Below are positions 1 through 64,000 of a stretch of 64,000 bases of DNA, one piece after another. The translations under genes and the position numbers were made by a program. Within the stretch, counting starts at the first letter, position 1. Every line of letters starts with the position of its first letter. This DNA comes from a virus, in IMG/VR virus record IMGVR_UViG_3300030106_005509, positions 1-64,000 of that record. One strand, written 5' to 3'. Below the pieces are notes generated by a model. The model saw only the letters and a list, made by a program, of their open reading frames with translations. It was not told where the DNA came from and searched no databases.

Positions 1-203
1 ATTTTAGGATTTTTTCTTTCAACCAGTCGAGCTTCCAACTCTCGCATATACTTCCAATTCTCTTGGACAGCTTCCCAAGCGGGCAGAGTGTTCTGCTCAA
101 TCAGTGTGCGGTTAGTATTGTAAAGCTCATCGAGCTTTTCGATGATGTTGGCAATGATTTGTTGATTGTCTTCTTTGCGGCATAGTACATATCGAGTAGT
201 CAT
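1..203 (-). CDS. Hypothetical protein, C-terminus cut off by window edge
   Basis: An open frame of 67 codons runs leftwards from an ATG at 203 and leaves the window without a stop. A good ribosome binding site (GGGAGA, 211-216) lies seven bases upstream of the start. The visible product begins MTTRYVLCRKEDNQQIIANI and is rich in charged and helix-forming residues with two tryptophans, so a soluble, mostly helical small protein is likely. I do not recognise a family. It is transcribed away from the late genes, directly behind the sigma70-like promoter at 245-272, which suggests early expression by the host polymerase. The reading frame and start are well supported; the function is unknown. Confidence 0.7.
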   Translation of the reverse strand, partial: MTTRYVLCRKEDNQQIIANIIEKLDELYNTNRTLIEQNTLPAWEAVQENWKYMRELEARLVERKNPK

Positions 204-244
204 TTTGTTTTCTCCCAAAAACGTTTGTTGTTTTGTATGCTCTT

Positions 245-272
245 ATTATACATACTTATCGGCATTTGTCAA
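245..272 (-). promoter_or_regulatory. Sigma70-type promoter for the leftward gene
   Basis: On the minus strand TTGACA (267-272) is followed after 16 bases by TATAAT (245-250). Both hexamers match the bacterial housekeeping consensus exactly. The promoter lies between two leftward genes and would drive the gene starting at 203. It differs from the late-type GTGTATAAT sites on the plus strand, which have no -35 box. Confidence 0.75.
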
Positions 273-280
273 TAGCTACA

Positions 281-394
281 TTAACAAAATTCTGAAATAA
301 TTCTAATTAATTCTGTACCATAAAAGTAAACGCCATATACTACTATAACGCCAATTAGTGTATAAGCCATTGCATCTAAAATCTTATCTAACAT
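281..394 (-). CDS. Small single-pass membrane peptide, 37 aa
   Basis: The minus-strand ATG at 394 opens a 37-residue frame ending in TAA at 281. An AAGG element lies about seven bases upstream of the start. The product has a short charged N-terminus (MLDKILDAMAY) and then a continuous hydrophobic stretch, LIGVIVVYGVYFYG (residues 13-26), long enough to enter a membrane, and ends ELIRIISEFC. No family is recognisable. Many phages carry tiny early membrane peptides that affect host functions or superinfection, but that role is only a guess here. The gene ends just before the sigma70-like promoter of the next leftward gene. Support comes from the clean frame, the ribosome binding site and the transmembrane profile. 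Confidence 0.5.
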   Translation of the reverse strand: MLDKILDAMAYTLIGVIVVYGVYFYGTELIRIISEFC

Positions 395-442
395 TCTATT
401 ACCTTTTGATTAATTGTTTATCTCTTATACTATACTATCGCC

Positions 443-474
443 TATAGGTGTGACACATGTGGTCACTATCTATA
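443..474. promoter_or_regulatory. Interrupted dyad, possible operator
   Basis: The stretch 395-649 holds no convincing gene. Within it GTGAC (450-454) and GTCAC (462-466) form an inverted repeat around ACATGTG, and an outer TATAG (443-447) and CTATA (470-474) extend it, with a one-base difference between the arms. It lies about 50 bases upstream of the small leftward membrane gene, where an operator for a dimeric regulator would be expected. No T-run follows, so it is unlikely to be a terminator. This is inferred from symmetry alone. Confidence 0.3.
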
Positions 475-649
475 AAAATTCTCAAAAAAAACCAAAATAA
501 AAAAAATGGCATAAATTAGGGTAAAATTCTGCTTTTTAGCTCAGCCTAAACCATTAGGGGGGGTTTTTCGTTAGTGAGATAGAGTCTCAATAGCATGGAT
601 ATTCGCGGGGGTGGTGCAGACAAAACTAAAGCGCTCTGCTTTCCATGTC

Positions 650-847
650 TTAGCTAATCCATCCTATTAGAAGCTTAGTGAGCCACTCGATTAGAATTGG
701 ACTGAACCACATCAGCAGCACAATAGAGATAACAAAAGCGACATCGCACCAATCGGTTGTTGGCGGTCTATGTCTCTCTCCCCAACGGTCTGAGCTTTTT
801 AGATGCCGCCTTGGGTCTTTTTTAGGCGGCTCATACGGATTAGACAT
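650..847 (-). CDS. Small membrane protein, 65 aa
   Basis: A 65-residue minus-strand frame starts at the ATG at 847, overlapping the end of the upstream HNH gene by eight bases, which implies translational coupling; there is no strong ribosome binding site of its own. Residues 1-33 are polar, proline- and arginine-rich (MSNPYEPPKKDPRRHLKSS). Residues 36-62 form one long or two short hydrophobic helices (VAFVISIVLLMWFSPILIEW). The product is therefore likely to sit in the inner membrane with its basic N-terminus in the cytoplasm. I do not recognise a characterised family. The opening NPYEPP is a style I associate with small planctomycete membrane proteins, which is only a weak host hint. Confidence 0.6.
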   Translation of the reverse strand: MSNPYEPPKKDPRRHLKSSDRWGERHRPPTTDWCDVAFVISIVLLMWFSPILIEWLTKLLIGWIS

Positions 848-1295
848 TTATATTGCGCTTGTTTCCGTTTTTCTGCATCGCAACTTCGGGATCAATACCC
901 TTATTCAGACGATTGTAGAAAGCTGCGTATGAGACCTCGCACCTATCGTCGTCCACCCACTCTGAAATGTTCTTTTCTTCACCAAATGCCAGAATCTTTA
1001 CGTTTGATTTCATGTTGTTGGCATTTTCTTTCGGCGTCATCTCGCTTAGATTCTCTCTAGTGTTATTAAGACGGTCCTGATCTGCATGGTCAACGAAGAT
1101 ATATGGATTAGTAGTACCCAGAACCATTCTATGCATAGCCTTATGACGCCCTTTGATCTTAGTTACGGCATATCCATTCTTATTTACGTGCCAACTATAC
1201 TGACTTAGCAACGGATAATCCTCTGGACTAACCTTAGCGGCTTTACCAGCGCCCAAAATACCACCTAAATATATCTCTACGTAGTTATCACTCAT
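840..1295 (-). CDS. HNH endonuclease, homing type (HNH_3-like)
   Basis: The 151-residue product has the arrangement of the HNH_3 group of phage homing endonucleases. A short beta region carries YAVTKIKGRHKAMHRMVLG (residues 62-80) with the first His pair of the fold. It is followed by VDHADQDRLNNTRENL (around 88-103), which contains the conserved D/N-H-x-D and N-N-x-x-x-N-L pattern, and then TPKENANN. Such enzymes nick or cut DNA and are usually selfish elements spread through phage genomes. It sits in a leftward cluster between a small helix-turn-helix gene (eight-base overlap upstream) and a membrane protein. The C-terminal 45 residues could be a DNA-binding tail. The family call is good; the target is unknown. 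Confidence 0.75.
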   Translation of the reverse strand: MSDNYVEIYLGGILGAGKAAKVSPEDYPLLSQYSWHVNKNGYAVTKIKGRHKAMHRMVLGTTNPYIFVDHADQDRLNNTRENLSEMTPKENANNMKSNVKILAFGEEKNISEWVDDDRCEVSYAAFYNRLNKGIDPEVAMQKNGNKRNINV

Positions 1296-1509
1296 CTTCT
1301 TTGTTCCTTTGTACCTGACATTTGCCTCTGCCAGACTTCTTATTTATTCCTTGCCTATACCTAGACTTCCGAACTTGATCAATCGTCACGCGCCCACCTT
1401 CATCACTTAAACTATAACGGATACGGGTGAGTTCGTCGGCTATCTGTTCGTCTTTTAGTATGTTAGCAAACTGTTTTACGTACTCGTGTTCTTGTTTGCT
1501 GAGTTTCAT
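1288..1509 (-). CDS. Small helix-turn-helix protein, 73 aa
   Basis: The first leftward gene of the cluster starts at 1509 with AAGGTG five to six bases upstream. Residues 4-45 (from SKQEHEYVKQFANILKDEQI to TIDQVRKSRYRQG) look like a compact helix-turn-helix. The strongly basic C-terminus (NKKSGRGKCQVQRNK) would favour DNA or RNA contact. Its N-terminal SKQE...EQIA..L pattern resembles the N-terminus of the plus-strand protein at 2254, so the two may share an ancestral DNA-binding domain. It diverges from the sigma-factor operon, so a role as regulator of the divergent promoter region is plausible but unproven. Confidence 0.6.
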   Translation of the reverse strand: MKLSKQEHEYVKQFANILKDEQIADELTRIRYSLSDEGGRVTIDQVRKSRYRQGINKKSGRGKCQVQRNKEDE

Positions 1510-1542
1510 GCAACACCTTAAATGTGTCTTATTAAAATCTTT

Positions 1543-1553
1543 TAGTGTATAAT
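1543..1553 (+). promoter_or_regulatory. Late-type promoter 1 (TAGTGTATAAT)
   Basis: TAGTGTATAAT lies 44 bases before the start at 1598, in the divergent intergenic region. It differs by one base from the four exact TGGTGTATAAT sites further right. There is no -35 box. The surrounding TAGT-N7-ACTA is itself a dyad. Its position before the sigma operon would allow positive feedback if the phage sigma reads it. Confidence 0.6.
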
Positions 1554-1597
1554 ACTATACTGGCGACTTTTTAATTTTACACACTTGGAGCTAAAAC

Positions 1598-1777
1598 ATG
1601 TCAGACAAAGTTGGAATGAGTTTGTCTATTAAAGCCACTGCTAGCGTGGAATCATCTGTAAAAAAAGAACTTTTGGTTGAAGATCCAACTCAAGAAAAAG
1701 CACAAGCTATCTTAAGAGGTGAAAATGAAGATACCAAAGGGGATGAGCGAGAGCGAAGTTCTGGAAGTGATCAATAG
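1598..1777 (+). CDS. Small hypothetical protein, 59 aa
   Basis: An ATG at 1598 is preceded by GGAG (1587-1590) at seven bases and follows the promoter at 1543-1553. The frame runs 59 codons to TAG at 1777 and overlaps the sigma gene by 53 bases, which makes coupled translation likely. The product starts MSDKVGMSLSIKATASVESS and ends in a highly charged, probably disordered tail (DTKGDERERSSGSDQ). No family is recognisable. As the leader gene of the operon it could be a small regulator or a translational leader; nothing in the sequence decides between these. Confidence 0.55.
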   Translation: MSDKVGMSLSIKATASVESSVKKELLVEDPTQEKAQAILRGENEDTKGDERERSSGSDQ

Positions 1778-2276
1778 GATTGCAGACAGATACGCATACA
1801 AATTCCGTTTTGGTTATTTTGAAGCTGAAGACATACGTCAAGAAGCCGTTATAATTGCTATGGAAGCTCTTGACAGGTATGAAGACGGTAGGCCATTAGA
1901 AAACTTTTTAGCAGTACACGTAAAAAACAGGCTTACAAACTTTAAAAGAGACAAATATTACAGACAGACGAAAGAAAATTCAGACGCACAGAAGAAACAC
2001 AACAACAGTAAGAAGTTTTTAATGGAACCTCTTGACATCTACAACATAAGAGATGAGCAGGAGATGAACATGAGGATAGATGACGAGTTTGTTGATGACT
2101 GTGAGCAAGATGAAATTATACAGATCATAAATATGAACCTAGATGTCGGTTTAAGATCTGATTATTTGCGCATAAAAGACGGTTGTTACGTCGCAAAGCC
2201 GCGCAGAGAAAAAATACTAGAAGAAATTAATAACATACTGAGAGATAACGGATATGAAGAAAGGGAGATTCTCTAA
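1725..2276 (+). CDS. RNA polymerase sigma factor, T4 gp55-like late sigma
   Basis: The 183-residue product contains a sigma region 2-like block at about residues 25-80. FEAEDIRQEAVIIAMEALDR (32-51) matches the core-binding helices, and FLAVHVKNRLTNFKRDKYYR (61-80) matches the -10 recognition part with its conserved basic residues. The C-terminal helix pair (about 143-177, with DYLRIKDG) is the type seen in phage late sigma proteins. Its length is close to T4 gp55 (185 aa). The ATG at 1725 is chosen because AGAGGTG lies just upstream; a GTG at 1719 is a less likely alternative. It would replace host sigma and direct host core polymerase to the (A/G)GTGTATAAT promoters, which lack -35 boxes as expected for a region-2-only sigma. 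No sliding-clamp or coactivator partner is visible here. Confidence 0.8.
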   Translation: MKIPKGMSESEVLEVINRIADRYAYKFRFGYFEAEDIRQEAVIIAMEALDRYEDGRPLENFLAVHVKNRLTNFKRDKYYRQTKENSDAQKKHNNSKKFLMEPLDIYNIRDEQEMNMRIDDEFVDDCEQDEIIQIINMNLDVGLRSDYLRIKDGCYVAKPRREKILEEINNILRDNGYEEREIL

Positions 2277-3048
2277 ACAAGAGCAAGATTTCATAAAAAA
2301 CAATTATGAAACGCTCTCAATTGAGCAAATTGCTACTCAATTGGACAGAGACCCTGATTCTGTAGAGTCTTACGTGAACTCTAAATTGGGTAAGACGGCA
2401 ATCGACAAGCGAGAAATTGAAGCTTACTACGATTTGAAGTCAAGACCTTACTGGAGAGAGCTTGAAAGTCAGTTTTCTGAGCGAGAACTAGAGATACTCA
2501 TCTATCACTGGGGCCGAATAATCGGCCAATTCCGGGATGATGTCCTTCCCACCGAAGAATTACAGGTTTTAGATGCCATCAAGCTCGAAGTTTTAATGAA
2601 TCGCGCCCTCAAAGACCAACAAACCAACATGAGGGAGATAGATAAGTTCGAGGAACTCATCACTGACGAGAAGTTAAAGCCAATCGAAGTCCAAGATAAA
2701 GACTATATATTTAATCTAGAGAGACAAATCGCAATATGTAGAGCCGCCCAAGAGAGTTTGACTAGAGACTATAGAGATTTACAAACAAAAAAGTCCTCTA
2801 TGCTCAAAGATCTCAAAGCTACTAGAGAACAAAGAGTCAAAAGACTCGAAGACTCTAAGCAAACCTTTATTGGATGGGTGAGAAATCTCATAGCAGACCC
2901 TGAAGCGCGCCATGAGATGGGTATGGAAATGGAAAAGATGCGATTAGCAGCATACAAAGAGAAAGAAAGACTGTCAGAGTACCACCAATACGAAGACCAG
3001 TTAGTGGATCAACCATTTCTAACACCTGATACGGTAAAAGATGACTAA
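2254..3048 (+). CDS. Helix-turn-helix coiled-coil protein, candidate terminase small subunit
   Basis: The 264-residue product starts with a helix-turn-helix (FSKQEQDFIKNNYETLSIEQ, residues 6-25, then IATQLDRDPDSVESYV) like those of small terminases and phage DNA-binding proteins. A mixed helical middle follows (SRPYWRELESQFSERELEIL, about 63-82). Two long charged coiled-coil stretches occupy about 120-210. This layout of HTH, oligomerisation core and coiled coil, together with its position upstream of the large terminase, fits a small terminase that selects the packaging site. The family match is not diagnostic and a regulator is possible. It overlaps the sigma gene by 23 bases, so the two are co-translated. 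There is no other small-terminase candidate in the window. Confidence 0.5.
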   Translation: MKKGRFSKQEQDFIKNNYETLSIEQIATQLDRDPDSVESYVNSKLGKTAIDKREIEAYYDLKSRPYWRELESQFSERELEILIYHWGRIIGQFRDDVLPTEELQVLDAIKLEVLMNRALKDQQTNMREIDKFEELITDEKLKPIEVQDKDYIFNLERQIAICRAAQESLTRDYRDLQTKKSSMLKDLKATREQRVKRLEDSKQTFIGWVRNLIADPEARHEMGMEMEKMRLAAYKEKERLSEYHQYEDQLVDQPFLTPDTVKDD

Positions 3049-3814
3049 AAAAATAGTTGTTGCTGGAATGCATAGGACAGGACATCACCCTATTGCAGTA
3101 TGGCTACTACACCAACAGAAAAACATATACGATTTTTCTATCAATACCATTGCCCCTTGGCTATTCCAAGTCCAAACAGATGATGGAACAAGTATTCTCG
3201 CTAACAATCCTCTTAAGCGAGGCCCGGAAGAACACACAGACAAACTGAAGTTTGATGATATCATAGCCGACATATCACCAAATAGGCTTATACTAACGCA
3301 TGAACAAGAGAAAATCTCTCAGGTAGCGTTATCTTGCGCACACTCTAGTGCGGTATCGGGTTCTAACATCAAACCAGAGATAGTAATTATACTACGTGAC
3401 TTTAAAAACTGGCTTGCCAGCTGTATAAAGATGTCACAAAGAGATAATAAACCAATAGAACAAATAGTAAACGATACAAAAGTAGAAAACTACATAGATC
3501 ACTTTAAGTACGTAAACAACGAAGAAACCCCCACACACCACATTCTCTATAACCAATGGGTTACTGATATAAATTACAGAGCAGAGATATGTGACAAGCT
3601 GGGTCTTAAGTTTACCGACGCCGCTATCAACCAACTATCTATATTTGGAGGCGGTAGCTCCTTTGACGGTATGAAGTATATAAAAACCGCTTGGGAGATG
3701 GATGTTAATACCAGATACAAAACAATGGAGTATGATCAAACATACCAAACACTATTACAAAAATATAAACATGTACTAGATATAAGTAACGAGGTATTCG
3801 GTAAACAAATATGA
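3041..3814 (+). CDS. Sulfotransferase-like protein
   Basis: The 257-residue product has the two hallmarks of the PAPS-dependent sulfotransferase fold. A P-loop-like 5'-phosphosulfate site lies at residues 5-20 (IVVAGMHRTGHHPIAV), and a 3'-phosphate site at 114-130 (IVIILRDFKNWLASCIK), where R119 and S127 would contact the 3'-phosphate. It would transfer sulfate from PAPS to a sugar or protein acceptor in the cytoplasm. The usual PxTGST wording of the first loop is altered to MHRTGHH, so a related P-loop kinase or glycosyl-linked function is possible. It overlaps both neighbours by a few bases and directly precedes GDP-mannose dehydratase, which points to carbohydrate modification. Confidence 0.6.
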   Translation: MTKKIVVAGMHRTGHHPIAVWLLHQQKNIYDFSINTIAPWLFQVQTDDGTSILANNPLKRGPEEHTDKLKFDDIIADISPNRLILTHEQEKISQVALSCAHSSAVSGSNIKPEIVIILRDFKNWLASCIKMSQRDNKPIEQIVNDTKVENYIDHFKYVNNEETPTHHILYNQWVTDINYRAEICDKLGLKFTDAAINQLSIFGGGSSFDGMKYIKTAWEMDVNTRYKTMEYDQTYQTLLQKYKHVLDISNEVFGKQI

Positions 3815-4860
3815 AAAGAGCAATTATATACGGGGTAACAGGACAAGACGGATCATACCTTTCTGAATTCCTACTTAATAAGGGATACAAGGTATATGGT
3901 GTTACACGAAGATCAAGTGTAGACAACACTGCCAGATTGCACATTTCTTTAACAAATAAACGTTTCGAGCTGGTTCAAGGCGATGTCACAGACATGTCTA
4001 GTATCTACCGGTTATTGAGCAACGTCCAACCACACGAAGTGTATAACCTAGCTGCTCAATCTCATGTGGGTACTTCCTTTGAACAACCAACTAATACTTG
4101 GAATGTGGTTGCTCAAGGTTGCATGAACATTCTAGAAACGATCAGGAGCATGTCGAAGCGTCCTCGTTTCTATCAAGCAAGCTCTAGCGAGATGTTTGGC
4201 GATAGCTTTGAGTGTGATGACTCAGATTGCTTAGAAGCCTATCAGGACGAGTATACGGTGTTTAATCCGCAGTCTCCCTACGCAGTGGCTAAGCTGGCCG
4301 CACATCAAGCTACAACGCTCTACAGGAACTCCTACGACATCTTCGCGTGTTCTGGCATATTGTTTAACCATGAGAGCGAAAGACGCGGAGAGAACTTCGT
4401 GACGCGCAAGGTGACGAAGTATATAGCTAAACTACATCAGGCATTGAATGAAGAGGGTGATATACCTATTTTAAGTCTAGGCAATCTTAATGTGGAACGG
4501 GATTGGGGCTATGCACCAGAATACGTAGAAGCCATGTGGCTCATGCTACAACAGGAGAATCCTGACGATTTTGTTATATCTACAGGAGAGACTTGGACTA
4601 TAGAAGACTTTGTAATAGAAGCATTTAGGTGTATAGATATATATGAGTACACAGATTATGTAAAAATAGATGAAAAACTGCGTAGACCTTCTGAAGTTTA
4701 TTATTTGAGGGGTAAAAGTGATAAGGCTAAGGAGCTACTTGGGTGGAGTCCTAAAGTAAGTTTTGAGCAGTTAGTAAAAATAATGGTGGATCATGATATA
4801 CAAGGTGGTTATGGATACGTCGAAGATCAGCTCTCTTATGGAGAGGTTTGGAATAAATGA
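3811..4860 (+). CDS. gmd: GDP-mannose 4,6-dehydratase
   Basis: The 349-residue protein is an extended short-chain dehydrogenase/reductase. GVTGQDG (8-14) is the NADP-binding glycine motif. SSSEMFG (124-130) and SPYAVAK (155-161) hold the catalytic Ser/Glu and the Tyr157/Lys161 pair. NHESERRGENFVTRKVT is a segment characteristic of GDP-mannose dehydratases. It converts GDP-mannose to GDP-4-keto-6-deoxymannose, the precursor of GDP-fucose, GDP-rhamnose and perosamine. Compared with bacterial enzymes there is a cysteine-containing insertion of about ten residues after EMFG. No fucose synthase or later pathway enzyme is visible, so the product probably feeds a host pathway or a phage glycosyltransferase outside the window. 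It sits in an operon with a sulfotransferase-like gene. Confidence 0.9.
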   Translation: MKRAIIYGVTGQDGSYLSEFLLNKGYKVYGVTRRSSVDNTARLHISLTNKRFELVQGDVTDMSSIYRLLSNVQPHEVYNLAAQSHVGTSFEQPTNTWNVVAQGCMNILETIRSMSKRPRFYQASSSEMFGDSFECDDSDCLEAYQDEYTVFNPQSPYAVAKLAAHQATTLYRNSYDIFACSGILFNHESERRGENFVTRKVTKYIAKLHQALNEEGDIPILSLGNLNVERDWGYAPEYVEAMWLMLQQENPDDFVISTGETWTIEDFVIEAFRCIDIYEYTDYVKIDEKLRRPSEVYYLRGKSDKAKELLGWSPKVSFEQLVKIMVDHDIQGGYGYVEDQLSYGEVWNK

Positions 4861-5053
4861 ATACGTCAAAAACAGATGTTATTTTTTTATCCAAGCAGAA
4901 GATCCAGACGAAGCTTGTCATCTAGCAATGAATAAGCTGAAAGAAGGCGTATTAAAATACAATCCTATAGATGCCGTAAAAGACATAGTAAAAGATTTTG
5001 ATAATACCACCAAGGTAATTAAAGCATCAAGAATAAAGCCGCGTAAAAGATGA
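4838..5053 (+). CDS. Conserved-looking small protein of unknown function
   Basis: A 71-residue frame lies between gmd and the HNH gene, overlapping gmd by 23 bases and the HNH gene by four (ATGA). The frame opens further upstream inside gmd, at 4793, but the ATG at 4838 is the last plausible start before the structured part. No good ribosome binding site precedes it, so re-initiation after gmd is likely. The core CYFFIQAEDPDEACHLAMNK (residues 14-33) looks like a beta strand followed by a helix with a regular pattern, and the C-terminus is very basic (IKPRKR). No family is assigned. The start is uncertain. Confidence 0.5.
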   Translation: MERFGINEYVKNRCYFFIQAEDPDEACHLAMNKLKEGVLKYNPIDAVKDIVKDFDNTTKVIKASRIKPRKR

Positions 5054-5319
5054 AAAGAGACTATCACGATCCAGTTTATGCAAGCTGGCGCAAACAGGTA
5101 TATGAAAGAGACTCTTATGAGTGTCAAATGCCCGGATGTAATAGTAAAAAGAAGCGTCTTAATGCGCATCATATAATTAGGTGGGCAGATGCTCCTCATT
5201 TGCGTTACGATTTGAATAATGGAATAACGCTGTGTTGGAAATGCCACAAAGAAGTAACGGGAGCAGAACGGAACTATGCGAGTCTGTTTTGGGACATACT
5301 AAGAAACAATGAGAAGTGA
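5050..5319 (+). CDS. HNH endonuclease
   Basis: The 89-residue protein is a compact HNH nuclease. C25 and C30, then C62 with CxxCH (62-66), form the zinc-binding knuckles. H40/H41 (NAHHI) and N56 (LNNGI) supply the active site, and H66 completes the ββα-metal fold. Short free-standing HNH proteins next to the terminase occur in HK97-like phages, where they assist terminase cutting of concatemers. Its place four genes upstream of, and overlapping into, the packaging cluster supports that role. A homing function is the alternative. It overlaps the upstream gene by four bases and the downstream nuclease by eleven. Confidence 0.85.
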   Translation: MKRDYHDPVYASWRKQVYERDSYECQMPGCNSKKKRLNAHHIIRWADAPHLRYDLNNGITLCWKCHKEVTGAERNYASLFWDILRNNEK

Positions 5320-5797
5320 ATACATAATATTAAGAGACACGAGAGAGAAGAACGGCTGGACTTTTCAATCGTTTGACCGCTGCAAAGCCGTGAAAGACTG
5401 GGGTTTGAAGACCGGCGACTACACGGCGAGAGGATTGGAAAAGAGCCTAGTAATTGAGCGCAAGGCCAGCACAGGCGAATTGGCTATGAATTTAGGGCAA
5501 AAGAGGAAGCCGTTTGAAGCAGAAATGGAGCGTATGTCTAATTTCCGATGGGCATACATAGTATGTGAGTTCTCGATTGACGACATTATGTCGTTCCCTG
5601 AGAACTCAGGAATACCAAAAAAGAGATGGCAGTACATGAGGATGAACGGAAAGTTTATATGGCGGAGAGTTAGGGAGTTGGAGGAAAAATATAACGTGGT
5701 GTTTCTATTCTGCGAAAACAAAGTGGATGCCGAAGAAAGAGTGTTTAGGATTTTTGATGAAGTTACGGAGATACTAATTCGTGAACAAGTCAGTTAA
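5309..5797 (+). CDS. ERCC4/XPF-family nuclease
   Basis: The 162-residue product shows the ERCC4 nuclease signature: ILRDTREKNGW (7-17) with D10 and E13, GDY (36-38), the catalytic VIERKAS (48-54), and an F-x-x-E-M-E-R-M helix (69-76). This family cuts structured DNA such as flaps and branches with metal ions. Family members normally work with a helix-hairpin-helix partner, which is missing here, so the protein is nuclease-only, as in several phage versions. It sits between an HNH nuclease and the large terminase, overlapping the terminase by 17 bases, so resolving branched replicating DNA before packaging is a sensible inferred role. Confidence 0.75.
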   Translation: MRSEYIILRDTREKNGWTFQSFDRCKAVKDWGLKTGDYTARGLEKSLVIERKASTGELAMNLGQKRKPFEAEMERMSNFRWAYIVCEFSIDDIMSFPENSGIPKKRWQYMRMNGKFIWRRVRELEEKYNVVFLFCENKVDAEERVFRIFDEVTEILIREQVS

Positions 5798-7745
5798 TAC
5801 ACTTAAAATATTAGAAGATGCATGGCTGAATCTAGACCAAGACAGCTCGAATATTGTAAATCCATTTGCAATTGAAACTGAAGAAGAGTTTCATATAAAG
5901 TTAACTTGGCTTTTGGCAAATCCAGAATACTTCTCTTTTATATGTAAACACATATTTAATGTAGAAATATTACCCTCGCAAGCTCTTTTCTTGCAAGAAA
6001 TGTGGTATAGAAAATTCCCAATGCTTATCGCTAGTCGTGGTTTTGGTAAGTCTTTCATACTATCTCTATATTCTATGCTTAGGGCTTTGCTAATGCCCGG
6101 AAGAAAGATAGTCATCGTTGGTGCTGCTTTCCGTCAATCTAAAGTTCTTTTTGAGTACATGGACACGATATGGCGAAATGCACCACTCTTAAGAGATATA
6201 GCCGGTGGCAATAGTGGACCGCGTAAAGATGTTGATATGTGCAGAATGATCATAGGCGACAGCACGGTAACATGCTTGCCTCTTGGCGATGGAAGTAAAA
6301 TTCGTGGTCAACGTGCTAATGACATTGTGGCTGATGAATTTGCATCTATACCTCGTGCAATTTTTGAAAACGTTGTAGCAGGTTTTGCTGCTGTATCAGC
6401 TTCACCGATAGAAAATGTCAAACGGATAGCGGCGGAAAAACAAGCTAAATCAAAAGGTATCCAATTAGATGATACTAGAGATGAGATGACCAAGCGCGGA
6501 AACCAGATTATTCTTTCTGGTACTGCTTACTATGACTTCAACCACTTTGCCGAATACTGGAAGAAATGGAAACAAATTATAAACAGTAAGGGCGATAAGA
6601 AGAAATTAGGAGAGGTGTTTGGCGAGGATGGAGTTCCTGATGACTTTGACTGGACTGAATATTCTATCATTAGGGTTCCTTTTGAGCTTTTGCCAGAAGG
6701 GTTCATGGATGCCGGTCAGGTAGCTAGATCTAAGGCCACCGTACACGCTGGTATATACCAAATGGAGTTTGGCGCTTGTTTCTCTAGTGATAGTAATGGC
6801 TTTTTCAAAAGATCGCTTATAGAGGCTTCTCCTGAGAATGAAATAAGCCTGCCTAGCGGTGAAGTTAACTTTCATGCCTCGATAAGAGGAAACCCAAAAG
6901 CTAGGTACGTGTATGGGATTGACCCTGCTTCTGAAGTAGACAACTTTTCGATTGTCGTTATGGAGTTGCACGAAGACCACTCAAGGATTGTTTATTGCTG
7001 GACTACCAACAGGTCTGAGCATAAAGAGAAGATAAAAGCGGGAGTTGTAAGCGAAACAGATTTCTATTCTTACTGTGCTAGAAAGATCAGAGACCTAATG
7101 AAGGTATTCCCTTGCGAGGAGATCGCTCTAGACGCTCAGGGTGGCGGTATAGCGATCATGGAGGCTCTACACGACAAGGATAAGATACAAGAGGGAGAGC
7201 TTCCCATATGGCCTACTATAGACGAGAAAAAAGAAAAAGATACCGATGGTCAAGCAGGACTACACATTGTCGAGCTTATACAGTTTGCTAAAGCGGATTG
7301 GGTTGGAGAGGCTAATCATGGGTTAAGAAAGGATTTTGAGGACAAGGTAGTGCTATTCCCCTACTTTGACTCCGCTACCATAGGTTTAGCTATATCCGAC
7401 GACAAACTAAAAAATAGGCTATATGACACGCTAGAGGATTGTGTGATGGAAATAGAAGAGCTTAAGGATGAACTCTCTATGATTATCATGTCACAGACAA
7501 ATTCTGGCAGAGATAAATGGGACACTCCTGAAGTCAAACTTCCGGGAGGAAGAAAAGACCGACTTAGAAAAGACCGTTACTCATCTTTAATTATGGCTAA
7601 CATGTCTGCAAGAAAGATAAGAAGAACCCCAACGCCACAAGAGTATAACGCCGTTGGCGGGTGGGCTGGAAAAACAGTATCTCAAAGTGGAGATGGTTTT
7701 ATAGGCCCTGCTTGGTTTACAGAAGGAATGAAAGATGTGTATTAA
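5781..7745 (+). CDS. terL: Terminase large subunit
   Basis: The 654-residue packaging motor has an ATPase half with Walker A SRGFGKS (85-91) and Walker B DIVADEF (181-187), and a nuclease half with YGIDPASEVDNFSIVV (378-393, D381), ALDAQGGG (449-456, D451) and a further acidic patch near 593-598. It pumps DNA into the prohead through the portal and cuts the concatemer. The start is a GTG at 5781 inside the upstream gene, with GGAG about ten bases before it; no ATG lies near the start of the conserved part. Length is typical of the large terminases of big phages. Portal follows after a promoter. Confidence 0.93.
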   Translation: MNKSVNTLKILEDAWLNLDQDSSNIVNPFAIETEEEFHIKLTWLLANPEYFSFICKHIFNVEILPSQALFLQEMWYRKFPMLIASRGFGKSFILSLYSMLRALLMPGRKIVIVGAAFRQSKVLFEYMDTIWRNAPLLRDIAGGNSGPRKDVDMCRMIIGDSTVTCLPLGDGSKIRGQRANDIVADEFASIPRAIFENVVAGFAAVSASPIENVKRIAAEKQAKSKGIQLDDTRDEMTKRGNQIILSGTAYYDFNHFAEYWKKWKQIINSKGDKKKLGEVFGEDGVPDDFDWTEYSIIRVPFELLPEGFMDAGQVARSKATVHAGIYQMEFGACFSSDSNGFFKRSLIEASPENEISLPSGEVNFHASIRGNPKARYVYGIDPASEVDNFSIVVMELHEDHSRIVYCWTTNRSEHKEKIKAGVVSETDFYSYCARKIRDLMKVFPCEEIALDAQGGGIAIMEALHDKDKIQEGELPIWPTIDEKKEKDTDGQAGLHIVELIQFAKADWVGEANHGLRKDFEDKVVLFPYFDSATIGLAISDDKLKNRLYDTLEDCVMEIEELKDELSMIIMSQTNSGRDKWDTPEVKLPGGRKDRLRKDRYSSLIMANMSARKIRRTPTPQEYNAVGGWAGKTVSQSGDGFIGPAWFTEGMKDVY

Positions 7746-7747
7746 TT

Positions 7748-7758
7748 TGGTGTATAAT
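7748..7758 (+). promoter_or_regulatory. Late-type promoter 2 (TGGTGTATAAT)
   Basis: The exact 11-base motif lies in the 65-base gap between the large terminase and portal genes, 52 bases before the portal start. There is no -35 hexamer upstream, where the sequence is still terminase coding. A phage sigma resembling T4 gp55 is the likely reader. Confidence 0.7.
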
Positions 7759-7810
7759 CAATTAGATTAATCTTTCAATCATTCCAATTACATTCCAAAC
7801 GAGAAAAATA

Positions 7811-10006
7811 ATGGCAGAAGAAAATCAAGATATGCAAAAAGCACAAGGCTTTGTTACTTGGGCAGACGACTCTGGAAAACAACAAGCTCTAGTTGACACT
7901 TCAGATAACATAGATCACTACGACGGTATACAAAAAACCGTTGGTTATAGGAGAAGATCGTTCTTAGATCTAGAAACCAACCGCTCTGTTAGAGTTGGTT
8001 TTACTAGAGAAGACTATAACAGATTTAGAAGTGAAGAGGCTGTACCCTACAAACAAAAAGAAGCCATCCAGATGTGCATGGCTGCATACGATAAAGTCGG
8101 AATCATTAGGAATGTAATTGATTTGATGTCTGACTTTGCTTCTCAGGGCATAACTCTCGTACACCCAAACAAGAGAATAGAAAAGTTCTACAGGAAGTGG
8201 TTTCAAAAGATCAACGGTAAAGAAAGATCTGAAAGATTCTTAAATACCCTGTATAGATGCGGAAATGTAATTGTTAAAAGAAGAACGGCAAAGATAAGTA
8301 AGAAAGCCGAAAAAGAACTGAGGTCAGCAGCCTCAGATATGAGCATACAAGACTTACTGTTTAACAAGCGCGAAATACCTTGGAAGTTTGACTTTCTAAA
8401 CCCACTGTCAATCGAAGTTGTCGGTAATGAGCTAGCGACTTTTGTTGGTCAACCAAAATACGCTCTTAAGGTATCTAAAGTAATTAGACAGCAGGCAAAG
8501 CGCGGTATTGCAGGCACTGTTCCCTATAATGCAAAGCTCTCAGCTGTGCTTCCTCCAGATATTATAGACGCAATTAAAACCGGCAAAGAGTTAATACCTT
8601 TAGACGAAAACAAAGTCTCTGCATACTTCTACAAGAAAGATGACTGGTTGGTTTGGGCCAATCCTATGATATACGCAATTCTTGACGATATCGTAATGCT
8701 CGAAAAAATGAAGCTCGCAGACATATCCGCACTTGACGGCGCTATATCTAATATAAGACTTTGGAGTCTTGGCGATTTAGATAACAAAATACTACCAACT
8801 AAAAATGCAATCAATAAACTTAGAAATATACTAGCTAGTAATGTAGGTGGCGGAACTATGGACTTAGTATGGGGTCCTGAATTAAAGTTCACCGAGTCTA
8901 GTACACAAGTATATAGATTTTTAGGTAAAGAAAAATATGATCCAGTTCTTACGAATATATATGCAGGTCTCGGCATTCCACCTACACTTACCGGAATGGC
9001 CAGTGGTGGCGGAGGCAGCTTTACTAACAACTTTATTAGCCTTAAAACTCTTGTAGAAAGACTAGAGTATGGGCGCGATGTTTTAGTCTCTTGGTTAAAT
9101 ACCGAGCTTGAGATAGTTAGAAAAGCTATGGGCTTTAGATTACCGGCTACCATTCACTTTGACCAAATGGTTCTTGCTGACGAATCTTCAGAGAAAAACC
9201 TCCTAATACAACTGGCAGACAGAAACATTGTTAGTGCCGAAACAGTTGTTGAAAGATTTGGAGAAATTCCAGAGATCGAAAAAATCAGAATTAAAAGAGA
9301 AGAGCGAGAAAGAAAAGGGGAATCTATGCCTCAAAAAGCTGGCCCTTACCACAATCCGCAACACAAGAACGATATCGAAAAGATTGCTTTGCAAAAAGGA
9401 GATATTGGCGCGGAAGATCTCGGTATAATCCCTTCTGAAGAAACAGGCCCTCATCCGTTCACAAATCCCGAAGATAGAGTTAGTAGGGAGGTTAAAGATG
9501 AAGCCGCTGAGGAAGAGATGAGAAAGCAACAACAAAGAGAGAAAGAATTTGATCCAGTGGGTCGTCCTGAAGATGGGAGACCTAAAAATGCTAAGGATAG
9601 CGTCAAAAGAAAGCAAAAAGAAGTTCTTCCTAGAGAGACTGTGAAATCAGATTTTGTAAACTTACTGCTATGGACTAACAATGCGCAAAAAACAATATCC
9701 GAAATTGTGCATCCTGCCATCCTTGCACATTACAATAAAAAGAACCTCAGAGCGTTAAACAAGCAACAATCTGGAGAGTTAGAATATATAAAATTATGCG
9801 TGCTTTGTAATTTGAAACCTTACGAAGAGATAAATGCAGGTTTAGTTAATGACATTTTGAAAAGTGGATCTGGAGTAAATCAAACTGTAGCGAAAACAAT
9901 TACTTCGCTAAAAAGTGGATTTATTAAAACCAACAAGAGGCCACCTAACATTGATGAAAGAAAACAGATGGGCGCTAATGCCTATGCGTCGTTCCATACT
10001 ACCTAA
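7811..10006 (+). CDS. Portal protein
   Basis: The 731-residue protein follows the large terminase, as portals usually do, and has portal-like features. Helical N-terminal and wing segments lead to NVIDLMSDFASQG (about 100). The central region ends in YAGLGIPPTLTGMASGGGGS (about 382-401), the loop before the long stem helix, and is followed by LEYGRDVLVSWLNTELEIVR (415-434). Residues 480-610 form a highly charged linker rich in Lys, Glu and Pro, and the last 110 residues make a helical clip or C-terminal domain. It would form the dodecameric ring through which DNA enters and leaves. It is large compared with many portals because of the charged C-terminal extension. Homology is judged by motif style and gene order. 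Confidence 0.85.
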   Translation: MAEENQDMQKAQGFVTWADDSGKQQALVDTSDNIDHYDGIQKTVGYRRRSFLDLETNRSVRVGFTREDYNRFRSEEAVPYKQKEAIQMCMAAYDKVGIIRNVIDLMSDFASQGITLVHPNKRIEKFYRKWFQKINGKERSERFLNTLYRCGNVIVKRRTAKISKKAEKELRSAASDMSIQDLLFNKREIPWKFDFLNPLSIEVVGNELATFVGQPKYALKVSKVIRQQAKRGIAGTVPYNAKLSAVLPPDIIDAIKTGKELIPLDENKVSAYFYKKDDWLVWANPMIYAILDDIVMLEKMKLADISALDGAISNIRLWSLGDLDNKILPTKNAINKLRNILASNVGGGTMDLVWGPELKFTESSTQVYRFLGKEKYDPVLTNIYAGLGIPPTLTGMASGGGGSFTNNFISLKTLVERLEYGRDVLVSWLNTELEIVRKAMGFRLPATIHFDQMVLADESSEKNLLIQLADRNIVSAETVVERFGEIPEIEKIRIKREERERKGESMPQKAGPYHNPQHKNDIEKIALQKGDIGAEDLGIIPSEETGPHPFTNPEDRVSREVKDEAAEEEMRKQQQREKEFDPVGRPEDGRPKNAKDSVKRKQKEVLPRETVKSDFVNLLLWTNNAQKTISEIVHPAILAHYNKKNLRALNKQQSGELEYIKLCVLCNLKPYEEINAGLVNDILKSGSGVNQTVAKTITSLKSGFIKTNKRPPNIDERKQMGANAYASFHTT

Positions 10007-10031
10007 TGTTTTTAGCATTTATTTTAAATAA

Positions 10032-10042
10032 TGGTGTATAAT
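10032..10042 (+). promoter_or_regulatory. Late-type promoter 3 (TGGTGTATAAT)
   Basis: The exact motif begins one base after the most upstream in-frame ATG (10031) of the protease gene. It therefore shows that this ATG is not the start. Initiation about six bases after the motif would put the transcript start at the TGAGG ribosome binding site, giving an unusually short leader. Confidence 0.65.
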
Positions 10043-10057
10043 TTTATGAGGTATTAT

Positions 10058-11647
10058 ATGAATATTCCAATATACAAAAAAGAAATCAACGATAATCTTG
10101 GTGAAAAAATATTAGCGAGCAATAGTCTTGCTTACGCTTCACTTGTCAGTGCATATGTACCAAGCGAAGAAGACCAAGAAGACATAAAAAAATTATTAGC
10201 TTCGGATAAAGCTGCTGCTGAAAATAAAGGTCAATTTGATCTTTACTATCTAAAGTCTATTCTTGTTTCTACAGGCTGGAACAAAAACGATGATGTTTTT
10301 GATTCTAACGAAGTTTGGGAAGCTAGGAATAGTCCTGAAGATAAACAATTCAACTTCATGCATAACGAGGCTGATATTATAGGGCATATTACTGGTTCCA
10401 CTGTTGTAGATACAGAAGGTAAGGAGTTAGAAGATCAGAGCATTATGCCTAGTTCTGATTTTGAAATCCGTACCAGTGCTGTTTTATACAATAGCTGGAC
10501 TGATTCAGAAAGAAAAGAGCGAATGCGAAAAATCATAGCTGGAATTGAATCCGGTGAGTGGTTTGTAAGCATGGAAGCTCTTTTCAATAATTTTGATTAT
10601 GCCGTTATATCACCTGATGGAGACAACAAGGTGATTGCAAGAGATGAAGAGTCTGCATTTCTAACTAAACATCTTAGAGCATATGGAGGAGAGGGACAGT
10701 ATGAAGGACACAGGGTAGGTAGACTACTACGGAACATCAATTTTTCTGGCAAGGGCTTGGTGAGTAACCCGGCTAATCCTAGAAGTGTTATCTTAGATGA
10801 TGGCGGTTCTAGAATTTTTTCTTTTGCCGGAGTTAATGAAACAAAATTAATTTCAGAATCAAATATTAAGGAGATATCTGATATGTCCGATAATGTATTA
10901 GAGAATCAAGTCGCAGAGCTAAAGGCAGAATTGGCAACCGCCAAAGAAGCCGCAGAAGCTTTGCGTGCTGAAGTTGCTGGTCAAAAAGATGAGGAATTTC
11001 AGTTAAAAATTGAAGCTTTTGAAGCTACTGTTGCTGAAAAAGACGAAGCTATTGCAGAAACTAAAGAAGCTCTAGAAGCTATTACAGCTAAAGTCACTGA
11101 GCTTGAAGAGGCTATTGCAAGTAAAGATGAAGAATTGGCTGCTGCCAATGAAAAGATTGAAGCCCACGAAGCTGAAAAGAAGGTGCTTGCTCGCAAGTCT
11201 ATGCTTCTTGAAGCTGGTTTAGAAGGCGAAGAAGCTGAAGCTGCTCTTGAAAAGTTTGCTGAAGCAAGTGACGAAATGTTTGGGGAAATCGTTCAGGTTA
11301 TGGCTGCTAGCCCTATGGGTAAAAAGCCAAAGGCTGAAGACAAACCCAAAAAGGATGACGAAGAAAAAGACGAAAAAGAACTTCCTCCTTTCATGAAGAA
11401 GAAGGGCGCTAAACCTATGGACGACAAGTCCAAGAATGCTGGAACGCCCCCTAAGAAGATGATGGCTGAAGAAGAAGCTGAAGAAGTTGAAGCTGATTTT
11501 TCAGAAGAAGTTCTTGAAGAAGTCGAAGTAGAAGCAGAAGCATCACTAACTGACGTTGGTGAAGACGCTGTTTTGGAAACAAGAACGGCTGCTAGCGCGT
11601 GGCTTGAAAGTAACGTTCTTCGTTCAACCGCTAAGGTTCAAGAGTAA
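10058..11647 (+). CDS. Prohead protease fused to scaffold
   Basis: The start at 10058 is chosen because TGAGG (10046-10050) lies seven bases upstream, while the earlier ATG at 10031 falls inside a promoter. The 529-residue product has an N-terminal protease domain. H102 in FMHNEADIIGHI and S171 in EWFVSMEALF are the expected His and Ser of the herpesvirus/HK97-type prohead proteases, and a downstream beta region reads GRLLRNINFSGKGLVSNPA. From about 276 a long alanine- and glutamate-rich coiled coil follows, then a lysine/proline linker and an acidic tail, as in scaffolding proteins. The protease would mature the scaffold and shell after assembly. The fusion is normal in this family, with an internal start for the scaffold alone. 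Confidence 0.85.
   Translation: MNIPIYKKEINDNLGEKILASNSLAYASLVSAYVPSEEDQEDIKKLLASDKAAAENKGQFDLYYLKSILVSTGWNKNDDVFDSNEVWEARNSPEDKQFNFMHNEADIIGHITGSTVVDTEGKELEDQSIMPSSDFEIRTSAVLYNSWTDSERKERMRKIIAGIESGEWFVSMEALFNNFDYAVISPDGDNKVIARDEESAFLTKHLRAYGGEGQYEGHRVGRLLRNINFSGKGLVSNPANPRSVILDDGGSRIFSFAGVNETKLISESNIKEISDMSDNVLENQVAELKAELATAKEAAEALRAEVAGQKDEEFQLKIEAFEATVAEKDEAIAETKEALEAITAKVTELEEAIASKDEELAAANEKIEAHEAEKKVLARKSMLLEAGLEGEEAEAALEKFAEASDEMFGEIVQVMAASPMGKKPKAEDKPKKDDEEKDEKELPPFMKKKGAKPMDDKSKNAGTPPKKMMAEEEAEEVEADFSEEVLEEVEVEAEASLTDVGEDAVLETRTAASAWLESNVLRSTAKVQE
10868..10885 (+). promoter_or_regulatory. Internal ribosome binding site and start for the scaffold
   Basis: Inside the protease-scaffold gene AAGGAG (10868-10873) lies nine bases before ATG (10883-10885). 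The ATG is in frame with the long protein. The site falls exactly at the junction between the folded protease and the coiled-coil part, which is where an independent scaffold start is expected. Confidence 0.7.
10883..11647 (+). CDS. Nested scaffold protein, internal in-frame start
   Basis: A 254-residue product can be made from the internal ATG at 10883, which has a full AAGGAG ribosome binding site. It begins MSDNVLENQVAELKAELATA. It contains a heptad-rich coiled coil for about 110 residues, a short helical hairpin (RKSMLLEAGLEGEEAEAALE), a Lys/Pro/Asp-rich linker, and an acidic tail ending in a more ordered segment that could bind the shell. This matches the lambda C/Nu3 arrangement, where the scaffold is made in excess from within the protease gene. 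Production of the separate protein is inferred from the start signal and domain border. Confidence 0.65.
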   Translation: MSDNVLENQVAELKAELATAKEAAEALRAEVAGQKDEEFQLKIEAFEATVAEKDEAIAETKEALEAITAKVTELEEAIASKDEELAAANEKIEAHEAEKKVLARKSMLLEAGLEGEEAEAALEKFAEASDEMFGEIVQVMAASPMGKKPKAEDKPKKDDEEKDEKELPPFMKKKGAKPMDDKSKNAGTPPKKMMAEEEAEEVEADFSEEVLEEVEVEAEASLTDVGEDAVLETRTAASAWLESNVLRSTAKVQE

Positions 11648-11674
11648 TTTAGTTTTTTAATAGGAGTATATATC

Positions 11675-12187
11675 ATGGCTTTAAAAGCTGATAGACACGA
11701 ACTCGATGTCGATATTTCTTTCTTCTGGAACGCCGCCGCAGCTGAACGTGGTGGGGTTGTAGTTTTAGATGCCGTTGGCTCTGGTGCAGCAATGGACCAA
11801 GCTGGCGCAAAAGTAAAGTATGCCGTAGCAACTAACGCTTTGATTCCCGTTGGTATTCTGTTGAACGATGTTGTCAATCTTGACCTCACTCGTCAACACA
11901 TCAACTGGCATCAAGACGAAGTCCAAAAAGGTGGAAAAGTTTCTATCCTTAAAAAGGGTTACGTTGTGACCAATAAAATTTCTGGTACACCAGCTGCTGG
12001 TGAAGCTGCATTTGTGTGTGATGATACCGCTGGTAACATTGCTACCGATGCTGAAATTACTGATGGTAAGAAGATTATCATTGGTCGCTTCATGTCCAAA
12101 AAAGACGAAGATGACTATGCAAAGGTTGAAATTAATCTTCCAATGCCATTCCAGAATACTGACGACGATACTGTCGGTCTTGAGTAA
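11675..12187 (+). CDS. Head decoration protein (probable)
   Basis: The 170-residue protein sits between scaffold and major capsid genes, the usual place of the decoration or head-stabilisation protein. It has a good TAGGAG site (11661-11666). The sequence is beta-rich with glycine turns (RGGVVVLDAVGSG around 26-38, GKVSILKKGYVV around 87-98) and ends in an acidic tail. Family members of this kind trimerise on the capsid surface and strengthen it after DNA filling. The identification rests on order, size and style, not on a diagnostic motif. Confidence 0.65.
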   Translation: MALKADRHELDVDISFFWNAAAAERGGVVVLDAVGSGAAMDQAGAKVKYAVATNALIPVGILLNDVVNLDLTRQHINWHQDEVQKGGKVSILKKGYVVTNKISGTPAAGEAAFVCDDTAGNIATDAEITDGKKIIIGRFMSKKDEDDYAKVEINLPMPFQNTDDDTVGLE

Positions 12188-12217
12188 TAATCTAACCCTT
12201 AAATGGAGAATAGAATA

Positions 12218-13225
12218 ATGAATAGAATGAATCGACCTGATGATCATTTTATTGAGCTTATTAAGCGCTCCGGCAGTGCTGAAAAGGTAGTTGCCCTTGA
12301 AGCTCAACATGAACTCGCTACCGCACTAGAACAGCCTTTGAGAAAAGGTGTTTTGGTCGGTGACGTTTTAGATGGGATCTTTGAAAGACTCCCAATGGAA
12401 GCTGGAACTTCAGTGGAATTCCCACTGGATCTCTTAGCTCCCGGAACTGAGAACGAACACGTTGCGTATACAAATCCCGGACATGGGCGTATTCCAGAAC
12501 GTGCTGTCGAAGGCGATTACGTCATGGTTCCAACTTATACAGTTGGATCCTCGATTGATTACCTTCTTCGGTATGCTCGCGAAGCTCGCTGGGATGTTGT
12601 TGGTCGCGCAATGCAGGTTCTCGAAGCTGGTTTCGTAAAGAAGATGAACGACGATGGTTGGCACACCCTCTTAGCCGCTGGCGTTGACAGAAACATCTTG
12701 GTTTACGATGGCGATGCCGCTGATGGACAGTTCACAAAGAGACTCATTTCTTTGATGAAAACTGTCATGCGACGTAACGCTGGTGGTAACACTGGATCTT
12801 TGAATCGTGGACGTTTGACTGATCTCTACTTGTCTCCAGAAGCTCTGGAAGACATCCGTAACTGGGGCGTAGATCAAGTTGACGAAATCACACGACGCGA
12901 GATCTATCAAGCAGGCGACGATGCCGCTGCTATCACTCGCATCTTTGGTGTAAATCTGCACGACATGGATGAACTTGGCGAAGGTCAAGAATATCAGAAC
13001 TTCTACAGCAACCAACTTGCTGCCTCACTGAATGGTTCTGACCCTGAACTTGTAGTTGGTATTGATAGAACTGCCAATGACAGTTTCATCATGCCTATTA
13101 AGCAAGATGTCCAGATTTTTGAAGACGACGCACTTCATCGCCAACAGAGAGCTGGTTTTTACGGCTGGGCTGAAGTAGGATTTGCTGTACTTGATAACCG
13201 AAGAATCCTTCTTGGCTCCTTCTAA
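12218..13225 (+). CDS. Major capsid protein, HK97 fold
   Basis: The ATG at 12218 is preferred over the ATG at 12203 because TGGAGA (12204-12209) is then correctly placed eight bases upstream. The 335-residue protein has the usual pattern of HK97-type shells: an N-terminal helical arm, SVEFPLDLLAPGTENEHVAY (E-loop region), a long spine helix (ARWDVVGRAMQVLEAGFVKK), a P-domain sheet, and a C-terminal A-domain ending GFYGWAEVGFAVLDNRRILL. It follows protease-scaffold and decoration genes. Arginine codons are mainly CGN (18 of 26 by my count) while neighbouring genes mainly use AGA, as expected for the most highly expressed gene. A strong terminator follows. No cleavage site can be fixed by eye. 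Confidence 0.88.
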   Translation: MNRMNRPDDHFIELIKRSGSAEKVVALEAQHELATALEQPLRKGVLVGDVLDGIFERLPMEAGTSVEFPLDLLAPGTENEHVAYTNPGHGRIPERAVEGDYVMVPTYTVGSSIDYLLRYAREARWDVVGRAMQVLEAGFVKKMNDDGWHTLLAAGVDRNILVYDGDAADGQFTKRLISLMKTVMRRNAGGNTGSLNRGRLTDLYLSPEALEDIRNWGVDQVDEITRREIYQAGDDAAAITRIFGVNLHDMDELGEGQEYQNFYSNQLAASLNGSDPELVVGIDRTANDSFIMPIKQDVQIFEDDALHRQQRAGFYGWAEVGFAVLDNRRILLGSF

Positions 13226-13248
13226 TCAGTAACGGCTTTCTGTCTAAG

Positions 13249-13282
13249 AACCGCCTCTAAGTTTTTTAGGGGCGGTTTTTTT
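13249..13282 (+). terminator. Rho-independent terminator after the capsid gene
   Basis: AACCGCC (13249-13255) pairs with GGCGGTT (13271-13277), extended inside by CTAA with TTAG, and the stem runs into seven T residues. It closes the head transcription unit, and a late promoter follows six bases later. Confidence 0.9.
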
Positions 13283-13287
13283 GTATA

Positions 13288-13298
13288 TGGTGTATAAT
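13288..13298 (+). promoter_or_regulatory. Late-type promoter 4 (TGGTGTATAAT)
   Basis: The exact motif lies six bases after the capsid terminator and 38 bases before the first gene of the fibre island. The terminator followed at once by a promoter makes a clean transcription-unit border. No -35 box is present. Confidence 0.72.
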
Positions 13299-13336
13299 AA
13301 TATGTATTTTATAGATTTTACTGTGGTTTTAATTAC

Positions 13337-13618
13337 ATGACAAAAAGAACAAAAAGCGAGCTATCAACACAGATAGAGACAGTTTTACCTAACAACTCTG
13401 CCGGACTTATTAGTCCAGCGGATGTAAGAGATTCTTTTACAGATACCGCAGATTCTGTTGTTTTTTGGGACAATTCAGTACCGTCCAGTGCAACAGAAAC
13501 TTGCAGTCCCGGAGAAATGCAATTTGGTGGGACCGCTATAAATGGCACAACAATATATCACCTCTATGTGTGCGTTGCGAGTAACACATGGAGAAGAATG
13601 GAGTTAACCTCCTTTTAG
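13337..13618 (+). CDS. Small virion-associated protein, 93 aa
   Basis: The product starts with a helical stretch (KSELSTQIETVLPNNSAGLI, then SPADVRDSFTDTADSVV) that resembles the N-terminus of the S74 fibre at 23111 (NQAGGITAETLRTTLKHMVDSV). It continues as a short beta domain ending NTWRRMELTSF. The shared N-terminal pattern suggests a virion-attachment element of the type that starts many phage fibres, here with a minimal head. It is first in the fibre operon behind late promoter 4. No enzymatic motif is visible, and the ribosome binding site is weak. Confidence 0.6.
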   Translation: MTKRTKSELSTQIETVLPNNSAGLISPADVRDSFTDTADSVVFWDNSVPSSATETCSPGEMQFGGTAINGTTIYHLYVCVASNTWRRMELTSF

Positions 13619-13632
13619 ATCGGAGATAAAAC

Positions 13633-14037
13633 ATGTCAGCACTTTCAAACTATCTAGAGAACGCCTTAATAAACCATGTATTAAGAAACACTGCTTATAC
13701 CACTCCCGGAACAAGTGTTTACGTGGGCCTTATTAAGTTCTACGAAACTGACAAATTAGAAGCTGGTACACTAACTCAAGAAGCAAGTGGTGGATCTTAT
13801 GCTAGGGTGCAAGTTACTTCTTGGGACGCACCTTCTAATGGAGCTACCCAAAATACTAGTGATGTAACATTCCCAACCTCCTCAGCAGATTGGGGGATGG
13901 TTTCCGGTGTTTTTGTTGCCGACGCTTCAAGCGGTGGTAACGTCTTACTTCACGGATCTTTAACGTCTGCAAGAGATGTAAAGAACGGCGATGTGTTCAA
14001 ATTTAATGCTGGCGATTTAGATATTACATTTGCCTAG
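13633..14037 (+). CDS. Gp80-like minor virion protein
   Basis: The 134-residue protein begins MSALSNYLENALINHVLRNT, a signature of a widespread small phage protein family often annotated as a tail-fibre or structural protein. The family has a helix, then VYVGLIKF, then alternating strands ending VFKFNAGDLDITFA. Its role is thought to be in the virion, usually close to fibre or tail genes. GGAG precedes the start. The family recognition is good; the exact position in the particle is not known. Confidence 0.7.
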   Translation: MSALSNYLENALINHVLRNTAYTTPGTSVYVGLIKFYETDKLEAGTLTQEASGGSYARVQVTSWDAPSNGATQNTSDVTFPTSSADWGMVSGVFVADASSGGNVLLHGSLTSARDVKNGDVFKFNAGDLDITFA

Positions 14038-14069
14038 TAAACTCTAAAACCTCTTGTTAGGGAGTTGCT

Positions 14070-14693
14070 ATGGCTCTAGTAATAAAAGACAGAGTAAAAG
14101 AAACCACAACAACTGACGGTTCAGGCACTATAAGCTTGGCTGGAGCTGTTGATGGTTTTCAGACATTTGTATCCGCAGTAGGAGATGGCAATACTACCTA
14201 CTACGCAATAGAAGATGCAAATGGCACTTCTTGGGAAGTCGGCATTGCCACAATAACTGACGGTTCTCCCGACACTCTCGCAAGAACTACAGTATTAGCT
14301 AGTTCAAACAGCAATAATGCACTCGATCTAACAGTCGGAACCCATACCGTTTTTGGTACATATCCTGCCGACAAAGCTGTTTTTCTTGATGCGGATGGAA
14401 AGTCTAACACCGCATCTCCTTATAACACAATCACTGGAGACACAACCTTGACCACTGCCAATGGTGTAGTCTTCGCAAATGCTAGCAGTGGGGAAGTTGA
14501 CGTTACTTTGTATACCGCAGATTCAAATGGTGGTATGCAGGTAATAGTTAAAAAAACGGACAGCAGCAGTAATGCTGTAAATATTTTAAGGGCTGGAAGC
14601 GACACCATAGACGGCTCAACTACTGTTTCACTTTTACACCAGAATGAATCTGTTACATTGGTATCGGATAATAGCAATTGGTTTATAGTATAA
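14070..14693 (+). CDS. Short fibre-type protein with shared C-terminal domain
   Basis: The 207-residue product has an N-terminal repeat-like beta domain (about 10-100, with GAVDGFQTFVSAVGDGNTTY) common in marine phage fibre proteins. Its C-terminal domain of about 85 residues contains MQVIVKKTDSSSNAVNILRA, then GSDTIDG and LLHQNESVTLV, and ends NWFIV. The same C-terminal domain closes the large fibre at 14740 (RAGSDTIDGG, HQHESVTVI, TWYIM). This duplicated end domain could mediate trimerisation or receptor contact. GGGAG precedes the start. It belongs to the fibre operon. Confidence 0.68.
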   Translation: MALVIKDRVKETTTTDGSGTISLAGAVDGFQTFVSAVGDGNTTYYAIEDANGTSWEVGIATITDGSPDTLARTTVLASSNSNNALDLTVGTHTVFGTYPADKAVFLDADGKSNTASPYNTITGDTTLTTANGVVFANASSGEVDVTLYTADSNGGMQVIVKKTDSSSNAVNILRAGSDTIDGSTTVSLLHQNESVTLVSDNSNWFIV

Positions 14694-14739
14694 AGTGTAT
14701 ATTACTACAGAAACATCAACTTCCTAGCGGAGAAATAAT

Positions 14740-16584
14740 ATGACATATTCACCTTTTGGGATTGGTATTGAAACACTAGGTACATCCCAAGTTTCAAAGT
14801 TTGTAAGTGTTGATAGCAATGGCGATCTCATCATACCAGATAGTGACAAATTTAAGTTTGGTACTGGTAGTGATATGCAAGTATATCACGATGGCTCTCA
14901 TGGTTATCTCACAAACGCTACTGGCACTTTAAAACTAGCAACAGAAACAAGTGGTATAGCAATATCAATTGGTCACACCACATCTGAAGTCACTGTTAAT
15001 GATAACTTGACTGTCACAGGTGACCTTACGGTAAATGGTACTACAACTACTATTAACTCAACAACAATGACTGTTGATGATTTAAATATAGTTCTTGCGT
15101 CTGGAGCTTCTGATTCATCTGCTGCTGACGGCGCTGGTATTACAATTGATGGGGCTAGCGCTTCATTGATCTATGACCATACTGGAACTCAGTGGGAGTT
15201 TAATAAAAACGTAGAGTTTGCCGGTAAATTACTTCCAAACGCAGATGCCACCTACGACTTGGGTAGCACGAGTCTTGGTTGGAACGACCTACACATAGGT
15301 TCTGGCGGCGTTATTAACTTCGCTAATGGCGACGTAACAGTAACACACTCTTCAAATACTCTTACCGTAGCTGGCGGAACATTAGCTACAGCAGCTCTCA
15401 CAGCGACCACAGGTACGTTCTCAGGCGTTTTGAAGACCGACGACACTACAGACGCTACAAGCACCACAGACGGCTCTCTACAGACCGATGGCGGTCTTAG
15501 CGTTGCAAAAGATGCTGTTATCGGTGACGACCTTATCTTGTTGTCGGACTCTTCTGTCATTCACTTTGGTGGTGACAAAGAAATTACGCTTAGTCATGTA
15601 GCAGATACGGGTCTTACCCTAAAGCATACAGCTACGGCAGACGACAAACCAGTTACGCTTACTCTTGCTACTGGCGAAACCGACATAGCTGCTAACGATG
15701 TCATTGGTATTATTAACTTCCAAGCTCCAGACGAAGGTACTGGAACAGACGCTATCTTAGTAGCTGCTGGAATTGCTGCTGTTTCAGAAGGTGATTTCGC
15801 AAACGATAATAATGCTACGAAGCTCAGTTTCAGAACAGCGGCTAGTGAAGCAGCTTCTGAAAAGATGTCTCTATCTAGTGGTGGTAATCTTACAGTCGCT
15901 GGTGACATTACTGTTTCTGGTAGTGACATTATACTTGATGATGGTGGATCTCTTAAAGAGGGTGGTGGTACTGCTGCCTTTACCTTTGATGGAAGTGGTC
16001 ACGTTACCAAGATCGGTCAAGATAGCCCATCTAATGGCGAATTCTTGAAATACGACGGTAGTAAATGGGTAGCAGCCGCAGCTACTGTTAGCAGTCTTGC
16101 TGCTGATGATATTAGTGCTGGTGACGCCGCTATAAATCTTACTACAACTAGTGGAAATATCACTATAGACGCTCAAGATGGCGACTCAGACATTATCTTC
16201 AAGGGTACTGATGGAAGTAGTGACACAACGTTCTTAACACTTGATGGTAGTGATGCTGGAGCTGCTATATTTAACAGCACTGTAAAGGGTAGTGTCTTTA
16301 TTGACTCAGTAGAAATTATAACAAACGATGCCGTTACTGTAAGTAAAGGCTTCACTGGAGTTACTACTGGCGGATCGACTAGAGTCGCTACCTTACCAGC
16401 AGCTGTTTCAGGCAATGTTGGTGCAATGTACACCATTAAAAAGCTAGACAGCGGATCTGGTAGTGTGCAGGTTGCTAGAGCTGGCAGTGACACAATTGAT
16501 GGAGGAACTAGTGTTGTTCTTTACCATCAGCACGAAAGTGTAACTGTTATTGTTGGAGCTGCTTCTACTTGGTACATCATGTAA
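14740..16584 (+). CDS. Large fibre protein A
   Basis: The 614-residue protein is Thr/Ser/Gly/Asp-rich with short strands. It includes NDNLTVTGDLTVNGTTTTIN (around 87-106), a triple-helix type of sequence seen in trimeric phage fibres, and ADATYDLGSTSLGWNDLHIG. A module at about 325-390 (NDVIGIINFQAPDEG to LSSGGNLTVAGDI) is repeated at the N-terminus of the next gene. The C-terminal domain matches the short protein at 14070. Weak promoter-like TATA material lies in the gap before it. It probably forms a long trimeric fibre for host recognition. Whether it is attached to tail or capsid cannot be told; the genes sit directly behind the capsid gene. Confidence 0.72.
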   Translation: MTYSPFGIGIETLGTSQVSKFVSVDSNGDLIIPDSDKFKFGTGSDMQVYHDGSHGYLTNATGTLKLATETSGIAISIGHTTSEVTVNDNLTVTGDLTVNGTTTTINSTTMTVDDLNIVLASGASDSSAADGAGITIDGASASLIYDHTGTQWEFNKNVEFAGKLLPNADATYDLGSTSLGWNDLHIGSGGVINFANGDVTVTHSSNTLTVAGGTLATAALTATTGTFSGVLKTDDTTDATSTTDGSLQTDGGLSVAKDAVIGDDLILLSDSSVIHFGGDKEITLSHVADTGLTLKHTATADDKPVTLTLATGETDIAANDVIGIINFQAPDEGTGTDAILVAAGIAAVSEGDFANDNNATKLSFRTAASEAASEKMSLSSGGNLTVAGDITVSGSDIILDDGGSLKEGGGTAAFTFDGSGHVTKIGQDSPSNGEFLKYDGSKWVAAAATVSSLAADDISAGDAAINLTTTSGNITIDAQDGDSDIIFKGTDGSSDTTFLTLDGSDAGAAIFNSTVKGSVFIDSVEIITNDAVTVSKGFTGVTTGGSTRVATLPAAVSGNVGAMYTIKKLDSGSGSVQVARAGSDTIDGGTSVVLYHQHESVTVIVGAASTWYIM

Positions 16585-16602
16585 TTTTAGGAGTTTTTGG
16601 TA

Positions 16603-18270
16603 ATGGCGCATTCAATCACGTTACAAAACCTATCAGATACTGATATTATCAATAATGACATATTAGGTCAAATTTGTTTTGCTGCACCTAACGAGGCTGG
16701 AGGAACCGACTCAATATTAGTATCGGCCTCTATATTCGCTAGATCAGAAGGCACTTTTGCTGCTGATAATAATGCTACTGAGTTGGTTTTTGTAACCGCC
16801 GCTAGTGAATCTGCCTCTCCCGGAGCGACTAATTATGATATGACCTTAAGCTCTGGTGGAAATCTTACTTTAGCTGGCAATCTAGAACTCGGACACGCGA
16901 GTGATACTACGATAGCAAGAAGTAGTGCTGGAGTAATAACAGTAGAGGGAACAGAGGTTATTTTGGCCGGTGCGGTCACTGCGATAACCTCTCTCCTTGC
17001 TACTGATATTAAGATTGGTGAGGACGCCCAAACAGCAATTGATTTTGAAACTGCTAATGAAATTCATTTTGACGCTGATAATGCTGAAAGAGTAAAAATA
17101 GATTCTAATGGATTAACCATGACTAGTGGTGATATCTATACCGACAAAATTAGGCGAGCCTCAGATAGTAGTACTACTACAAAAATACTTCTTAATGATG
17201 AGGTATTAAAGCTATACGCCGGTCATTCATCAAACAATATCTGCACGATAGACTCTACCGGATTAACTATTGACAATGGTAGCTTGGAGACGGCTACTAT
17301 TGATTATACTGATGGCGATAATGCAATGACCATCGCTGATGGTGGTAAAGTTACATTTGCCGCAGGATTTGCTGTAGGTTCAGATGCGGCTGGAGACATT
17401 CTTTATCATAATGGCACTAGCTATGTTAGGCTTGGCATAGGATCTGATGGTCAAGTGTTGACTGTCAACGATGCCGGAAACGCACCTCAGTGGGAAAATG
17501 CTTCTGGCGGTGGTAGTGGTGATATAACAGGAGTAACCTTAGCTGGAGACTCTGGTTCTGCTGCCGACACTTCAGGAAATGCAGACATTACTATCGCTGG
17601 TGGTAATGGCATAACTACTTCAGGTAGTAGTGCTACTTTGACTGTCGCTCTTGATGCAGCTCTAACTACAGTCACTTCTTTGTTAGCCTCAAATATTAAA
17701 ATTGGTGAAGATGATCAGACAAAGATTGATTTTGAAACCGCAGATGAAATTCACTTTTACGCTGCCAATGTAGAGCAGGTATATCTTGCAGATAACATTT
17801 TTGGTCCACAGTCTGACAGTGATGTTGACTTGGGAAGTAATAGCGTAAGGTGGAAAGATGCTTATATTGACAGTATAACCACCACGGGTAAGATAACTGC
17901 CGGTGGTTCTATTAATCAAGGTATTACAAGCGCTACCGAAGATGCTACAGTCGTTATAGACCTAAGTTCTGGTAACTATTTTAATATAACTTTAGGCGCA
18001 AACGTATCAGACATAGATTTTACCAATGGAACAGATGGTCAAAGATTTTTAATTAGATTTACTCAGCCCGGAGGTGCTAACTATAGTATCGCCTATAATG
18101 CTGTCACTCATGACCAAGATGGTGGTGGAAGTCCTGCCAGCGTTACAATTAAATGGGCTGGAGGAATAACACACACTATGACTAGAACAAATGCAAAGGC
18201 TGATACTGTAGGATTTATTATTAATGATGAAAATGCATTTGATGGGTTTATAGTAGGACAAAATCTATAA
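16603..18270 (+). CDS. Large fibre protein B, paralogue of fibre A
   Basis: The start at 16603 is set by TTAGGAG (16587-16593), nine bases upstream; the TTG at 16597 has no such support. The 555-residue protein begins with a module similar to the middle of fibre A (NNDILGQICFAAPNEAGGTD to LSSGGNLTLAGNL). It contains two copies of an internal segment, TSLLATDIKIGEDAQTAIDF and TSLLASNIKIGEDDQTKIDF. A knob-like C-terminus contains FLIRFTQPGGANYSIAY and ends DGFIVGQNL. It is probably a trimeric fibre. The shared modules could recombine to exchange tips. It overlaps the next gene by one base. Confidence 0.72.
   Translation: MAHSITLQNLSDTDIINNDILGQICFAAPNEAGGTDSILVSASIFARSEGTFAADNNATELVFVTAASESASPGATNYDMTLSSGGNLTLAGNLELGHASDTTIARSSAGVITVEGTEVILAGAVTAITSLLATDIKIGEDAQTAIDFETANEIHFDADNAERVKIDSNGLTMTSGDIYTDKIRRASDSSTTTKILLNDEVLKLYAGHSSNNICTIDSTGLTIDNGSLETATIDYTDGDNAMTIADGGKVTFAAGFAVGSDAAGDILYHNGTSYVRLGIGSDGQVLTVNDAGNAPQWENASGGGSGDITGVTLAGDSGSAADTSGNADITIAGGNGITTSGSSATLTVALDAALTTVTSLLASNIKIGEDDQTKIDFETADEIHFYAANVEQVYLADNIFGPQSDSDVDLGSNSVRWKDAYIDSITTTGKITAGGSINQGITSATEDATVVIDLSSGNYFNITLGANVSDIDFTNGTDGQRFLIRFTQPGGANYSIAYNAVTHDQDGGGSPASVTIKWAGGITHTMTRTNAKADTVGFIINDENAFDGFIVGQNL
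16975..17094 (+). repeat. Internal fibre repeat, copy 1
   Basis: This coding segment specifies TAITSLLATDIKIGEDAQTA followed by IDFETANEIHFDADN. The same segment recurs about 690 bases later in the same gene. The copies differ at several codons, so the duplication is not recent. Confidence 0.7.
17668..17781 (+). repeat. Internal fibre repeat, copy 2
   Basis: This segment specifies TTVTSLLASNIKIGEDDQTK followed by IDFETADEIHFYAAN and matches copy 1 at 16975-17094. It lies closer to the C-terminal knob of fibre B. Confidence 0.7.
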
Positions 18271-18677
18271 TGGCAAGAAACACAGTAGAGGTAGTAAGCG
18301 ATAAAGCAGTAAGTAGTTGTTCGGGGTCTGGACCTAGCTACACCATCAATTATTCAGCAAAAGTTACTTGGGATCCCGGCGATGCCGGTCCTCCCGCCAT
18401 ACCTGTTCAGGTTGGAGATAATGTCACTGCTTATAAGATGACAGCTGGAGATGGAGCGCATGGAGATGGAGGAACTGATGTCTCTACTTACACATACCTT
18501 GTCACAGGAATAACAGACGGAGATACATTAACACTTAAATATATTACTGATAGTAATGGGGATGGAGATGACTCTCCTTGTGACCTACCTTCTGGAACAG
18601 GAAGTTCAGCATCTCCTAATAAAGCTCCACATGACTTCACAAGAGATTTAGGACCAGCTTTTAATTTGTTTTTATAA
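18270..18677 (+). CDS. Small beta-rich virion protein, 135 aa
   Basis: The start overlaps the end of fibre B by one base (TAATGG). The product is rich in Gly, Thr, Ser and Asp (VEVVSDKAVSSCSGSGPSYT near the start), with a middle that could be an immunoglobulin-like sandwich (VGDNVTAYKMTAGDG, VTGITDGDTLTLKYI) and a Pro/Ser/Gly-rich end. No enzymatic motif is seen. As it is coupled to a fibre gene it may be an adaptor, a fibre tip or a small chaperone-like partner. Confidence 0.55.
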   Translation: MARNTVEVVSDKAVSSCSGSGPSYTINYSAKVTWDPGDAGPPAIPVQVGDNVTAYKMTAGDGAHGDGGTDVSTYTYLVTGITDGDTLTLKYITDSNGDGDDSPCDLPSGTGSSASPNKAPHDFTRDLGPAFNLFL

Positions 18678-18686
18678 GAGAGAATT

Positions 18687-19748
18687 ATGGACAGATGTCA
18701 GTGCGAGTCGTGGGGATTTTGCTCGTTTTTCCAGCAAGAGATGACTTACGAACCTCCTAACTGGCAGTGGTGTCAAAACGCCACACCAGAAGAAAGAAAA
18801 AAATACAAGATAGCAGTTGAGAAGAAACATAAAAGAAGAGCTACTGGGCCTTGGTGTTATCCAGACAACCTAAGTATTAGATTTTCTACGGTGTCTTCTT
18901 TAGTTGACGACATAAAAAAACACCTACTACCGAAACTTGCAAAGCTAGAAATAAAAGGGGTGGTTGGTATTCCAAGATCTGGAATGTTACCAGCAACTCT
19001 GTGTGCTTTGTGGCTAAACGTACCTATGTATTCAGTTGCGGAGGACGGAAGCTTGCATTTAATGTCAAATGCTTCAGGCTTTGGCGGCTTGAGGATGTCC
19101 AAGTTTAAGGAGAGACAGGGCGATATTCTTTTGATAGACGACACGCTTTCAAGCGGTGGTTCTATGAAAGAGGCTTTGGAAAGCATAAAGACAGACGAAA
19201 AGATAATAACATGCGCTGTTTATGCTAACCCTAAAAACATTGAAAAGATAGACGTTTACGGTATTGATTTGCATCATCCATACATATTGGATTGGTGCTT
19301 TTTTAATACGTCGTACATGGAAAAAAGCTATTTAGACTTTGATGGAATTCTTTCACCAGATGTTCCTTCAAACATAGCAAACGACGAGAGTAAGTATGTT
19401 GAATATATAGCTAACGTAGCACCTATACAGTATAGACTTCCTCGTCTTTATAAGATCAAAGGGATAGTAACAGCGAGATTAGAAAAATACAGAAAGGTGA
19501 CAGAGTGGTGGCTTGACAAGCATGAAATAGAATATGAAGAGCTTCACATGTTTCCAACAGAAAGACAGCAAGAAAGGGACGCAAACCATATAGAAGAGTC
19601 TTCCAGTTTTAAGTCTGACATATACAAAAAAAGCGATGCTTTTATTTTTGTTGAGAGTCACAAATTAGAAGCAAAGAAGATACACGAGAAGTCGGGTAAA
19701 GTTGTTATATGTCCTGATGATGAAAGGATATGGGTAAAACGTGACTAG
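18687..19748 (+). CDS. Phosphoribosyltransferase-HAD phosphatase fusion
   Basis: The 353-residue protein joins two enzyme domains. Residues about 60-185 form a type I phosphoribosyltransferase, with GVVGIPRSG (91-99) and the PRPP loop ILLIDDTLSSGGSM (147-160). Residues about 210-350 look like a HAD hydrolase, with DFDGIL (217-222) as motif I, GIVTARLEKYR (259-269) as motif II and a late KSDAFIFVESH region for the last motifs. The N-terminus (1-55) is Cys/Trp-rich and may bind metal. Transfer or removal of phosphoribosyl or phosphate groups on a small molecule is expected; the substrate is unknown. It opens the sugar-chemistry gene group within the fibre island and overlaps the sulfotransferase by eight bases. 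Confidence 0.75.
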   Translation: MDRCQCESWGFCSFFQQEMTYEPPNWQWCQNATPEERKKYKIAVEKKHKRRATGPWCYPDNLSIRFSTVSSLVDDIKKHLLPKLAKLEIKGVVGIPRSGMLPATLCALWLNVPMYSVAEDGSLHLMSNASGFGGLRMSKFKERQGDILLIDDTLSSGGSMKEALESIKTDEKIITCAVYANPKNIEKIDVYGIDLHHPYILDWCFFNTSYMEKSYLDFDGILSPDVPSNIANDESKYVEYIANVAPIQYRLPRLYKIKGIVTARLEKYRKVTEWWLDKHEIEYEELHMFPTERQQERDANHIEESSSFKSDIYKKSDAFIFVESHKLEAKKIHEKSGKVVICPDDERIWVKRD

Positions 19749-20340
19749 TGTTATAATCCCGTTTTCTAGTTCTAGATTTATTCATGTACCAAAGACCGGC
19801 GGAACTTGGGCATTAGAAGCCATGAGTTCAATAGGTTTAAAGTATGAGGTTATAAATCCAAGAAAAGATATAAGAGGTGGTCATACTGGATTTTACTACA
19901 AGCAACGAGGAGCATTTTCCTTTGGGTTTGTTAGAAATCCTTTTGACTGGTACAAGTCATTTTATAAGTTTAATAAAGGTCTTAGCTCTAGAACAAAAGG
20001 GCAACTAGGTATAAAAAGATGGAATCTAGAAGACATAAATGAGTTTGTCTTTGATTCGATTGAAAATGGACATAATCTGTCTGAGCAGTTAAGGTACTTT
20101 TTTGGACATTTTTACGAAATAAGTTTTATAGGTAAATATGAAAACCTATGCGAGGATTTGATAAAAGCTCTTTATTTATCTGGAGAGTTTTTTGACGTTG
20201 GTTATGAGGATACTATAAGAGAGTTTAGCAATACTATTGTTAACTCTAGTGAAGGTTTGGAATGCGGAGAATACTCGACAGAAGCAAAGAATGCAATATT
20301 TAGAGCGGACAGAAAAATATTCAGAAGATTTGATTATTAA
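19741..20340 (+). CDS. Sulfotransferase
   Basis: The 199-residue protein has a clear sulfotransferase signature. FIHVPKTGGTWALEAM (13-28) is the 5'-phosphosulfate loop, and FGFVRNPFDWYKSFYKF (61-77) carries the 3'-phosphate site with R65 and S73. This wording is typical of the carbohydrate sulfotransferase group (Sulfotransfer_2). It would move sulfate from host PAPS to a sugar hydroxyl. The start is a GTG at 19741 inside the previous gene. At about 200 residues it is short for the family but retains the core. It is co-translated with the methyltransferase that follows, so a sulfated and methylated glycan is a plausible product. Confidence 0.85.
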   Translation: MTSVIIPFSSSRFIHVPKTGGTWALEAMSSIGLKYEVINPRKDIRGGHTGFYYKQRGAFSFGFVRNPFDWYKSFYKFNKGLSSRTKGQLGIKRWNLEDINEFVFDSIENGHNLSEQLRYFFGHFYEISFIGKYENLCEDLIKALYLSGEFFDVGYEDTIREFSNTIVNSSEGLECGEYSTEAKNAIFRADRKIFRRFDY

Positions 20341-20906
20341 TGGACAAAATTAAAATAGCACAGACAAGAGAAGAGCTGTACTTATCAATACCTAAAGGTG
20401 GCGTAGGGGCAGAGCTTGGTGTTTGCAAAGGTTCAAATGCCGCGATACTCTTCCAATACACAAAGCCTACGAAGATGTACTTGGTTGATATATGGACTGA
20501 GTCATGTCCCGATGGTCAGGAGTGGCATCCACAGCTTATACCAAGCTACGGGAATCATTATGAAATGGTTGCGGACATCTTCTCAGAAGAAATTACTTTA
20601 GGAAGAGCTGAACTTATAAAAGATTATAGTACTGAGTTTTTGTGTGATCTACAGGATAATTCTCTGGACTGGGTTTATTTAGATTCAAATCACGATTATG
20701 AAGTTGTGTCTGCCGAGATAGAAATTTCACTACTAAAAGTAAAGAGTGGTGGATATATCATGGGTCATGATTACTGCAATTTTATGGAGAACACTTGGGG
20801 AACCTCAGTTGTAAGAGCTGTAAACGAGAGGATTCAAAACGGGGACATATTCATGGAAGCTATAAGTGAAGACACATGGCCTTCTTATTTATGCAGAGTT
20901 TTGTAA
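20340..20906 (+). CDS. Class I SAM-dependent methyltransferase
   Basis: The 188-residue protein shows the Rossmann methyltransferase order: GAELGVCKGSNA (23-34) for SAM binding, YLVDIW (47-52) with the ribose-binding acid, DWVYLDSNHDY (110-120) as motif IV/post-I, and GGYIMGHDYC as the later strand. It resembles the Methyltransf_24 group found in sugar and antibiotic clusters. Methylation of a glycan attached to the host surface or the virion is inferred from its neighbours, a sulfotransferase and a WavE-like protein. It overlaps the preceding gene by one base, and the next gene starts directly after its stop. Confidence 0.8.
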   Translation: MDKIKIAQTREELYLSIPKGGVGAELGVCKGSNAAILFQYTKPTKMYLVDIWTESCPDGQEWHPQLIPSYGNHYEMVADIFSEEITLGRAELIKDYSTEFLCDLQDNSLDWVYLDSNHDYEVVSAEIEISLLKVKSGGYIMGHDYCNFMENTWGTSVVRAVNERIQNGDIFMEAISEDTWPSYLCRVL

Positions 20907-21698
20907 ATGGAAGTAACTTTTGTAATACAAGGACCAATTACTTGTGAAACAATGAAAACAGTAGAGGTCTGTAGGAAGTATGGAGAAGTTATAGTGTCCT
21001 GTTGGGATAACGATTGTCCAAGATTAATAAAAAAACTTAGCAAGCAAGTTAAGGTGGTCAAGAATAAGTTTTTTAACCCTAAAGGATACAACTTTCAAAA
21101 CATACAATATCATATAGCAACATTTTTACAAGGTGTTAAAGAAGCAAAAACAGAGTATGTAATAAAAATAAGATCTGACGAATACTTTACTGATATGTCT
21201 AAATTGATAGAAACTGTCAGCAAAAATAAAGATAAGATTACAACTTGTAATTTTTTATTTAGACCAGATGTATTGTTTCATCCATCGGATCATATTATAG
21301 CAGGAAAAAAGAAAAGCTTGTTTGCGATGCTTATATGGAGTATGGATTTTATAAAAAAATTTAAAGAAGACAAACCTGTTAGTGTAAAAAAAATAGGTTT
21401 AAAAAGCGATCTTTTTTATAAGGATGTAACAGCAGAACTTACATTTTGCATATCCTACCTAAAAGGAAAAGGTATTGATATTATCAACGACATTAAAGAT
21501 ATGGATAATGACGAACTTAAAAAATACCACAAAAAAATAATCAACAATCATTATGCTTTAATCAGAGCTTCAGATATGGGAAATTTTTTGCTCAGATTTA
21601 AAGGAAACCCGGATATAACAGGACCAACGGCATTTACGAATGAACAGGACTTTTTAAATTACGAGTTACCTTCGATAAAATCAATGAAAGAGTTATAA
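20907..21698 (+). CDS. WavE-like glycosyltransferase/polysaccharide protein
   Basis: The 263-residue protein opens MEVTFVIQGPITCETMKTVE. The IQGPI motif (7-11) and the later YVIKIRSDEYF (84-94) are characteristic of the WavE family of lipopolysaccharide core biosynthesis proteins, which have a nucleotide-sugar transferase fold. R89/S90/D91 would lie at the nucleotide-binding site. The gene starts immediately after the methyltransferase stop and ends directly before the next start. Codons are noticeably more AT-rich than in the flanking fibre genes, suggesting separate acquisition. It would transfer a sugar to a surface glycan; donor and acceptor are unknown. Confidence 0.72.
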   Translation: MEVTFVIQGPITCETMKTVEVCRKYGEVIVSCWDNDCPRLIKKLSKQVKVVKNKFFNPKGYNFQNIQYHIATFLQGVKEAKTEYVIKIRSDEYFTDMSKLIETVSKNKDKITTCNFLFRPDVLFHPSDHIIAGKKKSLFAMLIWSMDFIKKFKEDKPVSVKKIGLKSDLFYKDVTAELTFCISYLKGKGIDIINDIKDMDNDELKKYHKKIINNHYALIRASDMGNFLLRFKGNPDITGPTAFTNEQDFLNYELPSIKSMKEL

Positions 21699-22277
21699 AT
21701 GCTCGGTTTTAATTCAATAAGTTCTAATCCATTCTCAGCAGTGTCAGTTACGGCTTCGAGTAATGCTGTCGCAAAGATAGTCGTTGGACCTGCTTTTAGT
21801 AGGGGTTTTGATATAGGCTTCGAGAGAGGCCCAACACTTATTGCTACAGCCACTATAACTCAAGAAGTTTTACACTCTAGCCTACACCTTTCTGCCACTG
21901 GTACTGTGGAGAAGTTAGGCGTGACTAATATTCCGGTTATTGTAAGCGCTGCTTTTAACTGGGCTGATACCGCTTACCTTCAAAGTCAGGCAAGTTTATC
22001 CGCAAATAGTGTATTATTATTAGGAGGGGTAGCTGATATAACTTTCCCCTCTACGATATCTGCCAAGCTTACGAATGCGTTTGACAACTCAGATATCGTT
22101 GACCTGACTTTATATTTAGACAAACAAATGGACTTGTCTGCGTATATAGAAAAAATGCCAGAACTAGCACTTTATTTAGACAAACAAAAGCCGGTTGATT
22201 TGTATATAGATAAAATTATTAACAAATCTCAATACATAAATAAGCAGTCAAGCTTTGATTTGATGAGAGAGAGATAA
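21699..22277 (+). CDS. Repeat-containing structural protein
   Basis: The 192-residue protein has an N-terminal half of alternating small and hydrophobic residues (SVTASSNAVAKIVVG, later SAAFNWADTAYLQSQASL). The C-terminal half holds about five short repeats of the form L/A-Y-L/I-D/E/N-K at 10-12 residue spacing, as in LYLDKQ, AYIEKM, LYLDKQ, LYIDKI and QYINKQ. Such regular strand repeats point to a beta-prism or solenoid in an elongated virion protein. A related strand-repeat style ends the LamG protein at 46813. No enzyme motif is present. It directly follows the sugar-modifying genes. Confidence 0.6.
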   Translation: MLGFNSISSNPFSAVSVTASSNAVAKIVVGPAFSRGFDIGFERGPTLIATATITQEVLHSSLHLSATGTVEKLGVTNIPVIVSAAFNWADTAYLQSQASLSANSVLLLGGVADITFPSTISAKLTNAFDNSDIVDLTLYLDKQMDLSAYIEKMPELALYLDKQKPVDLYIDKIINKSQYINKQSSFDLMRER

Positions 22278-22278
22278 T

Positions 22279-22590
22279 ATGCCAGCCAACGAAGTACACC
22301 AAAATGACGTAGGAACTAAGTTCCTCGTGACAATAAAAGATGGCAGTGACGCTGTAAACGTCTCTAGCGCCACAAGCACAAAACAAATTATTTTTAAAAA
22401 ACCATCAGGAACAAGCATGACAAAAAGCGCTTCGTTTAATACTGACGGAACAGATGGCAAGATATACTACACTGCTGTTGCTGATGACTTAGATGAGATT
22501 GGCACATATGAAATACAGGGAAAGGTAGTTATTACAGACGGAACTTTTTATACGGACATACAAACGTTTAAAGTTCATAGAAATCTATAA
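22279..22590 (+). CDS. BppU-N-like baseplate/fibre adaptor domain
   Basis: The 103-residue protein is a single Ig-like beta sandwich. It reads DVGTKFLVTIKDGSDAVNVS, then IIFKKPSGTSMTK, DGKIYYTAVADDLDEIGTYEIQG and FYTDIQTFKVHRNL. This layout matches the N-terminal domain of the lactococcal phage baseplate upper protein (BppU_N type), which anchors receptor-binding proteins. It could be an adaptor for the fibres in this island. Family recognition is by pattern. It starts two bases after the previous stop, so the genes are coupled. Confidence 0.6.
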   Translation: MPANEVHQNDVGTKFLVTIKDGSDAVNVSSATSTKQIIFKKPSGTSMTKSASFNTDGTDGKIYYTAVADDLDEIGTYEIQGKVVITDGTFYTDIQTFKVHRNL

Positions 22591-22601
22591 AGGGGCGAAA
22601 C

Positions 22602-23111
22602 ATGGCTTGGCAAAATGAAATGAGTATAATTGTTCGTCACTTGATCAATGATCTTGACTCATCTAGTTACACATTTACAGATAGTAGATTAGAAGAAAGC
22701 ATACTAGTAGCTGCTCAGTTAGTACTAATTGAAATAGATTTTGATAAGTCATACACGATAGACGTAGATGCAGCTTCAATATCACCAGACCCAACAACAT
22801 CCGGCGACAAAGACAACTCATTTATAAATCTAGTTTCACTAAAAACCGGCACTATACTACTTGGTAGTGAGCTTAAAACACACTCGCTAAATGCTATTGC
22901 ACTCAAAGATGGCCCTTCCTCCTTAGATCTAAGAGGAATAGTAAGTAGTCTAAAAATACTTTTTGATGACATAAATAAAAAGTATGAAGATGCAAAAGTA
23001 GAGTTCAAGATGAACGGTATTGTAGGCCAAGCTATACTCGGCCCATACTCACCGGGTAGCGATGGTGTCGCCAGAATGCACTTAGGTAGAAGATCAGGAT
23101 ACTTTGAATAA
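22602..23111 (+). CDS. Putative head-tail connector protein
   Basis: The 169-residue protein begins with a helical part (MSIIVRHLINDLDSSSYTFT, then DSRLEESILVAAQLVLIEID). It continues with strands and a loop ending GQAILGPYSPGSDGVARMHL. The opening, a short helix followed by a -D-x-x-x-x-x-F-T-D-x-x-L-E-E-x-I pattern, is common in head-tail connector adaptors of siphoviruses. It is separated from the other neck candidates by fibre genes, which makes the assignment less secure. It shares its last base with the first base of the S74 fibre gene. Confidence 0.45.
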   Translation: MAWQNEMSIIVRHLINDLDSSSYTFTDSRLEESILVAAQLVLIEIDFDKSYTIDVDAASISPDPTTSGDKDNSFINLVSLKTGTILLGSELKTHSLNAIALKDGPSSLDLRGIVSSLKILFDDINKKYEDAKVEFKMNGIVGQAILGPYSPGSDGVARMHLGRRSGYFE

Positions 23112-25384
23112 TGGCAGAATATACACAAAATTCACTTAAATCAAAAATAGATGCTGACCTAGCTGATAATCAAGCTGGAGGTATCACAGCAGAAACATTA
23201 AGAACCACCCTGAAGCACATGGTGGATTCTGTTATACCAATTTCTGCTAGTGGCTCTGATATATATTTTATAAACGACATTGACATTAGAGATAATGGCG
23301 TTGCGATAGCAGATCAAAATATAGGAACCATAAAATCTCAATGGAATAACAATGACGTTTCATCTATAAACTTTTTCTCAGGCTCTGATACCACAAACAA
23401 AGACGATGGATACATAGTATTCAAAACTGCTGCGTCTGGAGTCTCTTCGACCACAGGTGGAGAAAGCTTGGTAAAAAGACTTGAGATAAGTAAATCCGGC
23501 CAAACCTTGATTTATGGTAGCGGAAATACACTCCCAAGTATGGAAATAAGAAGTATTAATGCTTCTGGTGTTAATATCCTACTGGAAAAATCTGTTGGCA
23601 ACCTAGCTGTGCCTACAAATCAGTCTTTCTATGCAGGGCATTGGGACTCCTCAACATCTTCCTTCACACCTAGAATTGCTTTCAATACTAACGGTAGGTT
23701 TGGTGTTGGTACTACCTATCCACAAAGCCAGATACATGTAAGTGCTTCTGGTGCAGCGATGAGGGTTGATTCGGAGGTTGATTCCAATGACTATGCATCT
23801 ATAAAGATAAACAAATATAAAACTAACTCATCTACGTATGACTCAAACAATCTTAATGTAGGCTTTGGTCTTGGTGTCGCCAGTGCTGCCAGTGGTGTTG
23901 GTTACTTTTTTGTAGCTAGAGATACCAATAGAAATGATGCAGTTAGAGCCAGCGAATCACTCATGGTGGTTGATAGTGGCGGCCATGTTGGTATAGGCAC
24001 TAGATATCCAAAAGAAAGACTAGAGGTTGGGGATAGTCTTGGTAAGATCACTGCTAGTGGAGATGGTCATGCAGTATCAATATCTTCAAAGACAGGCGAT
24101 TCTCATCTTTATATAGGTTCTGGTGACGGTAGAGCTTACCTCTCAAATTATGCAGATATAAGATGGGAAGGCGATAATCACAGACTAGTTATAGATACAA
24201 AAAGCGCTCAAGTACCCAGAGCGCAATCGTTTGTTATTGACTCAACAAATGGCAACATTGGAGTAGGCCATTCAGGAATAAGCGTTGAACACACTTGGAG
24301 ACCAAACCATAACTTCCATGTCTCTGGAAGCGGAACTCCAACAACCTTAACGCTTGAAAACTCTCTCAATACAAACACAGCAATACACATAGGTAAGAAT
24401 ACAGATGGTAGCGGCATATTAACTTATGCGTCTACTGATAATGAAAAGGGTCATTGGGCCACTATAGGTTATAAGTCTTCTAACTCCTCTTTGAAGATCA
24501 ATAACTCAGGATCCTTTGTTCCTTCTCATTTAACTATTGATAGAAGAGGAAATGTTGGTATTAATACCGACTCTCCATATCATTCTACTGTTCTAGGCAA
24601 GGACAGGTTGCATGTTTATGGTGAAAATACCTCGATGATTATTGGAGACCCATTTGGTGGAAGCAACTCAGCTCTAAGATTTGTTGGTTCTAGATCAACA
24701 AACAACACTGCTTACATACAAGCGGGAACTAGTGCCGCAGACACAAATGCAAAACTAAACATAACTAGATTTGATGCGGAAGGCAGTAACCTTCACAAGA
24801 TGGAGGTCTATGCAGATTCTACTAAATTCCGTGGATCTGGCGTGTTTAACGAAGTTAGTGTACAAGGCAACATATTGCTAAACGATAACTGGTTAAGTAA
24901 CGACGGAGGAAATGAAGGTATAAAAATAACAGACGACGGAAAAGTCGGATTGAATACCACTCCTTCATATGAATTACAGTTAAGTAGTAATTCTGCTGCA
25001 AAACCAATAAGTTCTGTATGGACTGTAGTATCAGACCAAAGAGTCAAAACAGATATAAACACCATAGAAGGTGCTTTGGATAAAATAGGCTCATTGAGAC
25101 CAGTCAAATTTAAATATACAGAAAGCTATTGTGATTGTACAGCTGGGGTTACACCTGATAATGACTACTACAACTTTATTGCACAAGAAGTTGAACAACA
25201 TTTTCCAGAGGCTGTTATTAATAGCGGACATGACCTAAAAGATCATGATACACATGAAGTGATTGTGGAGGATGTAAAATCTCTTGATAACCATATAATT
25301 AATGTTTACCTAGTTGCTGCTGTCAAAGAGCTTAAAGCTGAACTTGATGCGGCTAAACAAAGAATTTCAGAATTAGAATCCTAA
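23111..25384 (+). CDS. Fibre with S74 intramolecular chaperone
   Basis: The 757-residue protein has an attachment-type N-terminus (NSLKSKIDADLADNQAGGIT), many short fibre strands with repeated NVGI.T..P-like turns (GRFGVGTTYPQ, GHVGIGTRYP, GNVGINTDSP), and a C-terminal peptidase S74 domain. SDQRVK (641-646) holds the Ser641/Lys646 dyad. It is followed by LRPVKFKYTE and NFIAQEVEQHFPEAV, the family signature. The domain assembles three fibre chains and then cuts itself off before Ser641, leaving a 640-residue mature fibre. A final helix (VYLVAAVKELKAELDAAKQR) forms the stalk coiled coil. It is very likely a tail fibre or other receptor-binding appendage. Confidence 0.88.
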   Translation: MAEYTQNSLKSKIDADLADNQAGGITAETLRTTLKHMVDSVIPISASGSDIYFINDIDIRDNGVAIADQNIGTIKSQWNNNDVSSINFFSGSDTTNKDDGYIVFKTAASGVSSTTGGESLVKRLEISKSGQTLIYGSGNTLPSMEIRSINASGVNILLEKSVGNLAVPTNQSFYAGHWDSSTSSFTPRIAFNTNGRFGVGTTYPQSQIHVSASGAAMRVDSEVDSNDYASIKINKYKTNSSTYDSNNLNVGFGLGVASAASGVGYFFVARDTNRNDAVRASESLMVVDSGGHVGIGTRYPKERLEVGDSLGKITASGDGHAVSISSKTGDSHLYIGSGDGRAYLSNYADIRWEGDNHRLVIDTKSAQVPRAQSFVIDSTNGNIGVGHSGISVEHTWRPNHNFHVSGSGTPTTLTLENSLNTNTAIHIGKNTDGSGILTYASTDNEKGHWATIGYKSSNSSLKINNSGSFVPSHLTIDRRGNVGINTDSPYHSTVLGKDRLHVYGENTSMIIGDPFGGSNSALRFVGSRSTNNTAYIQAGTSAADTNAKLNITRFDAEGSNLHKMEVYADSTKFRGSGVFNEVSVQGNILLNDNWLSNDGGNEGIKITDDGKVGLNTTPSYELQLSSNSAAKPISSVWTVVSDQRVKTDINTIEGALDKIGSLRPVKFKYTESYCDCTAGVTPDNDYYNFIAQEVEQHFPEAVINSGHDLKDHDTHEVIVEDVKSLDNHIINVYLVAAVKELKAELDAAKQRISELES

Positions 25385-25397
25385 TAAGGAGATAAAT

Positions 25398-25604
25398 ATG
25401 GCTGACGTAGCTGATCATGCACAAAAAAACGTAAGCGCAATTAATAACGGTGCTGTTGTAGTTGGTTCTCCAAAAGCAGCTGGTACTGATGCGATTGGCA
25501 GTAATTTTACTATTGACGCTACCCAAAATGACGCTGGTACAACTGGCGGTCTTGAAGGCAAGCTTACAGATAGATTTGACGAAGTAACTTATTACACATC
25601 ATAA
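25398..25604 (+). CDS. Small virion-associated protein, 68 aa
   Basis: A strong AAGGAG precedes this 68-residue frame. The product (NNGAVVVGSPKAAGTDAIGS) is small, Ala/Gly/Thr/Asp-rich and mainly strand-forming, ending FDEVTYYTS. It has no recognisable domain. Its place behind the S74 fibre and its strong start suggest a minor structural component made in quantity. Confidence 0.5.
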   Translation: MADVADHAQKNVSAINNGAVVVGSPKAAGTDAIGSNFTIDATQNDAGTTGGLEGKLTDRFDEVTYYTS

Positions 25605-25614
25605 GGAATAAACA

Positions 25615-25911
25615 ATGACAGCTGTTCCTAATTTTTTAACAGGTAGAAAGAGTAGCATTGGAACCACTGCGCTTCAATTAACTACTAATACCACCAAAGC
25701 TGACAGAGGTGTTCAGGTTACAGCGGCTGCTGGTAACTCTGCAACTATATATGTCGGTTTACATAACGTAACAGCGGACTCAGCAGATGATACCGATGGT
25801 TTCCCATTGGCAGCTGGAGAGTCCATACTAGTTCCTGTCAGAGATGCGACAAAAATATATGTCGTAGCTTCTAGCGGTTCTAGTAGTAAAGTATTTTTCA
25901 TGCTTGTATAG
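25615..25911 (+). CDS. Small jelly-roll-like virion protein, 98 aa
   Basis: The 98-residue product is an all-beta small protein (QLTTNTTKADRGVQVTAAAG, then ATIYVGLHNV, FPLAAGESILVPV, KIYVVASSGSS and KVFFMLV). Proteins of this style occur next to fibre and head-fibre genes in many phages and are probably virion parts. AAGGA precedes the start. No enzyme motif is seen and the family is not characterised to my knowledge. Confidence 0.55.
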   Translation: MTAVPNFLTGRKSSIGTTALQLTTNTTKADRGVQVTAAAGNSATIYVGLHNVTADSADDTDGFPLAAGESILVPVRDATKIYVVASSGSSSKVFFMLV

Positions 25912-25921
25912 GGAGTCCGCA

Positions 25922-26674
25922 ATGGAACTCATCTTAAAAATAGATGATGTAGCTGGCGACAATACATACAAAGATGGAGATATAGTACAGGCTTTTTCAA
26001 ATGAGCGAATACTCTTATGTCACGCTCAAATAAAGTGCCATGTAAGTAATTTCCCTTTGGATACTGTCACCGGTCTTCGTCCAAACGATGGACTTCTCAT
26101 GAAGTTCATGGAGAAAACCAACAAGTTTAAATTCGTTAGAGTTAATGACTCTCAAGTCAAAAAGGTTAATCTAGTAACTTTAGAAGAGGAAGTGTTGGAA
26201 CACGATTCACACACCTTCTTAAAAGATAGATTTACAGACTCTAACCATTTAATATTTGGGGAAAGCGGTTCAGAAATTTGGTACTCAACCAATAGAGCGC
26301 CAAACATAGATGCTATATGGAATGATATAGAGACTCATACCGACTATCTAAAGGACGATCATTTTTCTTGGCCGTTAACAAGTCTAGAAAAAAGACACTT
26401 CTATGCCATGAACTGTAGAGGAAATGCTGGAGGGACAGTACAGGAACTTTCCGGCGGCACTGTAAATGAACGCCACTTCAAAGCAGTTACTGAAGATGAA
26501 GTTATTGTTGCTAAGAGAAGGTGGCATGTTCCTTACTGGGATATCTCAGGCGTAGACGTAGACAGCGTAAGAGACAAAGAAAAAGAAATTGACGGCAGGG
26601 TAAGTAGAGAAGAAAGACCTTTTATAGATGATATCACTGTAGACAAAGTTGAAGCGGGGATAATAGTAATATAA
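25922..26674 (+). CDS. Hypothetical structural protein, 250 aa
   Basis: The ATG at 25922 is chosen because GGGAG (25911-25915) lies six bases upstream; an earlier frame opening at 25904 overlaps the previous gene. The 250-residue product is a mixed alpha/beta protein with an acidic overall character. It contains a histidine-containing middle (THTDYLKDDHFSWPLTSLEK) and a Trp/Tyr-rich patch (AKRRWHVPYWDISGVDVDS). No known family is recognised. It is embedded between fibre-type genes and overlaps the beta-helix gene by one base, so it may be a partner of that protein. Confidence 0.5.
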   Translation: MELILKIDDVAGDNTYKDGDIVQAFSNERILLCHAQIKCHVSNFPLDTVTGLRPNDGLLMKFMEKTNKFKFVRVNDSQVKKVNLVTLEEEVLEHDSHTFLKDRFTDSNHLIFGESGSEIWYSTNRAPNIDAIWNDIETHTDYLKDDHFSWPLTSLEKRHFYAMNCRGNAGGTVQELSGGTVNERHFKAVTEDEVIVAKRRWHVPYWDISGVDVDSVRDKEKEIDGRVSREERPFIDDITVDKVEAGIIVI

Positions 26675-27780
26675 TGGCAACTGTTACAAAAAGCATAGGC
26701 ACTTCTTCCCGTGACTACAGCACAATAGCTGCATGGGAAGCAGATTTAGATAGCTCCTCAATATATTCAAGTGGTGACGATGCTGTTGGTGAACTTTATA
26801 ACGACAGTGTTTTTGTTGAGGATATTGATATAGATGGTGGGGGTAGCATTGGTTTAGACACCATAACACTTACATCTTCAGATACTGAAGGCAATAGGCA
26901 CAGAGGTATCAAAAACTCAGGACCTATAGTCAGGCATAATTCTTCTAGTAGAGACTTTATTGAAGTTGCAGGTAATGCGACTGTCGATAGCGTGACAATA
27001 TCTTTTATTGAGTTTGACGGAGATGATGACTCAGTAAGTAATGGTGACGACAAACACTGTATCAAGTATACAGGGGCAACTGAACTTTACTTTCAAAATA
27101 ACTTACTTCATAGCTGGGGTTCTGGGCAGGACGCGTCAGACACACGCACCTTTAAAGTAGAGGGTGACAAAACAGTATTCACTAATAATTTTATATTTAA
27201 TATACATGGTGGATCTGGTCACACTTGGTATGTGTTTATGGGCAATTCTTCTTCAGCAAAAGAGTGTTTGATATTAAACAATAGTTTTTACGATATAGAT
27301 AAGCAAAGCGCAGCAAATTCATATCTGTTTAGCCATGTTCATACACATGCAAATTCCAGAATAAGAAACAATGTTATTATGGATGAAAACTTAACAGCTG
27401 TGATTGGAACCGGAACCAAGCACGGATCCGCTGTAACCGACTATGTATGCTACGACGCTTCAAGTCTTACAGGATTCACAAACGTTGTTGAAGACACTTC
27501 TTCCAACGCTTTTTCAGATAATACTGTTTCAGATCCAAATTTACATTTAAAGTCAATAAGTAATTGTATAGATGCTGGTGTAGACCTTGGAGCATCGCCA
27601 ACTAATGTCGCGGTTGATATAGACGGCAGAAACAGACATACCGAAGAAGATACTTGGGACTTGGGCGCAGATGAATACACAGCCGCATCTATAACCGGAA
27701 AAAGAGATGGATTTTTAAAACCGAATTACTCCTCTAGGATTGCATTCATATTAGTTGATCCATCATCCGAAATTATATAG
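26674..27780 (+). CDS. Right-handed beta-helix virion protein
   Basis: The 368-residue protein starts with KSIGTSSRDYSTIAAWEADL, an opening typical of phage and marine beta-helix proteins. It continues in short turns rich in Asn, Asp and Gly (FTNNFIFNI, ILNNSFYDI, IRNNVIMDEN) that form the coils of a parallel beta-helix. It closes with CIDAGVDLG and DIDGRNRHTEEDTWDLGADE, the end motif of the choice-of-anchor Q/DUF1565-like domain. Such proteins bind or degrade polysaccharides as depolymerases or adhesins. Catalytic residues are not evident by eye. It lies at the end of the fibre island and could act on host capsule. Confidence 0.7.
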   Translation: MATVTKSIGTSSRDYSTIAAWEADLDSSSIYSSGDDAVGELYNDSVFVEDIDIDGGGSIGLDTITLTSSDTEGNRHRGIKNSGPIVRHNSSSRDFIEVAGNATVDSVTISFIEFDGDDDSVSNGDDKHCIKYTGATELYFQNNLLHSWGSGQDASDTRTFKVEGDKTVFTNNFIFNIHGGSGHTWYVFMGNSSSAKECLILNNSFYDIDKQSAANSYLFSHVHTHANSRIRNNVIMDENLTAVIGTGTKHGSAVTDYVCYDASSLTGFTNVVEDTSSNAFSDNTVSDPNLHLKSISNCIDAGVDLGASPTNVAVDIDGRNRHTEEDTWDLGADEYTAASITGKRDGFLKPNYSSRIAFILVDPSSEII

Positions 27781-27787
27781 GTGAAAA

Positions 27788-28279
27788 ATGGCTATTAACA
27801 TACCAGCAAGCGTATTTGAAAAATTAAACGAAGCAATCTTGCTTTTTAATAGAACTTGTACTCTTGTATACCCAGAAAGAAAAGACAGGTGTGGAAACTG
27901 TATACAAAATACAATAGGTGGAAGATCTGTAAATACCTATAGATCTGGAGGTCCTATTCCTTTTAACAGGGGTTCTTTGTGTCCACTTTGTGGAGGAAAA
28001 GGTGTTAAGTTAGTAGAAGAAACAAAGAGCATTGAAATGAGAGTCTATCATAATAGGAGAGACTTTATTAATGTGGGTTTTAATGCAGATATCCCAAGTA
28101 ATGTTATACAAACCATAGGATATATGTCCGACTACGATGACATTATCAAGGCTAAAGAATTACTGGTAGACGTTGGGTCTTACAGGCAGGGCAGGTACAA
28201 AAGAATGTCAGAGCCTTTTGTTCAAGGGTTTAAACAAAACCCAACCCAATATGTAGTTGTTTACTGGGAAAGAGTATAG
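27788..28279 (+). CDS. Zinc-binding neck or head-closure protein (probable)
   Basis: The 163-residue protein has two Cys pairs: DRCGNC (around 33-38) and LCPLCGGKG (around 64-72). These form a zinc ribbon around a flexible loop. The C-terminal half is a beta domain (NVGFNADIPSNVIQTIGYMS, later PTQYVVVYWERV) like those of head-tail connector and stopper proteins. It is the first of three coupled genes before the tail tube, where neck proteins are normally encoded. The role in closing the head channel is inferred from order and the domain style. Confidence 0.5.
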   Translation: MAINIPASVFEKLNEAILLFNRTCTLVYPERKDRCGNCIQNTIGGRSVNTYRSGGPIPFNRGSLCPLCGGKGVKLVEETKSIEMRVYHNRRDFINVGFNADIPSNVIQTIGYMSDYDDIIKAKELLVDVGSYRQGRYKRMSEPFVQGFKQNPTQYVVVYWERV

Positions 28280-28280
28280 T

Positions 28281-28961
28281 ATGGCGAAGTCCAAAGCAAG
28301 CCTAGTAGTAAAAACATCTAGAGCTTCTCAGAGAAGGTATATTGCAAAAAGCCTAGCTGACCAAGCAAATAAAGCTTTTAAAAGGTCGGCTAGGTCTTCT
28401 TTGCTTGCTGTGAGCAACGTTGTTTTCGCCGCCGTTCTTTACTCTGAAGAAATGCAGAGCTTAAAGTCTGGTTTACTAAAAGCTGAGCTTGGGCTAACAG
28501 ATGGAATAGCTAACTCTGCACCAAACGCAATAGCCTCCATAGTGGCAGACCAAGTAGAGTTAAAACCTAAAAGAGTGAGTGTTGCCGGAAATAGCTTGAG
28601 AGGCGGCATGGAACTGAACATCATGCCTACAACAGCTTACTCTCAAATACTAGGAATACCACAAGGATCATACACATACTACTCAGTAAGATATAAAAAA
28701 GCTGTAACAATAAACTGGCTTGAATGGCTGCTAGCAAAAGGCGACTCAATACTCGTAGCTAATTTCGACTTTGTTAGTAGTTCAAAGGGAAGAAGCGGCA
28801 TGGGTACTATGCAAAAAGATGCTGGTAGTTGGAATGTTCCTAGTAACTATTCTGGTACATACACAGATAATTTTATAACTAGAGCGTTGGAATCTAAAGG
28901 TGTTCAGTCAGAAATAACAAATATCATAGAAAACAATGTGATTAGGTACTGGGGAATATAA
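28281..28961 (+). CDS. Putative neck/tail-completion protein
   Basis: The start at 28281 is one base after the preceding stop; an in-frame ATG at 28257 inside that gene lacks support. The 226-residue product has a basic N-terminus (MAKSKASLVVKTSRASQRRY), a long helix with a hydrophobic face, and a C-terminal part with WLEWLLAKGDSIL (around 153-165), GRSGMGTMQKDAG and NFITRALESKG. The helical N-terminus plus WLEWLLxxG pattern suits tail-completion proteins of the HK97 gp10 type, which cap the tail. Support is from context and shape only. Confidence 0.45.
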   Translation: MAKSKASLVVKTSRASQRRYIAKSLADQANKAFKRSARSSLLAVSNVVFAAVLYSEEMQSLKSGLLKAELGLTDGIANSAPNAIASIVADQVELKPKRVSVAGNSLRGGMELNIMPTTAYSQILGIPQGSYTYYSVRYKKAVTINWLEWLLAKGDSILVANFDFVSSSKGRSGMGTMQKDAGSWNVPSNYSGTYTDNFITRALESKGVQSEITNIIENNVIRYWGI

Positions 28962-28962
28962 A

Positions 28963-29976
28963 ATGGCCAAAGATTACCTAAACTTAAATAAGGTAGACAA
29001 CGCTGGCGATAGCACAGTAAGCTCCTTAATAAAAGACAATACAATAGAATTTTTTGACTGGGCCATCATCAATGGTGGTGGTTTTTTCAATGTTAATATT
29101 CCTACATCTGGACACTACGGCGGAGACAAACACAAGCTTAGACTTGTAGATGATCCTCGTTACAACAGTGGTCAAGTGTGGGAGGGTTTTAGATCTAATT
29201 GGGTTTGGCAGAGCGGTCTTGAATGTGAAACACAACCATTAGTCACAAACAAATGGCATAATCCGGGAATATCTGGAGTGTTTGTTAATGGTAGTTTTTA
29301 TGCTTCAGGAGATTCTACTTATGGACATCATATAGATTATCCTAGGGGTAGAGTGGTGTTTGATAGTGCTATAAGTACTACATCATCTATCACTGCTGAA
29401 TTTAGTTATAAGTGGGTAAATGTTGTACCCGCAGATAAGGAATTTTTTAGGGAAGTTCAGTATAGGTCGCAAAGAGCAGACGGCGACTTTACTTACACAG
29501 GATCTGGAGATTATTCTCAGCTTGCTGATAATAGACTTCAATTACCAGCGATAGCTGTGGATGTTACAAAAAGAAGAAATTTGGAACCATATGCTTTGGG
29601 CGCATTGACACACTATATCAACACTGATGTGGTTTTTCATGTGCTTGCGGAGGACTCGTACACTAGAGACAAACTTGTAGACATGGTTTCTTTGCAAGAA
29701 GAAAAAGTTGTTTATATGTTCGATAGTGATCGTATAGGTAGAAATGATGCATTTCCTTTAGATTATAGGGGTCAGGTAAGACCTAGTGGTCTTTCTTACC
29801 CAGATTTAATTAAGCCTAGTGGTCATAGCGGAGAATCTCTAGAGAAAAAAGGATACAGATGGGAGTATTCGGATGGAAAAATGACGTTTAGAGACGCCAG
29901 AATACAGGAAGGCAGCGAGATAAATCCTAACTTATACCACGGTGTAGTTAGACTCAATGCGGAAGTAATAAAGTAA
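28963..29976 (+). CDS. Virion structural protein of the neck/tail start
   Basis: The 337-residue product starts two bases after the previous stop. It is a mixed protein with aromatic-rich strands (WEGFRSNWVWQSGLECETQP, then IDYPRGRVVFDSAI, ITAEFSYKWVNVVP) and a later helical segment (DSYTRDKLVDMVSLQEEKVV). It has no enzymatic motif that I can see. Its position, directly upstream of the late promoter and tail tube gene, fits a neck or tail-terminator protein, but a tail-fibre connector is equally possible. It ends just before late promoter 5. Confidence 0.5.
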   Translation: MAKDYLNLNKVDNAGDSTVSSLIKDNTIEFFDWAIINGGGFFNVNIPTSGHYGGDKHKLRLVDDPRYNSGQVWEGFRSNWVWQSGLECETQPLVTNKWHNPGISGVFVNGSFYASGDSTYGHHIDYPRGRVVFDSAISTTSSITAEFSYKWVNVVPADKEFFREVQYRSQRADGDFTYTGSGDYSQLADNRLQLPAIAVDVTKRRNLEPYALGALTHYINTDVVFHVLAEDSYTRDKLVDMVSLQEEKVVYMFDSDRIGRNDAFPLDYRGQVRPSGLSYPDLIKPSGHSGESLEKKGYRWEYSDGKMTFRDARIQEGSEINPNLYHGVVRLNAEVIK

Positions 29977-29991
29977 ATAAAAGCACCCAAA

Positions 29992-30002
29992 TGGTGTATA
30001 AT
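29992..30002 (+). promoter_or_regulatory. Late-type promoter 5 (TGGTGTATAAT)
   Basis: The exact motif lies in the 66-base gap before the tail tube gene, 40 bases upstream of its start. The tail tube is one of the most abundant virion proteins, so a strong private promoter is reasonable. No -35 box is present. Confidence 0.72.
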
Positions 30003-30042
30003 AAATTGGTAGAATATAACCCTAAATTTAGGAGAGTATAAA

Positions 30043-30966
30043 ATGGCAACAAGAGTCTATTGGGCAATTTCAGCATTAGGTGTTGCTCCAGATGGTTCCA
30101 CCTCTGCTACTCAATCTGAATTCGTTTCAGGTATCCAGAGTGTTGGTATTACAACGACTTTTAATCTAGAGCAGGTTTTCCAACTTGGTCAACTTTCTCT
30201 GTATCAAGACGTTGAAGAAGTGCCTGACGTAGAAGTTACTGTTGAAAGAGTACTGGACGGTTTCGACTGTATGTACACAAGAGTAATGGGTACAGGTACT
30301 ATATCTGAGAATCAAGACGTAAAGAAAGACATCTATTTTAACGTTTATAGTGATGCTAATAACGAAGTTGGCGACGGAAACCCAGAAGCTGGTGTACACT
30401 GTTCTGGTATGTACTGTTCTTCAGCTACTTTCACATTCCCCTCTGATGGTAACTTGACAGAGTCTATTTCTCTGGTAGGTAACCATGCGACTTGGAGCAG
30501 TTCCGCACAAATCGGTGATGCACCTTCAACAGCTATGAGTGGGTCTGTCAAACGTAGACAGAACGTTACAAATATCAGTGCAATTAGAAGTGCCTTGTCT
30601 GAACTTGCTTCCGACGCTCAAATTACTAACATTACAGTTAGTGTTGACTTTGGTCGTGAACAAATTAACGTGCTTGGACAGAAGCTTCCATATCACAGAT
30701 ATGTTACATACCCTGTGGAAGTTACCTGTGAAGTTGAAACTCTTGCTAGAGGTAGTGCTAATGTTAGTGCTGCTCCAGAGCAAGATAACACAACTGAGCA
30801 AAGCATCGAGATTATAGCTGGTGGACATACATTTAATCTTGGAAGCAAGAATAAATTACAGTCTTACACCTACGGAGGTGGTTCAACAGGTGGTGAAAAC
30901 GCCACAATTACCTACTCTTATCGTAACTTTAATGACTTAACAGTCACTGAAGTAGCAAGCGGCTAG
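30043..30966 (+). CDS. Major tail tube protein
   Basis: The 307-residue protein has a strong AGGAG start, its own late promoter, and the beta-rich make-up of tail tube proteins. It starts ATRVYWAISALGVAPDGSTS, has a long central sheet (VGITTTFNLEQVFQLGQLSL, later YPVEVTCEVETLA), and ends NATITYSYRNFNDLTVTEVA. It is followed by chaperone-like genes and the tape measure, the universal order for non-contractile tails. No sheath gene lies upstream, so a siphovirus is likely. Stacked hexamers would form the tube through which DNA passes. Assignment rests on order, composition and promoter strength. Confidence 0.72.
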   Translation: MATRVYWAISALGVAPDGSTSATQSEFVSGIQSVGITTTFNLEQVFQLGQLSLYQDVEEVPDVEVTVERVLDGFDCMYTRVMGTGTISENQDVKKDIYFNVYSDANNEVGDGNPEAGVHCSGMYCSSATFTFPSDGNLTESISLVGNHATWSSSAQIGDAPSTAMSGSVKRRQNVTNISAIRSALSELASDAQITNITVSVDFGREQINVLGQKLPYHRYVTYPVEVTCEVETLARGSANVSAAPEQDNTTEQSIEIIAGGHTFNLGSKNKLQSYTYGGGSTGGENATITYSYRNFNDLTVTEVASG

Positions 30967-30993
30967 TGTAGAATTAAAATTGATTGACACTAT

Positions 30994-31017
30994 AGGGTGC
31001 GGCGAAAGCCGCGCCCT
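30994..31017 (+). terminator. GC-rich GNRA-capped hairpin after the tube gene
   Basis: AGGGTGCGGC (30994-31003) pairs with GCCGCGCCCT (31008-31017) around a GAAA tetraloop, with one T-G pair. It is followed by TCTTGT, a weak T tract, so it may be a partial terminator, a 3'-end stabiliser for the tube mRNA, or both. It starts within CACTATAGGG (30988-30997). Confidence 0.65.
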
Positions 31018-31021
31018 TCTT

Positions 31022-31100
31022 GTCAGTACGAATTGCTGCGATAGCCATATTTTTACATATAGGATAGTTTTTTGGCAAGTAGTCGTACTGACCTTTTTTT
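31022..31100 (+). terminator. Long-loop hairpin with T-run before the gene at 31110
   Basis: GTCAGTACGA (31022-31031) pairs perfectly with TCGTACTGAC (31083-31092) around a 51-base loop that can fold further. Seven T residues (31094-31100) follow directly. The T-run ends one base before the AGGA ribosome binding site of the next gene, so it can act as an attenuator or leader RNA. Confidence 0.55.
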
Positions 31101-31109
31101 AGGAATAAA

Positions 31110-32135
31110 ATGGACAGCTATGAAAAACAACTTTTGGTGGCTAGGATAAAATGCGGTTATTACATTTATAAAGATAAGAACATCACTTTAAAAATAACAC
31201 CGCCCACAAAAGAACAGCAGTATGAGTCACTAATTGTTTATAAGCAAGCTTACGAAGATGCTTTAAAAGACGGAAACATGGTAAAGTCTGAAGTCCTTGA
31301 GATGTTAGAATCTCAGAGTCTTTGGGACGATGAACATGAAGAGCTTCTTGAAGACTTGTCCAAAGAAGAAGAAAACTTAAAGAAAGAGTTGTTTAAGAAC
31401 TTCTTTAAAGATTCCGAAAAAAGAGATATAAAATTTAATCTTAGCAAAGTTAAAAAAGCTCAGACCAAACTTAGGTCTATTAGACATTCATATGACTTTT
31501 TAACTTGTGAAGGTATAGCGACATACGCGAAAGCAATTTGGATAGTAGAAAATACCACTACTTATCTAGACAACAAAAAATACAAATTTTTAGAAGTACC
31601 TGTCACGGAAGTTCTAAAAAAATTTAATCAAGACAGTATAACTGACGAAGAATTTAGAGAGTTAGCAAGGACTTCTCCTTGGAGAAATACTTGGAATTGC
31701 AATAACAGTTGTGCATATGTTTTTTCAGAGTCGGTCTCTGATTTAACACCAAACCAGATGGCTTTGATAAGCTACTCTGTTATGTATGACAACATATATC
31801 AGTCGCAGGAATGTCCACCAGACGAGGTGGTAGAAGACAACGACGCTATTGATGGATGGTTGATTATACAAAGAGAAAAAAGAGGCAAAAAACAAAAAGA
31901 AAGCCTGCTTGAAAACTTGCACAAAAAACATGAAAGTGCAAAAGACATTTTTGTTATGGCAGAAAATAGAGAAGATGCAGACAGGATAAGTGAACTTAAT
32001 GGAGATATTGGCAAACATATAAGAGCCAGTAGACTAGTTAAACTTAAGAAAGAAGGGACTGTAGCTCACCATGCATTTTCTGACATACAAGCGGATCTTA
32101 AAGGGCAATTAATGGAAGCAGGTGCAGAATTTTAG
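31110..32135 (+). CDS. Tail assembly chaperone-like protein 1
   Basis: The 341-residue product is almost entirely helical and charged. Residues about 35-70 (YESLIVYKQAYEDALKDGNM, then LESQSLWDDEHEELLEDL) match the N-terminal part of the gene at 32533 (LAYNRAFRDALQSG, LRDQEIWDD), so the two are paralogues. A middle region holds IRHSYDFLTCEGIATYAKAI and SPWRNTWNCNNSCAYVFSES. The gene lies between tail tube and tape measure, the position of the tail assembly chaperones G and GT, which hold the tape measure while tube protein polymerises. No slippery frameshift sequence joins it to a neighbour. The chaperone role is an inference from position. Confidence 0.5.
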   Translation: MDSYEKQLLVARIKCGYYIYKDKNITLKITPPTKEQQYESLIVYKQAYEDALKDGNMVKSEVLEMLESQSLWDDEHEELLEDLSKEEENLKKELFKNFFKDSEKRDIKFNLSKVKKAQTKLRSIRHSYDFLTCEGIATYAKAIWIVENTTTYLDNKKYKFLEVPVTEVLKKFNQDSITDEEFRELARTSPWRNTWNCNNSCAYVFSESVSDLTPNQMALISYSVMYDNIYQSQECPPDEVVEDNDAIDGWLIIQREKRGKKQKESLLENLHKKHESAKDIFVMAENREDADRISELNGDIGKHIRASRLVKLKKEGTVAHHAFSDIQADLKGQLMEAGAEF

Positions 32136-32144
32136 GAGAGAAAA

Positions 32145-32546
32145 ATGGATGATTCTTATAACGAATTAGTTAGAAAATCTCAAAGTTACAAAGAAAACAG
32201 AGATACAAAATATAAACAAGTTTCTAAGGAAAGATTGCTAAAGATATCGCAAAAGAAAATACAAACAACTATGATTGGTGCTTTAAGCACAATTGAAAAG
32301 TACTTTGGTTTTCTTTGGGGTCATGAGACTTCCGATGGTGAATTAACACCAGAGCAGAGCCACATGAAGCAGCAGTTTGAAGAGGTTAGGGCCGAAATAT
32401 TAGATAGAGGCAATAATCAGATTAGAAACTTAGAAGCTGAATTTGTTAATTATGATATTAGCTGGTTAAGATATCAAATGAAATTACCGGTAAAGCCAGT
32501 TAATTTGGACCATGAAAATCAAGGAGATGAAGATGGCAAAGAGTAG
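32145..32546 (+). CDS. Small helical protein between the chaperone-like genes
   Basis: The 133-residue product is highly charged and helical (SQSYKENRDTKYKQVSKERL), with a central TMIGALSTIEKYFGFLWGHE segment and a C-terminal MKLPVKPVNLDHENQ. A full AGGAG site precedes it. It overlaps the next gene by 14 bases. No family is recognised. As a third helical protein in this position it may help tail assembly. Confidence 0.5.
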   Translation: MDDSYNELVRKSQSYKENRDTKYKQVSKERLLKISQKKIQTTMIGALSTIEKYFGFLWGHETSDGELTPEQSHMKQQFEEVRAEILDRGNNQIRNLEAEFVNYDISWLRYQMKLPVKPVNLDHENQGDEDGKE

Positions 32547-33489
32547 GAACAAAATTGAATCTAATGACGCAGATGGAAATAAGAAGGTCTTATACCTCAT
32601 TGATCCTGATGCAAAAATTAATAAGGAAGCACAGCTTGCTTACAACAGAGCTTTTAGAGACGCGCTACAATCTGGTGCTATTTTAAGACAAAAGCTTGAT
32701 GACGTTCTCAGAGATCAAGAAATCTGGGACGATAAGAAGCAAGAACGATACAACCAAATTTTGAAAACCTTAAATGATAATGAAAAGGCTATCAAAAAAG
32801 GCGGTATTAAACTTTCTGAAGCTAAGGATATAGCTGAAGAGATGGCTGTTGTTAGAGCAGAATTTAGAGCTTTGATCGCTGAGAGAAGTTCTATGGATGG
32901 CAACACAGCTGAGGGACAGGCAGACAACGCAAGATTCAATTTCCTTGTCTATGCTTGCACCAAAGACCTTAAGAATCAACCAGTATTTTCTAGTGTAGAC
33001 GAATACGAAGAAAATGCAACTGAGCCATACGCTCTTGAAGCAGCAAAACAGCTTGCAGAGAAAATGTACGGCTTGGACGCAAACTACGAAAACACACTTC
33101 CTGAAAATGAATTCTTAATCAATTATGGTTTTGTAAACGACAACCTTCAATACATTGATAGCGAAGGCAAATTAATCACGGCTGACGGACAGCACGTAAG
33201 TGAAGACGGCAGACTGATTGAGTGGCAAGAAGATGGGTCATTCATATATATAGATGGCGACGGAAATAAACTAACCGAAGATGGGGAATACGATGTTGAA
33301 TTTTCTCCGTTTTTGGACGACGAAGGAGAGCCTGTAGAGAAGGCTGTTTCTGAATCGGAAGAAGTCTCTGAAGAAGCTTCAGAAGAAGCATCTGACGAAA
33401 CTGAGGAAGCTGAGGAGTCTAAAGAAAAGGAACCTGCCCCAAAGAGAGGCAGAAGATCTAAAAAGACAACTGTAAACAGCAACGAATAG
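32533..33489 (+). CDS. Tail assembly chaperone-like protein 2
   Basis: The start at 32533 is set by AAGGAG (32521-32526) at six bases; the frame also opens at 32512 without a ribosome binding site. The 318-residue product has the helical domain shared with the gene at 31110 (AYNRAFRDALQSG and QEIWDDKKQE). It then has two D/G-rich turns of a repeat (YIDSEGKLITADGQHVSEDG, YIDGDGNKLTEDGEYD) that recall calcium-binding or beta-solenoid repeats. A very acidic, probably disordered tail (SESEEVSEEASEEASDETEE) and a basic end (PKRGRRSKKTTVNSNE) follow. A chaperone or tape-measure partner is inferred from position. Confidence 0.52.
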   Translation: MAKSRNKIESNDADGNKKVLYLIDPDAKINKEAQLAYNRAFRDALQSGAILRQKLDDVLRDQEIWDDKKQERYNQILKTLNDNEKAIKKGGIKLSEAKDIAEEMAVVRAEFRALIAERSSMDGNTAEGQADNARFNFLVYACTKDLKNQPVFSSVDEYEENATEPYALEAAKQLAEKMYGLDANYENTLPENEFLINYGFVNDNLQYIDSEGKLITADGQHVSEDGRLIEWQEDGSFIYIDGDGNKLTEDGEYDVEFSPFLDDEGEPVEKAVSESEEVSEEASEEASDETEEAEESKEKEPAPKRGRRSKKTTVNSNE

Positions 33490-33500
33490 TAAACGGAAAG

Positions 33501-33548
33501 TAGACGCGACGATAAACACAACTGTCTATCGGTGCGTCTATTTTTTTT
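33501..33548 (+). terminator. Terminator-like hairpin directly before the tape measure
   Basis: TAGACGC (33501-33507) pairs with GCGTCTA (33534-33540), with an inner CGATA/TATCG pairing, and eight T residues follow (33541-33548). The tape measure ribosome binding site GAGAGG starts at 33550. No promoter separates them, so partial read-through must express the tape measure. This acts like an attenuator. Confidence 0.85.
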
Positions 33549-33559
33549 GAGAGGTAGAT

Positions 33560-36500
33560 ATGGCTAAACCGTTTGTATTAACAACACAACTACAGATACA
33601 GATACCAAACCTTAACCAAGTTGTCAGTCAGCTTAACAAGGGGTTAGGTAATGTAAATGTTCCTGTTAATATTAATATACCTAAAAATGCCAACACTCAG
33701 CTTACTAATTTAAACAAAAACGTCAAGAACGCTGGAGCCTCTGCTCGCGGTGCAGCAAAAAACTTTGACTCCATGAGAAACTCTCTTAGGGGTGCGCTTA
33801 CTTATATAGCTAAGTACGACGCCGCTAGAGAGATTTTCAATCTATTTGCACAAACACTTAGAGATGGTGTTTCTTCTGCAATAGCTTTTGAAAAAGAAAT
33901 GGTTAAGGTCAGTCAAGTTACTGGTCAAACCATGAAACAATTAAGGGGTTTGGAGCGAGAGATAACCAGAGTTTCTACAGGCTTTGGGGTCTCTTCAGGA
34001 TCTTTAATTAAAACCTCTAGGGTATTAGCTCAGACTGGTATGTCTGCTAGAGATGCTAGGATAGCTCTTGAAGCCCTCGCTAAAACAACTCTGGCCGCTA
34101 CGTTTGACGATATTACATCTACCACAGAAACCGCCATTGCTGCAATGAGGCAGTTTGGTATAGCCTCGACAGACTTAGAAAAGACGCTTGGTAAAATTAA
34201 CTCCTTAGCAGCTAACTTTGCTGTTGAGGCTGGTGATATCGGCGTAGCCATCAGGCGTGCTGGTGGTGCGTTCAAAGCTGCCGGTGGAAGTCTTGATGAA
34301 CTTAATGCTCTCTTCACCGCTGTTCGTTCTACCACTCGTGAAACAGCGGAAACTATTGCTACTGGTTTTAGAACTATCTTTACCAGAATACAAAGACCAA
34401 AAACTATACAGTTCTTAAAACAGTTAGGTATAGAACTGCAAAATGTAGAAGGTCAGTTCGTAGGACCGTTTGAGGCTGTAAGAAAATTAAATATAGCTCT
34501 TAAAAGTCTAGACCCCAAAGACGTTAGATACTCACAGATCATTGAACAGCTTGGTGGTTTCAGGCAGGTCTCTAAAGTTATACCACTTATTCAACAATTT
34601 GGTCAGGCACAGAAAGCCCTAAATGTATCTCAGCAAGGTGGTACTAGTCTTGCTAGAGACGCTGCAAAAGCACAACAGAGTCTTGCAGTCCAGTTGACAA
34701 AGGTCAAAGAAGAATACATGGCTCTGTTTAGAGAGATATTTGGCGGTCAAGGAATGCAAACCGTCATAAAGACCACGCTTAAACTAGCCTCCGCTTTCGC
34801 TAGAGTTGTAGATTCTCTTTCTCCTATAATACCTCTTATTGCAACTATAGGTGCTGCCAAGTTAGGTCAGTTTGCTCTCTTTGGAAGTCTTGGCAGAGGT
34901 AGAAAACAGGGAGGTAGAATAAATAGGTTTGCTACTGGTGGTATGGTTCCCGGAAAAGGAAATAGCGATAGCGTTCCTGCCATGCTTACTCCCGGAGAGT
35001 TTGTAATACGTAAAAGTTCTGTAAGAACAATTGGCGCCAACCGTTTGCAAAAGATGAACAGATACGGTAACGGCGGAACTGTAGAAAGAGGTCAAGTACA
35101 ACGAGTCGCCAACAGAAAAGCTTCTCTAAAAAATAAATATGATATTGGCGAAGGTGGTATTCACGATAAATACAGAGCCAAATTGACAATTAAAACTTTC
35201 GACCCCAATGATAAAGAGGTGGGTCGCAAAGCTATTGAAGCCGAAGCAAAAGAAGCAAAAGCATATGGTCAAAAAAGATATCAAGCCCTTCTTAAAACCA
35301 GTGGGGATGAAAAGAGGTCTGCGATAAGAGCTGGTGCTTTGATGCGGAAAAGATTTGGTCTTTCAGGATTCATAGGTAAAAGGACAAGTGGTCAATCTAA
35401 ATTTTTTACGTCTAAAACTCCAAGACAATCACAAGGTGTTACGAACAACCTCGTGGGAGGAATCCATGAAAGAAATGTAAGTGGATGGGCAAAGAAAAAT
35501 TACAAGAGCGCAAGAGTTGGTAAGCTTCCAGACGCAGACGGAATGGATTTTAGAGTTGGTAACAGCGGCGTTCTCATCGAAGCGAAGAGCCTAAAGAGAA
35601 AATTAAATAGAGACGAGATCATAGCAAAAGGTTTACTCGCTAAAGCCGTCAGTAAAAACTATCAAGACAAAGTTTCGCAAGATGTTAATTTAAAAGAACT
35701 TGTATATGCTGAAGCGCCAGCGAGCCTGAAAAAATCTGGGTTTACCAAGAGGAATAGAGGAGGAGGCATATCATCAACAGATACAGTTCCCGCACTCCTT
35801 ACTCCCGGCGAATTCGTAATCAATAGAAAGTCCGCAGCTAAGATTGGTTACGGCAACCTTAACAATGCAAATAGATTTGGTAAAACACCTAAAGGATTTG
35901 CTGCTGGTGGAATAGTAGGCGTACAGAAATTCAATAACGGTGGAGAAGCAAGAAGTCCCCGTCTTGGTTTAGGCGTTTTTGTTGCACTACAAACAATATT
36001 GCCACAGTTAGCAGAAGCTTTTAAATCAGCCGATGGAGAAGTTACCGATCTTTCTATGGGGCTTGACGCGGCAAGCCAAGGCTTGATGACATTTGCTACA
36101 TTGAGCTTTGCTACTGGTGATTTGCTAGAAGGTTTTGGTGGCAAAGTAAAGTTTGCTGCAACAGGCTTATTGGCTGTAGGGGCAGCTGCATTTGCTGCTT
36201 ATCAGTATGAAAAACAAAGAGGGATGGAGAGAGAGAAGCGTGCTGTTAAAAACCTTGAAGAAGGAGGTTTTCAATCTGAAACGCGAACAGCAGGTCTTAG
36301 GCGTCAATTCATAGACGCTAGGAGGCAACAAACTGAGGGTGCTGGCGGAGCTGCTGGTCGTGTAGCTGGAGCTGCTGGTGGCGCTTATGCTGGAATGAAA
36401 GCTGGAGCATTAATAGGAGGATTGACTCCAGCTGGCCCAGTTGGTGCTTTGGTTGGAGGTATACTTGGAGCTATAGGAGGAGGTATCGCTGGATATTTTG

Positions 36501-39500
36501 GTGGCGGTGCTATTGGAGAAGCAATAGGAAAATTAAACTTTGATGAAGCTGGAGCTATAAGAGAGTTTAATGAAAAAGTTAAGTCGTTAAAACTTGGCGT
36601 GTCGATAGACGGGTTAACAAACTCCTTAAAAGCTTTTTCTGAAGGAAGAGCTTCTATTGGCGCTATAGCCTCTACTGTTAGAAGCGGTATAAAAAGTCTA
36701 CAAAGAGGCTTCTTTGATGTTAGCACCGAAGAAGGTCTTGAGCGATTTAGAGGCCAACTACAAAAAACTTTACCAGCACTTTCCGAGTATATAAACAAAG
36801 CTGCATCTTCTGCAAAAAGCATGGCTGAGTTTGATGCGATCATAGGTGACGAGGCTTTAAATGCATTCTCGCAACTTAGCGGACAAAGCATTCCAGAGTT
36901 AAGAAGACAAATACAAGAAAATATAGCGCAAAGAAAGAAAAGCGCCGCTGCTCAAAAAGCAAACATAGCAGCAATTCAAGCATCAAACAAAGTCCTCTAC
37001 AGAGCAAGAGATGCTGGTACTGCATTTATGGAACTAGAAAGAAGACTTGTTTCCTTCGACAATGTAATGTCTGGTGTTGAAGCTTCTATAAACAACACCT
37101 TCTCTGGGCTTTCGATTGGCAAGATCGCTCCCAACTTTGATGACATAACTAACATATTTGATATGTCTGCCTTTACTGCTCAGGTAGATAGCCTATCAGG
37201 TGTACTTGGAGAGTCGGGACAATCTTTGGGTCAAGACCTCAAAAACTTTGCCGCCCTTAACTCTCTTCTTCCTAACATATTAACAGAAGCCGCTGGAGAA
37301 ATTGGAATTGGTGGCGCTAGAGCTTCTGAAATTATAGAGTCTAAATTAATGGCTGCTGATCCGGGAGGGATTATAGGCGCTGAGTTTAGAAGGGTTATTG
37401 CACAAAGAGTTCAGGCCATTGCCGAGATGGGTGAAGGTGGCGAAGGTAAGTTTGCTAATAGAATAAGAACAGATATTGAAGGTGTTGTAAGAGACCTCAC
37501 TAAAGGCATGTCTGAAACTGCTGAAGCTTTCCAAAAAGCTGCTCAGTTTATAGATAGTGCAAATCAAAGATTAGCTAAGGCGTACAACTTAAGAACTCAA
37601 CTTGAGTTAAAACAAGCTAGACAGCTTTATGACATTATAGGTCTTCAGGCTGAAAACGCTGAAAGAATGTCAAAGGCCAGACGCCAACCAGTCAATGCTG
37701 ATGCTGATTTAAATACGTTTAATAACCAACAAAACGCAATCTTAAGCGGAACTGCCATAAGCGGCTTGGGTTCAAGCGTAACTATAGTTTCAAACGAATT
37801 TAACAGGCTAAAGCAAAGAATAAAAGAAAGTGATGCTGCACTTGCAAATCTCGGAATTGCAGCAGATTCTAGTGGTGACCTGTTAGAAAACAATAGAGCT
37901 TTAATTGACGAAAACGCAGCTCTAAAATCGCAATTTGAAAAAACAAAACAAGTTCTTGAGAACTATGCTAACGTACAAGCTAGAGTAGCAAAAGTTCAAG
38001 AAGAAATTGCAAATGCTCAAGCCAGACAAGATAAAGCAAAAGCTGTAGCTGAAAATATAGCCTTTGGTACAGATCAAGAAAGACTAAAAATCTTTAGAAG
38101 CTTTAAAGCCGCAGAAATTGTGGCTTCTAGAGGTCTAGCAGCCTTACCTCAACAATTTAGAGGCGATGCTAGGAACATGTTATCACAGTTTGCTGATGCT
38201 CCAATATTTGGAGGGAAAACAGGTCAGCAGATACTAGACCGAGAAACCGCCAATCTGTTTAAGCATTTTCCACCTAATATAAGAAAAGCTTTAATGGCGG
38301 AGTTTGCAGACGCAAGAACAGATGAGCAGAAGTTCTTAGATAGGCTAGACAAGATTCAGCAAGACGCTGTAAAAGCTCAATTTGCTTTCCTTGAGGGTAT
38401 GCGTGGGGATAGCAAAGACCTAAAAGAAACCATAGCAAAGCTCAACGCAACTCTTGCAAATGACTTAAGGACTATATTCCAACAACAAGAAAATAGAGCT
38501 TTGGCAAGAGAGGTGTCTGAGAGCAAAGGCACGCTAGCTAACTCTAAAGCCCAGCTTGAAAAGTTAAAAGAAATAAGAAGTGCTGGAATACCCGTTCAAG
38601 ACCCGGCTGTTTTAAACGCTGTTAGAAGCAATGTAGCTGGCATAAAAGCTCTCAAAGACGCTAGACAAAATCTTGCTAGGTTTACGGGAGCGCAGGAATT
38701 TGGTATCAATCTTAGAAGCCAAGAGAATAGATTTACAGGCTTTGCTGCGGCTGATTCAGGCAGAGACAATCTAAAAGCCATAAAAGTGTTAGGCGCACAA
38801 CTTAGACAGCAGTTTGGCGCAGATGTTGGAAACCAATTACTACAAAAAGCAATTGATGCTCTTGCTCAATTTAGGGTAGAGAACCCAGAGGCGACAGGCG
38901 CAGAAATAGCTAAGGTCATCGGAGACACGATTAGTGGCGCTGGACTATCGGGTGCTAGTAGCGCACAAGGCATTATTGATGAAACAATGGCAAATCTTAA
39001 TGCTGCTGGTCTTGGGCCATATGTAGATACATTGGTTAACAATGTAGACATGATATCTACAGCCTTGGCAGCATTTCCAAGTGAAGCAAGTTGGTCTTCA
39101 TTAGAAGAGTCTATAATAAGAACCACAACCACTATAAACAACGCAAACGCTGCTATTGCTGCTAATAGTCCGGCGGGAGCTGTTAAGCTGGCGTCAGGTG
39201 GAAGTATATTTTCTCCACACGGAACAGACACCGTCCCTGCTATGTTAACACCCGGCGAATTTGTCGTTAACAGAAAAGCTGCTCAAAGAAACATGGGTGC
39301 GCTGTCGGCTCTTAATAGTGGAAAAACCCAATACTTAGCTGGTGGTGGTAAAGTTGGTGATTACTTTGGAACCCAAGCCGTCAGAGAGGATGGCAAAAAA
39401 GTAGAAGATGTATGGGGGTCTCACAATAAAGCTGCTGAGGCAATTGCGTCGTGGTATAAAAAACAGACTTCAAGCAGTGGTGCAGGTTCTGTATTTGACT

Positions 39501-42500
39501 CATCCAGACACTACATGGCTAAAAAGTACGCTGACCAAGACATGGCTGGAATAGCCAAAAATATACTCAAGTCAAAAGACAACGGCGATGGAATCCCTAT
39601 GAAAGACCCTCAGTATAGGGCGATGGGGGCTGGAGCTGAAAGAAAATCTTATAGTGGTAAGTATGCAAACTTACCAAAAGCCGTTAAGAATTATTTTCAA
39701 AGCGGATTCTTAGGCGTCAATGGATATAGCTATGGCCAAATGAGTGGTATAGAAGCCTTAGACTATTTTAAGTACGGCACTAGAATGTTCATGGATGGTG
39801 CTGGGAGTGGTGCAACTGGCAGGAATTACGGCGGTCAAGCTCTAGGTGAATATAAGACTATTGGTAATTTACAAAAAGCAGCAGGAAAAAGCAGAGAGAA
39901 TCAAGCAAGCAAACTATACGAAAAAGTAGTAGAGTGGGCTGAAGATAAAGCCTTTAGTAGAAAAACAATGAAGGTTGGTCTCTATAGATTCCCGCTTAAA
40001 AAATCAAAAATAGAAGCCTATGATGATCCAGACACTAATATAAGTGTTGATGGGTTCACGTACCCTAATATTCAACCGGGTGACATATTAGAGAACGATC
40101 CGCAGCTATACGATCTATTCACAGGCGGCAGTCCGGGAGGCAGAAAGCTAGGAGTTGTTTCTTCTGGCTGGGTTCCTGTTGGAGACGCATCTGAAGCTGG
40201 TGCTGGATTTACAGGAGGTCAGTTTTTCCCCGGTAATGAGCTTGAAGAAGTTTACAAGAACTTAGAAGGGTGGATATTTAACTCAGGCTCTCAATATAGC
40301 AAATTTGTTAAAGAGTATCTCACCGGAAATGCTGGAAGAACTGAACTAGCTGTTGTTCGACAGGCTTTTGGTGAGTTTGACAAAATCTGGGGTGGGCTAA
40401 AGCCTAAAAATTGGAAAACCCCAGCAGGATATAATTTAGCAAACGAACCTAGAGCTAACTTTAGTTATATCAAAGGTCTTGTTGAACGTAGACTTTCAAC
40501 AACAGAAAAACAGCTTGCTGACAGTTTTCCATTTAATCCCATGGATATAGATACTTGGGGTTCAGCAATAACTAGCAACACAAGACCTGTCGCTGCGCTT
40601 CAAGAACATTCTCAAAATAGAAGTGATCTATATCAGAAGATGAAAGACTTCTATGCGCAGTTTAAGTTTAAAAATGCACAAGACCCAACGCTTGCATTTG
40701 GTAAAGCTTTTGAAATTGTTCAAGACGATCTTAAAACTGGAGTTAAGGGATACGACGCTAATAATTTTATAAGATTAGCCAACAAAAATGTAGCAGGTCA
40801 ACAAGACGAAAAACAAAGACGCGAAGAAAAGCTAGAGTCCGTCGCAACCGCTATGAAAAACGTGAAAGGTCTCCCTACTGGACTTGGGGCGTTATCAGAA
40901 CACATAGCACAATCCATTAAAGGATTCAAAGCAGCAGGCAACTTCACTAAAATTCCTATGTACGCTAAAAGATCGTCAGCATCTTTGAGAGGTGTTAGAG
41001 ACTTCTGGCAGGCTAAGGATTGGGGCCAAGGAGAGACAAAAGCTTTATATCCTTGGTTAAGCGCTTTGGCTACTGAATTAAGCAGATGGGTAAGCGGCGG
41101 TCTTGTTACAGGAGCTGGAGCTGATAAAAAGGGCGCGTTTATAAACCTAAACGACGCCGAGGTTTTCCGTCAATTAGCAAGAATACAAGACGCTAGAAAT
41201 CAAGGTAAGAATATAGAAGAAGGCGTTGAGGTATTAAAGAAAAACCAGCTGGGAGAAATAATCCAAAGCTTTGAAGGTCCTAGCTTAATGGGTCGTATAG
41301 CGAGGATAGCCAGAAATAAACCTAATGCTTGGTATAACGTAGGTTTTGGTGATGAGTTTCCTTACTATGGAACTTTTGGTTTCGACTCTGTATCAGAAGC
41401 TGTAGGCAAACTTCAAGAAGAAGTAAAGAGAAGTTTTGAAAATACAATACTCATATACAATGAGCAATTTAAAGCAGGTCAAAGACCATTCCAAGCGGCT
41501 AATAAAAATCCTCTACTAATGGCTACGGGTGGTAAAGTTCCCCAACGTTTAGCTTCTGGTGGCGGTGTCTTCGCGTCACGAGGAACCGATACAGTTCCGG
41601 CGATGCTTACACCGGGTGAGTTTGTTGTTAATAAAGATGCGGCCTCTAAAAACAAAGGAGCTTTACAAGCTATTAATAGCGGCCAAACACAATACCTTGC
41701 CGGTGGAGGTGAAGTGCAAGCATGGAAGATGAGAGGTTTTGAATCGACTGGAGGGGTTGGTAATAAAATACTTGCAAGAAACTGGCGGGATACAGCTGCA
41801 AAATACTATCCAGATAAAGAGTTGCCAATGTTATCAACTCCAGCAAGTATAAAATATTCTGGGCCAGACAGAAACCGTGCCGCCATGTCGATGGGCCACC
41901 TCATGCGTCTTGAAGAGATAGCTGGATGGGACATACTTAAATTTCGCGAATATAGAGATAAAATACTTAATTTAAAACTTGCAGACCTTGGGGTTGATCC
42001 TTATGAAATATATCCAAAAGCGCAATCAGGAAGTATTGATCATGAATACGAAGGACAGTCACAAAAACGAGATTTACCAGTTATTTCCAAAACGGGAGAA
42101 GTAAGGCATGTAAATGCTTTAAGAGGTCAGGCGGGACAAAAGCTATTTGGGCATCTGACTAGTGATCCTGTAGCTTATCTTGCGAACTTTAAAAGAGATG
42201 ACTTTTACGAGTATGGAGCAACTGGTGGATATACCGTTAGGGATGCTAACAGATACAGTAGTTTTGATTTAAGAGACAAAGCAAATCCCGGAGGAAAATA
42301 TCGTTTGGTAGGACCTCCTAAAGGTAAGCTACCATCAATTGGAAACATATTTCAGGGTATGCGTGCAAAAGATCAAAAGGCGAGTGGCGATGCTGCTGCG
42401 CTTGCAGATAAAGAGCTAATCGCAATGCAACAGCTAGTTGCAGCTAGAGGTAGCTTCTACGGAGGCGACAGATTTGGTGATATAGAGACCAAAGCCTTTG

Positions 42501-45500
42501 CGTATATGAATAGGGACATGGATGGTGGAGAGTTTGTAGATGTACTTTCCGAAAAAGCTTTATCCAGCATACTTGCTAAAAGCGATATATCGCCTGAAAA
42601 CAAAGAGATTCTAGGTAGAAAATGGGCGAATGTTCACACAAGATTTAAGCGCCAGACTAAGCATGTCATAAGGGGAACAGGGATGGTAGATCCCGAAAAC
42701 CCCGCTTTGACAAAATACGGAGGAGGCGCATCAAGTTTCGAGAGCAAGCTAACTCAATCCTACGCAAAGCTACGTCAGCTAGCGCAAGAGAATTCGGTAA
42801 GCGAAGCTCACCGGGTCAAACTTACGTATGGAGGGATGACTCCAGAACGTATGCGTGGCGGCTTAGAAGGTGACGAAAAGGCTATTATTCCTTTAAATGA
42901 TCCAAACATACTCGATATTATCGAATCGCAAGCAGGGTCTCACTGGAGAAACAACAGCCTGCTTCATATGACACAGCTGAAAAACGATTTGGAAAAAAGA
43001 GTAGCTGGCGGCTCTCTTGGTCCTGAAGACCTGTCGGGTGCGCAAGCGCGATTAAAACAATACGAAGAGTCGATGATATGGGCTAGGTATCTTGAAACGA
43101 TTAGGATGCAGCCCGGCCAATATGGTAAATACATACTTAGAGACATAGAACAACTTTCTGAAACAAGAGCTGGAGGTTTAGACAAACAAACCTTTAACCA
43201 AATGCAAGTGCAGAAAGAGCGTCAGGCAAGAGGTAGAAGTCTTGAACTGACAGCTAAGCATTCAGGACTTTCAGGACTGGTTGATTACTTAGGCTATGCC
43301 TTTAGTCCTTTTGAGCAATTTGAAGATCAAATGCTTAAAAGCAAAGTTGCTGAAATGAGGGATCAAGGATATTCAGAATCACAGATCGCCAGTTTTGTGG
43401 GCGAGGTGAAAAAACATAACTCAATCGCTACCGCCATGACAGAAAGTGTAGCGGCTAATCCGGTGACTAAAGCTCTCGGTAAAGTTGGCATCAGTATGGA
43501 GCAAGTGCTTGGGTCTGGATTGCAAGCACTAAAAGGTTTCTACCATCTATCAGCGGGTGAAGAAAGAGCAGCAGCAATAGAGTTTGGAGCTGCGGCAGTT
43601 AGTTTTGATGAAGGTCTTAACGCTCTTGAAGCTTTGCCCGATTGGAACAAACAGCATGTAAGCAAGGTTGAAGAAAGATGGAAGGCCGAACTTGGGTTAA
43701 GCGATAAAGAGGTTGGAAATAGATCACGCGCTCTTATGATGGCTGATATAGCATCTATGTTCGTTGTGCCTCCGGGACTGCTTGCAAAAGCTGTAACGGC
43801 GCCGATAAAGCTTGGGAGGAAATTGACACCAACAGTAGTAAGAGCAGCTATTGCTACACAAAGAACCGCCAAGAAAACTCTGTTCGGAGCTGGAGAAACA
43901 GGTGCGGCTTTATCTAGAGGTGGAAAATCTGGCGCAGGTTTGCCTAAATATATTGGTGACGATTTTGCAACCGCAGGGAAGCTAACACCGAATCAAATCG
44001 CAAAAGCGGAAGTAGTCACCGATTTACGTGGGCCTGTAAGACCAAAGTCGGGTGTGCAGCATAGCGCTAATAATCCAATTAGACAAAATGCCATTGCTAA
44101 TTATAACAGGGCAAATCCCGAATCAATGGTAAGTAAATTTGATGAGCTTCCAGCATGGGCTAAGCGAGACGCTGTGAATGCGGAGACCGCAGCACGAAAA
44201 CTTGGAGAAATGCGAGATAGTCTTGGCACTTTCTTCAAAAAAATGACAGACACAGACAAATCAGTCGTAAAAGGAGGTGTAACAGCTGACGCTCTTAGTG
44301 TAAATAAAAGAACAGGTGTAGCAACACCATACAAGAAAACTCCTTTCCAAGATGCGGATGCTATGTCGGGGGTAGTGTCAAAAGCTGATGCTGATGCAGC
44401 TATAACAAAAACTCTTAAAGACGCAGAAACTACCGGAATGATTGATGATATCTCTGCGGGTATAGACGCTGATAGAGCAATAGTTAGAAAAACAATTGAT
44501 GATGCTATTGTGCGTCCTAAAATTAGTCAGCAAGAAATTGTACGAGCCAACATGGAGCAAACTAGGATACCTCGTCATGGAGGAATAGTTGAAGGACCTG
44601 CTGGTCCAGTTGCGTTAGACCCTAGTCAAGCCGGTTCTCGCTTTGCGACAACAAAAGCTGATGTTATCTCTGTTGGAGGTGTTGGAGACGATGTTACTAG
44701 AGGTGCTACAAAAACTACAGGTCCACACTCACGGTTCGATGCTCACCTACAGTCTCAGAAAAAATTAGCAGACATAAGGTCGCAACTTAAAGATCCAAAC
44801 TTAACCCCTGAACGAATGGCAGCGCTTAAGCGTCTTGAGTCTCGTTATAGTGGCTCTATCCAAGCAAGAAGTACAAAAGCCACCGATATCTCGGGTCCCA
44901 CAGGTCTACAAGGCACAGGATTAAGTACTCGTCGTAATGTTATTGATAGGGCAGTGGCGAGAGAAAAAGTTGTCAATAACATTGTAGAATCAGCTACGGA
45001 CAACACGATTCCAAGAGCTACCCAGACCAAATTCACTCCTGCATCCACCGCCGCAGACCCTGCGACTACAGCAAAAACAAAAACTTTTGCTGGAAAGATG
45101 AATGAAAAAGGCCGAGGGTCAATACGTAAAGAAGATTTGGATACTGTTGAGATGAGGACTAAAACAAGTCCTGATGATGCGTATATAGATCAGGCGGCTA
45201 TGCAGCAACAAGCTATTAATATACAAAAACAGTTACAACAATTTGAGGCAACTCAAGTAGCATCGACTCCAACAACTGCTGGGGGTAGAAGTGCCAAACG
45301 AGCCGCAAATCAACAGGCAAGTGATAATGCGGCAGCACTGGCAGCAAAGAGGAAGGAGCTTTATGAAGCAGCAGGCTTTGGTTCTGAAAAAGAATATAGA
45401 AAAGCTCTCGAAAAAGCCCAAGCTAATTCAATGTTTGATACATCTAAAGGAAACGTAGATGTAAGAACAGCAGATGTACAGGCAAGTGATGAAGCAATCG

Positions 45501-46801
45501 CTCTTAATCGTGACAGGAAAAGACTTTTCAACATAAGAGAGAGACTCCAAGACAGAAGAAGTTTAAGTGGTGAAGAATTACAAAGATTGGAGCAACTGGA
45601 GTCAACTTATGATAAACAAGTTAAGTACGCGAAAGGTTTACTTGAAGGAAAAATAGCACGCGGTGAACGTCTTACTTACACGCGTAAGGCAAAACAAGCT
45701 GCGGAAGCTGAAGAAATGATAACGATTTACCGTGGTCTTGGAGATGATGGTGGCGAGGCCCTTTCCAATTGGTGGACTACAGACTTAGAAAAGGCAATGA
45801 GTTTCACAGGGAGAGAATCTGGGTCTTTGGTTTCTGTCAAAATTCCAAAATCAGCTGTGAAAAAATTTGATGTTAAGAGTCTTAACGAAAGCCTTCAACT
45901 GCAAAAACAAATGGATGCTGGTGGAATTTCTCAAGATGCATTTGATGCTTTGGGGGTTTCTAAGTCTAGGTTGGAAGAGATTGAAAGAATCGCGATTGCT
46001 GCTAAGGGCCAGAAGGAGACAGATTTTGGTCTAGAAATGTTCTTCTCACAAGATTTTCTTAATCAGTTGAAAGGCTCGAAAATGAAGAGGCTTGACGTTG
46101 CTGATTTGGGTCTGGGTCCGACAGCGAAGAGGCCAAAAATGCCGAAAGGTGCGCAAGGATCTATGCCTTCCCCTGAACAGATGAAAGAGTTTACGAAGCT
46201 CAACCGTAAGGTCACTGCGGACCATTTTAAACGTAAAGAAACAATATTAGATGCGGCGAAAGATTTATTTAAGACTCAGGGATATGCTAAGGGTGGCATT
46301 GTATCTTACTTTAATTCTGGTGGACCGGCTATGGGAACAGATACGATTCCTGCAATGCTCACACCCGGAGAGTTTGTTGTAAGAAAAGCCGCTGTAGATT
46401 CTGTAGGTGTAGAAACACTTAGAGCTATAAATAATATGGGCAAAGGCTCAACAAGTTCTAAGCCTAAGAAAAGAGCTGGAGTTAACTACTTAGCTAATGG
46501 TGGTCAAGGTGAAGCCTCTGGGTTGAGAATGCCAACTCTAGATGTAAAAGACTTTAATACAGCTATAAGTAAATTTGATAGCTCTGTTGATAGACTTGAA
46601 AAAATATTCGGCAACGGCATACAAATGACGCACAATTTTGAGGACATGAATGTTATTGTAACAGTAAACGGAAACTTTGGTGATGATGACGGTGAATTAA
46701 GTAACGGAATGCAGAGAAGAATTAACAGAGAAGTTAGAAAGGGTATAAATGACTTTATAGACAGGTCATTCCCAGATATACCTAGAATGGACATAGCTTA
46801 A
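33560..46801 (+). CDS. Giant tape measure protein with embedded cargo-like domains
   Basis: The 4,413-residue protein determines tail length and is likely ejected ahead of the DNA. Residues about 80-400 form a TP901/PhageMin_Tail domain (AFEKEMVKVSQVTGQ, GVAIRRAGGAFKAAGG, TTRETAETIATGFRTIFTRI). Five motif copies of TDTVPAMLTPGEFV type, with their Asp at residues 470, 741, 1890, 2677 and 4261, divide the chain. Segment 490-735 carries a PD-(D/E)XK-like set (E637, D663, E674-x-K676). Segment 820-990 has hydrophobic helices and a Gly-zipper (GALIGGLTPAGPVGALVGGI) suited to membrane insertion. Residues 990-1870 are coiled coil. Residues 1900-2660 and 2710-4040 are large unassigned globular or helical parts. 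Residues 4053-4165 resemble an ADP-ribosyltransferase (YRG 4057-4059, WWTTD 4071-4075, E4159). It is preceded by an attenuator. At 4,413 residues it is among the long tape measures. Confidence 0.9.
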   Translation: MAKPFVLTTQLQIQIPNLNQVVSQLNKGLGNVNVPVNINIPKNANTQLTNLNKNVKNAGASARGAAKNFDSMRNSLRGALTYIAKYDAAREIFNLFAQTLRDGVSSAIAFEKEMVKVSQVTGQTMKQLRGLEREITRVSTGFGVSSGSLIKTSRVLAQTGMSARDARIALEALAKTTLAATFDDITSTTETAIAAMRQFGIASTDLEKTLGKINSLAANFAVEAGDIGVAIRRAGGAFKAAGGSLDELNALFTAVRSTTRETAETIATGFRTIFTRIQRPKTIQFLKQLGIELQNVEGQFVGPFEAVRKLNIALKSLDPKDVRYSQIIEQLGGFRQVSKVIPLIQQFGQAQKALNVSQQGGTSLARDAAKAQQSLAVQLTKVKEEYMALFREIFGGQGMQTVIKTTLKLASAFARVVDSLSPIIPLIATIGAAKLGQFALFGSLGRGRKQGGRINRFATGGMVPGKGNSDSVPAMLTPGEFVIRKSSVRTIGANRLQKMNRYGNGGTVERGQVQRVANRKASLKNKYDIGEGGIHDKYRAKLTIKTFDPNDKEVGRKAIEAEAKEAKAYGQKRYQALLKTSGDEKRSAIRAGALMRKRFGLSGFIGKRTSGQSKFFTSKTPRQSQGVTNNLVGGIHERNVSGWAKKNYKSARVGKLPDADGMDFRVGNSGVLIEAKSLKRKLNRDEIIAKGLLAKAVSKNYQDKVSQDVNLKELVYAEAPASLKKSGFTKRNRGGGISSTDTVPALLTPGEFVINRKSAAKIGYGNLNNANRFGKTPKGFAAGGIVGVQKFNNGGEARSPRLGLGVFVALQTILPQLAEAFKSADGEVTDLSMGLDAASQGLMTFATLSFATGDLLEGFGGKVKFAATGLLAVGAAAFAAYQYEKQRGMEREKRAVKNLEEGGFQSETRTAGLRRQFIDARRQQTEGAGGAAGRVAGAAGGAYAGMKAGALIGGLTPAGPVGALVGGILGAIGGGIAGYFGGGAIGEAIGKLNFDEAGAIREFNEKVKSLKLGVSIDGLTNSLKAFSEGRASIGAIASTVRSGIKSLQRGFFDVSTEEGLERFRGQLQKTLPALSEYINKAASSAKSMAEFDAIIGDEALNAFSQLSGQSIPELRRQIQENIAQRKKSAAAQKANIAAIQASNKVLYRARDAGTAFMELERRLVSFDNVMSGVEASINNTFSGLSIGKIAPNFDDITNIFDMSAFTAQVDSLSGVLGESGQSLGQDLKNFAALNSLLPNILTEAAGEIGIGGARASEIIESKLMAADPGGIIGAEFRRVIAQRVQAIAEMGEGGEGKFANRIRTDIEGVVRDLTKGMSETAEAFQKAAQFIDSANQRLAKAYNLRTQLELKQARQLYDIIGLQAENAERMSKARRQPVNADADLNTFNNQQNAILSGTAISGLGSSVTIVSNEFNRLKQRIKESDAALANLGIAADSSGDLLENNRALIDENAALKSQFEKTKQVLENYANVQARVAKVQEEIANAQARQDKAKAVAENIAFGTDQERLKIFRSFKAAEIVASRGLAALPQQFRGDARNMLSQFADAPIFGGKTGQQILDRETANLFKHFPPNIRKALMAEFADARTDEQKFLDRLDKIQQDAVKAQFAFLEGMRGDSKDLKETIAKLNATLANDLRTIFQQQENRALAREVSESKGTLANSKAQLEKLKEIRSAGIPVQDPAVLNAVRSNVAGIKALKDARQNLARFTGAQEFGINLRSQENRFTGFAAADSGRDNLKAIKVLGAQLRQQFGADVGNQLLQKAIDALAQFRVENPEATGAEIAKVIGDTISGAGLSGASSAQGIIDETMANLNAAGLGPYVDTLVNNVDMISTALAAFPSEASWSSLEESIIRTTTTINNANAAIAANSPAGAVKLASGGSIFSPHGTDTVPAMLTPGEFVVNRKAAQRNMGALSALNSGKTQYLAGGGKVGDYFGTQAVREDGKKVEDVWGSHNKAAEAIASWYKKQTSSSGAGSVFDSSRHYMAKKYADQDMAGIAKNILKSKDNGDGIPMKDPQYRAMGAGAERKSYSGKYANLPKAVKNYFQSGFLGVNGYSYGQMSGIEALDYFKYGTRMFMDGAGSGATGRNYGGQALGEYKTIGNLQKAAGKSRENQASKLYEKVVEWAEDKAFSRKTMKVGLYRFPLKKSKIEAYDDPDTNISVDGFTYPNIQPGDILENDPQLYDLFTGGSPGGRKLGVVSSGWVPVGDASEAGAGFTGGQFFPGNELEEVYKNLEGWIFNSGSQYSKFVKEYLTGNAGRTELAVVRQAFGEFDKIWGGLKPKNWKTPAGYNLANEPRANFSYIKGLVERRLSTTEKQLADSFPFNPMDIDTWGSAITSNTRPVAALQEHSQNRSDLYQKMKDFYAQFKFKNAQDPTLAFGKAFEIVQDDLKTGVKGYDANNFIRLANKNVAGQQDEKQRREEKLESVATAMKNVKGLPTGLGALSEHIAQSIKGFKAAGNFTKIPMYAKRSSASLRGVRDFWQAKDWGQGETKALYPWLSALATELSRWVSGGLVTGAGADKKGAFINLNDAEVFRQLARIQDARNQGKNIEEGVEVLKKNQLGEIIQSFEGPSLMGRIARIARNKPNAWYNVGFGDEFPYYGTFGFDSVSEAVGKLQEEVKRSFENTILIYNEQFKAGQRPFQAANKNPLLMATGGKVPQRLASGGGVFASRGTDTVPAMLTPGEFVVNKDAASKNKGALQAINSGQTQYLAGGGEVQAWKMRGFESTGGVGNKILARNWRDTAAKYYPDKELPMLSTPASIKYSGPDRNRAAMSMGHLMRLEEIAGWDILKFREYRDKILNLKLADLGVDPYEIYPKAQSGSIDHEYEGQSQKRDLPVISKTGEVRHVNALRGQAGQKLFGHLTSDPVAYLANFKRDDFYEYGATGGYTVRDANRYSSFDLRDKANPGGKYRLVGPPKGKLPSIGNIFQGMRAKDQKASGDAAALADKELIAMQQLVAARGSFYGGDRFGDIETKAFAYMNRDMDGGEFVDVLSEKALSSILAKSDISPENKEILGRKWANVHTRFKRQTKHVIRGTGMVDPENPALTKYGGGASSFESKLTQSYAKLRQLAQENSVSEAHRVKLTYGGMTPERMRGGLEGDEKAIIPLNDPNILDIIESQAGSHWRNNSLLHMTQLKNDLEKRVAGGSLGPEDLSGAQARLKQYEESMIWARYLETIRMQPGQYGKYILRDIEQLSETRAGGLDKQTFNQMQVQKERQARGRSLELTAKHSGLSGLVDYLGYAFSPFEQFEDQMLKSKVAEMRDQGYSESQIASFVGEVKKHNSIATAMTESVAANPVTKALGKVGISMEQVLGSGLQALKGFYHLSAGEERAAAIEFGAAAVSFDEGLNALEALPDWNKQHVSKVEERWKAELGLSDKEVGNRSRALMMADIASMFVVPPGLLAKAVTAPIKLGRKLTPTVVRAAIATQRTAKKTLFGAGETGAALSRGGKSGAGLPKYIGDDFATAGKLTPNQIAKAEVVTDLRGPVRPKSGVQHSANNPIRQNAIANYNRANPESMVSKFDELPAWAKRDAVNAETAARKLGEMRDSLGTFFKKMTDTDKSVVKGGVTADALSVNKRTGVATPYKKTPFQDADAMSGVVSKADADAAITKTLKDAETTGMIDDISAGIDADRAIVRKTIDDAIVRPKISQQEIVRANMEQTRIPRHGGIVEGPAGPVALDPSQAGSRFATTKADVISVGGVGDDVTRGATKTTGPHSRFDAHLQSQKKLADIRSQLKDPNLTPERMAALKRLESRYSGSIQARSTKATDISGPTGLQGTGLSTRRNVIDRAVAREKVVNNIVESATDNTIPRATQTKFTPASTAADPATTAKTKTFAGKMNEKGRGSIRKEDLDTVEMRTKTSPDDAYIDQAAMQQQAINIQKQLQQFEATQVASTPTTAGGRSAKRAANQQASDNAAALAAKRKELYEAAGFGSEKEYRKALEKAQANSMFDTSKGNVDVRTADVQASDEAIALNRDRKRLFNIRERLQDRRSLSGEELQRLEQLESTYDKQVKYAKGLLEGKIARGERLTYTRKAKQAAEAEEMITIYRGLGDDGGEALSNWWTTDLEKAMSFTGRESGSLVSVKIPKSAVKKFDVKSLNESLQLQKQMDAGGISQDAFDALGVSKSRLEEIERIAIAAKGQKETDFGLEMFFSQDFLNQLKGSKMKRLDVADLGLGPTAKRPKMPKGAQGSMPSPEQMKEFTKLNRKVTADHFKRKETILDAAKDLFKTQGYAKGGIVSYFNSGGPAMGTDTIPAMLTPGEFVVRKAAVDSVGVETLRAINNMGKGSTSSKPKKRAGVNYLANGGQGEASGLRMPTLDVKDFNTAISKFDSSVDRLEKIFGNGIQMTHNFEDMNVIVTVNGNFGDDDGELSNGMQRRINREVRKGINDFIDRSFPDIPRMDIA
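34967..35014 (+). repeat. TPGEFV motif copy 1 in the tape measure
   Basis: The segment specifies D470-SVPAMLTPGEFVIRK. It follows a glycine-rich GGRINRFATGGMVPGKG linker. This motif is known in many tape measure proteins; here it marks the N-terminal border of the nuclease-like segment. Confidence 0.85.
35780..35830 (+). repeat. TPGEFV motif copy 2 in the tape measure
   Basis: The segment specifies D741-TVPALLTPGEFVINRKS after a GGGISST linker and is followed by KGFAAGGIVG. It marks the C-terminal border of the nuclease-like segment. Confidence 0.85.
39227..39277 (+). repeat. TPGEFV motif copy 3 in the tape measure
   Basis: The segment specifies D1890-TVPAMLTPGEFVVNRKA and is followed by MGALSALNSGKTQYLAGGGK. 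It begins the first large unassigned segment. Confidence 0.85.
41588..41638 (+). repeat. TPGEFV motif copy 4 in the tape measure
   Basis: The segment specifies D2677-TVPAMLTPGEFVVNKDA and is followed by KGALQAINSGQTQYLAGGGE, closely matching copy 3. It begins the second large unassigned segment. Confidence 0.85.
46340..46390 (+). repeat. TPGEFV motif copy 5 in the tape measure
   Basis: The segment specifies D4261-TIPAMLTPGEFVVRKAA and follows the ADP-ribosyltransferase-like region. It is the last motif before the C-terminal tail. Confidence 0.85.
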
Positions 46802-46812
46802 AGGAATAACCA

Positions 46813-49290
46813 ATGGCTGATTCTTCAAAAGATCTCGGCTTAGTCATGTTTGGAAGCGTTGCTCGCATGACGGAGAGGGAGATATTTCCAAGCGGTGTCA
46901 ATAGGGAATTTGGATACTGGCGAGGAAGTGAAAACAAAAAGATCGTAAATAAGTTTAATAAGCTTTATATGCCTCTTGAGGGTAGCGGTCTGTATTCTGG
47001 TTCTCCTGTTGTAAAAGCTAAAAAAGATACTGCAAGCAATGCTAGTGGATTAAGTTGTGACCCAGAAGGTTGCGCTTGGATGTTTGATGGTTCTGATTGG
47101 TCTTTATATGAAGACCTATGTGGGTTAAGACCTACAGCATACGATGCTACTTGTGGATGCACAGAACCTCCTGAAGGCGGTGGTTTTATGGGCGACATAA
47201 AATCGACTGCATGTGTTGGCGGTGTTGGTGGAGGTGGAGGTTCAACCGCTGATGGAGACTCTGCTGGTGACGGATTTGCTGTATGGCAAAGAGCCGGAGA
47301 CCTCGTAGATATAATTGGTCAAGAGGCTATACAAGAAAGATGTCTATTCCTTTCCCAACGAGCTAATGTAAATCTTGGAAGCGGCGTTAGTCTAGCAAAC
47401 GCAAAAGGGTTTACTGTCTATTCAAAAATACTACCTAGTGGTGATATCAGTGATACAATCATCCTAGCTCAACACAAAGAAAACCCAGCAAAATTCGTTC
47501 TTGGTTGTGACTTTGATGGTAGGTTCTATATTCGTGCCGATGGAAATATAGAAGGTGCAAACACTGCTTTTACTGCTAAGTCAGCAAAGAGTTATCAAGA
47601 ATACAAATATCCTGCGCATGTAGTTGGTGTTTTTGCTTCTGGAGACTCAAAACTAAAGATATATGTAAATGGTATTAATGAGGGCGAGTCTCAGGTATTT
47701 AAAAGAGATCTAAGCGGTGCTGACAATACAGACATTATTTTAGGTAAAAGAGGTTTTGCTATATCTGAACGTGGTTACACGGGATGGGTAGATGAAGTAG
47801 GTATTAGTAGCAAGAGCTTTAGTGACGAAGAAGTTAGTCAGTTTTATAATAGCACTTTTGGCGTTACAGATATTATTAAAAGTTACTCTCCTCCTACAGG
47901 AGCTGCTTTTGACGCTGGATTATTTGCTGCTGACTTTGATGCTAAAGATAAAGACTTCATAGAATTTACCGTAGCTTCTGGTAATAGCGAAGGCGCTCTT
48001 GGTGGAGCTTTTGACCCAAATCTTTGGGGTAATTCTAATTACGCTGTATCTTCTGTGTTAAGTATTAGGATTGAAGAAGCGCCGCCAAACTTCCATCAGT
48101 TAGATACCGTAGCTGTTGATGTGTGGGTTGAAAATGCCACAAACCATCCAAGCGGAGCAAAATTCACAGCAGCGCTAGTGCATAAAGATGCAGAAAAACC
48201 TATCAATACAAGCAGGAGTCTCAATTGGTACGCTAGTGGCGTAATGATTCCTTCTGGAGATAGACAAAAAATAACTTTTGAAGCGCCACTAAATGGGTCG
48301 GATACTTTCTTCCCAGACGGCGCTATCCCTTTCAAAGATGATTTTGGAAAACATAATTTAGACCTTACAGTATTCTATCCAGAGTACGACCATCCATACG
48401 ATGCTGAATTCAAAATATATTCTACCAAAATAAGATATACGTCGTTTGACAGGTATCTTGGATTCAACAACATTGACGGATCTATATTAAATGGAGCGTC
48501 TTTAGGATTAAATAACGGTCAAGACCAACCCCTGTTTGTGGATGGGGGTTTGAAGGCTAAGGCTTCTGGTGATTTGAGACTTACTGTGTTTGCAGACAAA
48601 GCAGCACAGAGTATGCCTTTGGTTTTAAACCAAGATGCTAAAACTAGCATGGGCGATACGGGTCATGGGTATCTAACTGCAAATGGCGCGGTCTTGATAA
48701 ACCAGAATATGAACCTTAGTCTTCTTGGCGCTATTGAAAGAATGACTAAGACGTTGTTTATTGGTGGTAAAGTATTCACCGTAAACAACAACTTAAATTT
48801 GGAAACTAAGGGTGGTGTTAATATATATCCATATATACAAAAAACACTTCCCATCTTAATTGCTACAGAGCCGGGTTCTGGAATTTTTGAAGCTAGCATG
48901 AATCTAGCTCTCCCCAAAGTCAATCCGGCTAAGTTAAATGTTGACTTCCCTCAGTTTATTGAGGGTGAGCGACCAGTTGCAACAATGCCTCTGTATGTAA
49001 AAACAGCAGAGAGTGGAGTTACAACATTCCCGATATCATTATTAGGACCTTCTGTATATAAGAAGAATGAATCTATGAATCTTTATATGCAACCTGATAG
49101 TCCACAATTTTTAGCCAGAGGAAAGAGGCTTTCTGGGTCTCCCACAGTTAAGCAAAATAGTAATTTTGATTTAGTAACAGTAGGTAAAGCTACTTCAAGT
49201 GGAACTATGGATTTAGTGATAACATCCGTAAAGGCTAGTGGTAATTGGAATACAACTTTATACAGTCAAGGTTTTAGAACTACAGATTAG
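46813..49290 (+). CDS. Tail protein with LamG/concanavalin-like domain
   Basis: The 825-residue protein contains a LamG-type lectin sandwich at about 185-345 (FTVYSKILPSGDISDTIILA, then LKIYVNGINEG, ADNTDIILGKRG, GWVDEVGISSKSFSDEEVSQ). This fold binds sugars. The N-terminal 150 residues hold a Cys cluster (LSCDPEGCAWMFDGSDWSLY, later CGCTEPPEGGG). The C-terminal 260 residues consist of short strand repeats (MNLSLLG, LNLETKG, MPLYVK, MNLYMQP, MDLVITS) resembling those of the protein at 21699. It directly follows the tape measure, the place of distal tail proteins. A carbohydrate-binding distal tail component is the best reading. Confidence 0.68.
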   Translation: MADSSKDLGLVMFGSVARMTEREIFPSGVNREFGYWRGSENKKIVNKFNKLYMPLEGSGLYSGSPVVKAKKDTASNASGLSCDPEGCAWMFDGSDWSLYEDLCGLRPTAYDATCGCTEPPEGGGFMGDIKSTACVGGVGGGGGSTADGDSAGDGFAVWQRAGDLVDIIGQEAIQERCLFLSQRANVNLGSGVSLANAKGFTVYSKILPSGDISDTIILAQHKENPAKFVLGCDFDGRFYIRADGNIEGANTAFTAKSAKSYQEYKYPAHVVGVFASGDSKLKIYVNGINEGESQVFKRDLSGADNTDIILGKRGFAISERGYTGWVDEVGISSKSFSDEEVSQFYNSTFGVTDIIKSYSPPTGAAFDAGLFAADFDAKDKDFIEFTVASGNSEGALGGAFDPNLWGNSNYAVSSVLSIRIEEAPPNFHQLDTVAVDVWVENATNHPSGAKFTAALVHKDAEKPINTSRSLNWYASGVMIPSGDRQKITFEAPLNGSDTFFPDGAIPFKDDFGKHNLDLTVFYPEYDHPYDAEFKIYSTKIRYTSFDRYLGFNNIDGSILNGASLGLNNGQDQPLFVDGGLKAKASGDLRLTVFADKAAQSMPLVLNQDAKTSMGDTGHGYLTANGAVLINQNMNLSLLGAIERMTKTLFIGGKVFTVNNNLNLETKGGVNIYPYIQKTLPILIATEPGSGIFEASMNLALPKVNPAKLNVDFPQFIEGERPVATMPLYVKTAESGVTTFPISLLGPSVYKKNESMNLYMQPDSPQFLARGKRLSGSPTVKQNSNFDLVTVGKATSSGTMDLVITSVKASGNWNTTLYSQGFRTTD

Positions 49291-49298
49291 GTGACAAT

Positions 49299-51236
49299 AT
49301 GCCAGTTTATTTTAGAGGTGACGATCCAGACCAAGATTGTTATTTGACACCAGCTCCTTTTGTAAGTATAGACAAAAATTACGAAAGAGCTGGCGATGGT
49401 CAAATACTTGGAGTTAGATATGTAATAACTTTAGAAGGCAGTATGGTTGCTGATAGAGGATCTCCGTCTACTCATGAAGACGCAACTAATGGATGGTTGA
49501 CAGACAGTGCGGACAAGATCATTAACGATCATGTACATGCCCACTCTTATACTGACATTATGAAAAAGCAGCAGCTTATGAGAAAGCTGTTTTCTAAACG
49601 TAATGAAGGTGGAATTTTATATATATCCGCTCCGTTTACCGGAGGCGCAACAATAAGTTGTCATGTAGAAATAATTGGTGTTAGTTTTCCGCAGCAGCCA
49701 CCGGGACAAGTTCTTGTTCAACCATACAGTATAACATTTGAAACCTCTGCTCTTAGCGGTGCTGGTATAACTGACCCAGACGACATGAGTATCAAACATC
49801 AGCTTGTGTCTGCTGCTTCTGAGAATTGGGATATACAGGAAGATACTGGCAGGAATTTTATAAACCATAAAGATGACGGAGGGTTCAAAAACACATATGG
49901 AACTTACACCGTGACCCATACTATTAGCGCTACCGGCAGAAGAAAATTTAGCAGTGATAATAGAGGAATGCAACCAGAAGCGTTTGGTAGAGACGCTGGA
50001 CGTAGTTCGGAAGACGGATTTTTTAACAGGTTAGATACTGATGGTCAAGCTTGGGAACAGGCTAGAGATTTTTGCCGTAGAAAGTTGATGCATGGTGTTC
50101 ATATTCACAATCCTTCCAGTAGTGATGGAATAGACCTTACAAAATATGGGGCAAATATACCGTGGGAGTTAGATGATGAACACGACCTTACGGGAGCCAC
50201 GATAGATGGTTACTATGCCTTTAACTACACAAAGACGGAATCCATTGGAGAGATGGATGGGACTTTTAGTGTAACCGAGACGTTTGATTTACTTCCACAA
50301 AACACCATAGCTATAGAGACTATGGAGGTACAAAAAGGTAGAGATGCAGGACATGGTAAGTCAACGGTAACAATAACCGGAACTATTGAAGGTGTGAACC
50401 TAGCACCTGTAATAGACGGAAAAATAAAAACAGCAAACTCTACTCATAATTTAGAATCAGCAAAAGCTAATAATAATGGATTTGATAAATTTACCAACGC
50501 AAAGACTAGGCTAGGCCAGATAAAACCAATACTTTACCTTCATGCTAGAGAGTTTACTGGCGATACAGGAATATTGCCAACACCAGTTTCAAGCAACATA
50601 TCAAGAAATCCATCAGCTGGAATTATAAATTACAGTTATACCTTTGAGAATAGAAAATATTATATACCATTTTGCCGGGCAGAAACCGTTACATTAAATG
50701 ACACTTATCCGGGACATATAATTGCTCAACATCAAGTCATAGGACGAAAGACTGGACCTGTACTGCAAGATATAGGCACTCAAGGGCCTTGGAAAAGAAA
50801 CATGTCTATAACTTGCGTTGTCGATGTTGATAGTCAAAAATTTTGCGTAGACTCTGGCGGCGATAGAACTTTGCATGAAAATAAAACAGACTGTGAGGCA
50901 ATATCAGGAAACACTTGGGCTACAAATCCAAACTACATAGCAACTGATTATAGTGATGCAAATACTAAAAAACCAAGCATGGTTGATACGGCGGTAGTAG
51001 GCACGTTAAGTCAAAGAACCGCTATAAGAAATGTAGTAAATACATTTAAACCTGACAGTGCTTCTGCAAGAGCTATTTTTGCAGACACAGCACCTACAGA
51101 AACTTGGGACCCTCAAAGTGGATCTTGGAGTTATAGTATTGGATGGACTTATGAGTTAGCAGAAAGTTACATCTGCAATGAAGATGTAGATAATATAACT
51201 GGTGGTGACAACAATTATCCGGGAACACCTAAGTAG
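49299..51236 (+). CDS. Tail-tip/baseplate structural protein
   Basis: The 645-residue protein is beta-rich and mixed, starting VYFRGDDPDQDCYLTPAPFV. A domain around 40-160 (LGVRYVITLEGSMVAD, later PGQVLVQPYSITFETSALSG) could be the distal-tail sandwich. A region near 510-560 carries a C-x-x-x-G motif (ENKTDCEAISGNTW) shared with downstream genes. It lies between the LamG protein and the large hub-like gene. I see no catalytic motif. A distal tail (Dit-like) or hub-adaptor role is inferred from order. Confidence 0.55.
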   Translation: MPVYFRGDDPDQDCYLTPAPFVSIDKNYERAGDGQILGVRYVITLEGSMVADRGSPSTHEDATNGWLTDSADKIINDHVHAHSYTDIMKKQQLMRKLFSKRNEGGILYISAPFTGGATISCHVEIIGVSFPQQPPGQVLVQPYSITFETSALSGAGITDPDDMSIKHQLVSAASENWDIQEDTGRNFINHKDDGGFKNTYGTYTVTHTISATGRRKFSSDNRGMQPEAFGRDAGRSSEDGFFNRLDTDGQAWEQARDFCRRKLMHGVHIHNPSSSDGIDLTKYGANIPWELDDEHDLTGATIDGYYAFNYTKTESIGEMDGTFSVTETFDLLPQNTIAIETMEVQKGRDAGHGKSTVTITGTIEGVNLAPVIDGKIKTANSTHNLESAKANNNGFDKFTNAKTRLGQIKPILYLHAREFTGDTGILPTPVSSNISRNPSAGIINYSYTFENRKYYIPFCRAETVTLNDTYPGHIIAQHQVIGRKTGPVLQDIGTQGPWKRNMSITCVVDVDSQKFCVDSGGDRTLHENKTDCEAISGNTWATNPNYIATDYSDANTKKPSMVDTAVVGTLSQRTAIRNVVNTFKPDSASARAIFADTAPTETWDPQSGSWSYSIGWTYELAESYICNEDVDNITGGDNNYPGTPK

Positions 51237-51245
51237 GGGTAAACA

Positions 51246-54200
51246 ATGCCAATAAATTCATCTTATGATAAAGAATATCTGTTTCAACAGACTTTTCTGG
51301 GTGCATCTATAAAAAGCTGGAACACAAGTATTGGGTTCAACAGTAACAGTACCACCATGAATATTATATTGGTAGAAGATCAATTTTTCTACAGGGGTGC
51401 TAACGCTGTAGATGAAGGATACCATATCTGGGATGAAGATGGCTTTCCAGATGGAGCAGACAAAAATTACACAGCAACCGGAGACAAATTTTTCGCACCT
51501 GTGACCGGTGAGCCTGCTTACTTCACATATTATAAATCATCTGTTCCTAGCTGTGGAGCTTGTTATGACACAAGCGTTGGAAAGAAAGACGACATTCTTT
51601 CTAACTATACAGAAAAAAGCGGAAACGAAAGCGAAGCTGATTGTAAAGCTGCTGGTTTTACTTGGATTAAACCGTCTAACTCAAAGAAGGCAAAGCAAAA
51701 AGAAAGAGGGATAATAACAGAAGTATTTGAGTTTAACGGAATAGTAAGCTCATATAAAAAATACAGTGGAACTGACGGTGTTAGATATGAAGTTATTTTA
51801 GAAGATCCAAGAAAGATGCTTGAAGGTTCTCAAGTTATTTTGGGTGGCTATGCAGGAACCACACCCCCTCCAGACAGATCTTTTGGAATGATAGATAAGT
51901 TTGACGATGGAGACTATTCTAATGTAAGAACTCTAAGCAATGGCTATATGGGTTATTACAACATAATAAACGCCTTTGGTTACTATGAGCATTTTAACTT
52001 TGGAACAGCTTTAACAAATGCAAATGGCTTCTTGTGGAGAAGAGCATTAGACGCATGTCAAAAAATATTGCAGGGAAAATATGATATAGTTGGAGGCGCG
52101 GACTTAGAGAGAATGGGTGGTCCTCTCTATTACATGAGAGATACAAGAAGCGCCCAACAAATAAAAGCCAGTGAACCTATTGATGTTCATAGGTATAAAG
52201 TTGATTTGTCAGAACTAGATAATCTCAGTGACACTAATGGCGGCTTGCTTCCTGACCTGTATAGATTGCAAGGACAAAAAGCCTCATTGCTATCAATAGT
52301 ACAAACTATATGTGAAACAGCAGGCGCTGACTTCTTTGTTAAGCTTGACAAAACTACAGCTAGAACTAAAAAAGATGATGATAGAGAATATTCCGGCGTT
52401 GTTAAAATTGTGCCGCTTCCTAAGAACGCTCCGATTGAATACGGAAAGATTAGAAAAGTAATAGAAGAAGCTCACACAGATGAAGCTTGTGGGGCGACTG
52501 CTACACACCCTTGGGCAAATAGAATATCCAGCGAAAGCATGGGTTATGAATTTAGAGACCCTCTCTGTGGCGTAATGATGCTTGGTGACAAAAGAACAAA
52601 AGTTGCTGGCGTTACCGCTATGGGTTGGTTTCCATCTATTAATGGGGGTATGATTCGTGAAAGATTTGCTGTTGGTTCTGACAAGCTAAAAGAAATGCTT
52701 CCTGCTGTAGAGCATGACGGAGTAACCTTTGCTAATCCCGGATGGTATCATCCATTCAATCTTCCATACACAAAAGGCTTAAGTGCAGATCAAGTTGGAT
52801 TAGGCGTTCTACCTCCCGCTGCAAATATACCTTACTCTCCAGCTCCTGCGTCAAATGATGACTATATTGCTTGGGGCAAAGCTTTAGTGCCGGACATGCA
52901 TACTGACACTGGTGCTGCAAATTTAGCAGGACCTTTAGCTCCGGGAACTAAAGCTTCATTTCAACCTTCAGGAGCTTGGGGTGATGGACTATTAGATATA
53001 TTTCCTTGTTGGGGTTTTCTAAAAGGCATTGACAGGATGCAAGGACCTTTTGCAAATATAAACTTGCTACAGTTAAAAGCTGAAGGTATTCCAATCAAAG
53101 GGGGATTTGCTGACGACAATGTTTACAATGATTATGATACTAATGAAGGAATATTTACTATATTTGAATACTATAATCCGTATTCTTCAGTTCCTATATT
53201 TGGAAAAAGTAAAACTATTACTTCTGTTGGTGGCGTTAGTCAGTTAGTAAAAAATCATTTAGTTTACAGTGTGTCAACGGCTCTAGAATTTAATGAAGAC
53301 CAAGCACTTAGGCGAGCTATGAGACAGCCAAAATGCTTTGTAGGCCCCGGAGGGATTGCAAACGCACCCTGTTGGCAAGACGACGTTTTACCCGGCTCAC
53401 CAATCCCTGTTGAATACCCTGTATGCAAATCAAATCCTTATCATGCAGCTTGCTACACCCACGGAAAACCGGGACCAACTTACAGATATAAGCTAATAAA
53501 TCAAAAGTGGGACAATAGAAGTACTATATATGTAAACCCAGATTGCGTTTGTAAAGAGAGAGATCTTATAAATGGAGATTGGGAACACAAGCATTGTCAT
53601 GCTGATTATACAGAAGACAAAAACGGAGTTAAAACGGCGCTTCCTAAAGACCAACAAACGACAGCTGGTGATTACTATAAGCTGGGAGGAAGTAATTCAA
53701 AGCTCGCTAGATTTTGTTTTGAAAATCCTGTTTACCAAGTTCCAAGAATCCAAGGCGGAAAAGCTATGGTTCAGGCAGTTAAAAATCCTGAAGTTTATAA
53801 AGGCTGGTTGAAATCTTGGGACTGGTACATACCTGCTGTAAATGTTATTCCCATTGATTTAGCAGGAACAGGTTGGACTGGAGGACCAATAGGATCAAAT
53901 GGAAACTACTCTCATTTCTACTACACTACAGTAACAGCTTTAAGGGCAGCTATAAAAGGTTACAAAGACTGGTTTGAATATACAACAATTTTTGAGCCTT
54001 GGCTTCATTGTAAATTTAATCTAGACAGCTGTCCGATGACCTTAGAGATGGATATTGAAAATCACAACAGAAATGATTTAAGTGGAGGTATACAAGCGGA
54101 ACTTTTTCAAGACCCAGAGACAGGTAAGGAAACAGCCGGAGACATAACATACGGAACAGGATATGTTGTCCATAGTTTCAATAGATGGCTTGGACAAAAC

Positions 54201-55661
54201 AGGACGGGAGTTCATAAAGATGCTAATGCCGGAACAGATGGCAGGTTTAAGGAAGTAGAGCTAAAAAACGAACAAGCCCAACCTTTTGGAATCCCGGTTC
54301 TTCAGGGTCATTCAATTCAACAAAATAGTTTACTTGACGAGGTATTTAAGAGAGTCAAGAGAGTTGCAGATGAGTTTTACGGCAAGAAGTACTTAGTGCC
54401 TTTACCCTTCACACCTAATGAAGTTGAGCAACACCTCAGACAAGTATCTGACGAAGCTTTTGAATTTGAAAGTTCTTGGGAGCCTACTTCTGAAGGAGGA
54501 TGGGTTGATGTTGATATATCAACTCCAGAAATAGGAAAAAGATACCCTCAAAATGCTAGCTTCTTTAGTCAAAATGGAAAGTTGCTTCCTTTTGCTGTGT
54601 TCCCAACACATCATATGCAAGTTATGAATAAAAAACTTACCTCTATTAAAGTGGATGGTAAACTTCCCTCCGCTGGAGATCCAAGAGAAATACATGTCAC
54701 CACTAACCATCCCGGAAATAGTTTAGGTGGGGGAAGCGTAGGAAAAACATACATAAAAACATCAGTAGATTCTCAAGTATACTGGCTTTGGAATCCTACA
54801 ACATATGCAATACAAACAGGAAGAGCTACAAGTGGAAGCTTAAAACCTTACGCTTTAATAACACTAAACAAACATGTAGATTGCGGCATATTTGATGTTG
54901 CTGCATATCCATCTATAGTTAGCAAAAGAGACTACATAGGTCTAGGTTATGCAACCAATTTTCAACCGCTTCTTACAGAACCTCAAGATGTGGTCAACAC
55001 AAACAGGACTATCATAAAATGGTCTGATTGGTTTCATGTCGGTGGTGAAAATCAAGACGATGGAAAAAATATGTTTGGATCTGATGCTAACCACCCGTAC
55101 AGTAAAAGTAAGGGGTGGGTAATTGGTGACTATGAAACTGAAGGCACAGGAAGATTTGGGTTGGCTCCTGCTAGGATGAAACCTTGGACAGCAGCTGTAC
55201 CTCTAAAAAGCAATAGATACAGATGGGGACCTTGGGCTGAGGGAAGAGGCTTTGGTAAAGCAGAACTAGAAATTGATAGTACCTTTGCTCCAGAGAATTT
55301 TGGTGGTTTTGATTTGATGGAACAAGCTGCAATCGCAAAATTGCAAGCGGCTGTAGAACCTGCTGGAGCTGCAAATGGTGTTGCTATCGAATCTGGTTCT
55401 GTAAGTTTAGCTGGACTTCCCACTATAGGAACAGATGTGAAAGAACCCACTATCACAGGCTTGCAGCTTTTTGACACAGGTCCTTATATATCAGATGTTT
55501 CTATAGACATAGGAGCAAACGGCGTAAGAACTACATACAATATGAAGACACAAAGAAAAGCACATAAGCTAAACGAAATATATGAAAATAGAATGAGGAA
55601 AAATGCTCAAGACTTTATGAAGCTTTCTCACGAAATAATACAAGGTTATAATCCAAGGTAA
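51246..55661 (+). CDS. Large tail-tip (hub) protein, 1471 aa
   Basis: The protein begins with SSYDKEYLFQQTFLGASIKS and has an early beta domain with FEFNGIVSSYKKYSGTDG followed by YEVILEDPRKMLEGSQVIL, which resembles hub or tail-associated proteins of the gp27 type that form the tail-tip ring. Many cysteines and aromatic residues occupy the middle (SCGACYDTS, CVCKERDLINGDWEHKHCHA, CFENPVYQVPRIQG). A helix (LLDEVFKRVKRVADEFYGKK, around 1030) and a repeat-free C-terminus end in a long charged helix. It is large for a hub. It is likely to be the central tail-tip protein that contacts the tape measure C-terminus. No lysozyme or peptidase motif is visible. Confidence 0.55.
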   Translation: MPINSSYDKEYLFQQTFLGASIKSWNTSIGFNSNSTTMNIILVEDQFFYRGANAVDEGYHIWDEDGFPDGADKNYTATGDKFFAPVTGEPAYFTYYKSSVPSCGACYDTSVGKKDDILSNYTEKSGNESEADCKAAGFTWIKPSNSKKAKQKERGIITEVFEFNGIVSSYKKYSGTDGVRYEVILEDPRKMLEGSQVILGGYAGTTPPPDRSFGMIDKFDDGDYSNVRTLSNGYMGYYNIINAFGYYEHFNFGTALTNANGFLWRRALDACQKILQGKYDIVGGADLERMGGPLYYMRDTRSAQQIKASEPIDVHRYKVDLSELDNLSDTNGGLLPDLYRLQGQKASLLSIVQTICETAGADFFVKLDKTTARTKKDDDREYSGVVKIVPLPKNAPIEYGKIRKVIEEAHTDEACGATATHPWANRISSESMGYEFRDPLCGVMMLGDKRTKVAGVTAMGWFPSINGGMIRERFAVGSDKLKEMLPAVEHDGVTFANPGWYHPFNLPYTKGLSADQVGLGVLPPAANIPYSPAPASNDDYIAWGKALVPDMHTDTGAANLAGPLAPGTKASFQPSGAWGDGLLDIFPCWGFLKGIDRMQGPFANINLLQLKAEGIPIKGGFADDNVYNDYDTNEGIFTIFEYYNPYSSVPIFGKSKTITSVGGVSQLVKNHLVYSVSTALEFNEDQALRRAMRQPKCFVGPGGIANAPCWQDDVLPGSPIPVEYPVCKSNPYHAACYTHGKPGPTYRYKLINQKWDNRSTIYVNPDCVCKERDLINGDWEHKHCHADYTEDKNGVKTALPKDQQTTAGDYYKLGGSNSKLARFCFENPVYQVPRIQGGKAMVQAVKNPEVYKGWLKSWDWYIPAVNVIPIDLAGTGWTGGPIGSNGNYSHFYYTTVTALRAAIKGYKDWFEYTTIFEPWLHCKFNLDSCPMTLEMDIENHNRNDLSGGIQAELFQDPETGKETAGDITYGTGYVVHSFNRWLGQNRTGVHKDANAGTDGRFKEVELKNEQAQPFGIPVLQGHSIQQNSLLDEVFKRVKRVADEFYGKKYLVPLPFTPNEVEQHLRQVSDEAFEFESSWEPTSEGGWVDVDISTPEIGKRYPQNASFFSQNGKLLPFAVFPTHHMQVMNKKLTSIKVDGKLPSAGDPREIHVTTNHPGNSLGGGSVGKTYIKTSVDSQVYWLWNPTTYAIQTGRATSGSLKPYALITLNKHVDCGIFDVAAYPSIVSKRDYIGLGYATNFQPLLTEPQDVVNTNRTIIKWSDWFHVGGENQDDGKNMFGSDANHPYSKSKGWVIGDYETEGTGRFGLAPARMKPWTAAVPLKSNRYRWGPWAEGRGFGKAELEIDSTFAPENFGGFDLMEQAAIAKLQAAVEPAGAANGVAIESGSVSLAGLPTIGTDVKEPTITGLQLFDTGPYISDVSIDIGANGVRTTYNMKTQRKAHKLNEIYENRMRKNAQDFMKLSHEIIQGYNPR

Positions 55662-55665
55662 AAAC

Positions 55666-57498
55666 ATGAGTGCAGATTCAGATAGAGAAAGAAGAAGTCA
55701 AGAAGACAAGCAGACTGTAGAGAGTCAAGTTAAAGATATTCTGCAAAAGGGTCTTGAGGGTAAGCATCAAAATTATGGAGCGGCACTGTTCACCGGCTCG
55801 CTTACAGAAGCAGACGCTTCACCAGTTGCAGCAAAGAACAATGACGGAATTGACTTGATTCCTGTAGATGCTACCTTTCCAAACGGTTTTGCAACAAATA
55901 TGTCCTACGCTTCGGTGGGAACTACAGACACAAATTCTTACGTTAAAAAAATGCAAACCGGCAAACGCAATGCTGGTAGCGGTGGATTTACTGACAAGCA
56001 AACTTGGCAATCAACTGCGGCTATGAGTCAAGACGGGTTATTACTGCCTTTCTCAACAACTTTCGTTCAGAGAAACCCAGCAGGTATTCTAGCGGAGCTT
56101 GCTAAGCCTGAACAAGAAGGAAGACCAAGCACTATAGACGGAAGACTTCCTCCCTATGAGTTTCCTACGACGTTAATAGACGGTGGAGATATAACTAACG
56201 GGGTGGTAACATCTTTAACTTTGAATCCTTTTGCTCAAGGTCATAGTATAACAAAAGTTAACAGAGGTGAAACACCCGGAAACATAGATGTTAGAAATGC
56301 TTCTGGTGGTGGCGGTAGTGAATTACCACTAGGTCAAGGTCAGAGTTTTCCTAAAAATGCTTCTAGACCAATGTCACTTAGAGGTCCTTTAGTTTTAACT
56401 GGTTGGGGATACGATACGGAAGGCAAACCAACACCTAACTTCAAAAAAGAAGCAGGCCAAAGAGATGCTACGCCTAGATCTCCCACTTTTGGTAAAGCTA
56501 TAGTACCCGGTTTTTTAGATAAACCTAAACAAGACAAACACTTTCTAACAGGTCATATGGCAACAATAGACCGTTGGAAAACAGGTCCTGTAGATCTTAG
56601 GTGGGACAGAACTAGAAAAGTATGGGTATCTCCCGGAACAAATAAAGTTTATCTATGTAAAGCTACTAGATGTATTTTGCCTACATCTGGACCTGATGGT
56701 CTTAATTCATTTAATTTTGGTGTAAATAATGTAGTAGGTGGTCTTAGACAGTATGGAAATCCATGTCCTAATAAAGCATGTAGGTATGATACATACTTCC
56801 CAAAAAGTGAACAGTATCCTGATATTGAAATATATGACCCTGAAGACAAGCAGTGGTGTGGTAACTGTCAAGTAAAAGATACGGTCAATGGTCCTCGTGT
56901 TCATTGTGAGGATCCTAGCACGGGGTGTGTGCCTTTTTATGATGCTGTTGTTATTAGGTCAATGGCTCACATAACATCTGGAAAAAATGTAAAGTCAGAT
57001 TGTGGGGATAAATTCAAAAGAACGCAATCTTCCGATCCTTACAGTAAAAGAATGGGCAATCCATGTCATGGATGGGGTTCTAGCTATGATGGCAAGTTGC
57101 AATATCTAGCAGATAAAGTTGTTGGACCAAATAAAGAATATCAAGAAGAAGCTTACGACATTTTATACGAAAGAATTCTAATAGAGAATCCTTTAAGTCA
57201 AGGACTTATGCTTGGAGACTCATTCCTGAGTTATGATACAGGTAGAAGAATAACACTCACATACACAAGAACTGATGGAGATGGTTGTGGAAAGGGTGGA
57301 AACCCAGTAACTGTGACGGAGAGTTTGCCTGTGCATGTTATACTACAAGCTGAGTTTGTCGGTGTAGAATTAGTCACAGACGCTCACTGTGAAGCTGGCG
57401 AGATGGGTGCTTGTACAAGAAAGATCATGGCTCAAGGTATGGTAACTTCTAAGGACTGTGGTCCTGATGAAGACTTACCTGCGAGTACAGTTAGTTAA
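55666..57498 (+). CDS. Cysteine-rich tail-tip protein, 610 aa
   Basis: The protein has a polar N-terminus (EDKQTVESQVKDILQKGLEG), a Gly/Pro/Asn-rich middle and a Cys-rich section around 330-500, with CKATRC, NPCPNKACRYDTYFP, KQWCGNCQVKD and HCEDPSTGC. Paired cysteines of this density suggest zinc sites or cross-linked loops. The last 90 residues are a beta domain with another Cys set (CGKGGNPVTVTESLPVHVIL, AHCEAGEMGACTRKIMAQG). AGGT precedes its start four bases after the upstream stop. Its role is unknown; it sits in the tail-tip operon between the hub-like gene and the giant Cys-rich frame. Confidence 0.6.
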   Translation: MSADSDRERRSQEDKQTVESQVKDILQKGLEGKHQNYGAALFTGSLTEADASPVAAKNNDGIDLIPVDATFPNGFATNMSYASVGTTDTNSYVKKMQTGKRNAGSGGFTDKQTWQSTAAMSQDGLLLPFSTTFVQRNPAGILAELAKPEQEGRPSTIDGRLPPYEFPTTLIDGGDITNGVVTSLTLNPFAQGHSITKVNRGETPGNIDVRNASGGGGSELPLGQGQSFPKNASRPMSLRGPLVLTGWGYDTEGKPTPNFKKEAGQRDATPRSPTFGKAIVPGFLDKPKQDKHFLTGHMATIDRWKTGPVDLRWDRTRKVWVSPGTNKVYLCKATRCILPTSGPDGLNSFNFGVNNVVGGLRQYGNPCPNKACRYDTYFPKSEQYPDIEIYDPEDKQWCGNCQVKDTVNGPRVHCEDPSTGCVPFYDAVVIRSMAHITSGKNVKSDCGDKFKRTQSSDPYSKRMGNPCHGWGSSYDGKLQYLADKVVGPNKEYQEEAYDILYERILIENPLSQGLMLGDSFLSYDTGRRITLTYTRTDGDGCGKGGNPVTVTESLPVHVILQAEFVGVELVTDAHCEAGEMGACTRKIMAQGMVTSKDCGPDEDLPASTVS

Positions 57499-57508
57499 AG
57501 GTAAATAG

Positions 57509-60500
57509 ATGGGGATTGGGGACAATTTTGACACATCTAATATTGGACTAAGGAACGCTAGAACCGGCAGGAAATCTGGCCATGGACACTCATGGATGGA
57601 CGATAATGGCGGTCATCCTTGTAATATAGGTTGTGGATGTAAAGAAGTTTTCTACGGCGCTGAAGGCAATTGCTCTTTGCCTCCTGAGATTAGAGTCTCT
57701 ATTCTACAAGTCCCTTCTTACTGTTCAGATAATAATACTGATCCAGAAACCACAAACAATGTTACTACTGTTTTTGGTGAGTCTGCTACTGCTGATAAGA
57801 CCGCAACACAATGCGAAGCTAATAATGGCGTGTGCAAAAAAGATGGAGCTGAAATCTTTCAGTTCAACAGAGAAGGCACAATAATAGAAATAGTTGATAA
57901 GTACACCTGTGAGGACCCTGTCGCCGGAGGTACTTGGGAGACTAGCGGTACATTTCATAAAACAAGCAGAACGGTAGCAAGAGCAAAACAAGAATCTGCG
58001 GACTCTTTCTTACTCAGGTATAAGAACGGAGCATGGAGAGGAAGAAGAGCTTGTAGACAAACTCCAGACCCCTATCTAAATGATAGTGGCAGTTCGTACA
58101 GAATGTTTGGCAAAGAAGGTCATATTTATGATCCTGTAGGTGGAGCAACACCCGGAGCTAGGTTTGGGCGCACTAGTCGTGGTAAAGGCACTGTACCTAG
58201 AATTGATAGTATGCTTGGGGAAGCTCCACGAGAAGCAAAGTTTGGAACGCACTCTTTAAGAAGCTTCCTTATAGAATGGCTTCCTAACGATGTTCCATAC
58301 GGCACGGCTGAACCCGTACACATCCAGAAGATGAAAAACATAATCTTGATGGGTTCTGAAGAGACAGATACAGATATCATGGACAAACTTGGTGCGTCTT
58401 TTGATGAAATTGACGTTCCAGACGAAGACCCTATCAATAAAGTGACAGCCAAAGCCGGTAAATTAACTAAAGTAATAGCAACCGCTAATCCTTTCCTCGA
58501 AAATTACAAAGAAGCCATAGCTGTTTTGCACGAATCTAATGATTCTTATGATGAAAATCTGGGATGTTTGCAAAACGGCGAAAGATTTCATATACCACAC
58601 GCTTGTGCTAGACTGCTTCCAAATGGCGACATGGAAATGGCCTCTAAGAGATATCAAGTTTGTTACAAAGAGGTATGTACTGGAGCAAATGAAACCAGTA
58701 AATTAGCCTGTGAGGGAAAAGGTGGCGCTTGGGACATTCAATTCATTAGCGATTCTGAACCAACAGCAGGTCATGAAACGTCTTGCGAAGCTAGTGGAGG
58801 TAAAACATTTACAGGATTAAAGTATTTAGATGAATCTGAATGTGCTGAAGAAGCAAAATGTTTGACTGAAGATGATGACGAGGAATCTTCTACATTCGGT
58901 GAATTAATAGACGCTGAAGACGATGATGGAAATGTAATAACTGATAAATATGAGTGTTTAGCCAGAAGTATTGGAAATACTTATAAAGAGTTAGATCCAG
59001 CTGATATTCCATCTGTTGGCGACTTTGGGGGAACTGTAGAGCCTATAAATCACTGGACTCATGAGTGGCAAGAGTTGCACACTGATGACGCAGCAGCCAT
59101 AACTAACAAGCTTGACTTAATTATTGGAAGCTCCTATTCTGCGGGGAATGCTTGCTGTGATGGTCATATTGATAGAAAATCTCCGGGTTGGCATAACAGT
59201 ATAAGAAATGCTAACCAGTATGGATCTAGAGCCGCTGAAGTTCAAAATACCTGCACGGGAGAATATGAAGAAGTAACACTTATACCGGGAAGACCTAGCG
59301 GTAGTGTAGTAGATCTTTTAGGAGGAACTGGAGGAGGTCCTTCGTTCCACTCATCCCAAAGAGCTGACCAAGCTCAGTATGACGATATATCTATGGGTGG
59401 ATTTACTTTAGTCCACAAGCCTTGCACTTTTTACGGTAACTGTTTTGCTGAAGGAGCGGAAGATGCTGGTGTTGGTCAGGTAACTGTGCTAAGAATACCT
59501 ATGGATCAGATAATGAACTGCTCCAATTTAAGGCTAACAGATGCTCAAGACAAAACGTTTGGATGGAAAGAGCAGTTTGGTTGGTGGGGAAATCCAGCAG
59601 GCTTCTATCCCGGAGATCCTCAAGAAGAAAAAGACATACCATTTACCGGCAGACACCTTAATTACTGCCATACAAGAGGTGGAATGGGTGACGGCAATGA
59701 CGACGGAATTGCTGATTGGACTTCTATAGGTAAGCAAACCCATAGTTTTTACGGCAATGCTGGAGGTGAACATTGGGACACTCATGGAAATACAAACTTT
59801 AATTTTGGAAGTTGCGCAATAGCTCTATACTGGGAAAACCAGATGGGGTTAGTGCCTCACAATTCAAGATCCTTCCACAAACCCGGCGATTGGGCATTAA
59901 GAAAACTAAACCTTCAACCTCAACCCTTCAAGGCTACAGAAGCTAAGCAAAACTCTTATAAAAGTTTGAGAGAAGCTCAGAGAGATAAAAACCTCTTTGA
60001 CCTTTGGTTAAATAGTTTCTTTCTAGGGGGCGATATTGATCAAGTCCTTGTTTCAGGAATACTAGGAGGTCAGCGATTACACTGGCACAGTCTTGCTTAT
60101 TGGTTCGAGCATGATTGGATTGCCTACGACCTATTTCGAGATGCACAAGGTAAAATCCGCGTAGGGGATCTAAAGGTTCACTTTAAACGTATAGGTGACG
60201 AATTAAAACGAGCAAACGCCGGTAAAATGGGAAGGTTTGACCATGGCGGTATGGGTTCGACGGGAGGCCCAAGACAATATCCAATATGGAATATATTTGA
60301 TCACCCAAGAAAAAGAACCGATGGATGGTTGGAAGATGGTGAGTATCCAGACGACCATTGGGAAAAAGATAACGGCTTTAAAGAAGGTTATACTTGGCAC
60401 TTAATAACACACGCCAAGACTATACTAGGCCCTCACGCGTCCATGATGGCTGATGTTTATCACAATAGAAAAGAAAAAGGAAAAATACATGACAGTTTAG

Positions 60501-63500
60501 ACTACTGGGGAAGAACTGGGCTTTATCCAACAGCCGATGAACCAAGCTACGTAGTCAATACCTGTTTAGGAGCTGGTCCCGGAGAAAAGATAATAGAAGC
60601 CGCTTCAAACACCACGCCAATTGTTGTAAGAAGCACTGGTCATAGCCTTAAAGATGGAGACCATATACAAGTTAAAGAAGTTTCTGGGAATTTGTCTGCC
60701 AATGTAATGACTCTTAGAGAGTTTATGGAGGAACAGTGGGGTAAAAAACTAGCCGCAAAGTGCAAAGCGGAAACCTGTGATGATCCTTATTATCCATTTG
60801 CTGTATGTCCTTGTAATGGGTCAAAATCTTATAAAGATGATTCTGGTGTAGATCATTGCAGTGGGGTGATAATAGATGGCGAAGATCCTCTTCCAGCAGA
60901 CTTTTTTGTAGTAAAAGTCATTAATTCTGATGAATTTGCTTTATACACATGTGATGGATTTCCTGTAGATGGAAGAGTAAACACTTTAATTGGCGCAGAC
61001 TTTGCAAAATGCGAATCTTCAAACCCAGATCTATTTCCTAGATTATGTGCTTCAACTTTTTCTTCTGCTCATGAAGTTCCTACAACTAATTCCACTGTAA
61101 CCTTGAATAACGGTAAGTATGAAGTCGTCAGTGCAGCAGAAACAAAGTTTGAAAATGAATCAACCTGTCAGTCATATGGAAACTGTCTTCTTTTCAATCC
61201 GCCTTATGGAACTGGAACAACCCTTACAGAATCTGAATGTAGCTTATTAGCTAGTCAATATGATCACATTGATGTCGATGTTAAAGATGGCGCAGTCACC
61301 TATAAATACTACGAGTTAACCGGCGGTGCAGGACCAGCCTGTGGAAATGAGTGTTTTGAACCTTTACAATGGATAACTGAAAAAAATCTAGAAGCCATGC
61401 AGGGTAAGGGTACAGATCCAGAAGAGGGAGGATTGTCTAACTATCCATACTGCCCATTCACCGGCTATTGGCGTCAAAGTGATATAGTAGACCCGTATAT
61501 GGGACCGCCTAAAAATGATTACAGAATAGGCTGGAAAGAATTCTATAAAAAAGATACATCAAAAGCTGAAGACTATTATGTATGGATGGATCAAGAAGAG
61601 ACATGCCCTGTCTGCTGTGATCATTTCATGCCTAAAAAATTAAAAGCAACAGTAGCTGGTCATGCAGCTCACGGCGCTAGTACCATGCTAAACAGCTTGA
61701 TGTTAATAGGTAGTGTTACTACGACAATGCATGATCCTGATTCTGATGTCTGTATGGAAAGACCTAGTGGGAGTAACGGCGGATGGTCAGAAAGCTCAGA
61801 TATTAAAGATGGAATGTCTGGTGTCCCAGCAGAAGAAAGTTGGCAAGACCAATGTAATAGTGATGATGAGACTGAAAGAGAATTAGTAAAAGGCAAAAAA
61901 CAACAAGAAGTTCCTTGCGGTATTAATAAATGCACAGGTGAATTCCATCCTCATGTCATAAATTACTGGGGACTGCCTGTAGGTGGAGAGTTCTGTTGTG
62001 ATTGTGGAACTTATAACACAGAGCCTTTGAATTGGGGTCCTAACAATAAGCCTGCTGGTCCGGGACATCATAAGTGTTTTAAGTGCAGTAATGCTATAAG
62101 ATTTAATGACAACTGGACAGGTCTCGGAGGCCACATATCACATCCAGACAGTTCTGTGTGGGAGTGGGCAACTTCAGGCGCTTTGGTAGATAAAAACCGC
62201 GCTCTATGCTGTGAAGCTGAATGTAATCCGGGAGCAGGAGCTGGAACTTACCCAACTGCTCAAATGGTCATGGATGCTGCTCCTGATGGATGCAATCATA
62301 CAATAGGAAGCCTTACATGTAAGACTATGGATGTTGGCGGTGGCGGCGGAGAGGGCGGCGACGATGGAGAAGGCGAAGGCGGCGATGATGGTGGCGACGG
62401 TGGCGACGGTGGCGACGGTGGTGGCGGTGGTGACGATCCCGGTGATGCCGATGGCGGTGATGATAGCGGCGGTAGCACTTACGAAATGTGCATTTGCGGT
62501 GAAGACACTGGAGAAGCAAGTCAAGAAGGGATACCATGTTTCGGTTTCCCAAATGGAAGACCGATGAAATGCGAGCCTCCTGAAATTACAGGCTACCAAA
62601 TGGCGGGATGTCCATCAGGCAAAGGAGAAGTACATAGCAACGCAGAAGCACAGGGAGATGGATGTGGAGATCCAAACGTCTTTGCAATGCCAACAACTGA
62701 GTGTTATGATTTCGTACCTCGTCAAGGAATAGGCTACACAGGAGGTGATTATGATATCAAAGATGGTTGTTCAGGTCTTAGCTCAACGACAATCGACCTG
62801 AATTACAATGGCTCTCACTGGGTTTCTAACTGGGAACCCATGATGGGGGATTCTCCCTCTACTAGAAAATTAGGTAGCGGCAAAACACACACCGAATTTG
62901 TTGGGGGAATGTCTTGCAATCACTATCCAAATGTTGGCGCTCAATCAATATGTGCTGCTGGATATCCCGGATGTGTGGCTTATGACAAAGATACGTGTAA
63001 GGTTTGTGGCGGTAAATGGTTAAATCCAGAACCATTCCGATTAGCAGAGTCTACAGGTGGCGATTCAGATTTACCTATGGATGGAAATTGCGGCCAATGC
63101 GCAACAAGAAGCTTTACCGGCTATATAAAAGGTAGCAATTTAGGCCCTCCAGTTCCAACTCCATCAAAAGACGCTTTCCTAATGAGATTCCGTCTTGGGT
63201 GTGGAGGAAACTTCCAGCAATACTATGGCTCGGATGTGTTAAAAAATGGTGATTACTATCAAAACAACCAACTTAACATGTACATTGAAGTCAGTTCGTG
63301 TAAGTATAATTCCTGCAACAAACTAGCAGCCTTCAACGCCTTCAGACCTCCATGCCCTAACTCTTTAATAATAAACGACCCTAAAAATTCTGGCGGGCTG
63401 ACCGTCGATAGGGATGGAAAAATAGAGGACACTATATCAAGAACGATATCTGGAGGTAGTGGAGGAGATTTCAAATTAGCTGTCAATGGAGGAGATCCAT

Positions 63501-64000
63501 ACTGGAACGTACCTCAGTGTATCATTAATGGTCCTACTTCTGGTATCACAGGTTATTGCAGGTATAAGGTTCGTGGTCCTGCGGGAAGCGATGCCGCTCC
63601 AAATACTATAAAACCTTTTGATTGCAACAAACCCGCACCTCCAATAGAAGAATTACATCAAACTACTACTGTTGCCTATTGTCACTCTCTTGATGATGAG
63701 GGAACCTGCGAAGGAAAAGAGTTAGATGAATTTTGTTACGCAGAAGCATTCCCAGAGGGCTGTACTGGTGAGTTCATTCCCGGAGGGCGAGGGGCTGAAT
63801 TTTCAGGCACAGAATGGGATATGGACAATTGTCCAGCACAGCCAGCTGATCTTGATTGGGTTGGTAGCACTCCTACTGTAGATCTTCGCCGTCATGTAAA
63901 TCCTTCTGCTGGGTTTAACGATTGTTATAGCATAGGCTCCAATATTGATTTTGTATTTTCAGACCCAAGTGTTTGTGATGCTGCTTTTCCATGTACAGAG
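57509..64000 (+). CDS. Giant cysteine-rich tail protein, at least 2,164 aa, C-terminus beyond window
   Basis: From the ATG at 57509 (AAAGGT nine bases upstream) I followed the frame codon by codon to 64000 without a stop, giving 2,164 codons with consistent codon use. The protein continues past the window. It has many cysteine motifs: CxxxxGGxW-type (TCEDPVAGGTWETS, ACEGKGGAWD, CKVCGGKWLNPE) and zinc-ribbon-like CCDCG with KCFKC around 1495-1530. A long His/Trp segment (HWHSLAYWFEHDWIAYDLFR) lies near residue 860. A Gly/Asp linker of about 46 residues lies near 1609-1655. No catalytic family is recognised. Position after the hub-like and Cys-rich genes suggests a tail-tip or host-contact fibre. 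The reading frame is certain; the function is not. Confidence 0.8.
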   Translation, partial: MGIGDNFDTSNIGLRNARTGRKSGHGHSWMDDNGGHPCNIGCGCKEVFYGAEGNCSLPPEIRVSILQVPSYCSDNNTDPETTNNVTTVFGESATADKTATQCEANNGVCKKDGAEIFQFNREGTIIEIVDKYTCEDPVAGGTWETSGTFHKTSRTVARAKQESADSFLLRYKNGAWRGRRACRQTPDPYLNDSGSSYRMFGKEGHIYDPVGGATPGARFGRTSRGKGTVPRIDSMLGEAPREAKFGTHSLRSFLIEWLPNDVPYGTAEPVHIQKMKNIILMGSEETDTDIMDKLGASFDEIDVPDEDPINKVTAKAGKLTKVIATANPFLENYKEAIAVLHESNDSYDENLGCLQNGERFHIPHACARLLPNGDMEMASKRYQVCYKEVCTGANETSKLACEGKGGAWDIQFISDSEPTAGHETSCEASGGKTFTGLKYLDESECAEEAKCLTEDDDEESSTFGELIDAEDDDGNVITDKYECLARSIGNTYKELDPADIPSVGDFGGTVEPINHWTHEWQELHTDDAAAITNKLDLIIGSSYSAGNACCDGHIDRKSPGWHNSIRNANQYGSRAAEVQNTCTGEYEEVTLIPGRPSGSVVDLLGGTGGGPSFHSSQRADQAQYDDISMGGFTLVHKPCTFYGNCFAEGAEDAGVGQVTVLRIPMDQIMNCSNLRLTDAQDKTFGWKEQFGWWGNPAGFYPGDPQEEKDIPFTGRHLNYCHTRGGMGDGNDDGIADWTSIGKQTHSFYGNAGGEHWDTHGNTNFNFGSCAIALYWENQMGLVPHNSRSFHKPGDWALRKLNLQPQPFKATEAKQNSYKSLREAQRDKNLFDLWLNSFFLGGDIDQVLVSGILGGQRLHWHSLAYWFEHDWIAYDLFRDAQGKIRVGDLKVHFKRIGDELKRANAGKMGRFDHGGMGSTGGPRQYPIWNIFDHPRKRTDGWLEDGEYPDDHWEKDNGFKEGYTWHLITHAKTILGPHASMMADVYHNRKEKGKIHDSLDYWGRTGLYPTADEPSYVVNTCLGAGPGEKIIEAASNTTPIVVRSTGHSLKDGDHIQVKEVSGNLSANVMTLREFMEEQWGKKLAAKCKAETCDDPYYPFAVCPCNGSKSYKDDSGVDHCSGVIIDGEDPLPADFFVVKVINSDEFALYTCDGFPVDGRVNTLIGADFAKCESSNPDLFPRLCASTFSSAHEVPTTNSTVTLNNGKYEVVSAAETKFENESTCQSYGNCLLFNPPYGTGTTLTESECSLLASQYDHIDVDVKDGAVTYKYYELTGGAGPACGNECFEPLQWITEKNLEAMQGKGTDPEEGGLSNYPYCPFTGYWRQSDIVDPYMGPPKNDYRIGWKEFYKKDTSKAEDYYVWMDQEETCPVCCDHFMPKKLKATVAGHAAHGASTMLNSLMLIGSVTTTMHDPDSDVCMERPSGSNGGWSESSDIKDGMSGVPAEESWQDQCNSDDETERELVKGKKQQEVPCGINKCTGEFHPHVINYWGLPVGGEFCCDCGTYNTEPLNWGPNNKPAGPGHHKCFKCSNAIRFNDNWTGLGGHISHPDSSVWEWATSGALVDKNRALCCEAECNPGAGAGTYPTAQMVMDAAPDGCNHTIGSLTCKTMDVGGGGGEGGDDGEGEGGDDGGDGGDGGDGGGGGDDPGDADGGDDSGGSTYEMCICGEDTGEASQEGIPCFGFPNGRPMKCEPPEITGYQMAGCPSGKGEVHSNAEAQGDGCGDPNVFAMPTTECYDFVPRQGIGYTGGDYDIKDGCSGLSSTTIDLNYNGSHWVSNWEPMMGDSPSTRKLGSGKTHTEFVGGMSCNHYPNVGAQSICAAGYPGCVAYDKDTCKVCGGKWLNPEPFRLAESTGGDSDLPMDGNCGQCATRSFTGYIKGSNLGPPVPTPSKDAFLMRFRLGCGGNFQQYYGSDVLKNGDYYQNNQLNMYIEVSSCKYNSCNKLAAFNAFRPPCPNSLIINDPKNSGGLTVDRDGKIEDTISRTISGGSGGDFKLAVNGGDPYWNVPQCIINGPTSGITGYCRYKVRGPAGSDAAPNTIKPFDCNKPAPPIEELHQTTTVAYCHSLDDEGTCEGKELDEFCYAEAFPEGCTGEFIPGGRGAEFSGTEWDMDNCPAQPADLDWVGSTPTVDLRRHVNPSAGFNDCYSIGSNIDFVFSDPSVCDAAFPCTE
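62334..62472 (+). repeat. Gly/Asp-coding low-complexity tract with 9-bp repeats
   Basis: The tract codes almost only Gly, Asp and Glu. Three perfect copies of GGTGGCGAC lie at 62390-62416. Its GC content is far above the surroundings. It is probably a flexible domain linker in the giant tail protein. Reverse-strand open frames seen here are a by-product of this composition. Confidence 0.85.

Follow-up and report, generated by a model that had tools for sequence, protein, structure and literature searches.

This locus raises the question of whether a phage tape measure can carry exchangeable enzymes and whether a short repeated motif marks the borders of what is exchanged. Tape measures are usually viewed as rulers with an occasional cell-wall enzyme. 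The window, the whole stretch of DNA that was analyzed (64,000 nt of a virus record of 136,411 bases), contains an ORF at 33560-46801 (+ strand) whose 4,413-residue product has five copies of a TPGEFV motif. An earlier note on this DNA proposed that these copies divide the protein into cargo segments that the phage injects as parts of its tape measure.

Identity and relatives of the tape measure protein

By homology, the 4,413-residue protein is a phage tape measure protein (TMP). A Pfam scan gave a PhageMin_Tail match at residues 135-333 (E 7.7e-26), the protein matched PHROG tail length tape measure families, and its very long ORF lies among tail genes and encodes a hydrophobic stretch. The late-gene block around it includes phage genes for terminase and tail fibres, and tail tube and chaperone genes upstream of it were named by eye. 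Two overlapping small ORFs directly upstream (window 32145-33489) resemble, also by eye, a tail chaperone pair. Downstream, at 46813-55661, are three large ORFs (825, 645 and 1,471 aa) without a PHROG match, and a Cys-rich open frame (57509-64000, more than 2,164 residues) follows immediately on the tail genes and continues past the right end of the window. Searches of window positions 1-64000 for tRNA and Rfam families found none.

The best annotated phage match to the TMP was SPbeta YomI, with 24% identity over the N-domain only, so that no cultured phage counts as close. Scanning IMG/VR for the motif DNA yielded at least 119 loci. Eleven proteins from these loci aligned to residues 1 to about 505 of the window TMP, mostly with 44-52% identity, and most of these alignments ended within about 40 residues of motif 1. 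N-domain alignments retrieved 473 and 421 relatives from IMG/VR and 14 from GTDB contigs. After removal of duplicates, the working set contained 105 TMPs including that of the window (104 relatives), 69 of which were complete. Whereas the motif scan and the N-domain alignments yielded relatives, IMG/VR pattern scans with the whole TMP or with its block X4 gave none, and a scan with the gene downstream of the TMP also gave none.

The TPGEFV mini-domain

The five copies of TPGEF(V) in the window have an Asp seven residues before the motif Thr, at residues 470, 741, 1890, 2677 and 4261. Copy number, Asp positions and protein length match the earlier note exactly, and its block lengths are correct as well. 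A degenerate DNA pattern for TPGEF detected no sites in the 136-kb record beyond these five, and a reversed control pattern gave 0 matches; five copies of this string cannot be due to chance. At the DNA level, the copies form direct repeats of 55 nt with 69-80% identity to the reference copy. The motif regions, with the start of each core, are:

34928..35071, + strand: motif 1 mini-domain, core TPGEFV at 34988; hairpin and two helices (pLDDT block means 83-90, 72 at the end of helix 2)
35768..35875, + strand: motif 2 mini-domain, core TPGEFV at 35801 (pLDDT about 90)
39218..39343, + strand: motif 3, core TPGEFV at 39248 (motif sequence)
41579..41704, + strand: motif 4, core TPGEFV at 41609 (motif sequence)
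46331..46456, + strand: motif 5, core TPGEFV at 46361 (motif sequence)

AlphaFold2 modelled the motif, with a pLDDT of mostly 83-91, as a beta-hairpin that has TPGE at its turn and leads into two short helices. The same fold was modelled at motif 1 and motif 2, and the sequence between them was largely poorly modelled. At these two borders the models thus contain separate folded mini-domains and not a continuous helix, in line with the division into blocks proposed earlier.

Position and flanks of the motif are conserved among relatives. Motif 1 was located at residue 440-500 in 95 of 102 TMPs, and in 39 of the 47 complete TMPs with at least three motifs, 135-159 aa separate the last motif from the C-terminus. 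The flanks are position-specific, with a consensus of about GxGNxDTVPAMLTPGEFVIRKSSV for motif 1 and about GTDTVPALLTPGEFVINKKSAQxIGYGNL for motif 2. A match at residue 3331 of one relative (L209) was rejected as a false motif.

The TPGEFV element is widespread in tape measures; what is new is that it serves as a joint for cassettes. It was also present in 96 cultured-phage records, and among the matches listed (Gordonia, Nodularia and others) the gene was a tape measure gene wherever annotated. Neither TPGEFV nor LTPGEF was found as a string in any paper of the searched open-access literature. Two large proteins, L095 (4,847 residues) and L021 (2,621 residues), have five motif copies each and were unmatched by the window N-domain in the available stretch, so the multi-motif architecture may extend beyond the TMP family of the window.

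Some occurrences in cultured phages differ in setting. In two T4-like cyanophages, proteins beside baseplate hub genes (L290, 4243-7095; L291, 4005-6305) have one motif copy each, and one of the motif proteins of these phages is annotated as a lysozyme and virion protein. The tape measure of Nodularia phage kac65v151 (L299, 6349-16197; 3,282 aa) has two motif copies 69 residues apart and a long, low-complexity N-terminal region; this cultured phage is a possible test system.

Conserved backbone

Related TMPs share a backbone in the order N-domain, motif 1, block A, motif 2, membrane stretch and core, and motif 3, with a C-tail after the last motif. Its conserved parts in the window are:

33560..34939, + strand: conserved N-domain, residues 1-460, with PhageMin_Tail at 135-333 and a hydrophobic stretch at 407-444; 44-52% identity in most of the 11 relatives
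36401..36514, + strand: hydrophobic Gly/Ala-rich stretch, residues 948-985, a membrane-active candidate
36554..38875, + strand: conserved tape-measure core, residues 999-1772, found by iterated HMM as a collinear match in 59 of 76 TMPs
46457..46771, + strand: conserved C-tail, residues 4300-4404, after the last motif; tail HMM match in 49 of 76 TMPs

Between any two relatives the N-domain was on average 98% alignable, and the stretch from motif 2 to the core was poorly alignable overall (9%). Of 61 complete TMPs, 60 have a hydrophobic stretch in the interval from motif 2 to the core. The membrane-active and coiled-coil block between motifs 2 and 3 had been counted as cargo in the earlier note. 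Because the conserved core and the hydrophobic stretch both lie there, this block belongs instead to the tape-measure backbone.

A nuclease-type slot after the N-domain

The block between the first two motifs is the first variable part of the protein:

35072..35740, + strand: cassette A, between motifs 1 and 2, with a PD-(D/E)XK-like signature at about 35456-35587, GGIHERN..DGMDFRVGNSGVLIEAK

In the window, block A (GGIHERN...DADGMDFRVGNSGVLIEAKS) has the signature residues G-E-D-EAK and thereby the PD-(D/E)XK catalytic signature (E ... D ... (D/E)xK). The pattern G-x-x-[FY]-E ... D-[FGL] ... [DE]-A-K was found in 49 of 61 real A blocks versus about 14 of 61 shuffled ones. In an alignment of 42 relatives (A6), whose members were chosen with a pattern related to the nuclease signature, mean identity was 19% and only G51, E55, D74 and K104 were invariant; in a further alignment (A7), G, E and D were invariant. 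The window block matched no known enzyme family. Profile searches of the PDB with A6 and A7 returned no nuclease of the PD-(D/E)XK fold, and hhalign of A7 against six VRR_NUC proteins was not significant. In the AlphaFold2 model of cassette A (A4 model), the nuclease part had a pLDDT of 33-50, and good folding was confined to the motifs and one helical stretch; Foldseek gave no matches with this model. Thus, of the nuclease-like block claimed for this segment, the signature stands, whereas Pfam profiles, PDB, hhalign and AlphaFold2 did not confirm the fold. We regard cassette A of the window as a putative nuclease-type domain, PD-(D/E)XK-like by signature only.

A different signature was found in six relatives, not including the window. 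Near the same place in block A they have DGD[ST]...R....D..E, a pattern expected 0 times in shuffled sequences. A profile of these six blocks matched almost only staphylococcal nuclease and thermonucleases in the PDB (best E 0.002), with the catalytic D, R, D and E in place. D, G, D, R, D and E are invariant in these staphylococcal nuclease-type (SNase) blocks, D, R, D and E being so although the sequences are otherwise 18-42% identical to the first of them. The Pfam SNase family gave 0.0061 in L213 and 0.033 in L178, neither of which reaches the curated cut-off.

Exchange at motif borders

Homologues exchange block A at the DNA level, and extra blocks come and go between motif copies, which agrees with the claim that the motifs border swapped segments. 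In block A exchanges, flanking DNA is about 83-94% identical; similarity ends 48-95 nt past motif 1 and returns 41-59 nt before motif 2. For instance, L140 and L144 are 94.5% identical until 48 nt beyond motif 1 and, starting 48 nt ahead of motif 2, 92.4% identical, with unalignable DNA between. Edges lie at +95/-48 nt in L145/L151 (94% and 92% identity), at +83/-41 in L157/L208 and at +82/-59 nt in L178/L191 (flanks 83-88% identical). L145 and L033 also combine near-identical flanking DNA with an unalignable cassette A. Since L178 has the SNase signature and L191 the PD-(D/E)XK signature within such similar flanks, nuclease-type domains with either of two unrelated signatures occupy the slot, one replacing the other in relatives. 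L163 and L174, with backbones only 42% identical, share a cassette stretch of 67% identity that ends 45 aa past motif 2 in both. Exchange edges were off the motifs in L187/L206, where differences extended as far as 1,034 and 377 nt beyond motif 2.

The same tendency was observed across the relatives. Among pairs with N-domains at least 65% identical, left edges fell 15-60 aa past the motif in both partners in 273 of 298 pairs, and resuming right edges fell within 60 aa of the motif in both partners in 114 of 138. Cassettes A were unalignable in 53 of 92 pairs whose N-domains were at least 70% identical. HSP ends were located at motifs in both partners in 1638 of 3628 cases versus 41 for random positions, an enrichment of about 40-fold; without motif 1, the figures were 245 of 1546 versus 15.5 (about 16-fold). 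A first count of large indels (127 of 209 events at motifs versus 0.8 expected) was inflated by motif-to-motif alignments and is not main evidence. On the N-domain tree, SNase tips are scattered singly, with 5 changes for 5 tips, which fits exchange and is a weak test with so few tips; presence of X blocks required 8 changes for 17 tips. For block A and the extra blocks, edges fall at the motifs and the borders were modelled as mini-domains, so the proposed cassette borders hold for them; they do not hold for the block between motifs 2 and 3, which is backbone.

Accessory cassettes between the core motif and the last motif

Two large blocks in the window lie between the motif after the core and the last motif:

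39383..41488, + strand: accessory cassette X3, 702 residues with 13 Trp; matches no other cassette, Pfam, PHROG or NCBIfam; composition unlike the backbone
41744..46240, + strand: accessory cassette X4, 1499 residues; absent from the nearest relatives L125 and L130
45716..45808, + strand: YRGLG..WWTTDLEKA stretch at the end of X4, called ART-like in the earlier note (strings only)

Gain and loss of these blocks can be followed in relatives. In L125 and L130, the first block is present, X4 is absent and the tail comes after a motif matching motif 5. At the empty sites of L144 and L126, a single motif aligns to both motif 3 and motif 5 of the window. L223 has an extra 324-residue block between motifs, and L221 has one motif at that place. 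Among 62 complete TMPs with the core, 17 have extra blocks (one in 14, two in the window and L221, three in one), and 45 have a single motif or none at this site. The 24 X cassettes, some of them from TMPs cut by a contig end, fell into 20 sequence clusters without detectable mutual similarity.

Tryptophan accounts for 1.35% of residues in X cassettes versus 0.06% in the core, a difference of about twentyfold, and aromatic content is twice that of the core. With aromatic and Trp contents above the core, the X cassettes look globular rather than ruler-like and are probably globular. Comparison of X cassettes with Pfam and PHROGs gave no convincing family match, and the two tested by tblastn against cultured phages gave no match. 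In the two large window blocks, which the earlier note described as probable effectors, comparison with Pfam and PHROGs showed no recognizable effector domain. The ART-like domain proposed for the end of X4 was backed neither by Pfam, NCBIfam or a PDB sequence search nor by AlphaFold2 or Foldseek; AlphaFold2 places a helix at the YRG/WWTTD stretch, with low confidence.

Proposed explanation and alternatives

We think it somewhat probable that the TMP consists of a conserved backbone and of cassettes, the nuclease-type cassette A included, that are exchangeable at the TPGEFV mini-domain and are carried and ejected with the tape measure. Cassette A would follow directly after the N-domain, PD-(D/E)XK-like in the window and most relatives and SNase in a few. 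One to three further, unrelated cassettes could be inserted between the motif of the core and the C-tail, two in the case of the window (about 700 and 1,500 residues). Conserved motif-coding DNA may offer recombination a tolerated joint, because the mini-domain would insulate its neighbours. As part of the tape measure, the cassettes would then occupy the tail tube and be expelled during genome ejection, and enzymes leaving the tube in this way might reach the envelope or the cytoplasm as part of the TMP. In lambda, the TMP is found at the inner-membrane ManYZ complex during injection (PMC13190303).

The variable blocks could instead be structural, setting tail length or filling the tube, with the nuclease-like domain binding or organizing DNA and the motif acting as a structural bead in ordinary mosaicism of a non-essential stretch. 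Tail length is indeed set by tape measure length, X blocks have no recognized enzyme domain, and many proteins without cassettes have a single motif copy. However, A and X blocks exceed the backbone in aromatic residues and Trp, the same slot is occupied by two unrelated nuclease signatures, and the invariance of the SNase D, R, D and E in otherwise divergent sequences appears to suit catalysis better than structure. We therefore hold a structural role to be fairly unlikely. Less probable still is that the motifs are processing sites, each cut by a protease that frees effectors in the host or at tail assembly. The tape measure of lambda, gpH, is trimmed near its C-terminus, and the place of the last motif in most complete relatives with at least three motifs recalls this; cleavage within the Gly-rich motif flanks is possible. 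Yet the motif was modelled as a folded hairpin-helix unit, which would be unlike a simple cleavage loop, and a Pfam scan of the whole TMP found no protease domain.

Cassette A might also be a selfish homing-type element whose nuclease copies the cassette into the TMP gene, with motif DNA as the homing site. PD-(D/E)XK homing enzymes exist, but the nuclease activity of SNase is non-specific. Homing elements often target tape measure genes, and nucleases are found at exchange boundaries (PMC10448857). Against such an origin, block A is in frame within one continuous ORF, the slot is nuclease-type in most relatives by pattern and not sporadically, and X blocks without a nuclease signature behave alike at their borders; we consider homing very improbable. 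To the preferred reading, exchangeable cassettes on a conserved backbone, a broader proposal may be added, which we advance tentatively and at rather less than even confidence: the TPGEFV mini-domain would be a general TMP joint at which aquatic phages load and swap effector enzymes, a polymorphic multi-cargo delivery in which X cassettes would represent new families of injected effectors.

Significance

These sequences suggest that a tape measure can serve as a modular vehicle that takes enzymes into bacteria. A large family of uncultured phages retains a nuclease-type TMP slot with changing content, and a second slot accepts blocks that are unrelated to one another and can be as long as about 1,500 residues, the same small domain serving as the joint throughout. 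Should the blocks reach the host, tape measures would hold a so far unused inventory of injected phage effectors, open to automatic parsing by means of the motif, and the joint would be a natural cargo-loading site for phage tails or tailocins. The finding also raises the question of whether the tail grows with each cassette or whether cargo is not counted by the ruler.

Comparison with known systems

Enzymes embedded in known tape measures mostly target the cell wall. Like SPbeta YomI, T5 pb2 and mycobacteriophage TMPs, the window TMP is a long tail protein with a PhageMin_Tail-type N-domain, a hydrophobic stretch and enzyme-type domains inside the tape measure, the last by signature in the window. 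Unlike in these proteins, the window family has a nuclease-type slot, and copies of a mini-domain form the borders where blocks swap. For T5 pb2, both muralytic and fusogenic activity are described (cited in PMC10038345).

Polyvalent proteins (Iyer et al. 2017, PMC5512222) likewise combine several domains in one phage polypeptide and are thought to be delivered with the DNA. That study does not mention tape measures and attributes the separation of parts to metallopeptidase domains; a Pfam scan of the whole window TMP found no such domain, which sets it apart from polyvalent proteins. Polymorphic toxins (PMC3482391) also have a conserved backbone with cassette-like variable domains, but in the window TMP the variable domains are internal and the C-tail is conserved.

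The nearest precedent is provided by Sle1-type effectors of actinobacterial contractile injection systems (CIS). Sle1 is tape-measure-related, resides in the tail tube and has an interchangeable functional domain, one version of which presumably acts on nucleic acids (PMC13277306). Sle1, however, is a CIS cargo with its variable part at the C-terminus (PMC13277306), whereas the phage TMP of the window has internal cassettes between motif copies and a conserved C-tail.

Follow-up and report, generated by a model that had tools for sequence, protein, structure and literature searches.

The tape measure protein (TMP) of an uncultivated virus carries, late in its sequence, a candidate ADP-ribosyltransferase (ART) domain. 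It was found in a window of 64,000 nucleotides, positions 1 to 64,000 of the IMG/VR record IMGVR_UViG_3300030106_005509. We put at about one in two the probability that residues 4053-4182 are an R-S-E type ART-superfamily domain captured as a TMP cassette, which would enter the host with the genome and modify a host macromolecule. The best reading of the whole protein is a modular TMP carrying enzyme cassettes, here a putative ART; at present, an ART carried by a tape measure remains a good hypothesis rather than a demonstrated delivery route.

Judged by its profile matches, the 4413-residue protein is a TMP of the TP901 type. Its residues 98-433 matched TIGR01760 in an NCBIfam scan (E 2.5e-33), PF10145 was matched in a Pfam scan (E 7.7e-26), and a PHROG scan of the ORF returned tape measure families. 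SPbeta YomI, annotated as a TMP or a transglycosylase, is a relative of the core (24% identity, E 1e-10). The comparison set consisted of 85 related TMP loci, in 35 of which the TMP ORF runs off the locus. The longest of the 46 other complete-looking distinct TMPs has 3527 residues, so the protein studied exceeds them all; another TMP, in locus L087, has at least 3808 residues, its ORF being cut by the locus end. Five relatives among the 85 loci (L010, L014, L015, L021 and L022) matched residues 4291-4413 at E <=0.01. None of the four neighbouring ORFs (46813-49287, 49299-51233, 31110-32132 and 28963-29973) had a PHROG match at E 0.001.

Table 1. Features of the tape measure ORF, in window coordinates.
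Feature	Position	Strand	Basis
Tape measure protein, 4413 aa, single uninterrupted ORF	33560..46801	+	ORF list; TIGR01760, PF10145 and PHROG matches
TP901-type TMP core, aa 98-433	33851..34858	+	TIGR01760 match; core alignment A1
Repeat 1, VPAMLTPGEFVIRK, opens slot A	34961..35015	+	repeat family D1
PD-(D/E)XK-like motif core, slot A: GGIHER ... GMDF ... IEAK	35456..35587	+	motif only
Repeat 2, VPALLTPGEFVINR	35774..35828	+	repeat family D1
TMP body, repeats 2-3	35829..39220	+	aligns with 7 relatives; best L010, E 2.3e-163
Repeat 3, DTVPAMLTPGEFVVNR, opens cassette B1	39221..39275	+	repeat family D1
Cassette B1	39276..41581	+	searches against related loci and slot-B cassettes
Repeat 4, DTVPAMLTPGEFVVNK, opens cassette B2	41582..41636	+	repeat family D1
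Cassette B2, ART-like domain at end	41637..46333	+	B2a, B2b, B2c and B2art searches
ART-like domain, aa 4053-4182	45716..46105	+	alignments, family HMM, AF2 model, structure comparison
R4058 codon, YRG motif, strand 1	45731..45733	+	motif scan; AF2 model
T4073-T4074 codons, WWTTD motif	45776..45781	+	motif scan; AF2 model
E4159 codon, candidate catalytic Glu, placement uncertain	46034..46036	+	alignments, AF2 model, motif order
Repeat 5, DTIPAMLTPGEFVVRK, closes cassette B2	46334..46388	+	repeat family D1
C-terminal stretch, aa 4291-4413	46430..46798	+	match in 5 related TMPs

Five direct repeats with an LTPGEF motif split the TMP into slots (Table 1). The ART-like domain ends the last inter-repeat cassette, between the repeats at residues 2683 and 4267, and this last slot is missing from the TMP of L010 (2861 residues), the closest relative found. 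The original prediction had placed the domain near the TMP C-terminus; it does lie late in the protein, but repeat 5 and residues 4291-4413 still follow downstream. Pieces of cassette B2 spanning residues 2691-4200 found no match at E 0.01 in the 85 related loci. Relatives matched only the motif-flanking start of cassette B1, which matched none of the 12 other slot-B cassettes with 35 flanking residues removed. Among all 13 slot-B cassettes with the flanks cut, only weak matches were seen (best L006/L007, E 0.00034, and L076/L087, E 0.0015); a slot-B grouping of WIN_3 with WIN_4 at E 1e-4 was discarded, as it was gone after the same trimming. The residues after repeat 4 are similar to those after repeat 3. 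A literature search found no paper joining LTPGE with a tape measure.

The R-S-E order read in the original prediction is present: residues 4053-4167 (45716-46060) contain MITIYRG with R4058, WWTTD from 4071, SVKIP from 4092 and a late Glu, E4159, within GQKETDFGLEMFF, which starts at residue 4150. In ARTs of this type, an Arg lies in strand 1, a Ser/Thr motif on strand 2 is followed by a helix, and a Glu lies on a late strand. Here, R4058 falls in a predicted strand (4053-4060), WWTTD (4071-4075) supplies the second motif, and E4159, the candidate Glu, is placed by the model on a strand (4159-4161) next to a low-confidence stretch, with alignments that disagree on its position. The expression [YH]RG-x4-18-W[WF][ST][ST]Dxxx-A, composed once the motif was already known, matched the TMP once and none of 20,000 whole-protein shuffles; it was also absent from the 85 related TMP loci when these were translated in six frames (4921 segments of at least 60 residues, 786,144 residues altogether). 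Sequence searches found no relative of the domain in these loci, 35 of which have a cut TMP ORF, or in the six first records.

A motif scan of viral contigs recovered a phage family that shares these motifs, most of its members lying in phage ORFs of 751-3510 residues. Of the 14 in-frame loci found by the first pattern scan, 13 have a late Glu, a residue that was no part of the DNA pattern. Family and TMP domain share the motif pair, a V-x-V strand after it, the late Glu and a very large phage carrier. They differ in spacing, 49-59 residues from Tyr to Glu in the family (25 ORFs) against 102 with a helical insert in the TMP domain, and in the carrier, here a TMP, the LTPGEF repeat occurring in 0 of the 25 family ORFs checked. 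Two of five scanned carrier ORFs matched a DarB-like PHROG. An internal virion protein, gp22 of Escherichia phage phiKT (NC_019520), was a weak match (tblastn E 0.05), with HRG where the TMP domain has YRG.

With the TMP left out of the build, the family HMM found its best domain at residues 4047-4102 (22.1 bits, E 4.7e-7), the runner-up among 86 TMPs reaching 2.8 bits per domain; this match is partly circular, because the motif had selected the family. Similarly, the R4058 column is invariant in all 24 rows of alignment A5, the R having been part of the search pattern. Behind WWTTDxxxA, there was no significant profile similarity to the family (-2.4 bits), and this score was reached by 185 of the 610 shuffles scored and by 2050 of the 5489 tiles scored from other TMPs. 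MAFFT aligned the family Glu away from E4159 and set the window Glu level with a family row in only 3 of 20 settings, a single row each time. By eye, locus L169 resembles the TMP domain behind the motif (ISEEGFDAL/ISQDAFDAL, EEFFS/EMFFS), its Glu falling in the column of the family Glu in one alignment and in that of E4159 in another; as a query, L169 found nothing by tblastn against phages and plasmids and only its own contig in the viral scan. A Pfam scan of 12 members of family profile A3 gave nothing sensible, and the only PDB matches of that profile, plasminogen kringles (E >=0.8), were rejected. A pattern scan of genome contigs yielded at least 119 stretches, and the in-frame matches among those listed looked chance-like by eye.

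Pfam, NCBIfam and PHROG scans returned no profile that names the ART-like domain. The curated ART profiles of the Pfam and NCBIfam scans did not match it, and PF18760 (ART-PolyVal) had no match in the whole record even at E 10. As a query, the domain had no usable match by tblastn against phages or in a viral contig search, and ComGC, its sole PDB match by phmmer (E 0.036), was unconvincing.

An AF2 model was built without template from a 22-row alignment with the family (pLDDT 71.8, pTM 0.54); prediction from the single sequence was useless (pLDDT 38.9). The model has strands at YRG (4053-4060), WWT (4071-4073), LVSVKIPK and E4159-F4161, and a helix at 4076-4081. Residues 4151-4160 have a mean pLDDT of 47, with values below 50 at 4151-4157, directly before E4159, and this end of the model was informed by L169 only, because the chosen rows had been trimmed before the Glu. 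In VIA-align, an ART row gave the best Z (5.2, rmsd 3.3 over 72 residues), where a Z below 8 may reflect merely a common structural arrangement. The top 9 of 42 rows were Tpt1/KptA or PARP16 (six by title; 1wfx, 9lda and 9ld3 by inference), and such rows numbered 17 of the 42 by title, or 20 with these three added. Foldseek placed A. pernix Tpt1 in rows 1-3 (1wfx by inference; best E 0.52), no row reached E 0.001, and the majority of the 50 rows were unrelated proteins. A BFVD fold search was weak, its best match being an uncharacterised phage protein (E 8.4e-3). The model thus points weakly to an ART-like fold for residues 4053-4182, first in rank but low-scoring. The failure of profile searches to hit an ART had been named as counting against the prediction; at the sequence level nothing was hit, but at the fold level ARTs rank first. 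Overall, the ART interpretation is supported in part: it gains from the R-S-E order, the phage family with its late Glu and the fold rank, and loses from the silence of curated profiles and PDB sequences, the non-significant similarity behind WWTTD, the weak structural scores and the low-confidence stretch beside E4159.

Some of these observations could be explained otherwise. The motifs might have arisen by chance in TMP spacer sequence that is no ART; the silent libraries and low structural scores would fit this, but we hold it quite improbable, as no shuffle reproduced the motif pair and ART folds head the structural list of a template-free model. A catalytically dead ART fold, acting as a spacer or as an NAD- or protein-binding module, would agree with the high divergence, the undetected homologue in related TMPs, the missing signal behind the motif and the uncertain placement of the Glu. 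That the R, the TT pair and the Glu are retained in correct order argues against it, and such a module seems distinctly unlikely.

Alternatively, an active ART could work in the producing cell, from a late cytoplasmic pool of TMP or as a cassette cut off before tail completion. The ART slot appears accessory: L010 lacks it, and therefore a related tail was assembled without an ART. A TMP of such length would moreover give an unusually long tail unless a part were removed. On the other hand, the presence of family members in DarB-like proteins, and of a weak match in an internal virion protein, points to packaging, and we regard an action confined to the producing cell as unlikely.

For the favoured reading, a packaged ART delivered with the genome, we infer catalysis, packaging, translocation and target as follows. 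A small ART domain, from a family whose other members reside in phage proteins of very large size, DarB-like or virion-internal in some cases, would have been captured in-frame by the TMP, with LTPGEF repeats as its bounds. In the particle, the TMP sits in the tail lumen. On genome ejection, it would exit alongside the genome and arrive at the inner membrane, and the ART would therefore be one of the earliest phage components to arrive at, or enter, the cytoplasm. There, it may use NAD+ to modify a macromolecule of the host, either close to where the genome enters or as takeover begins, candidate targets being RNA polymerase, a translation factor or a defence protein. Because labelling by TurboID-ManZ shows the lambda TMP to come near an inner-membrane protein during injection (PMC13190303), we infer that an enzyme so carried could be at work ahead of phage gene expression.

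Slot A may hold a second enzyme. Its motif order, E ... D ... (D/E)xK, is PD-(D/E)XK-like and marks a candidate nuclease, and GGIHER, GMDF and IEAK are kept in L004 and L026. The pattern occurs in 37 of 57 distinct slot-A cassettes, the TMP studied included, whereas 200 shuffles gave 0.3 on average and never more than 2; the regular expression was composed after the cassettes were viewed. Neither Pfam nor PDB profile searches matched slot A to a nuclease. Another four of the 57 cassettes look SNase-like; their SNase Pfam matches fell under the cut-off (E 0.037 and 0.051) and a PDB profile search of the set gave nothing useful. An apparent kinship of profiles A9 and A7 (hhalign probability 93, E 2.7e-7) proved an artefact, A7 containing a window row and an L026 row; against the slot-A profile without these rows, A9 gave a probability of 0.3 (E 0.22). 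The TMP ORF thus combines an ART-like domain and a PD-(D/E)XK-like motif, neither confirmed by a curated profile. A literature search did not find "tape measure protein" with "endonuclease fold"; "nuclease domain" and "tape measure" do co-occur in papers on phages.

Several known systems are comparable. In TMPs with cell-wall enzymes, such as SPbeta YomI, the enzyme works on the wall while the phage enters; the TMP studied likewise would hold an enzyme within it, but an ART would need NAD+ and therefore presumably the cytoplasm. Polyvalent proteins are large, multidomain and presumed to enter the host together with the DNA (PMC5512222), and their ARTs (PF18760, Tox-ART-HYD2 clade) resemble the candidate TMP domain in lying inside a large multidomain protein; their active site is H-Y-D (PMC5512222), against R-T-E in the TMP, where Arg replaces His and PF18760 is unmatched. 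T4 Alt and the MuF-fused Alt/VIP2 ARTs are virion-borne with an R-S-E active site (PMC5512222, PMC9503650); they reside in the head or are fused to head proteins, whereas the domain described here belongs to a tail protein and matched no Alt/VIP2 ART in the Pfam, NCBIfam and PHROG scans. In a survey of phage ARTs, about 44% of those recovered had contexts suggesting head packaging (PMC9503650), and "tape measure" does not appear in the main text of that paper or of PMC5512222.

A TMP-borne ART, if true, would represent a tail route, in contrast to the head placement of many phage ARTs. The arrangement of cassettes makes the protein a candidate example of TMP mosaicism as well. A large study detected signals of such mosaicism in sequences without being able to establish genuine recent instances (PMC10684548). 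The LTPGEF boundaries offer a simple rule to find further cassettes. Between these motifs, relatives hold enzyme-like pieces of other kinds, a hint that TMPs may deliver enzymes to the host too. We tentatively propose that, in a large group of tailed viruses, known here from uncultivated-virus contigs, the TMP is possibly a cargo carrier with an LTPGEF-bounded nuclease slot and a freely swapped slot, here occupied by an ART. Slot A would hold a PD-(D/E)XK-like or an unrelated SNase-like enzyme at one place, and the enzymes would travel in the tail lumen to reach the envelope or cytoplasm with the genome. If this is true, the cargo TMP would be a tail-borne counterpart of the head-packaged polyvalent effectors.

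The residues on which the original prediction of an R-S-E type ADP-ribosyltransferase (ART) near the C-terminus of the tape measure protein (TMP) was based, R4058, T4073/T4074 and E4159, were all borne out in the window translation. The YRG/WWTTDxxxA pair with its spacing occurred in 0 of 20,000 whole-protein shuffles and was absent from 4921 six-frame segments of 85 related TMP loci, in both cases with a regular expression written when the motif was already known. The ART-like domain (aa 4053-4182) received no name from Pfam, PHROGs, NCBIfam, PDB sequences or PF18760 and had no tblastn match at E 1 among 50,697 phage records. As to remote homology, curated profiles gave no match, whereas the top rows of a fold search came from the ART superfamily, with low scores.

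Because library scans and tblastn were silent, IMG/VR was scanned with a degenerate DNA pattern for YRG plus W[WF][ST][ST]DxxxA, the Glu not being part of the pattern. This returned 26 stretches, 14 with the motif in frame. Thirteen of these have the late Glu and occupy open segments between 751 and 3510 aa long; the exception in both respects is L108, whose open segment has 175 aa. Expansion with a family alignment (A3) gave 28 loci, many sharing contigs, with whole-domain tblastn confirmation, which helps select for the Glu; in two of these records (E 4e-7, relative to the candidates only) HRG replaces YRG. A second pattern scan yielded 29 stretches. A regular expression detected the Glu in 26 of the 33 distinct pooled sequences; of the seven it missed, L157 and L169 show one by eye, L108 and L152 allowed no assignment, and L158, L163 and L258 appear to fit the pattern without being related. 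The rough family consensus reads ITLYRGE..GxWWTTDxxKAxKYG.VTEVTLP...GHGGxDEFVFP. Two of five carrier open reading frames (ORFs) scanned matched the DarB-like antirestriction PHROG, the match lying behind the ART-like region, and phiKT gp22, annotated as an internal virion protein with an endolysin domain, weakly matched the domain of L101 by tblastn (E 0.05).

With a family HMM built without the window, aa 4047-4102 of the window TMP reached 22.1 bits, against 2.8 bits per domain for the next best of 86 TMPs; this score is partly circular, since the family was selected by the motif. Similarity in the independent region behind WWTTDxxxA was not significant (-2.4 bits, matched or exceeded in 185 of 610 scored shuffles and in 2050 of 5489 scored tiles of other TMPs). 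From Tyr to Glu, 25 family ORFs span 49-59 residues, the window 102. The sequence that best links the two is L169, in which ISEEGFDAL/ISQDAFDAL and EEFFS/EMFFS resemble the window by eye (BLASTP E 0.78).

AlphaFold2 modelled the domain with pLDDT 38.9 without an alignment, and with pLDDT 71.8 and pTM 0.54 from an alignment (A6) of the window, L169 and 20 family rows trimmed ahead of their Glu motif. Strands in the latter model span 4053-4060, 4071-4073, 4089-4096 and 4159-4161. Block 4151-4160 averages pLDDT 47, with 4151-4157 below 50, which leaves E4159 as no more than a candidate. Foldseek against the PDB gave nothing at E 0.001; rows 1-3 were A. pernix Tpt1 (1wfx by inference; E 0.52 to 1.5), PARP12 was row 8 and most others were unrelated. 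In a second look at 189 Foldseek chains (VIA-align 2, 42 rows), rows 1-9 were all Tpt1/KptA or PARP16 (six named in their titles, the entries 1wfx, 9lda and 9ld3 inferred), the best with Z 5.2 and rmsd 3.3 over 72 residues. Tpt1, KptA or PARP was named in 17 of the 42 titles, or 20 with those three entries; TreX, TreTu, RhsP2, MbcT and 6kyf, also present, we take to be ART-like. Scores so low could reflect a common arrangement of secondary structure, yet one superfamily occupies the top of the list. We consider it likely (probability about 0.75), as far as the predicted fold goes, that a TMP cassette carries an ART-like domain.

That the domain is active and delivered by the tail is an evenly balanced proposition. 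In one study, TurboID-ManZ labels the lambda TMP during injection (PMC13190303), so early access of a TMP-borne domain to the cytoplasmic face is conceivable. Published phage ARTs include head-packaged ones (PMC9503650), those of polyvalent proteins, of the H-Y-D type (PMC5512222), and a VIP2 ART fused to MuF, a head protein (PMC9206674). The words "tape measure" are absent from the main text of the first two, and no ART in a TMP is described in passages of PMC7824862, PMC10684548, PMC9206674 or PMC12487901; targeted queries of a single open-access literature library brought up no report of such a domain.

The record is 136,411 bases long, and 85 of its 113 listed ORFs were scanned (window and L293-L296, the loci beyond it). 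A phage-encoded sigma-70 region 2 protein (1725-2273, E 4.7e-7) may perhaps redirect host RNA polymerase. Among the other scanned ORFs are GDP-mannose dehydratase/epimerase-like and glycosyltransferase genes, DNA polymerase III alpha, DnaB, PhoH and ribonucleotide reductase; an ARAGORN search detected no tRNA in these sequences.

Features of the TMP and of related loci (window positions unless a locus or aa range is given)
Feature	Location	Details
TMP ORF	33560-46801 (+)	4413 aa, one ORF
TP901-type tape measure core	aa 98-433	TIGR01760 E 2.5e-33; PF10145 E 7.7e-26
LTPGEFV-encoding direct repeat, 5 copies, 55 nt	34961, 35774, 39221, 41582, 46334	69-80% identity to reference copy
PD-(D/E)XK-like motif, window slot A	35456-35587	GGIHER, GMDF, IEAK; kept in L004, L026
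SNase-like motif	L017 11399-11782; L019 11429-11881; L030 11345-11800; L060 4444-4866	by motif

The ART-like domain lies at the end of cassette B2, between repeats 4 and 5. Six related loci came from a search with the TMP core and 420 relatives from a profile search, of which the best 80 were used; 85 loci were analysed in total, 35 of them with a TMP ORF that extends past the locus end. Conservation of the TMP body is seen in seven relatives (L010 the best, E 2.3e-163), while pieces of B2 covering aa 2691-4200 had no match at E 0.01 in the 85 loci. L010, the best-scoring relative (65% in the core), is 2861 aa long with four motifs and lacks B2; the window TMP exceeds it by 1552 aa, near the 1584 aa that separate repeat 4 from repeat 5 (relatives' lengths stop to stop). 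The residues after repeat 4 resemble those after repeat 3, and B2 may thus be a second cassette that was inserted at the same boundary. In 46 complete-looking distinct relatives, TMP length has a median of 2479 aa and a maximum of 3527 aa (L087, cut by its locus, has at least 3808 aa), with three LTPGEF motifs in 19, two in 16, four in 8, and none, one and five in one each. Further matches to the repeat region come from phages S-SM2, S-SCSM1, Bellamy and P-TIM68 and from Nodularia, Rhodococcus and Clavibacter phages; they comprise TMPs and, in marine cyanophages, proteins with other annotations, which makes the LTPGEF-type motif a widespread one.

Slot A, between repeats 1 and 2, was sampled as 65 first cassettes; removing four of at least 991 aa (L007, L014, L061, L077) and merging identical ones left 57, the window included. 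A post-hoc expression, G..[FYH]E ... D ... [DE]xK, matched 37 of the 57, whereas 200 shuffles gave 0.3 matches on average and never more than 2; a few of the 37 may be accidental (e.g. L006, L036). Nine non-matches appear related by eye (L004, L011, L015, L021, L033, L056, L067, L072, L081). PDB and Pfam profiles lent the PD-(D/E)XK assignment no support, and an hhalign match between window-type and other slot-A cassettes came from shared rows, its probability falling to 0.3 once these were removed. Four cassettes (L017, L019, L030, L060) carry DGD ... RxxGxDAxE instead, a motif that we read as SNase-like; Pfam SNase stayed below cut-off (E 0.037). Other contents, by eye, are a HAD-phosphatase-like stretch in L053 and L087 (slot A; FDFDDTL ... 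TARPGD ... FLDDD) and in L047, and a zincin-like HExxH motif behind the first repeat of the L008 TMP (LLGHEFAHA ... EEGFAHLFE; aa 601-877 of ORF segment 6037-14805), a stretch with no metallopeptidase among its Pfam matches.

More general than the ART itself is the modular TMP, whose slots and variable content are well sampled. To judge by its motifs, slot A may hold nucleases; if both the PD-(D/E)XK-like and the SNase-like assignments are true, the use of the same slot by two unrelated nucleases would point to nuclease action as the selected trait.
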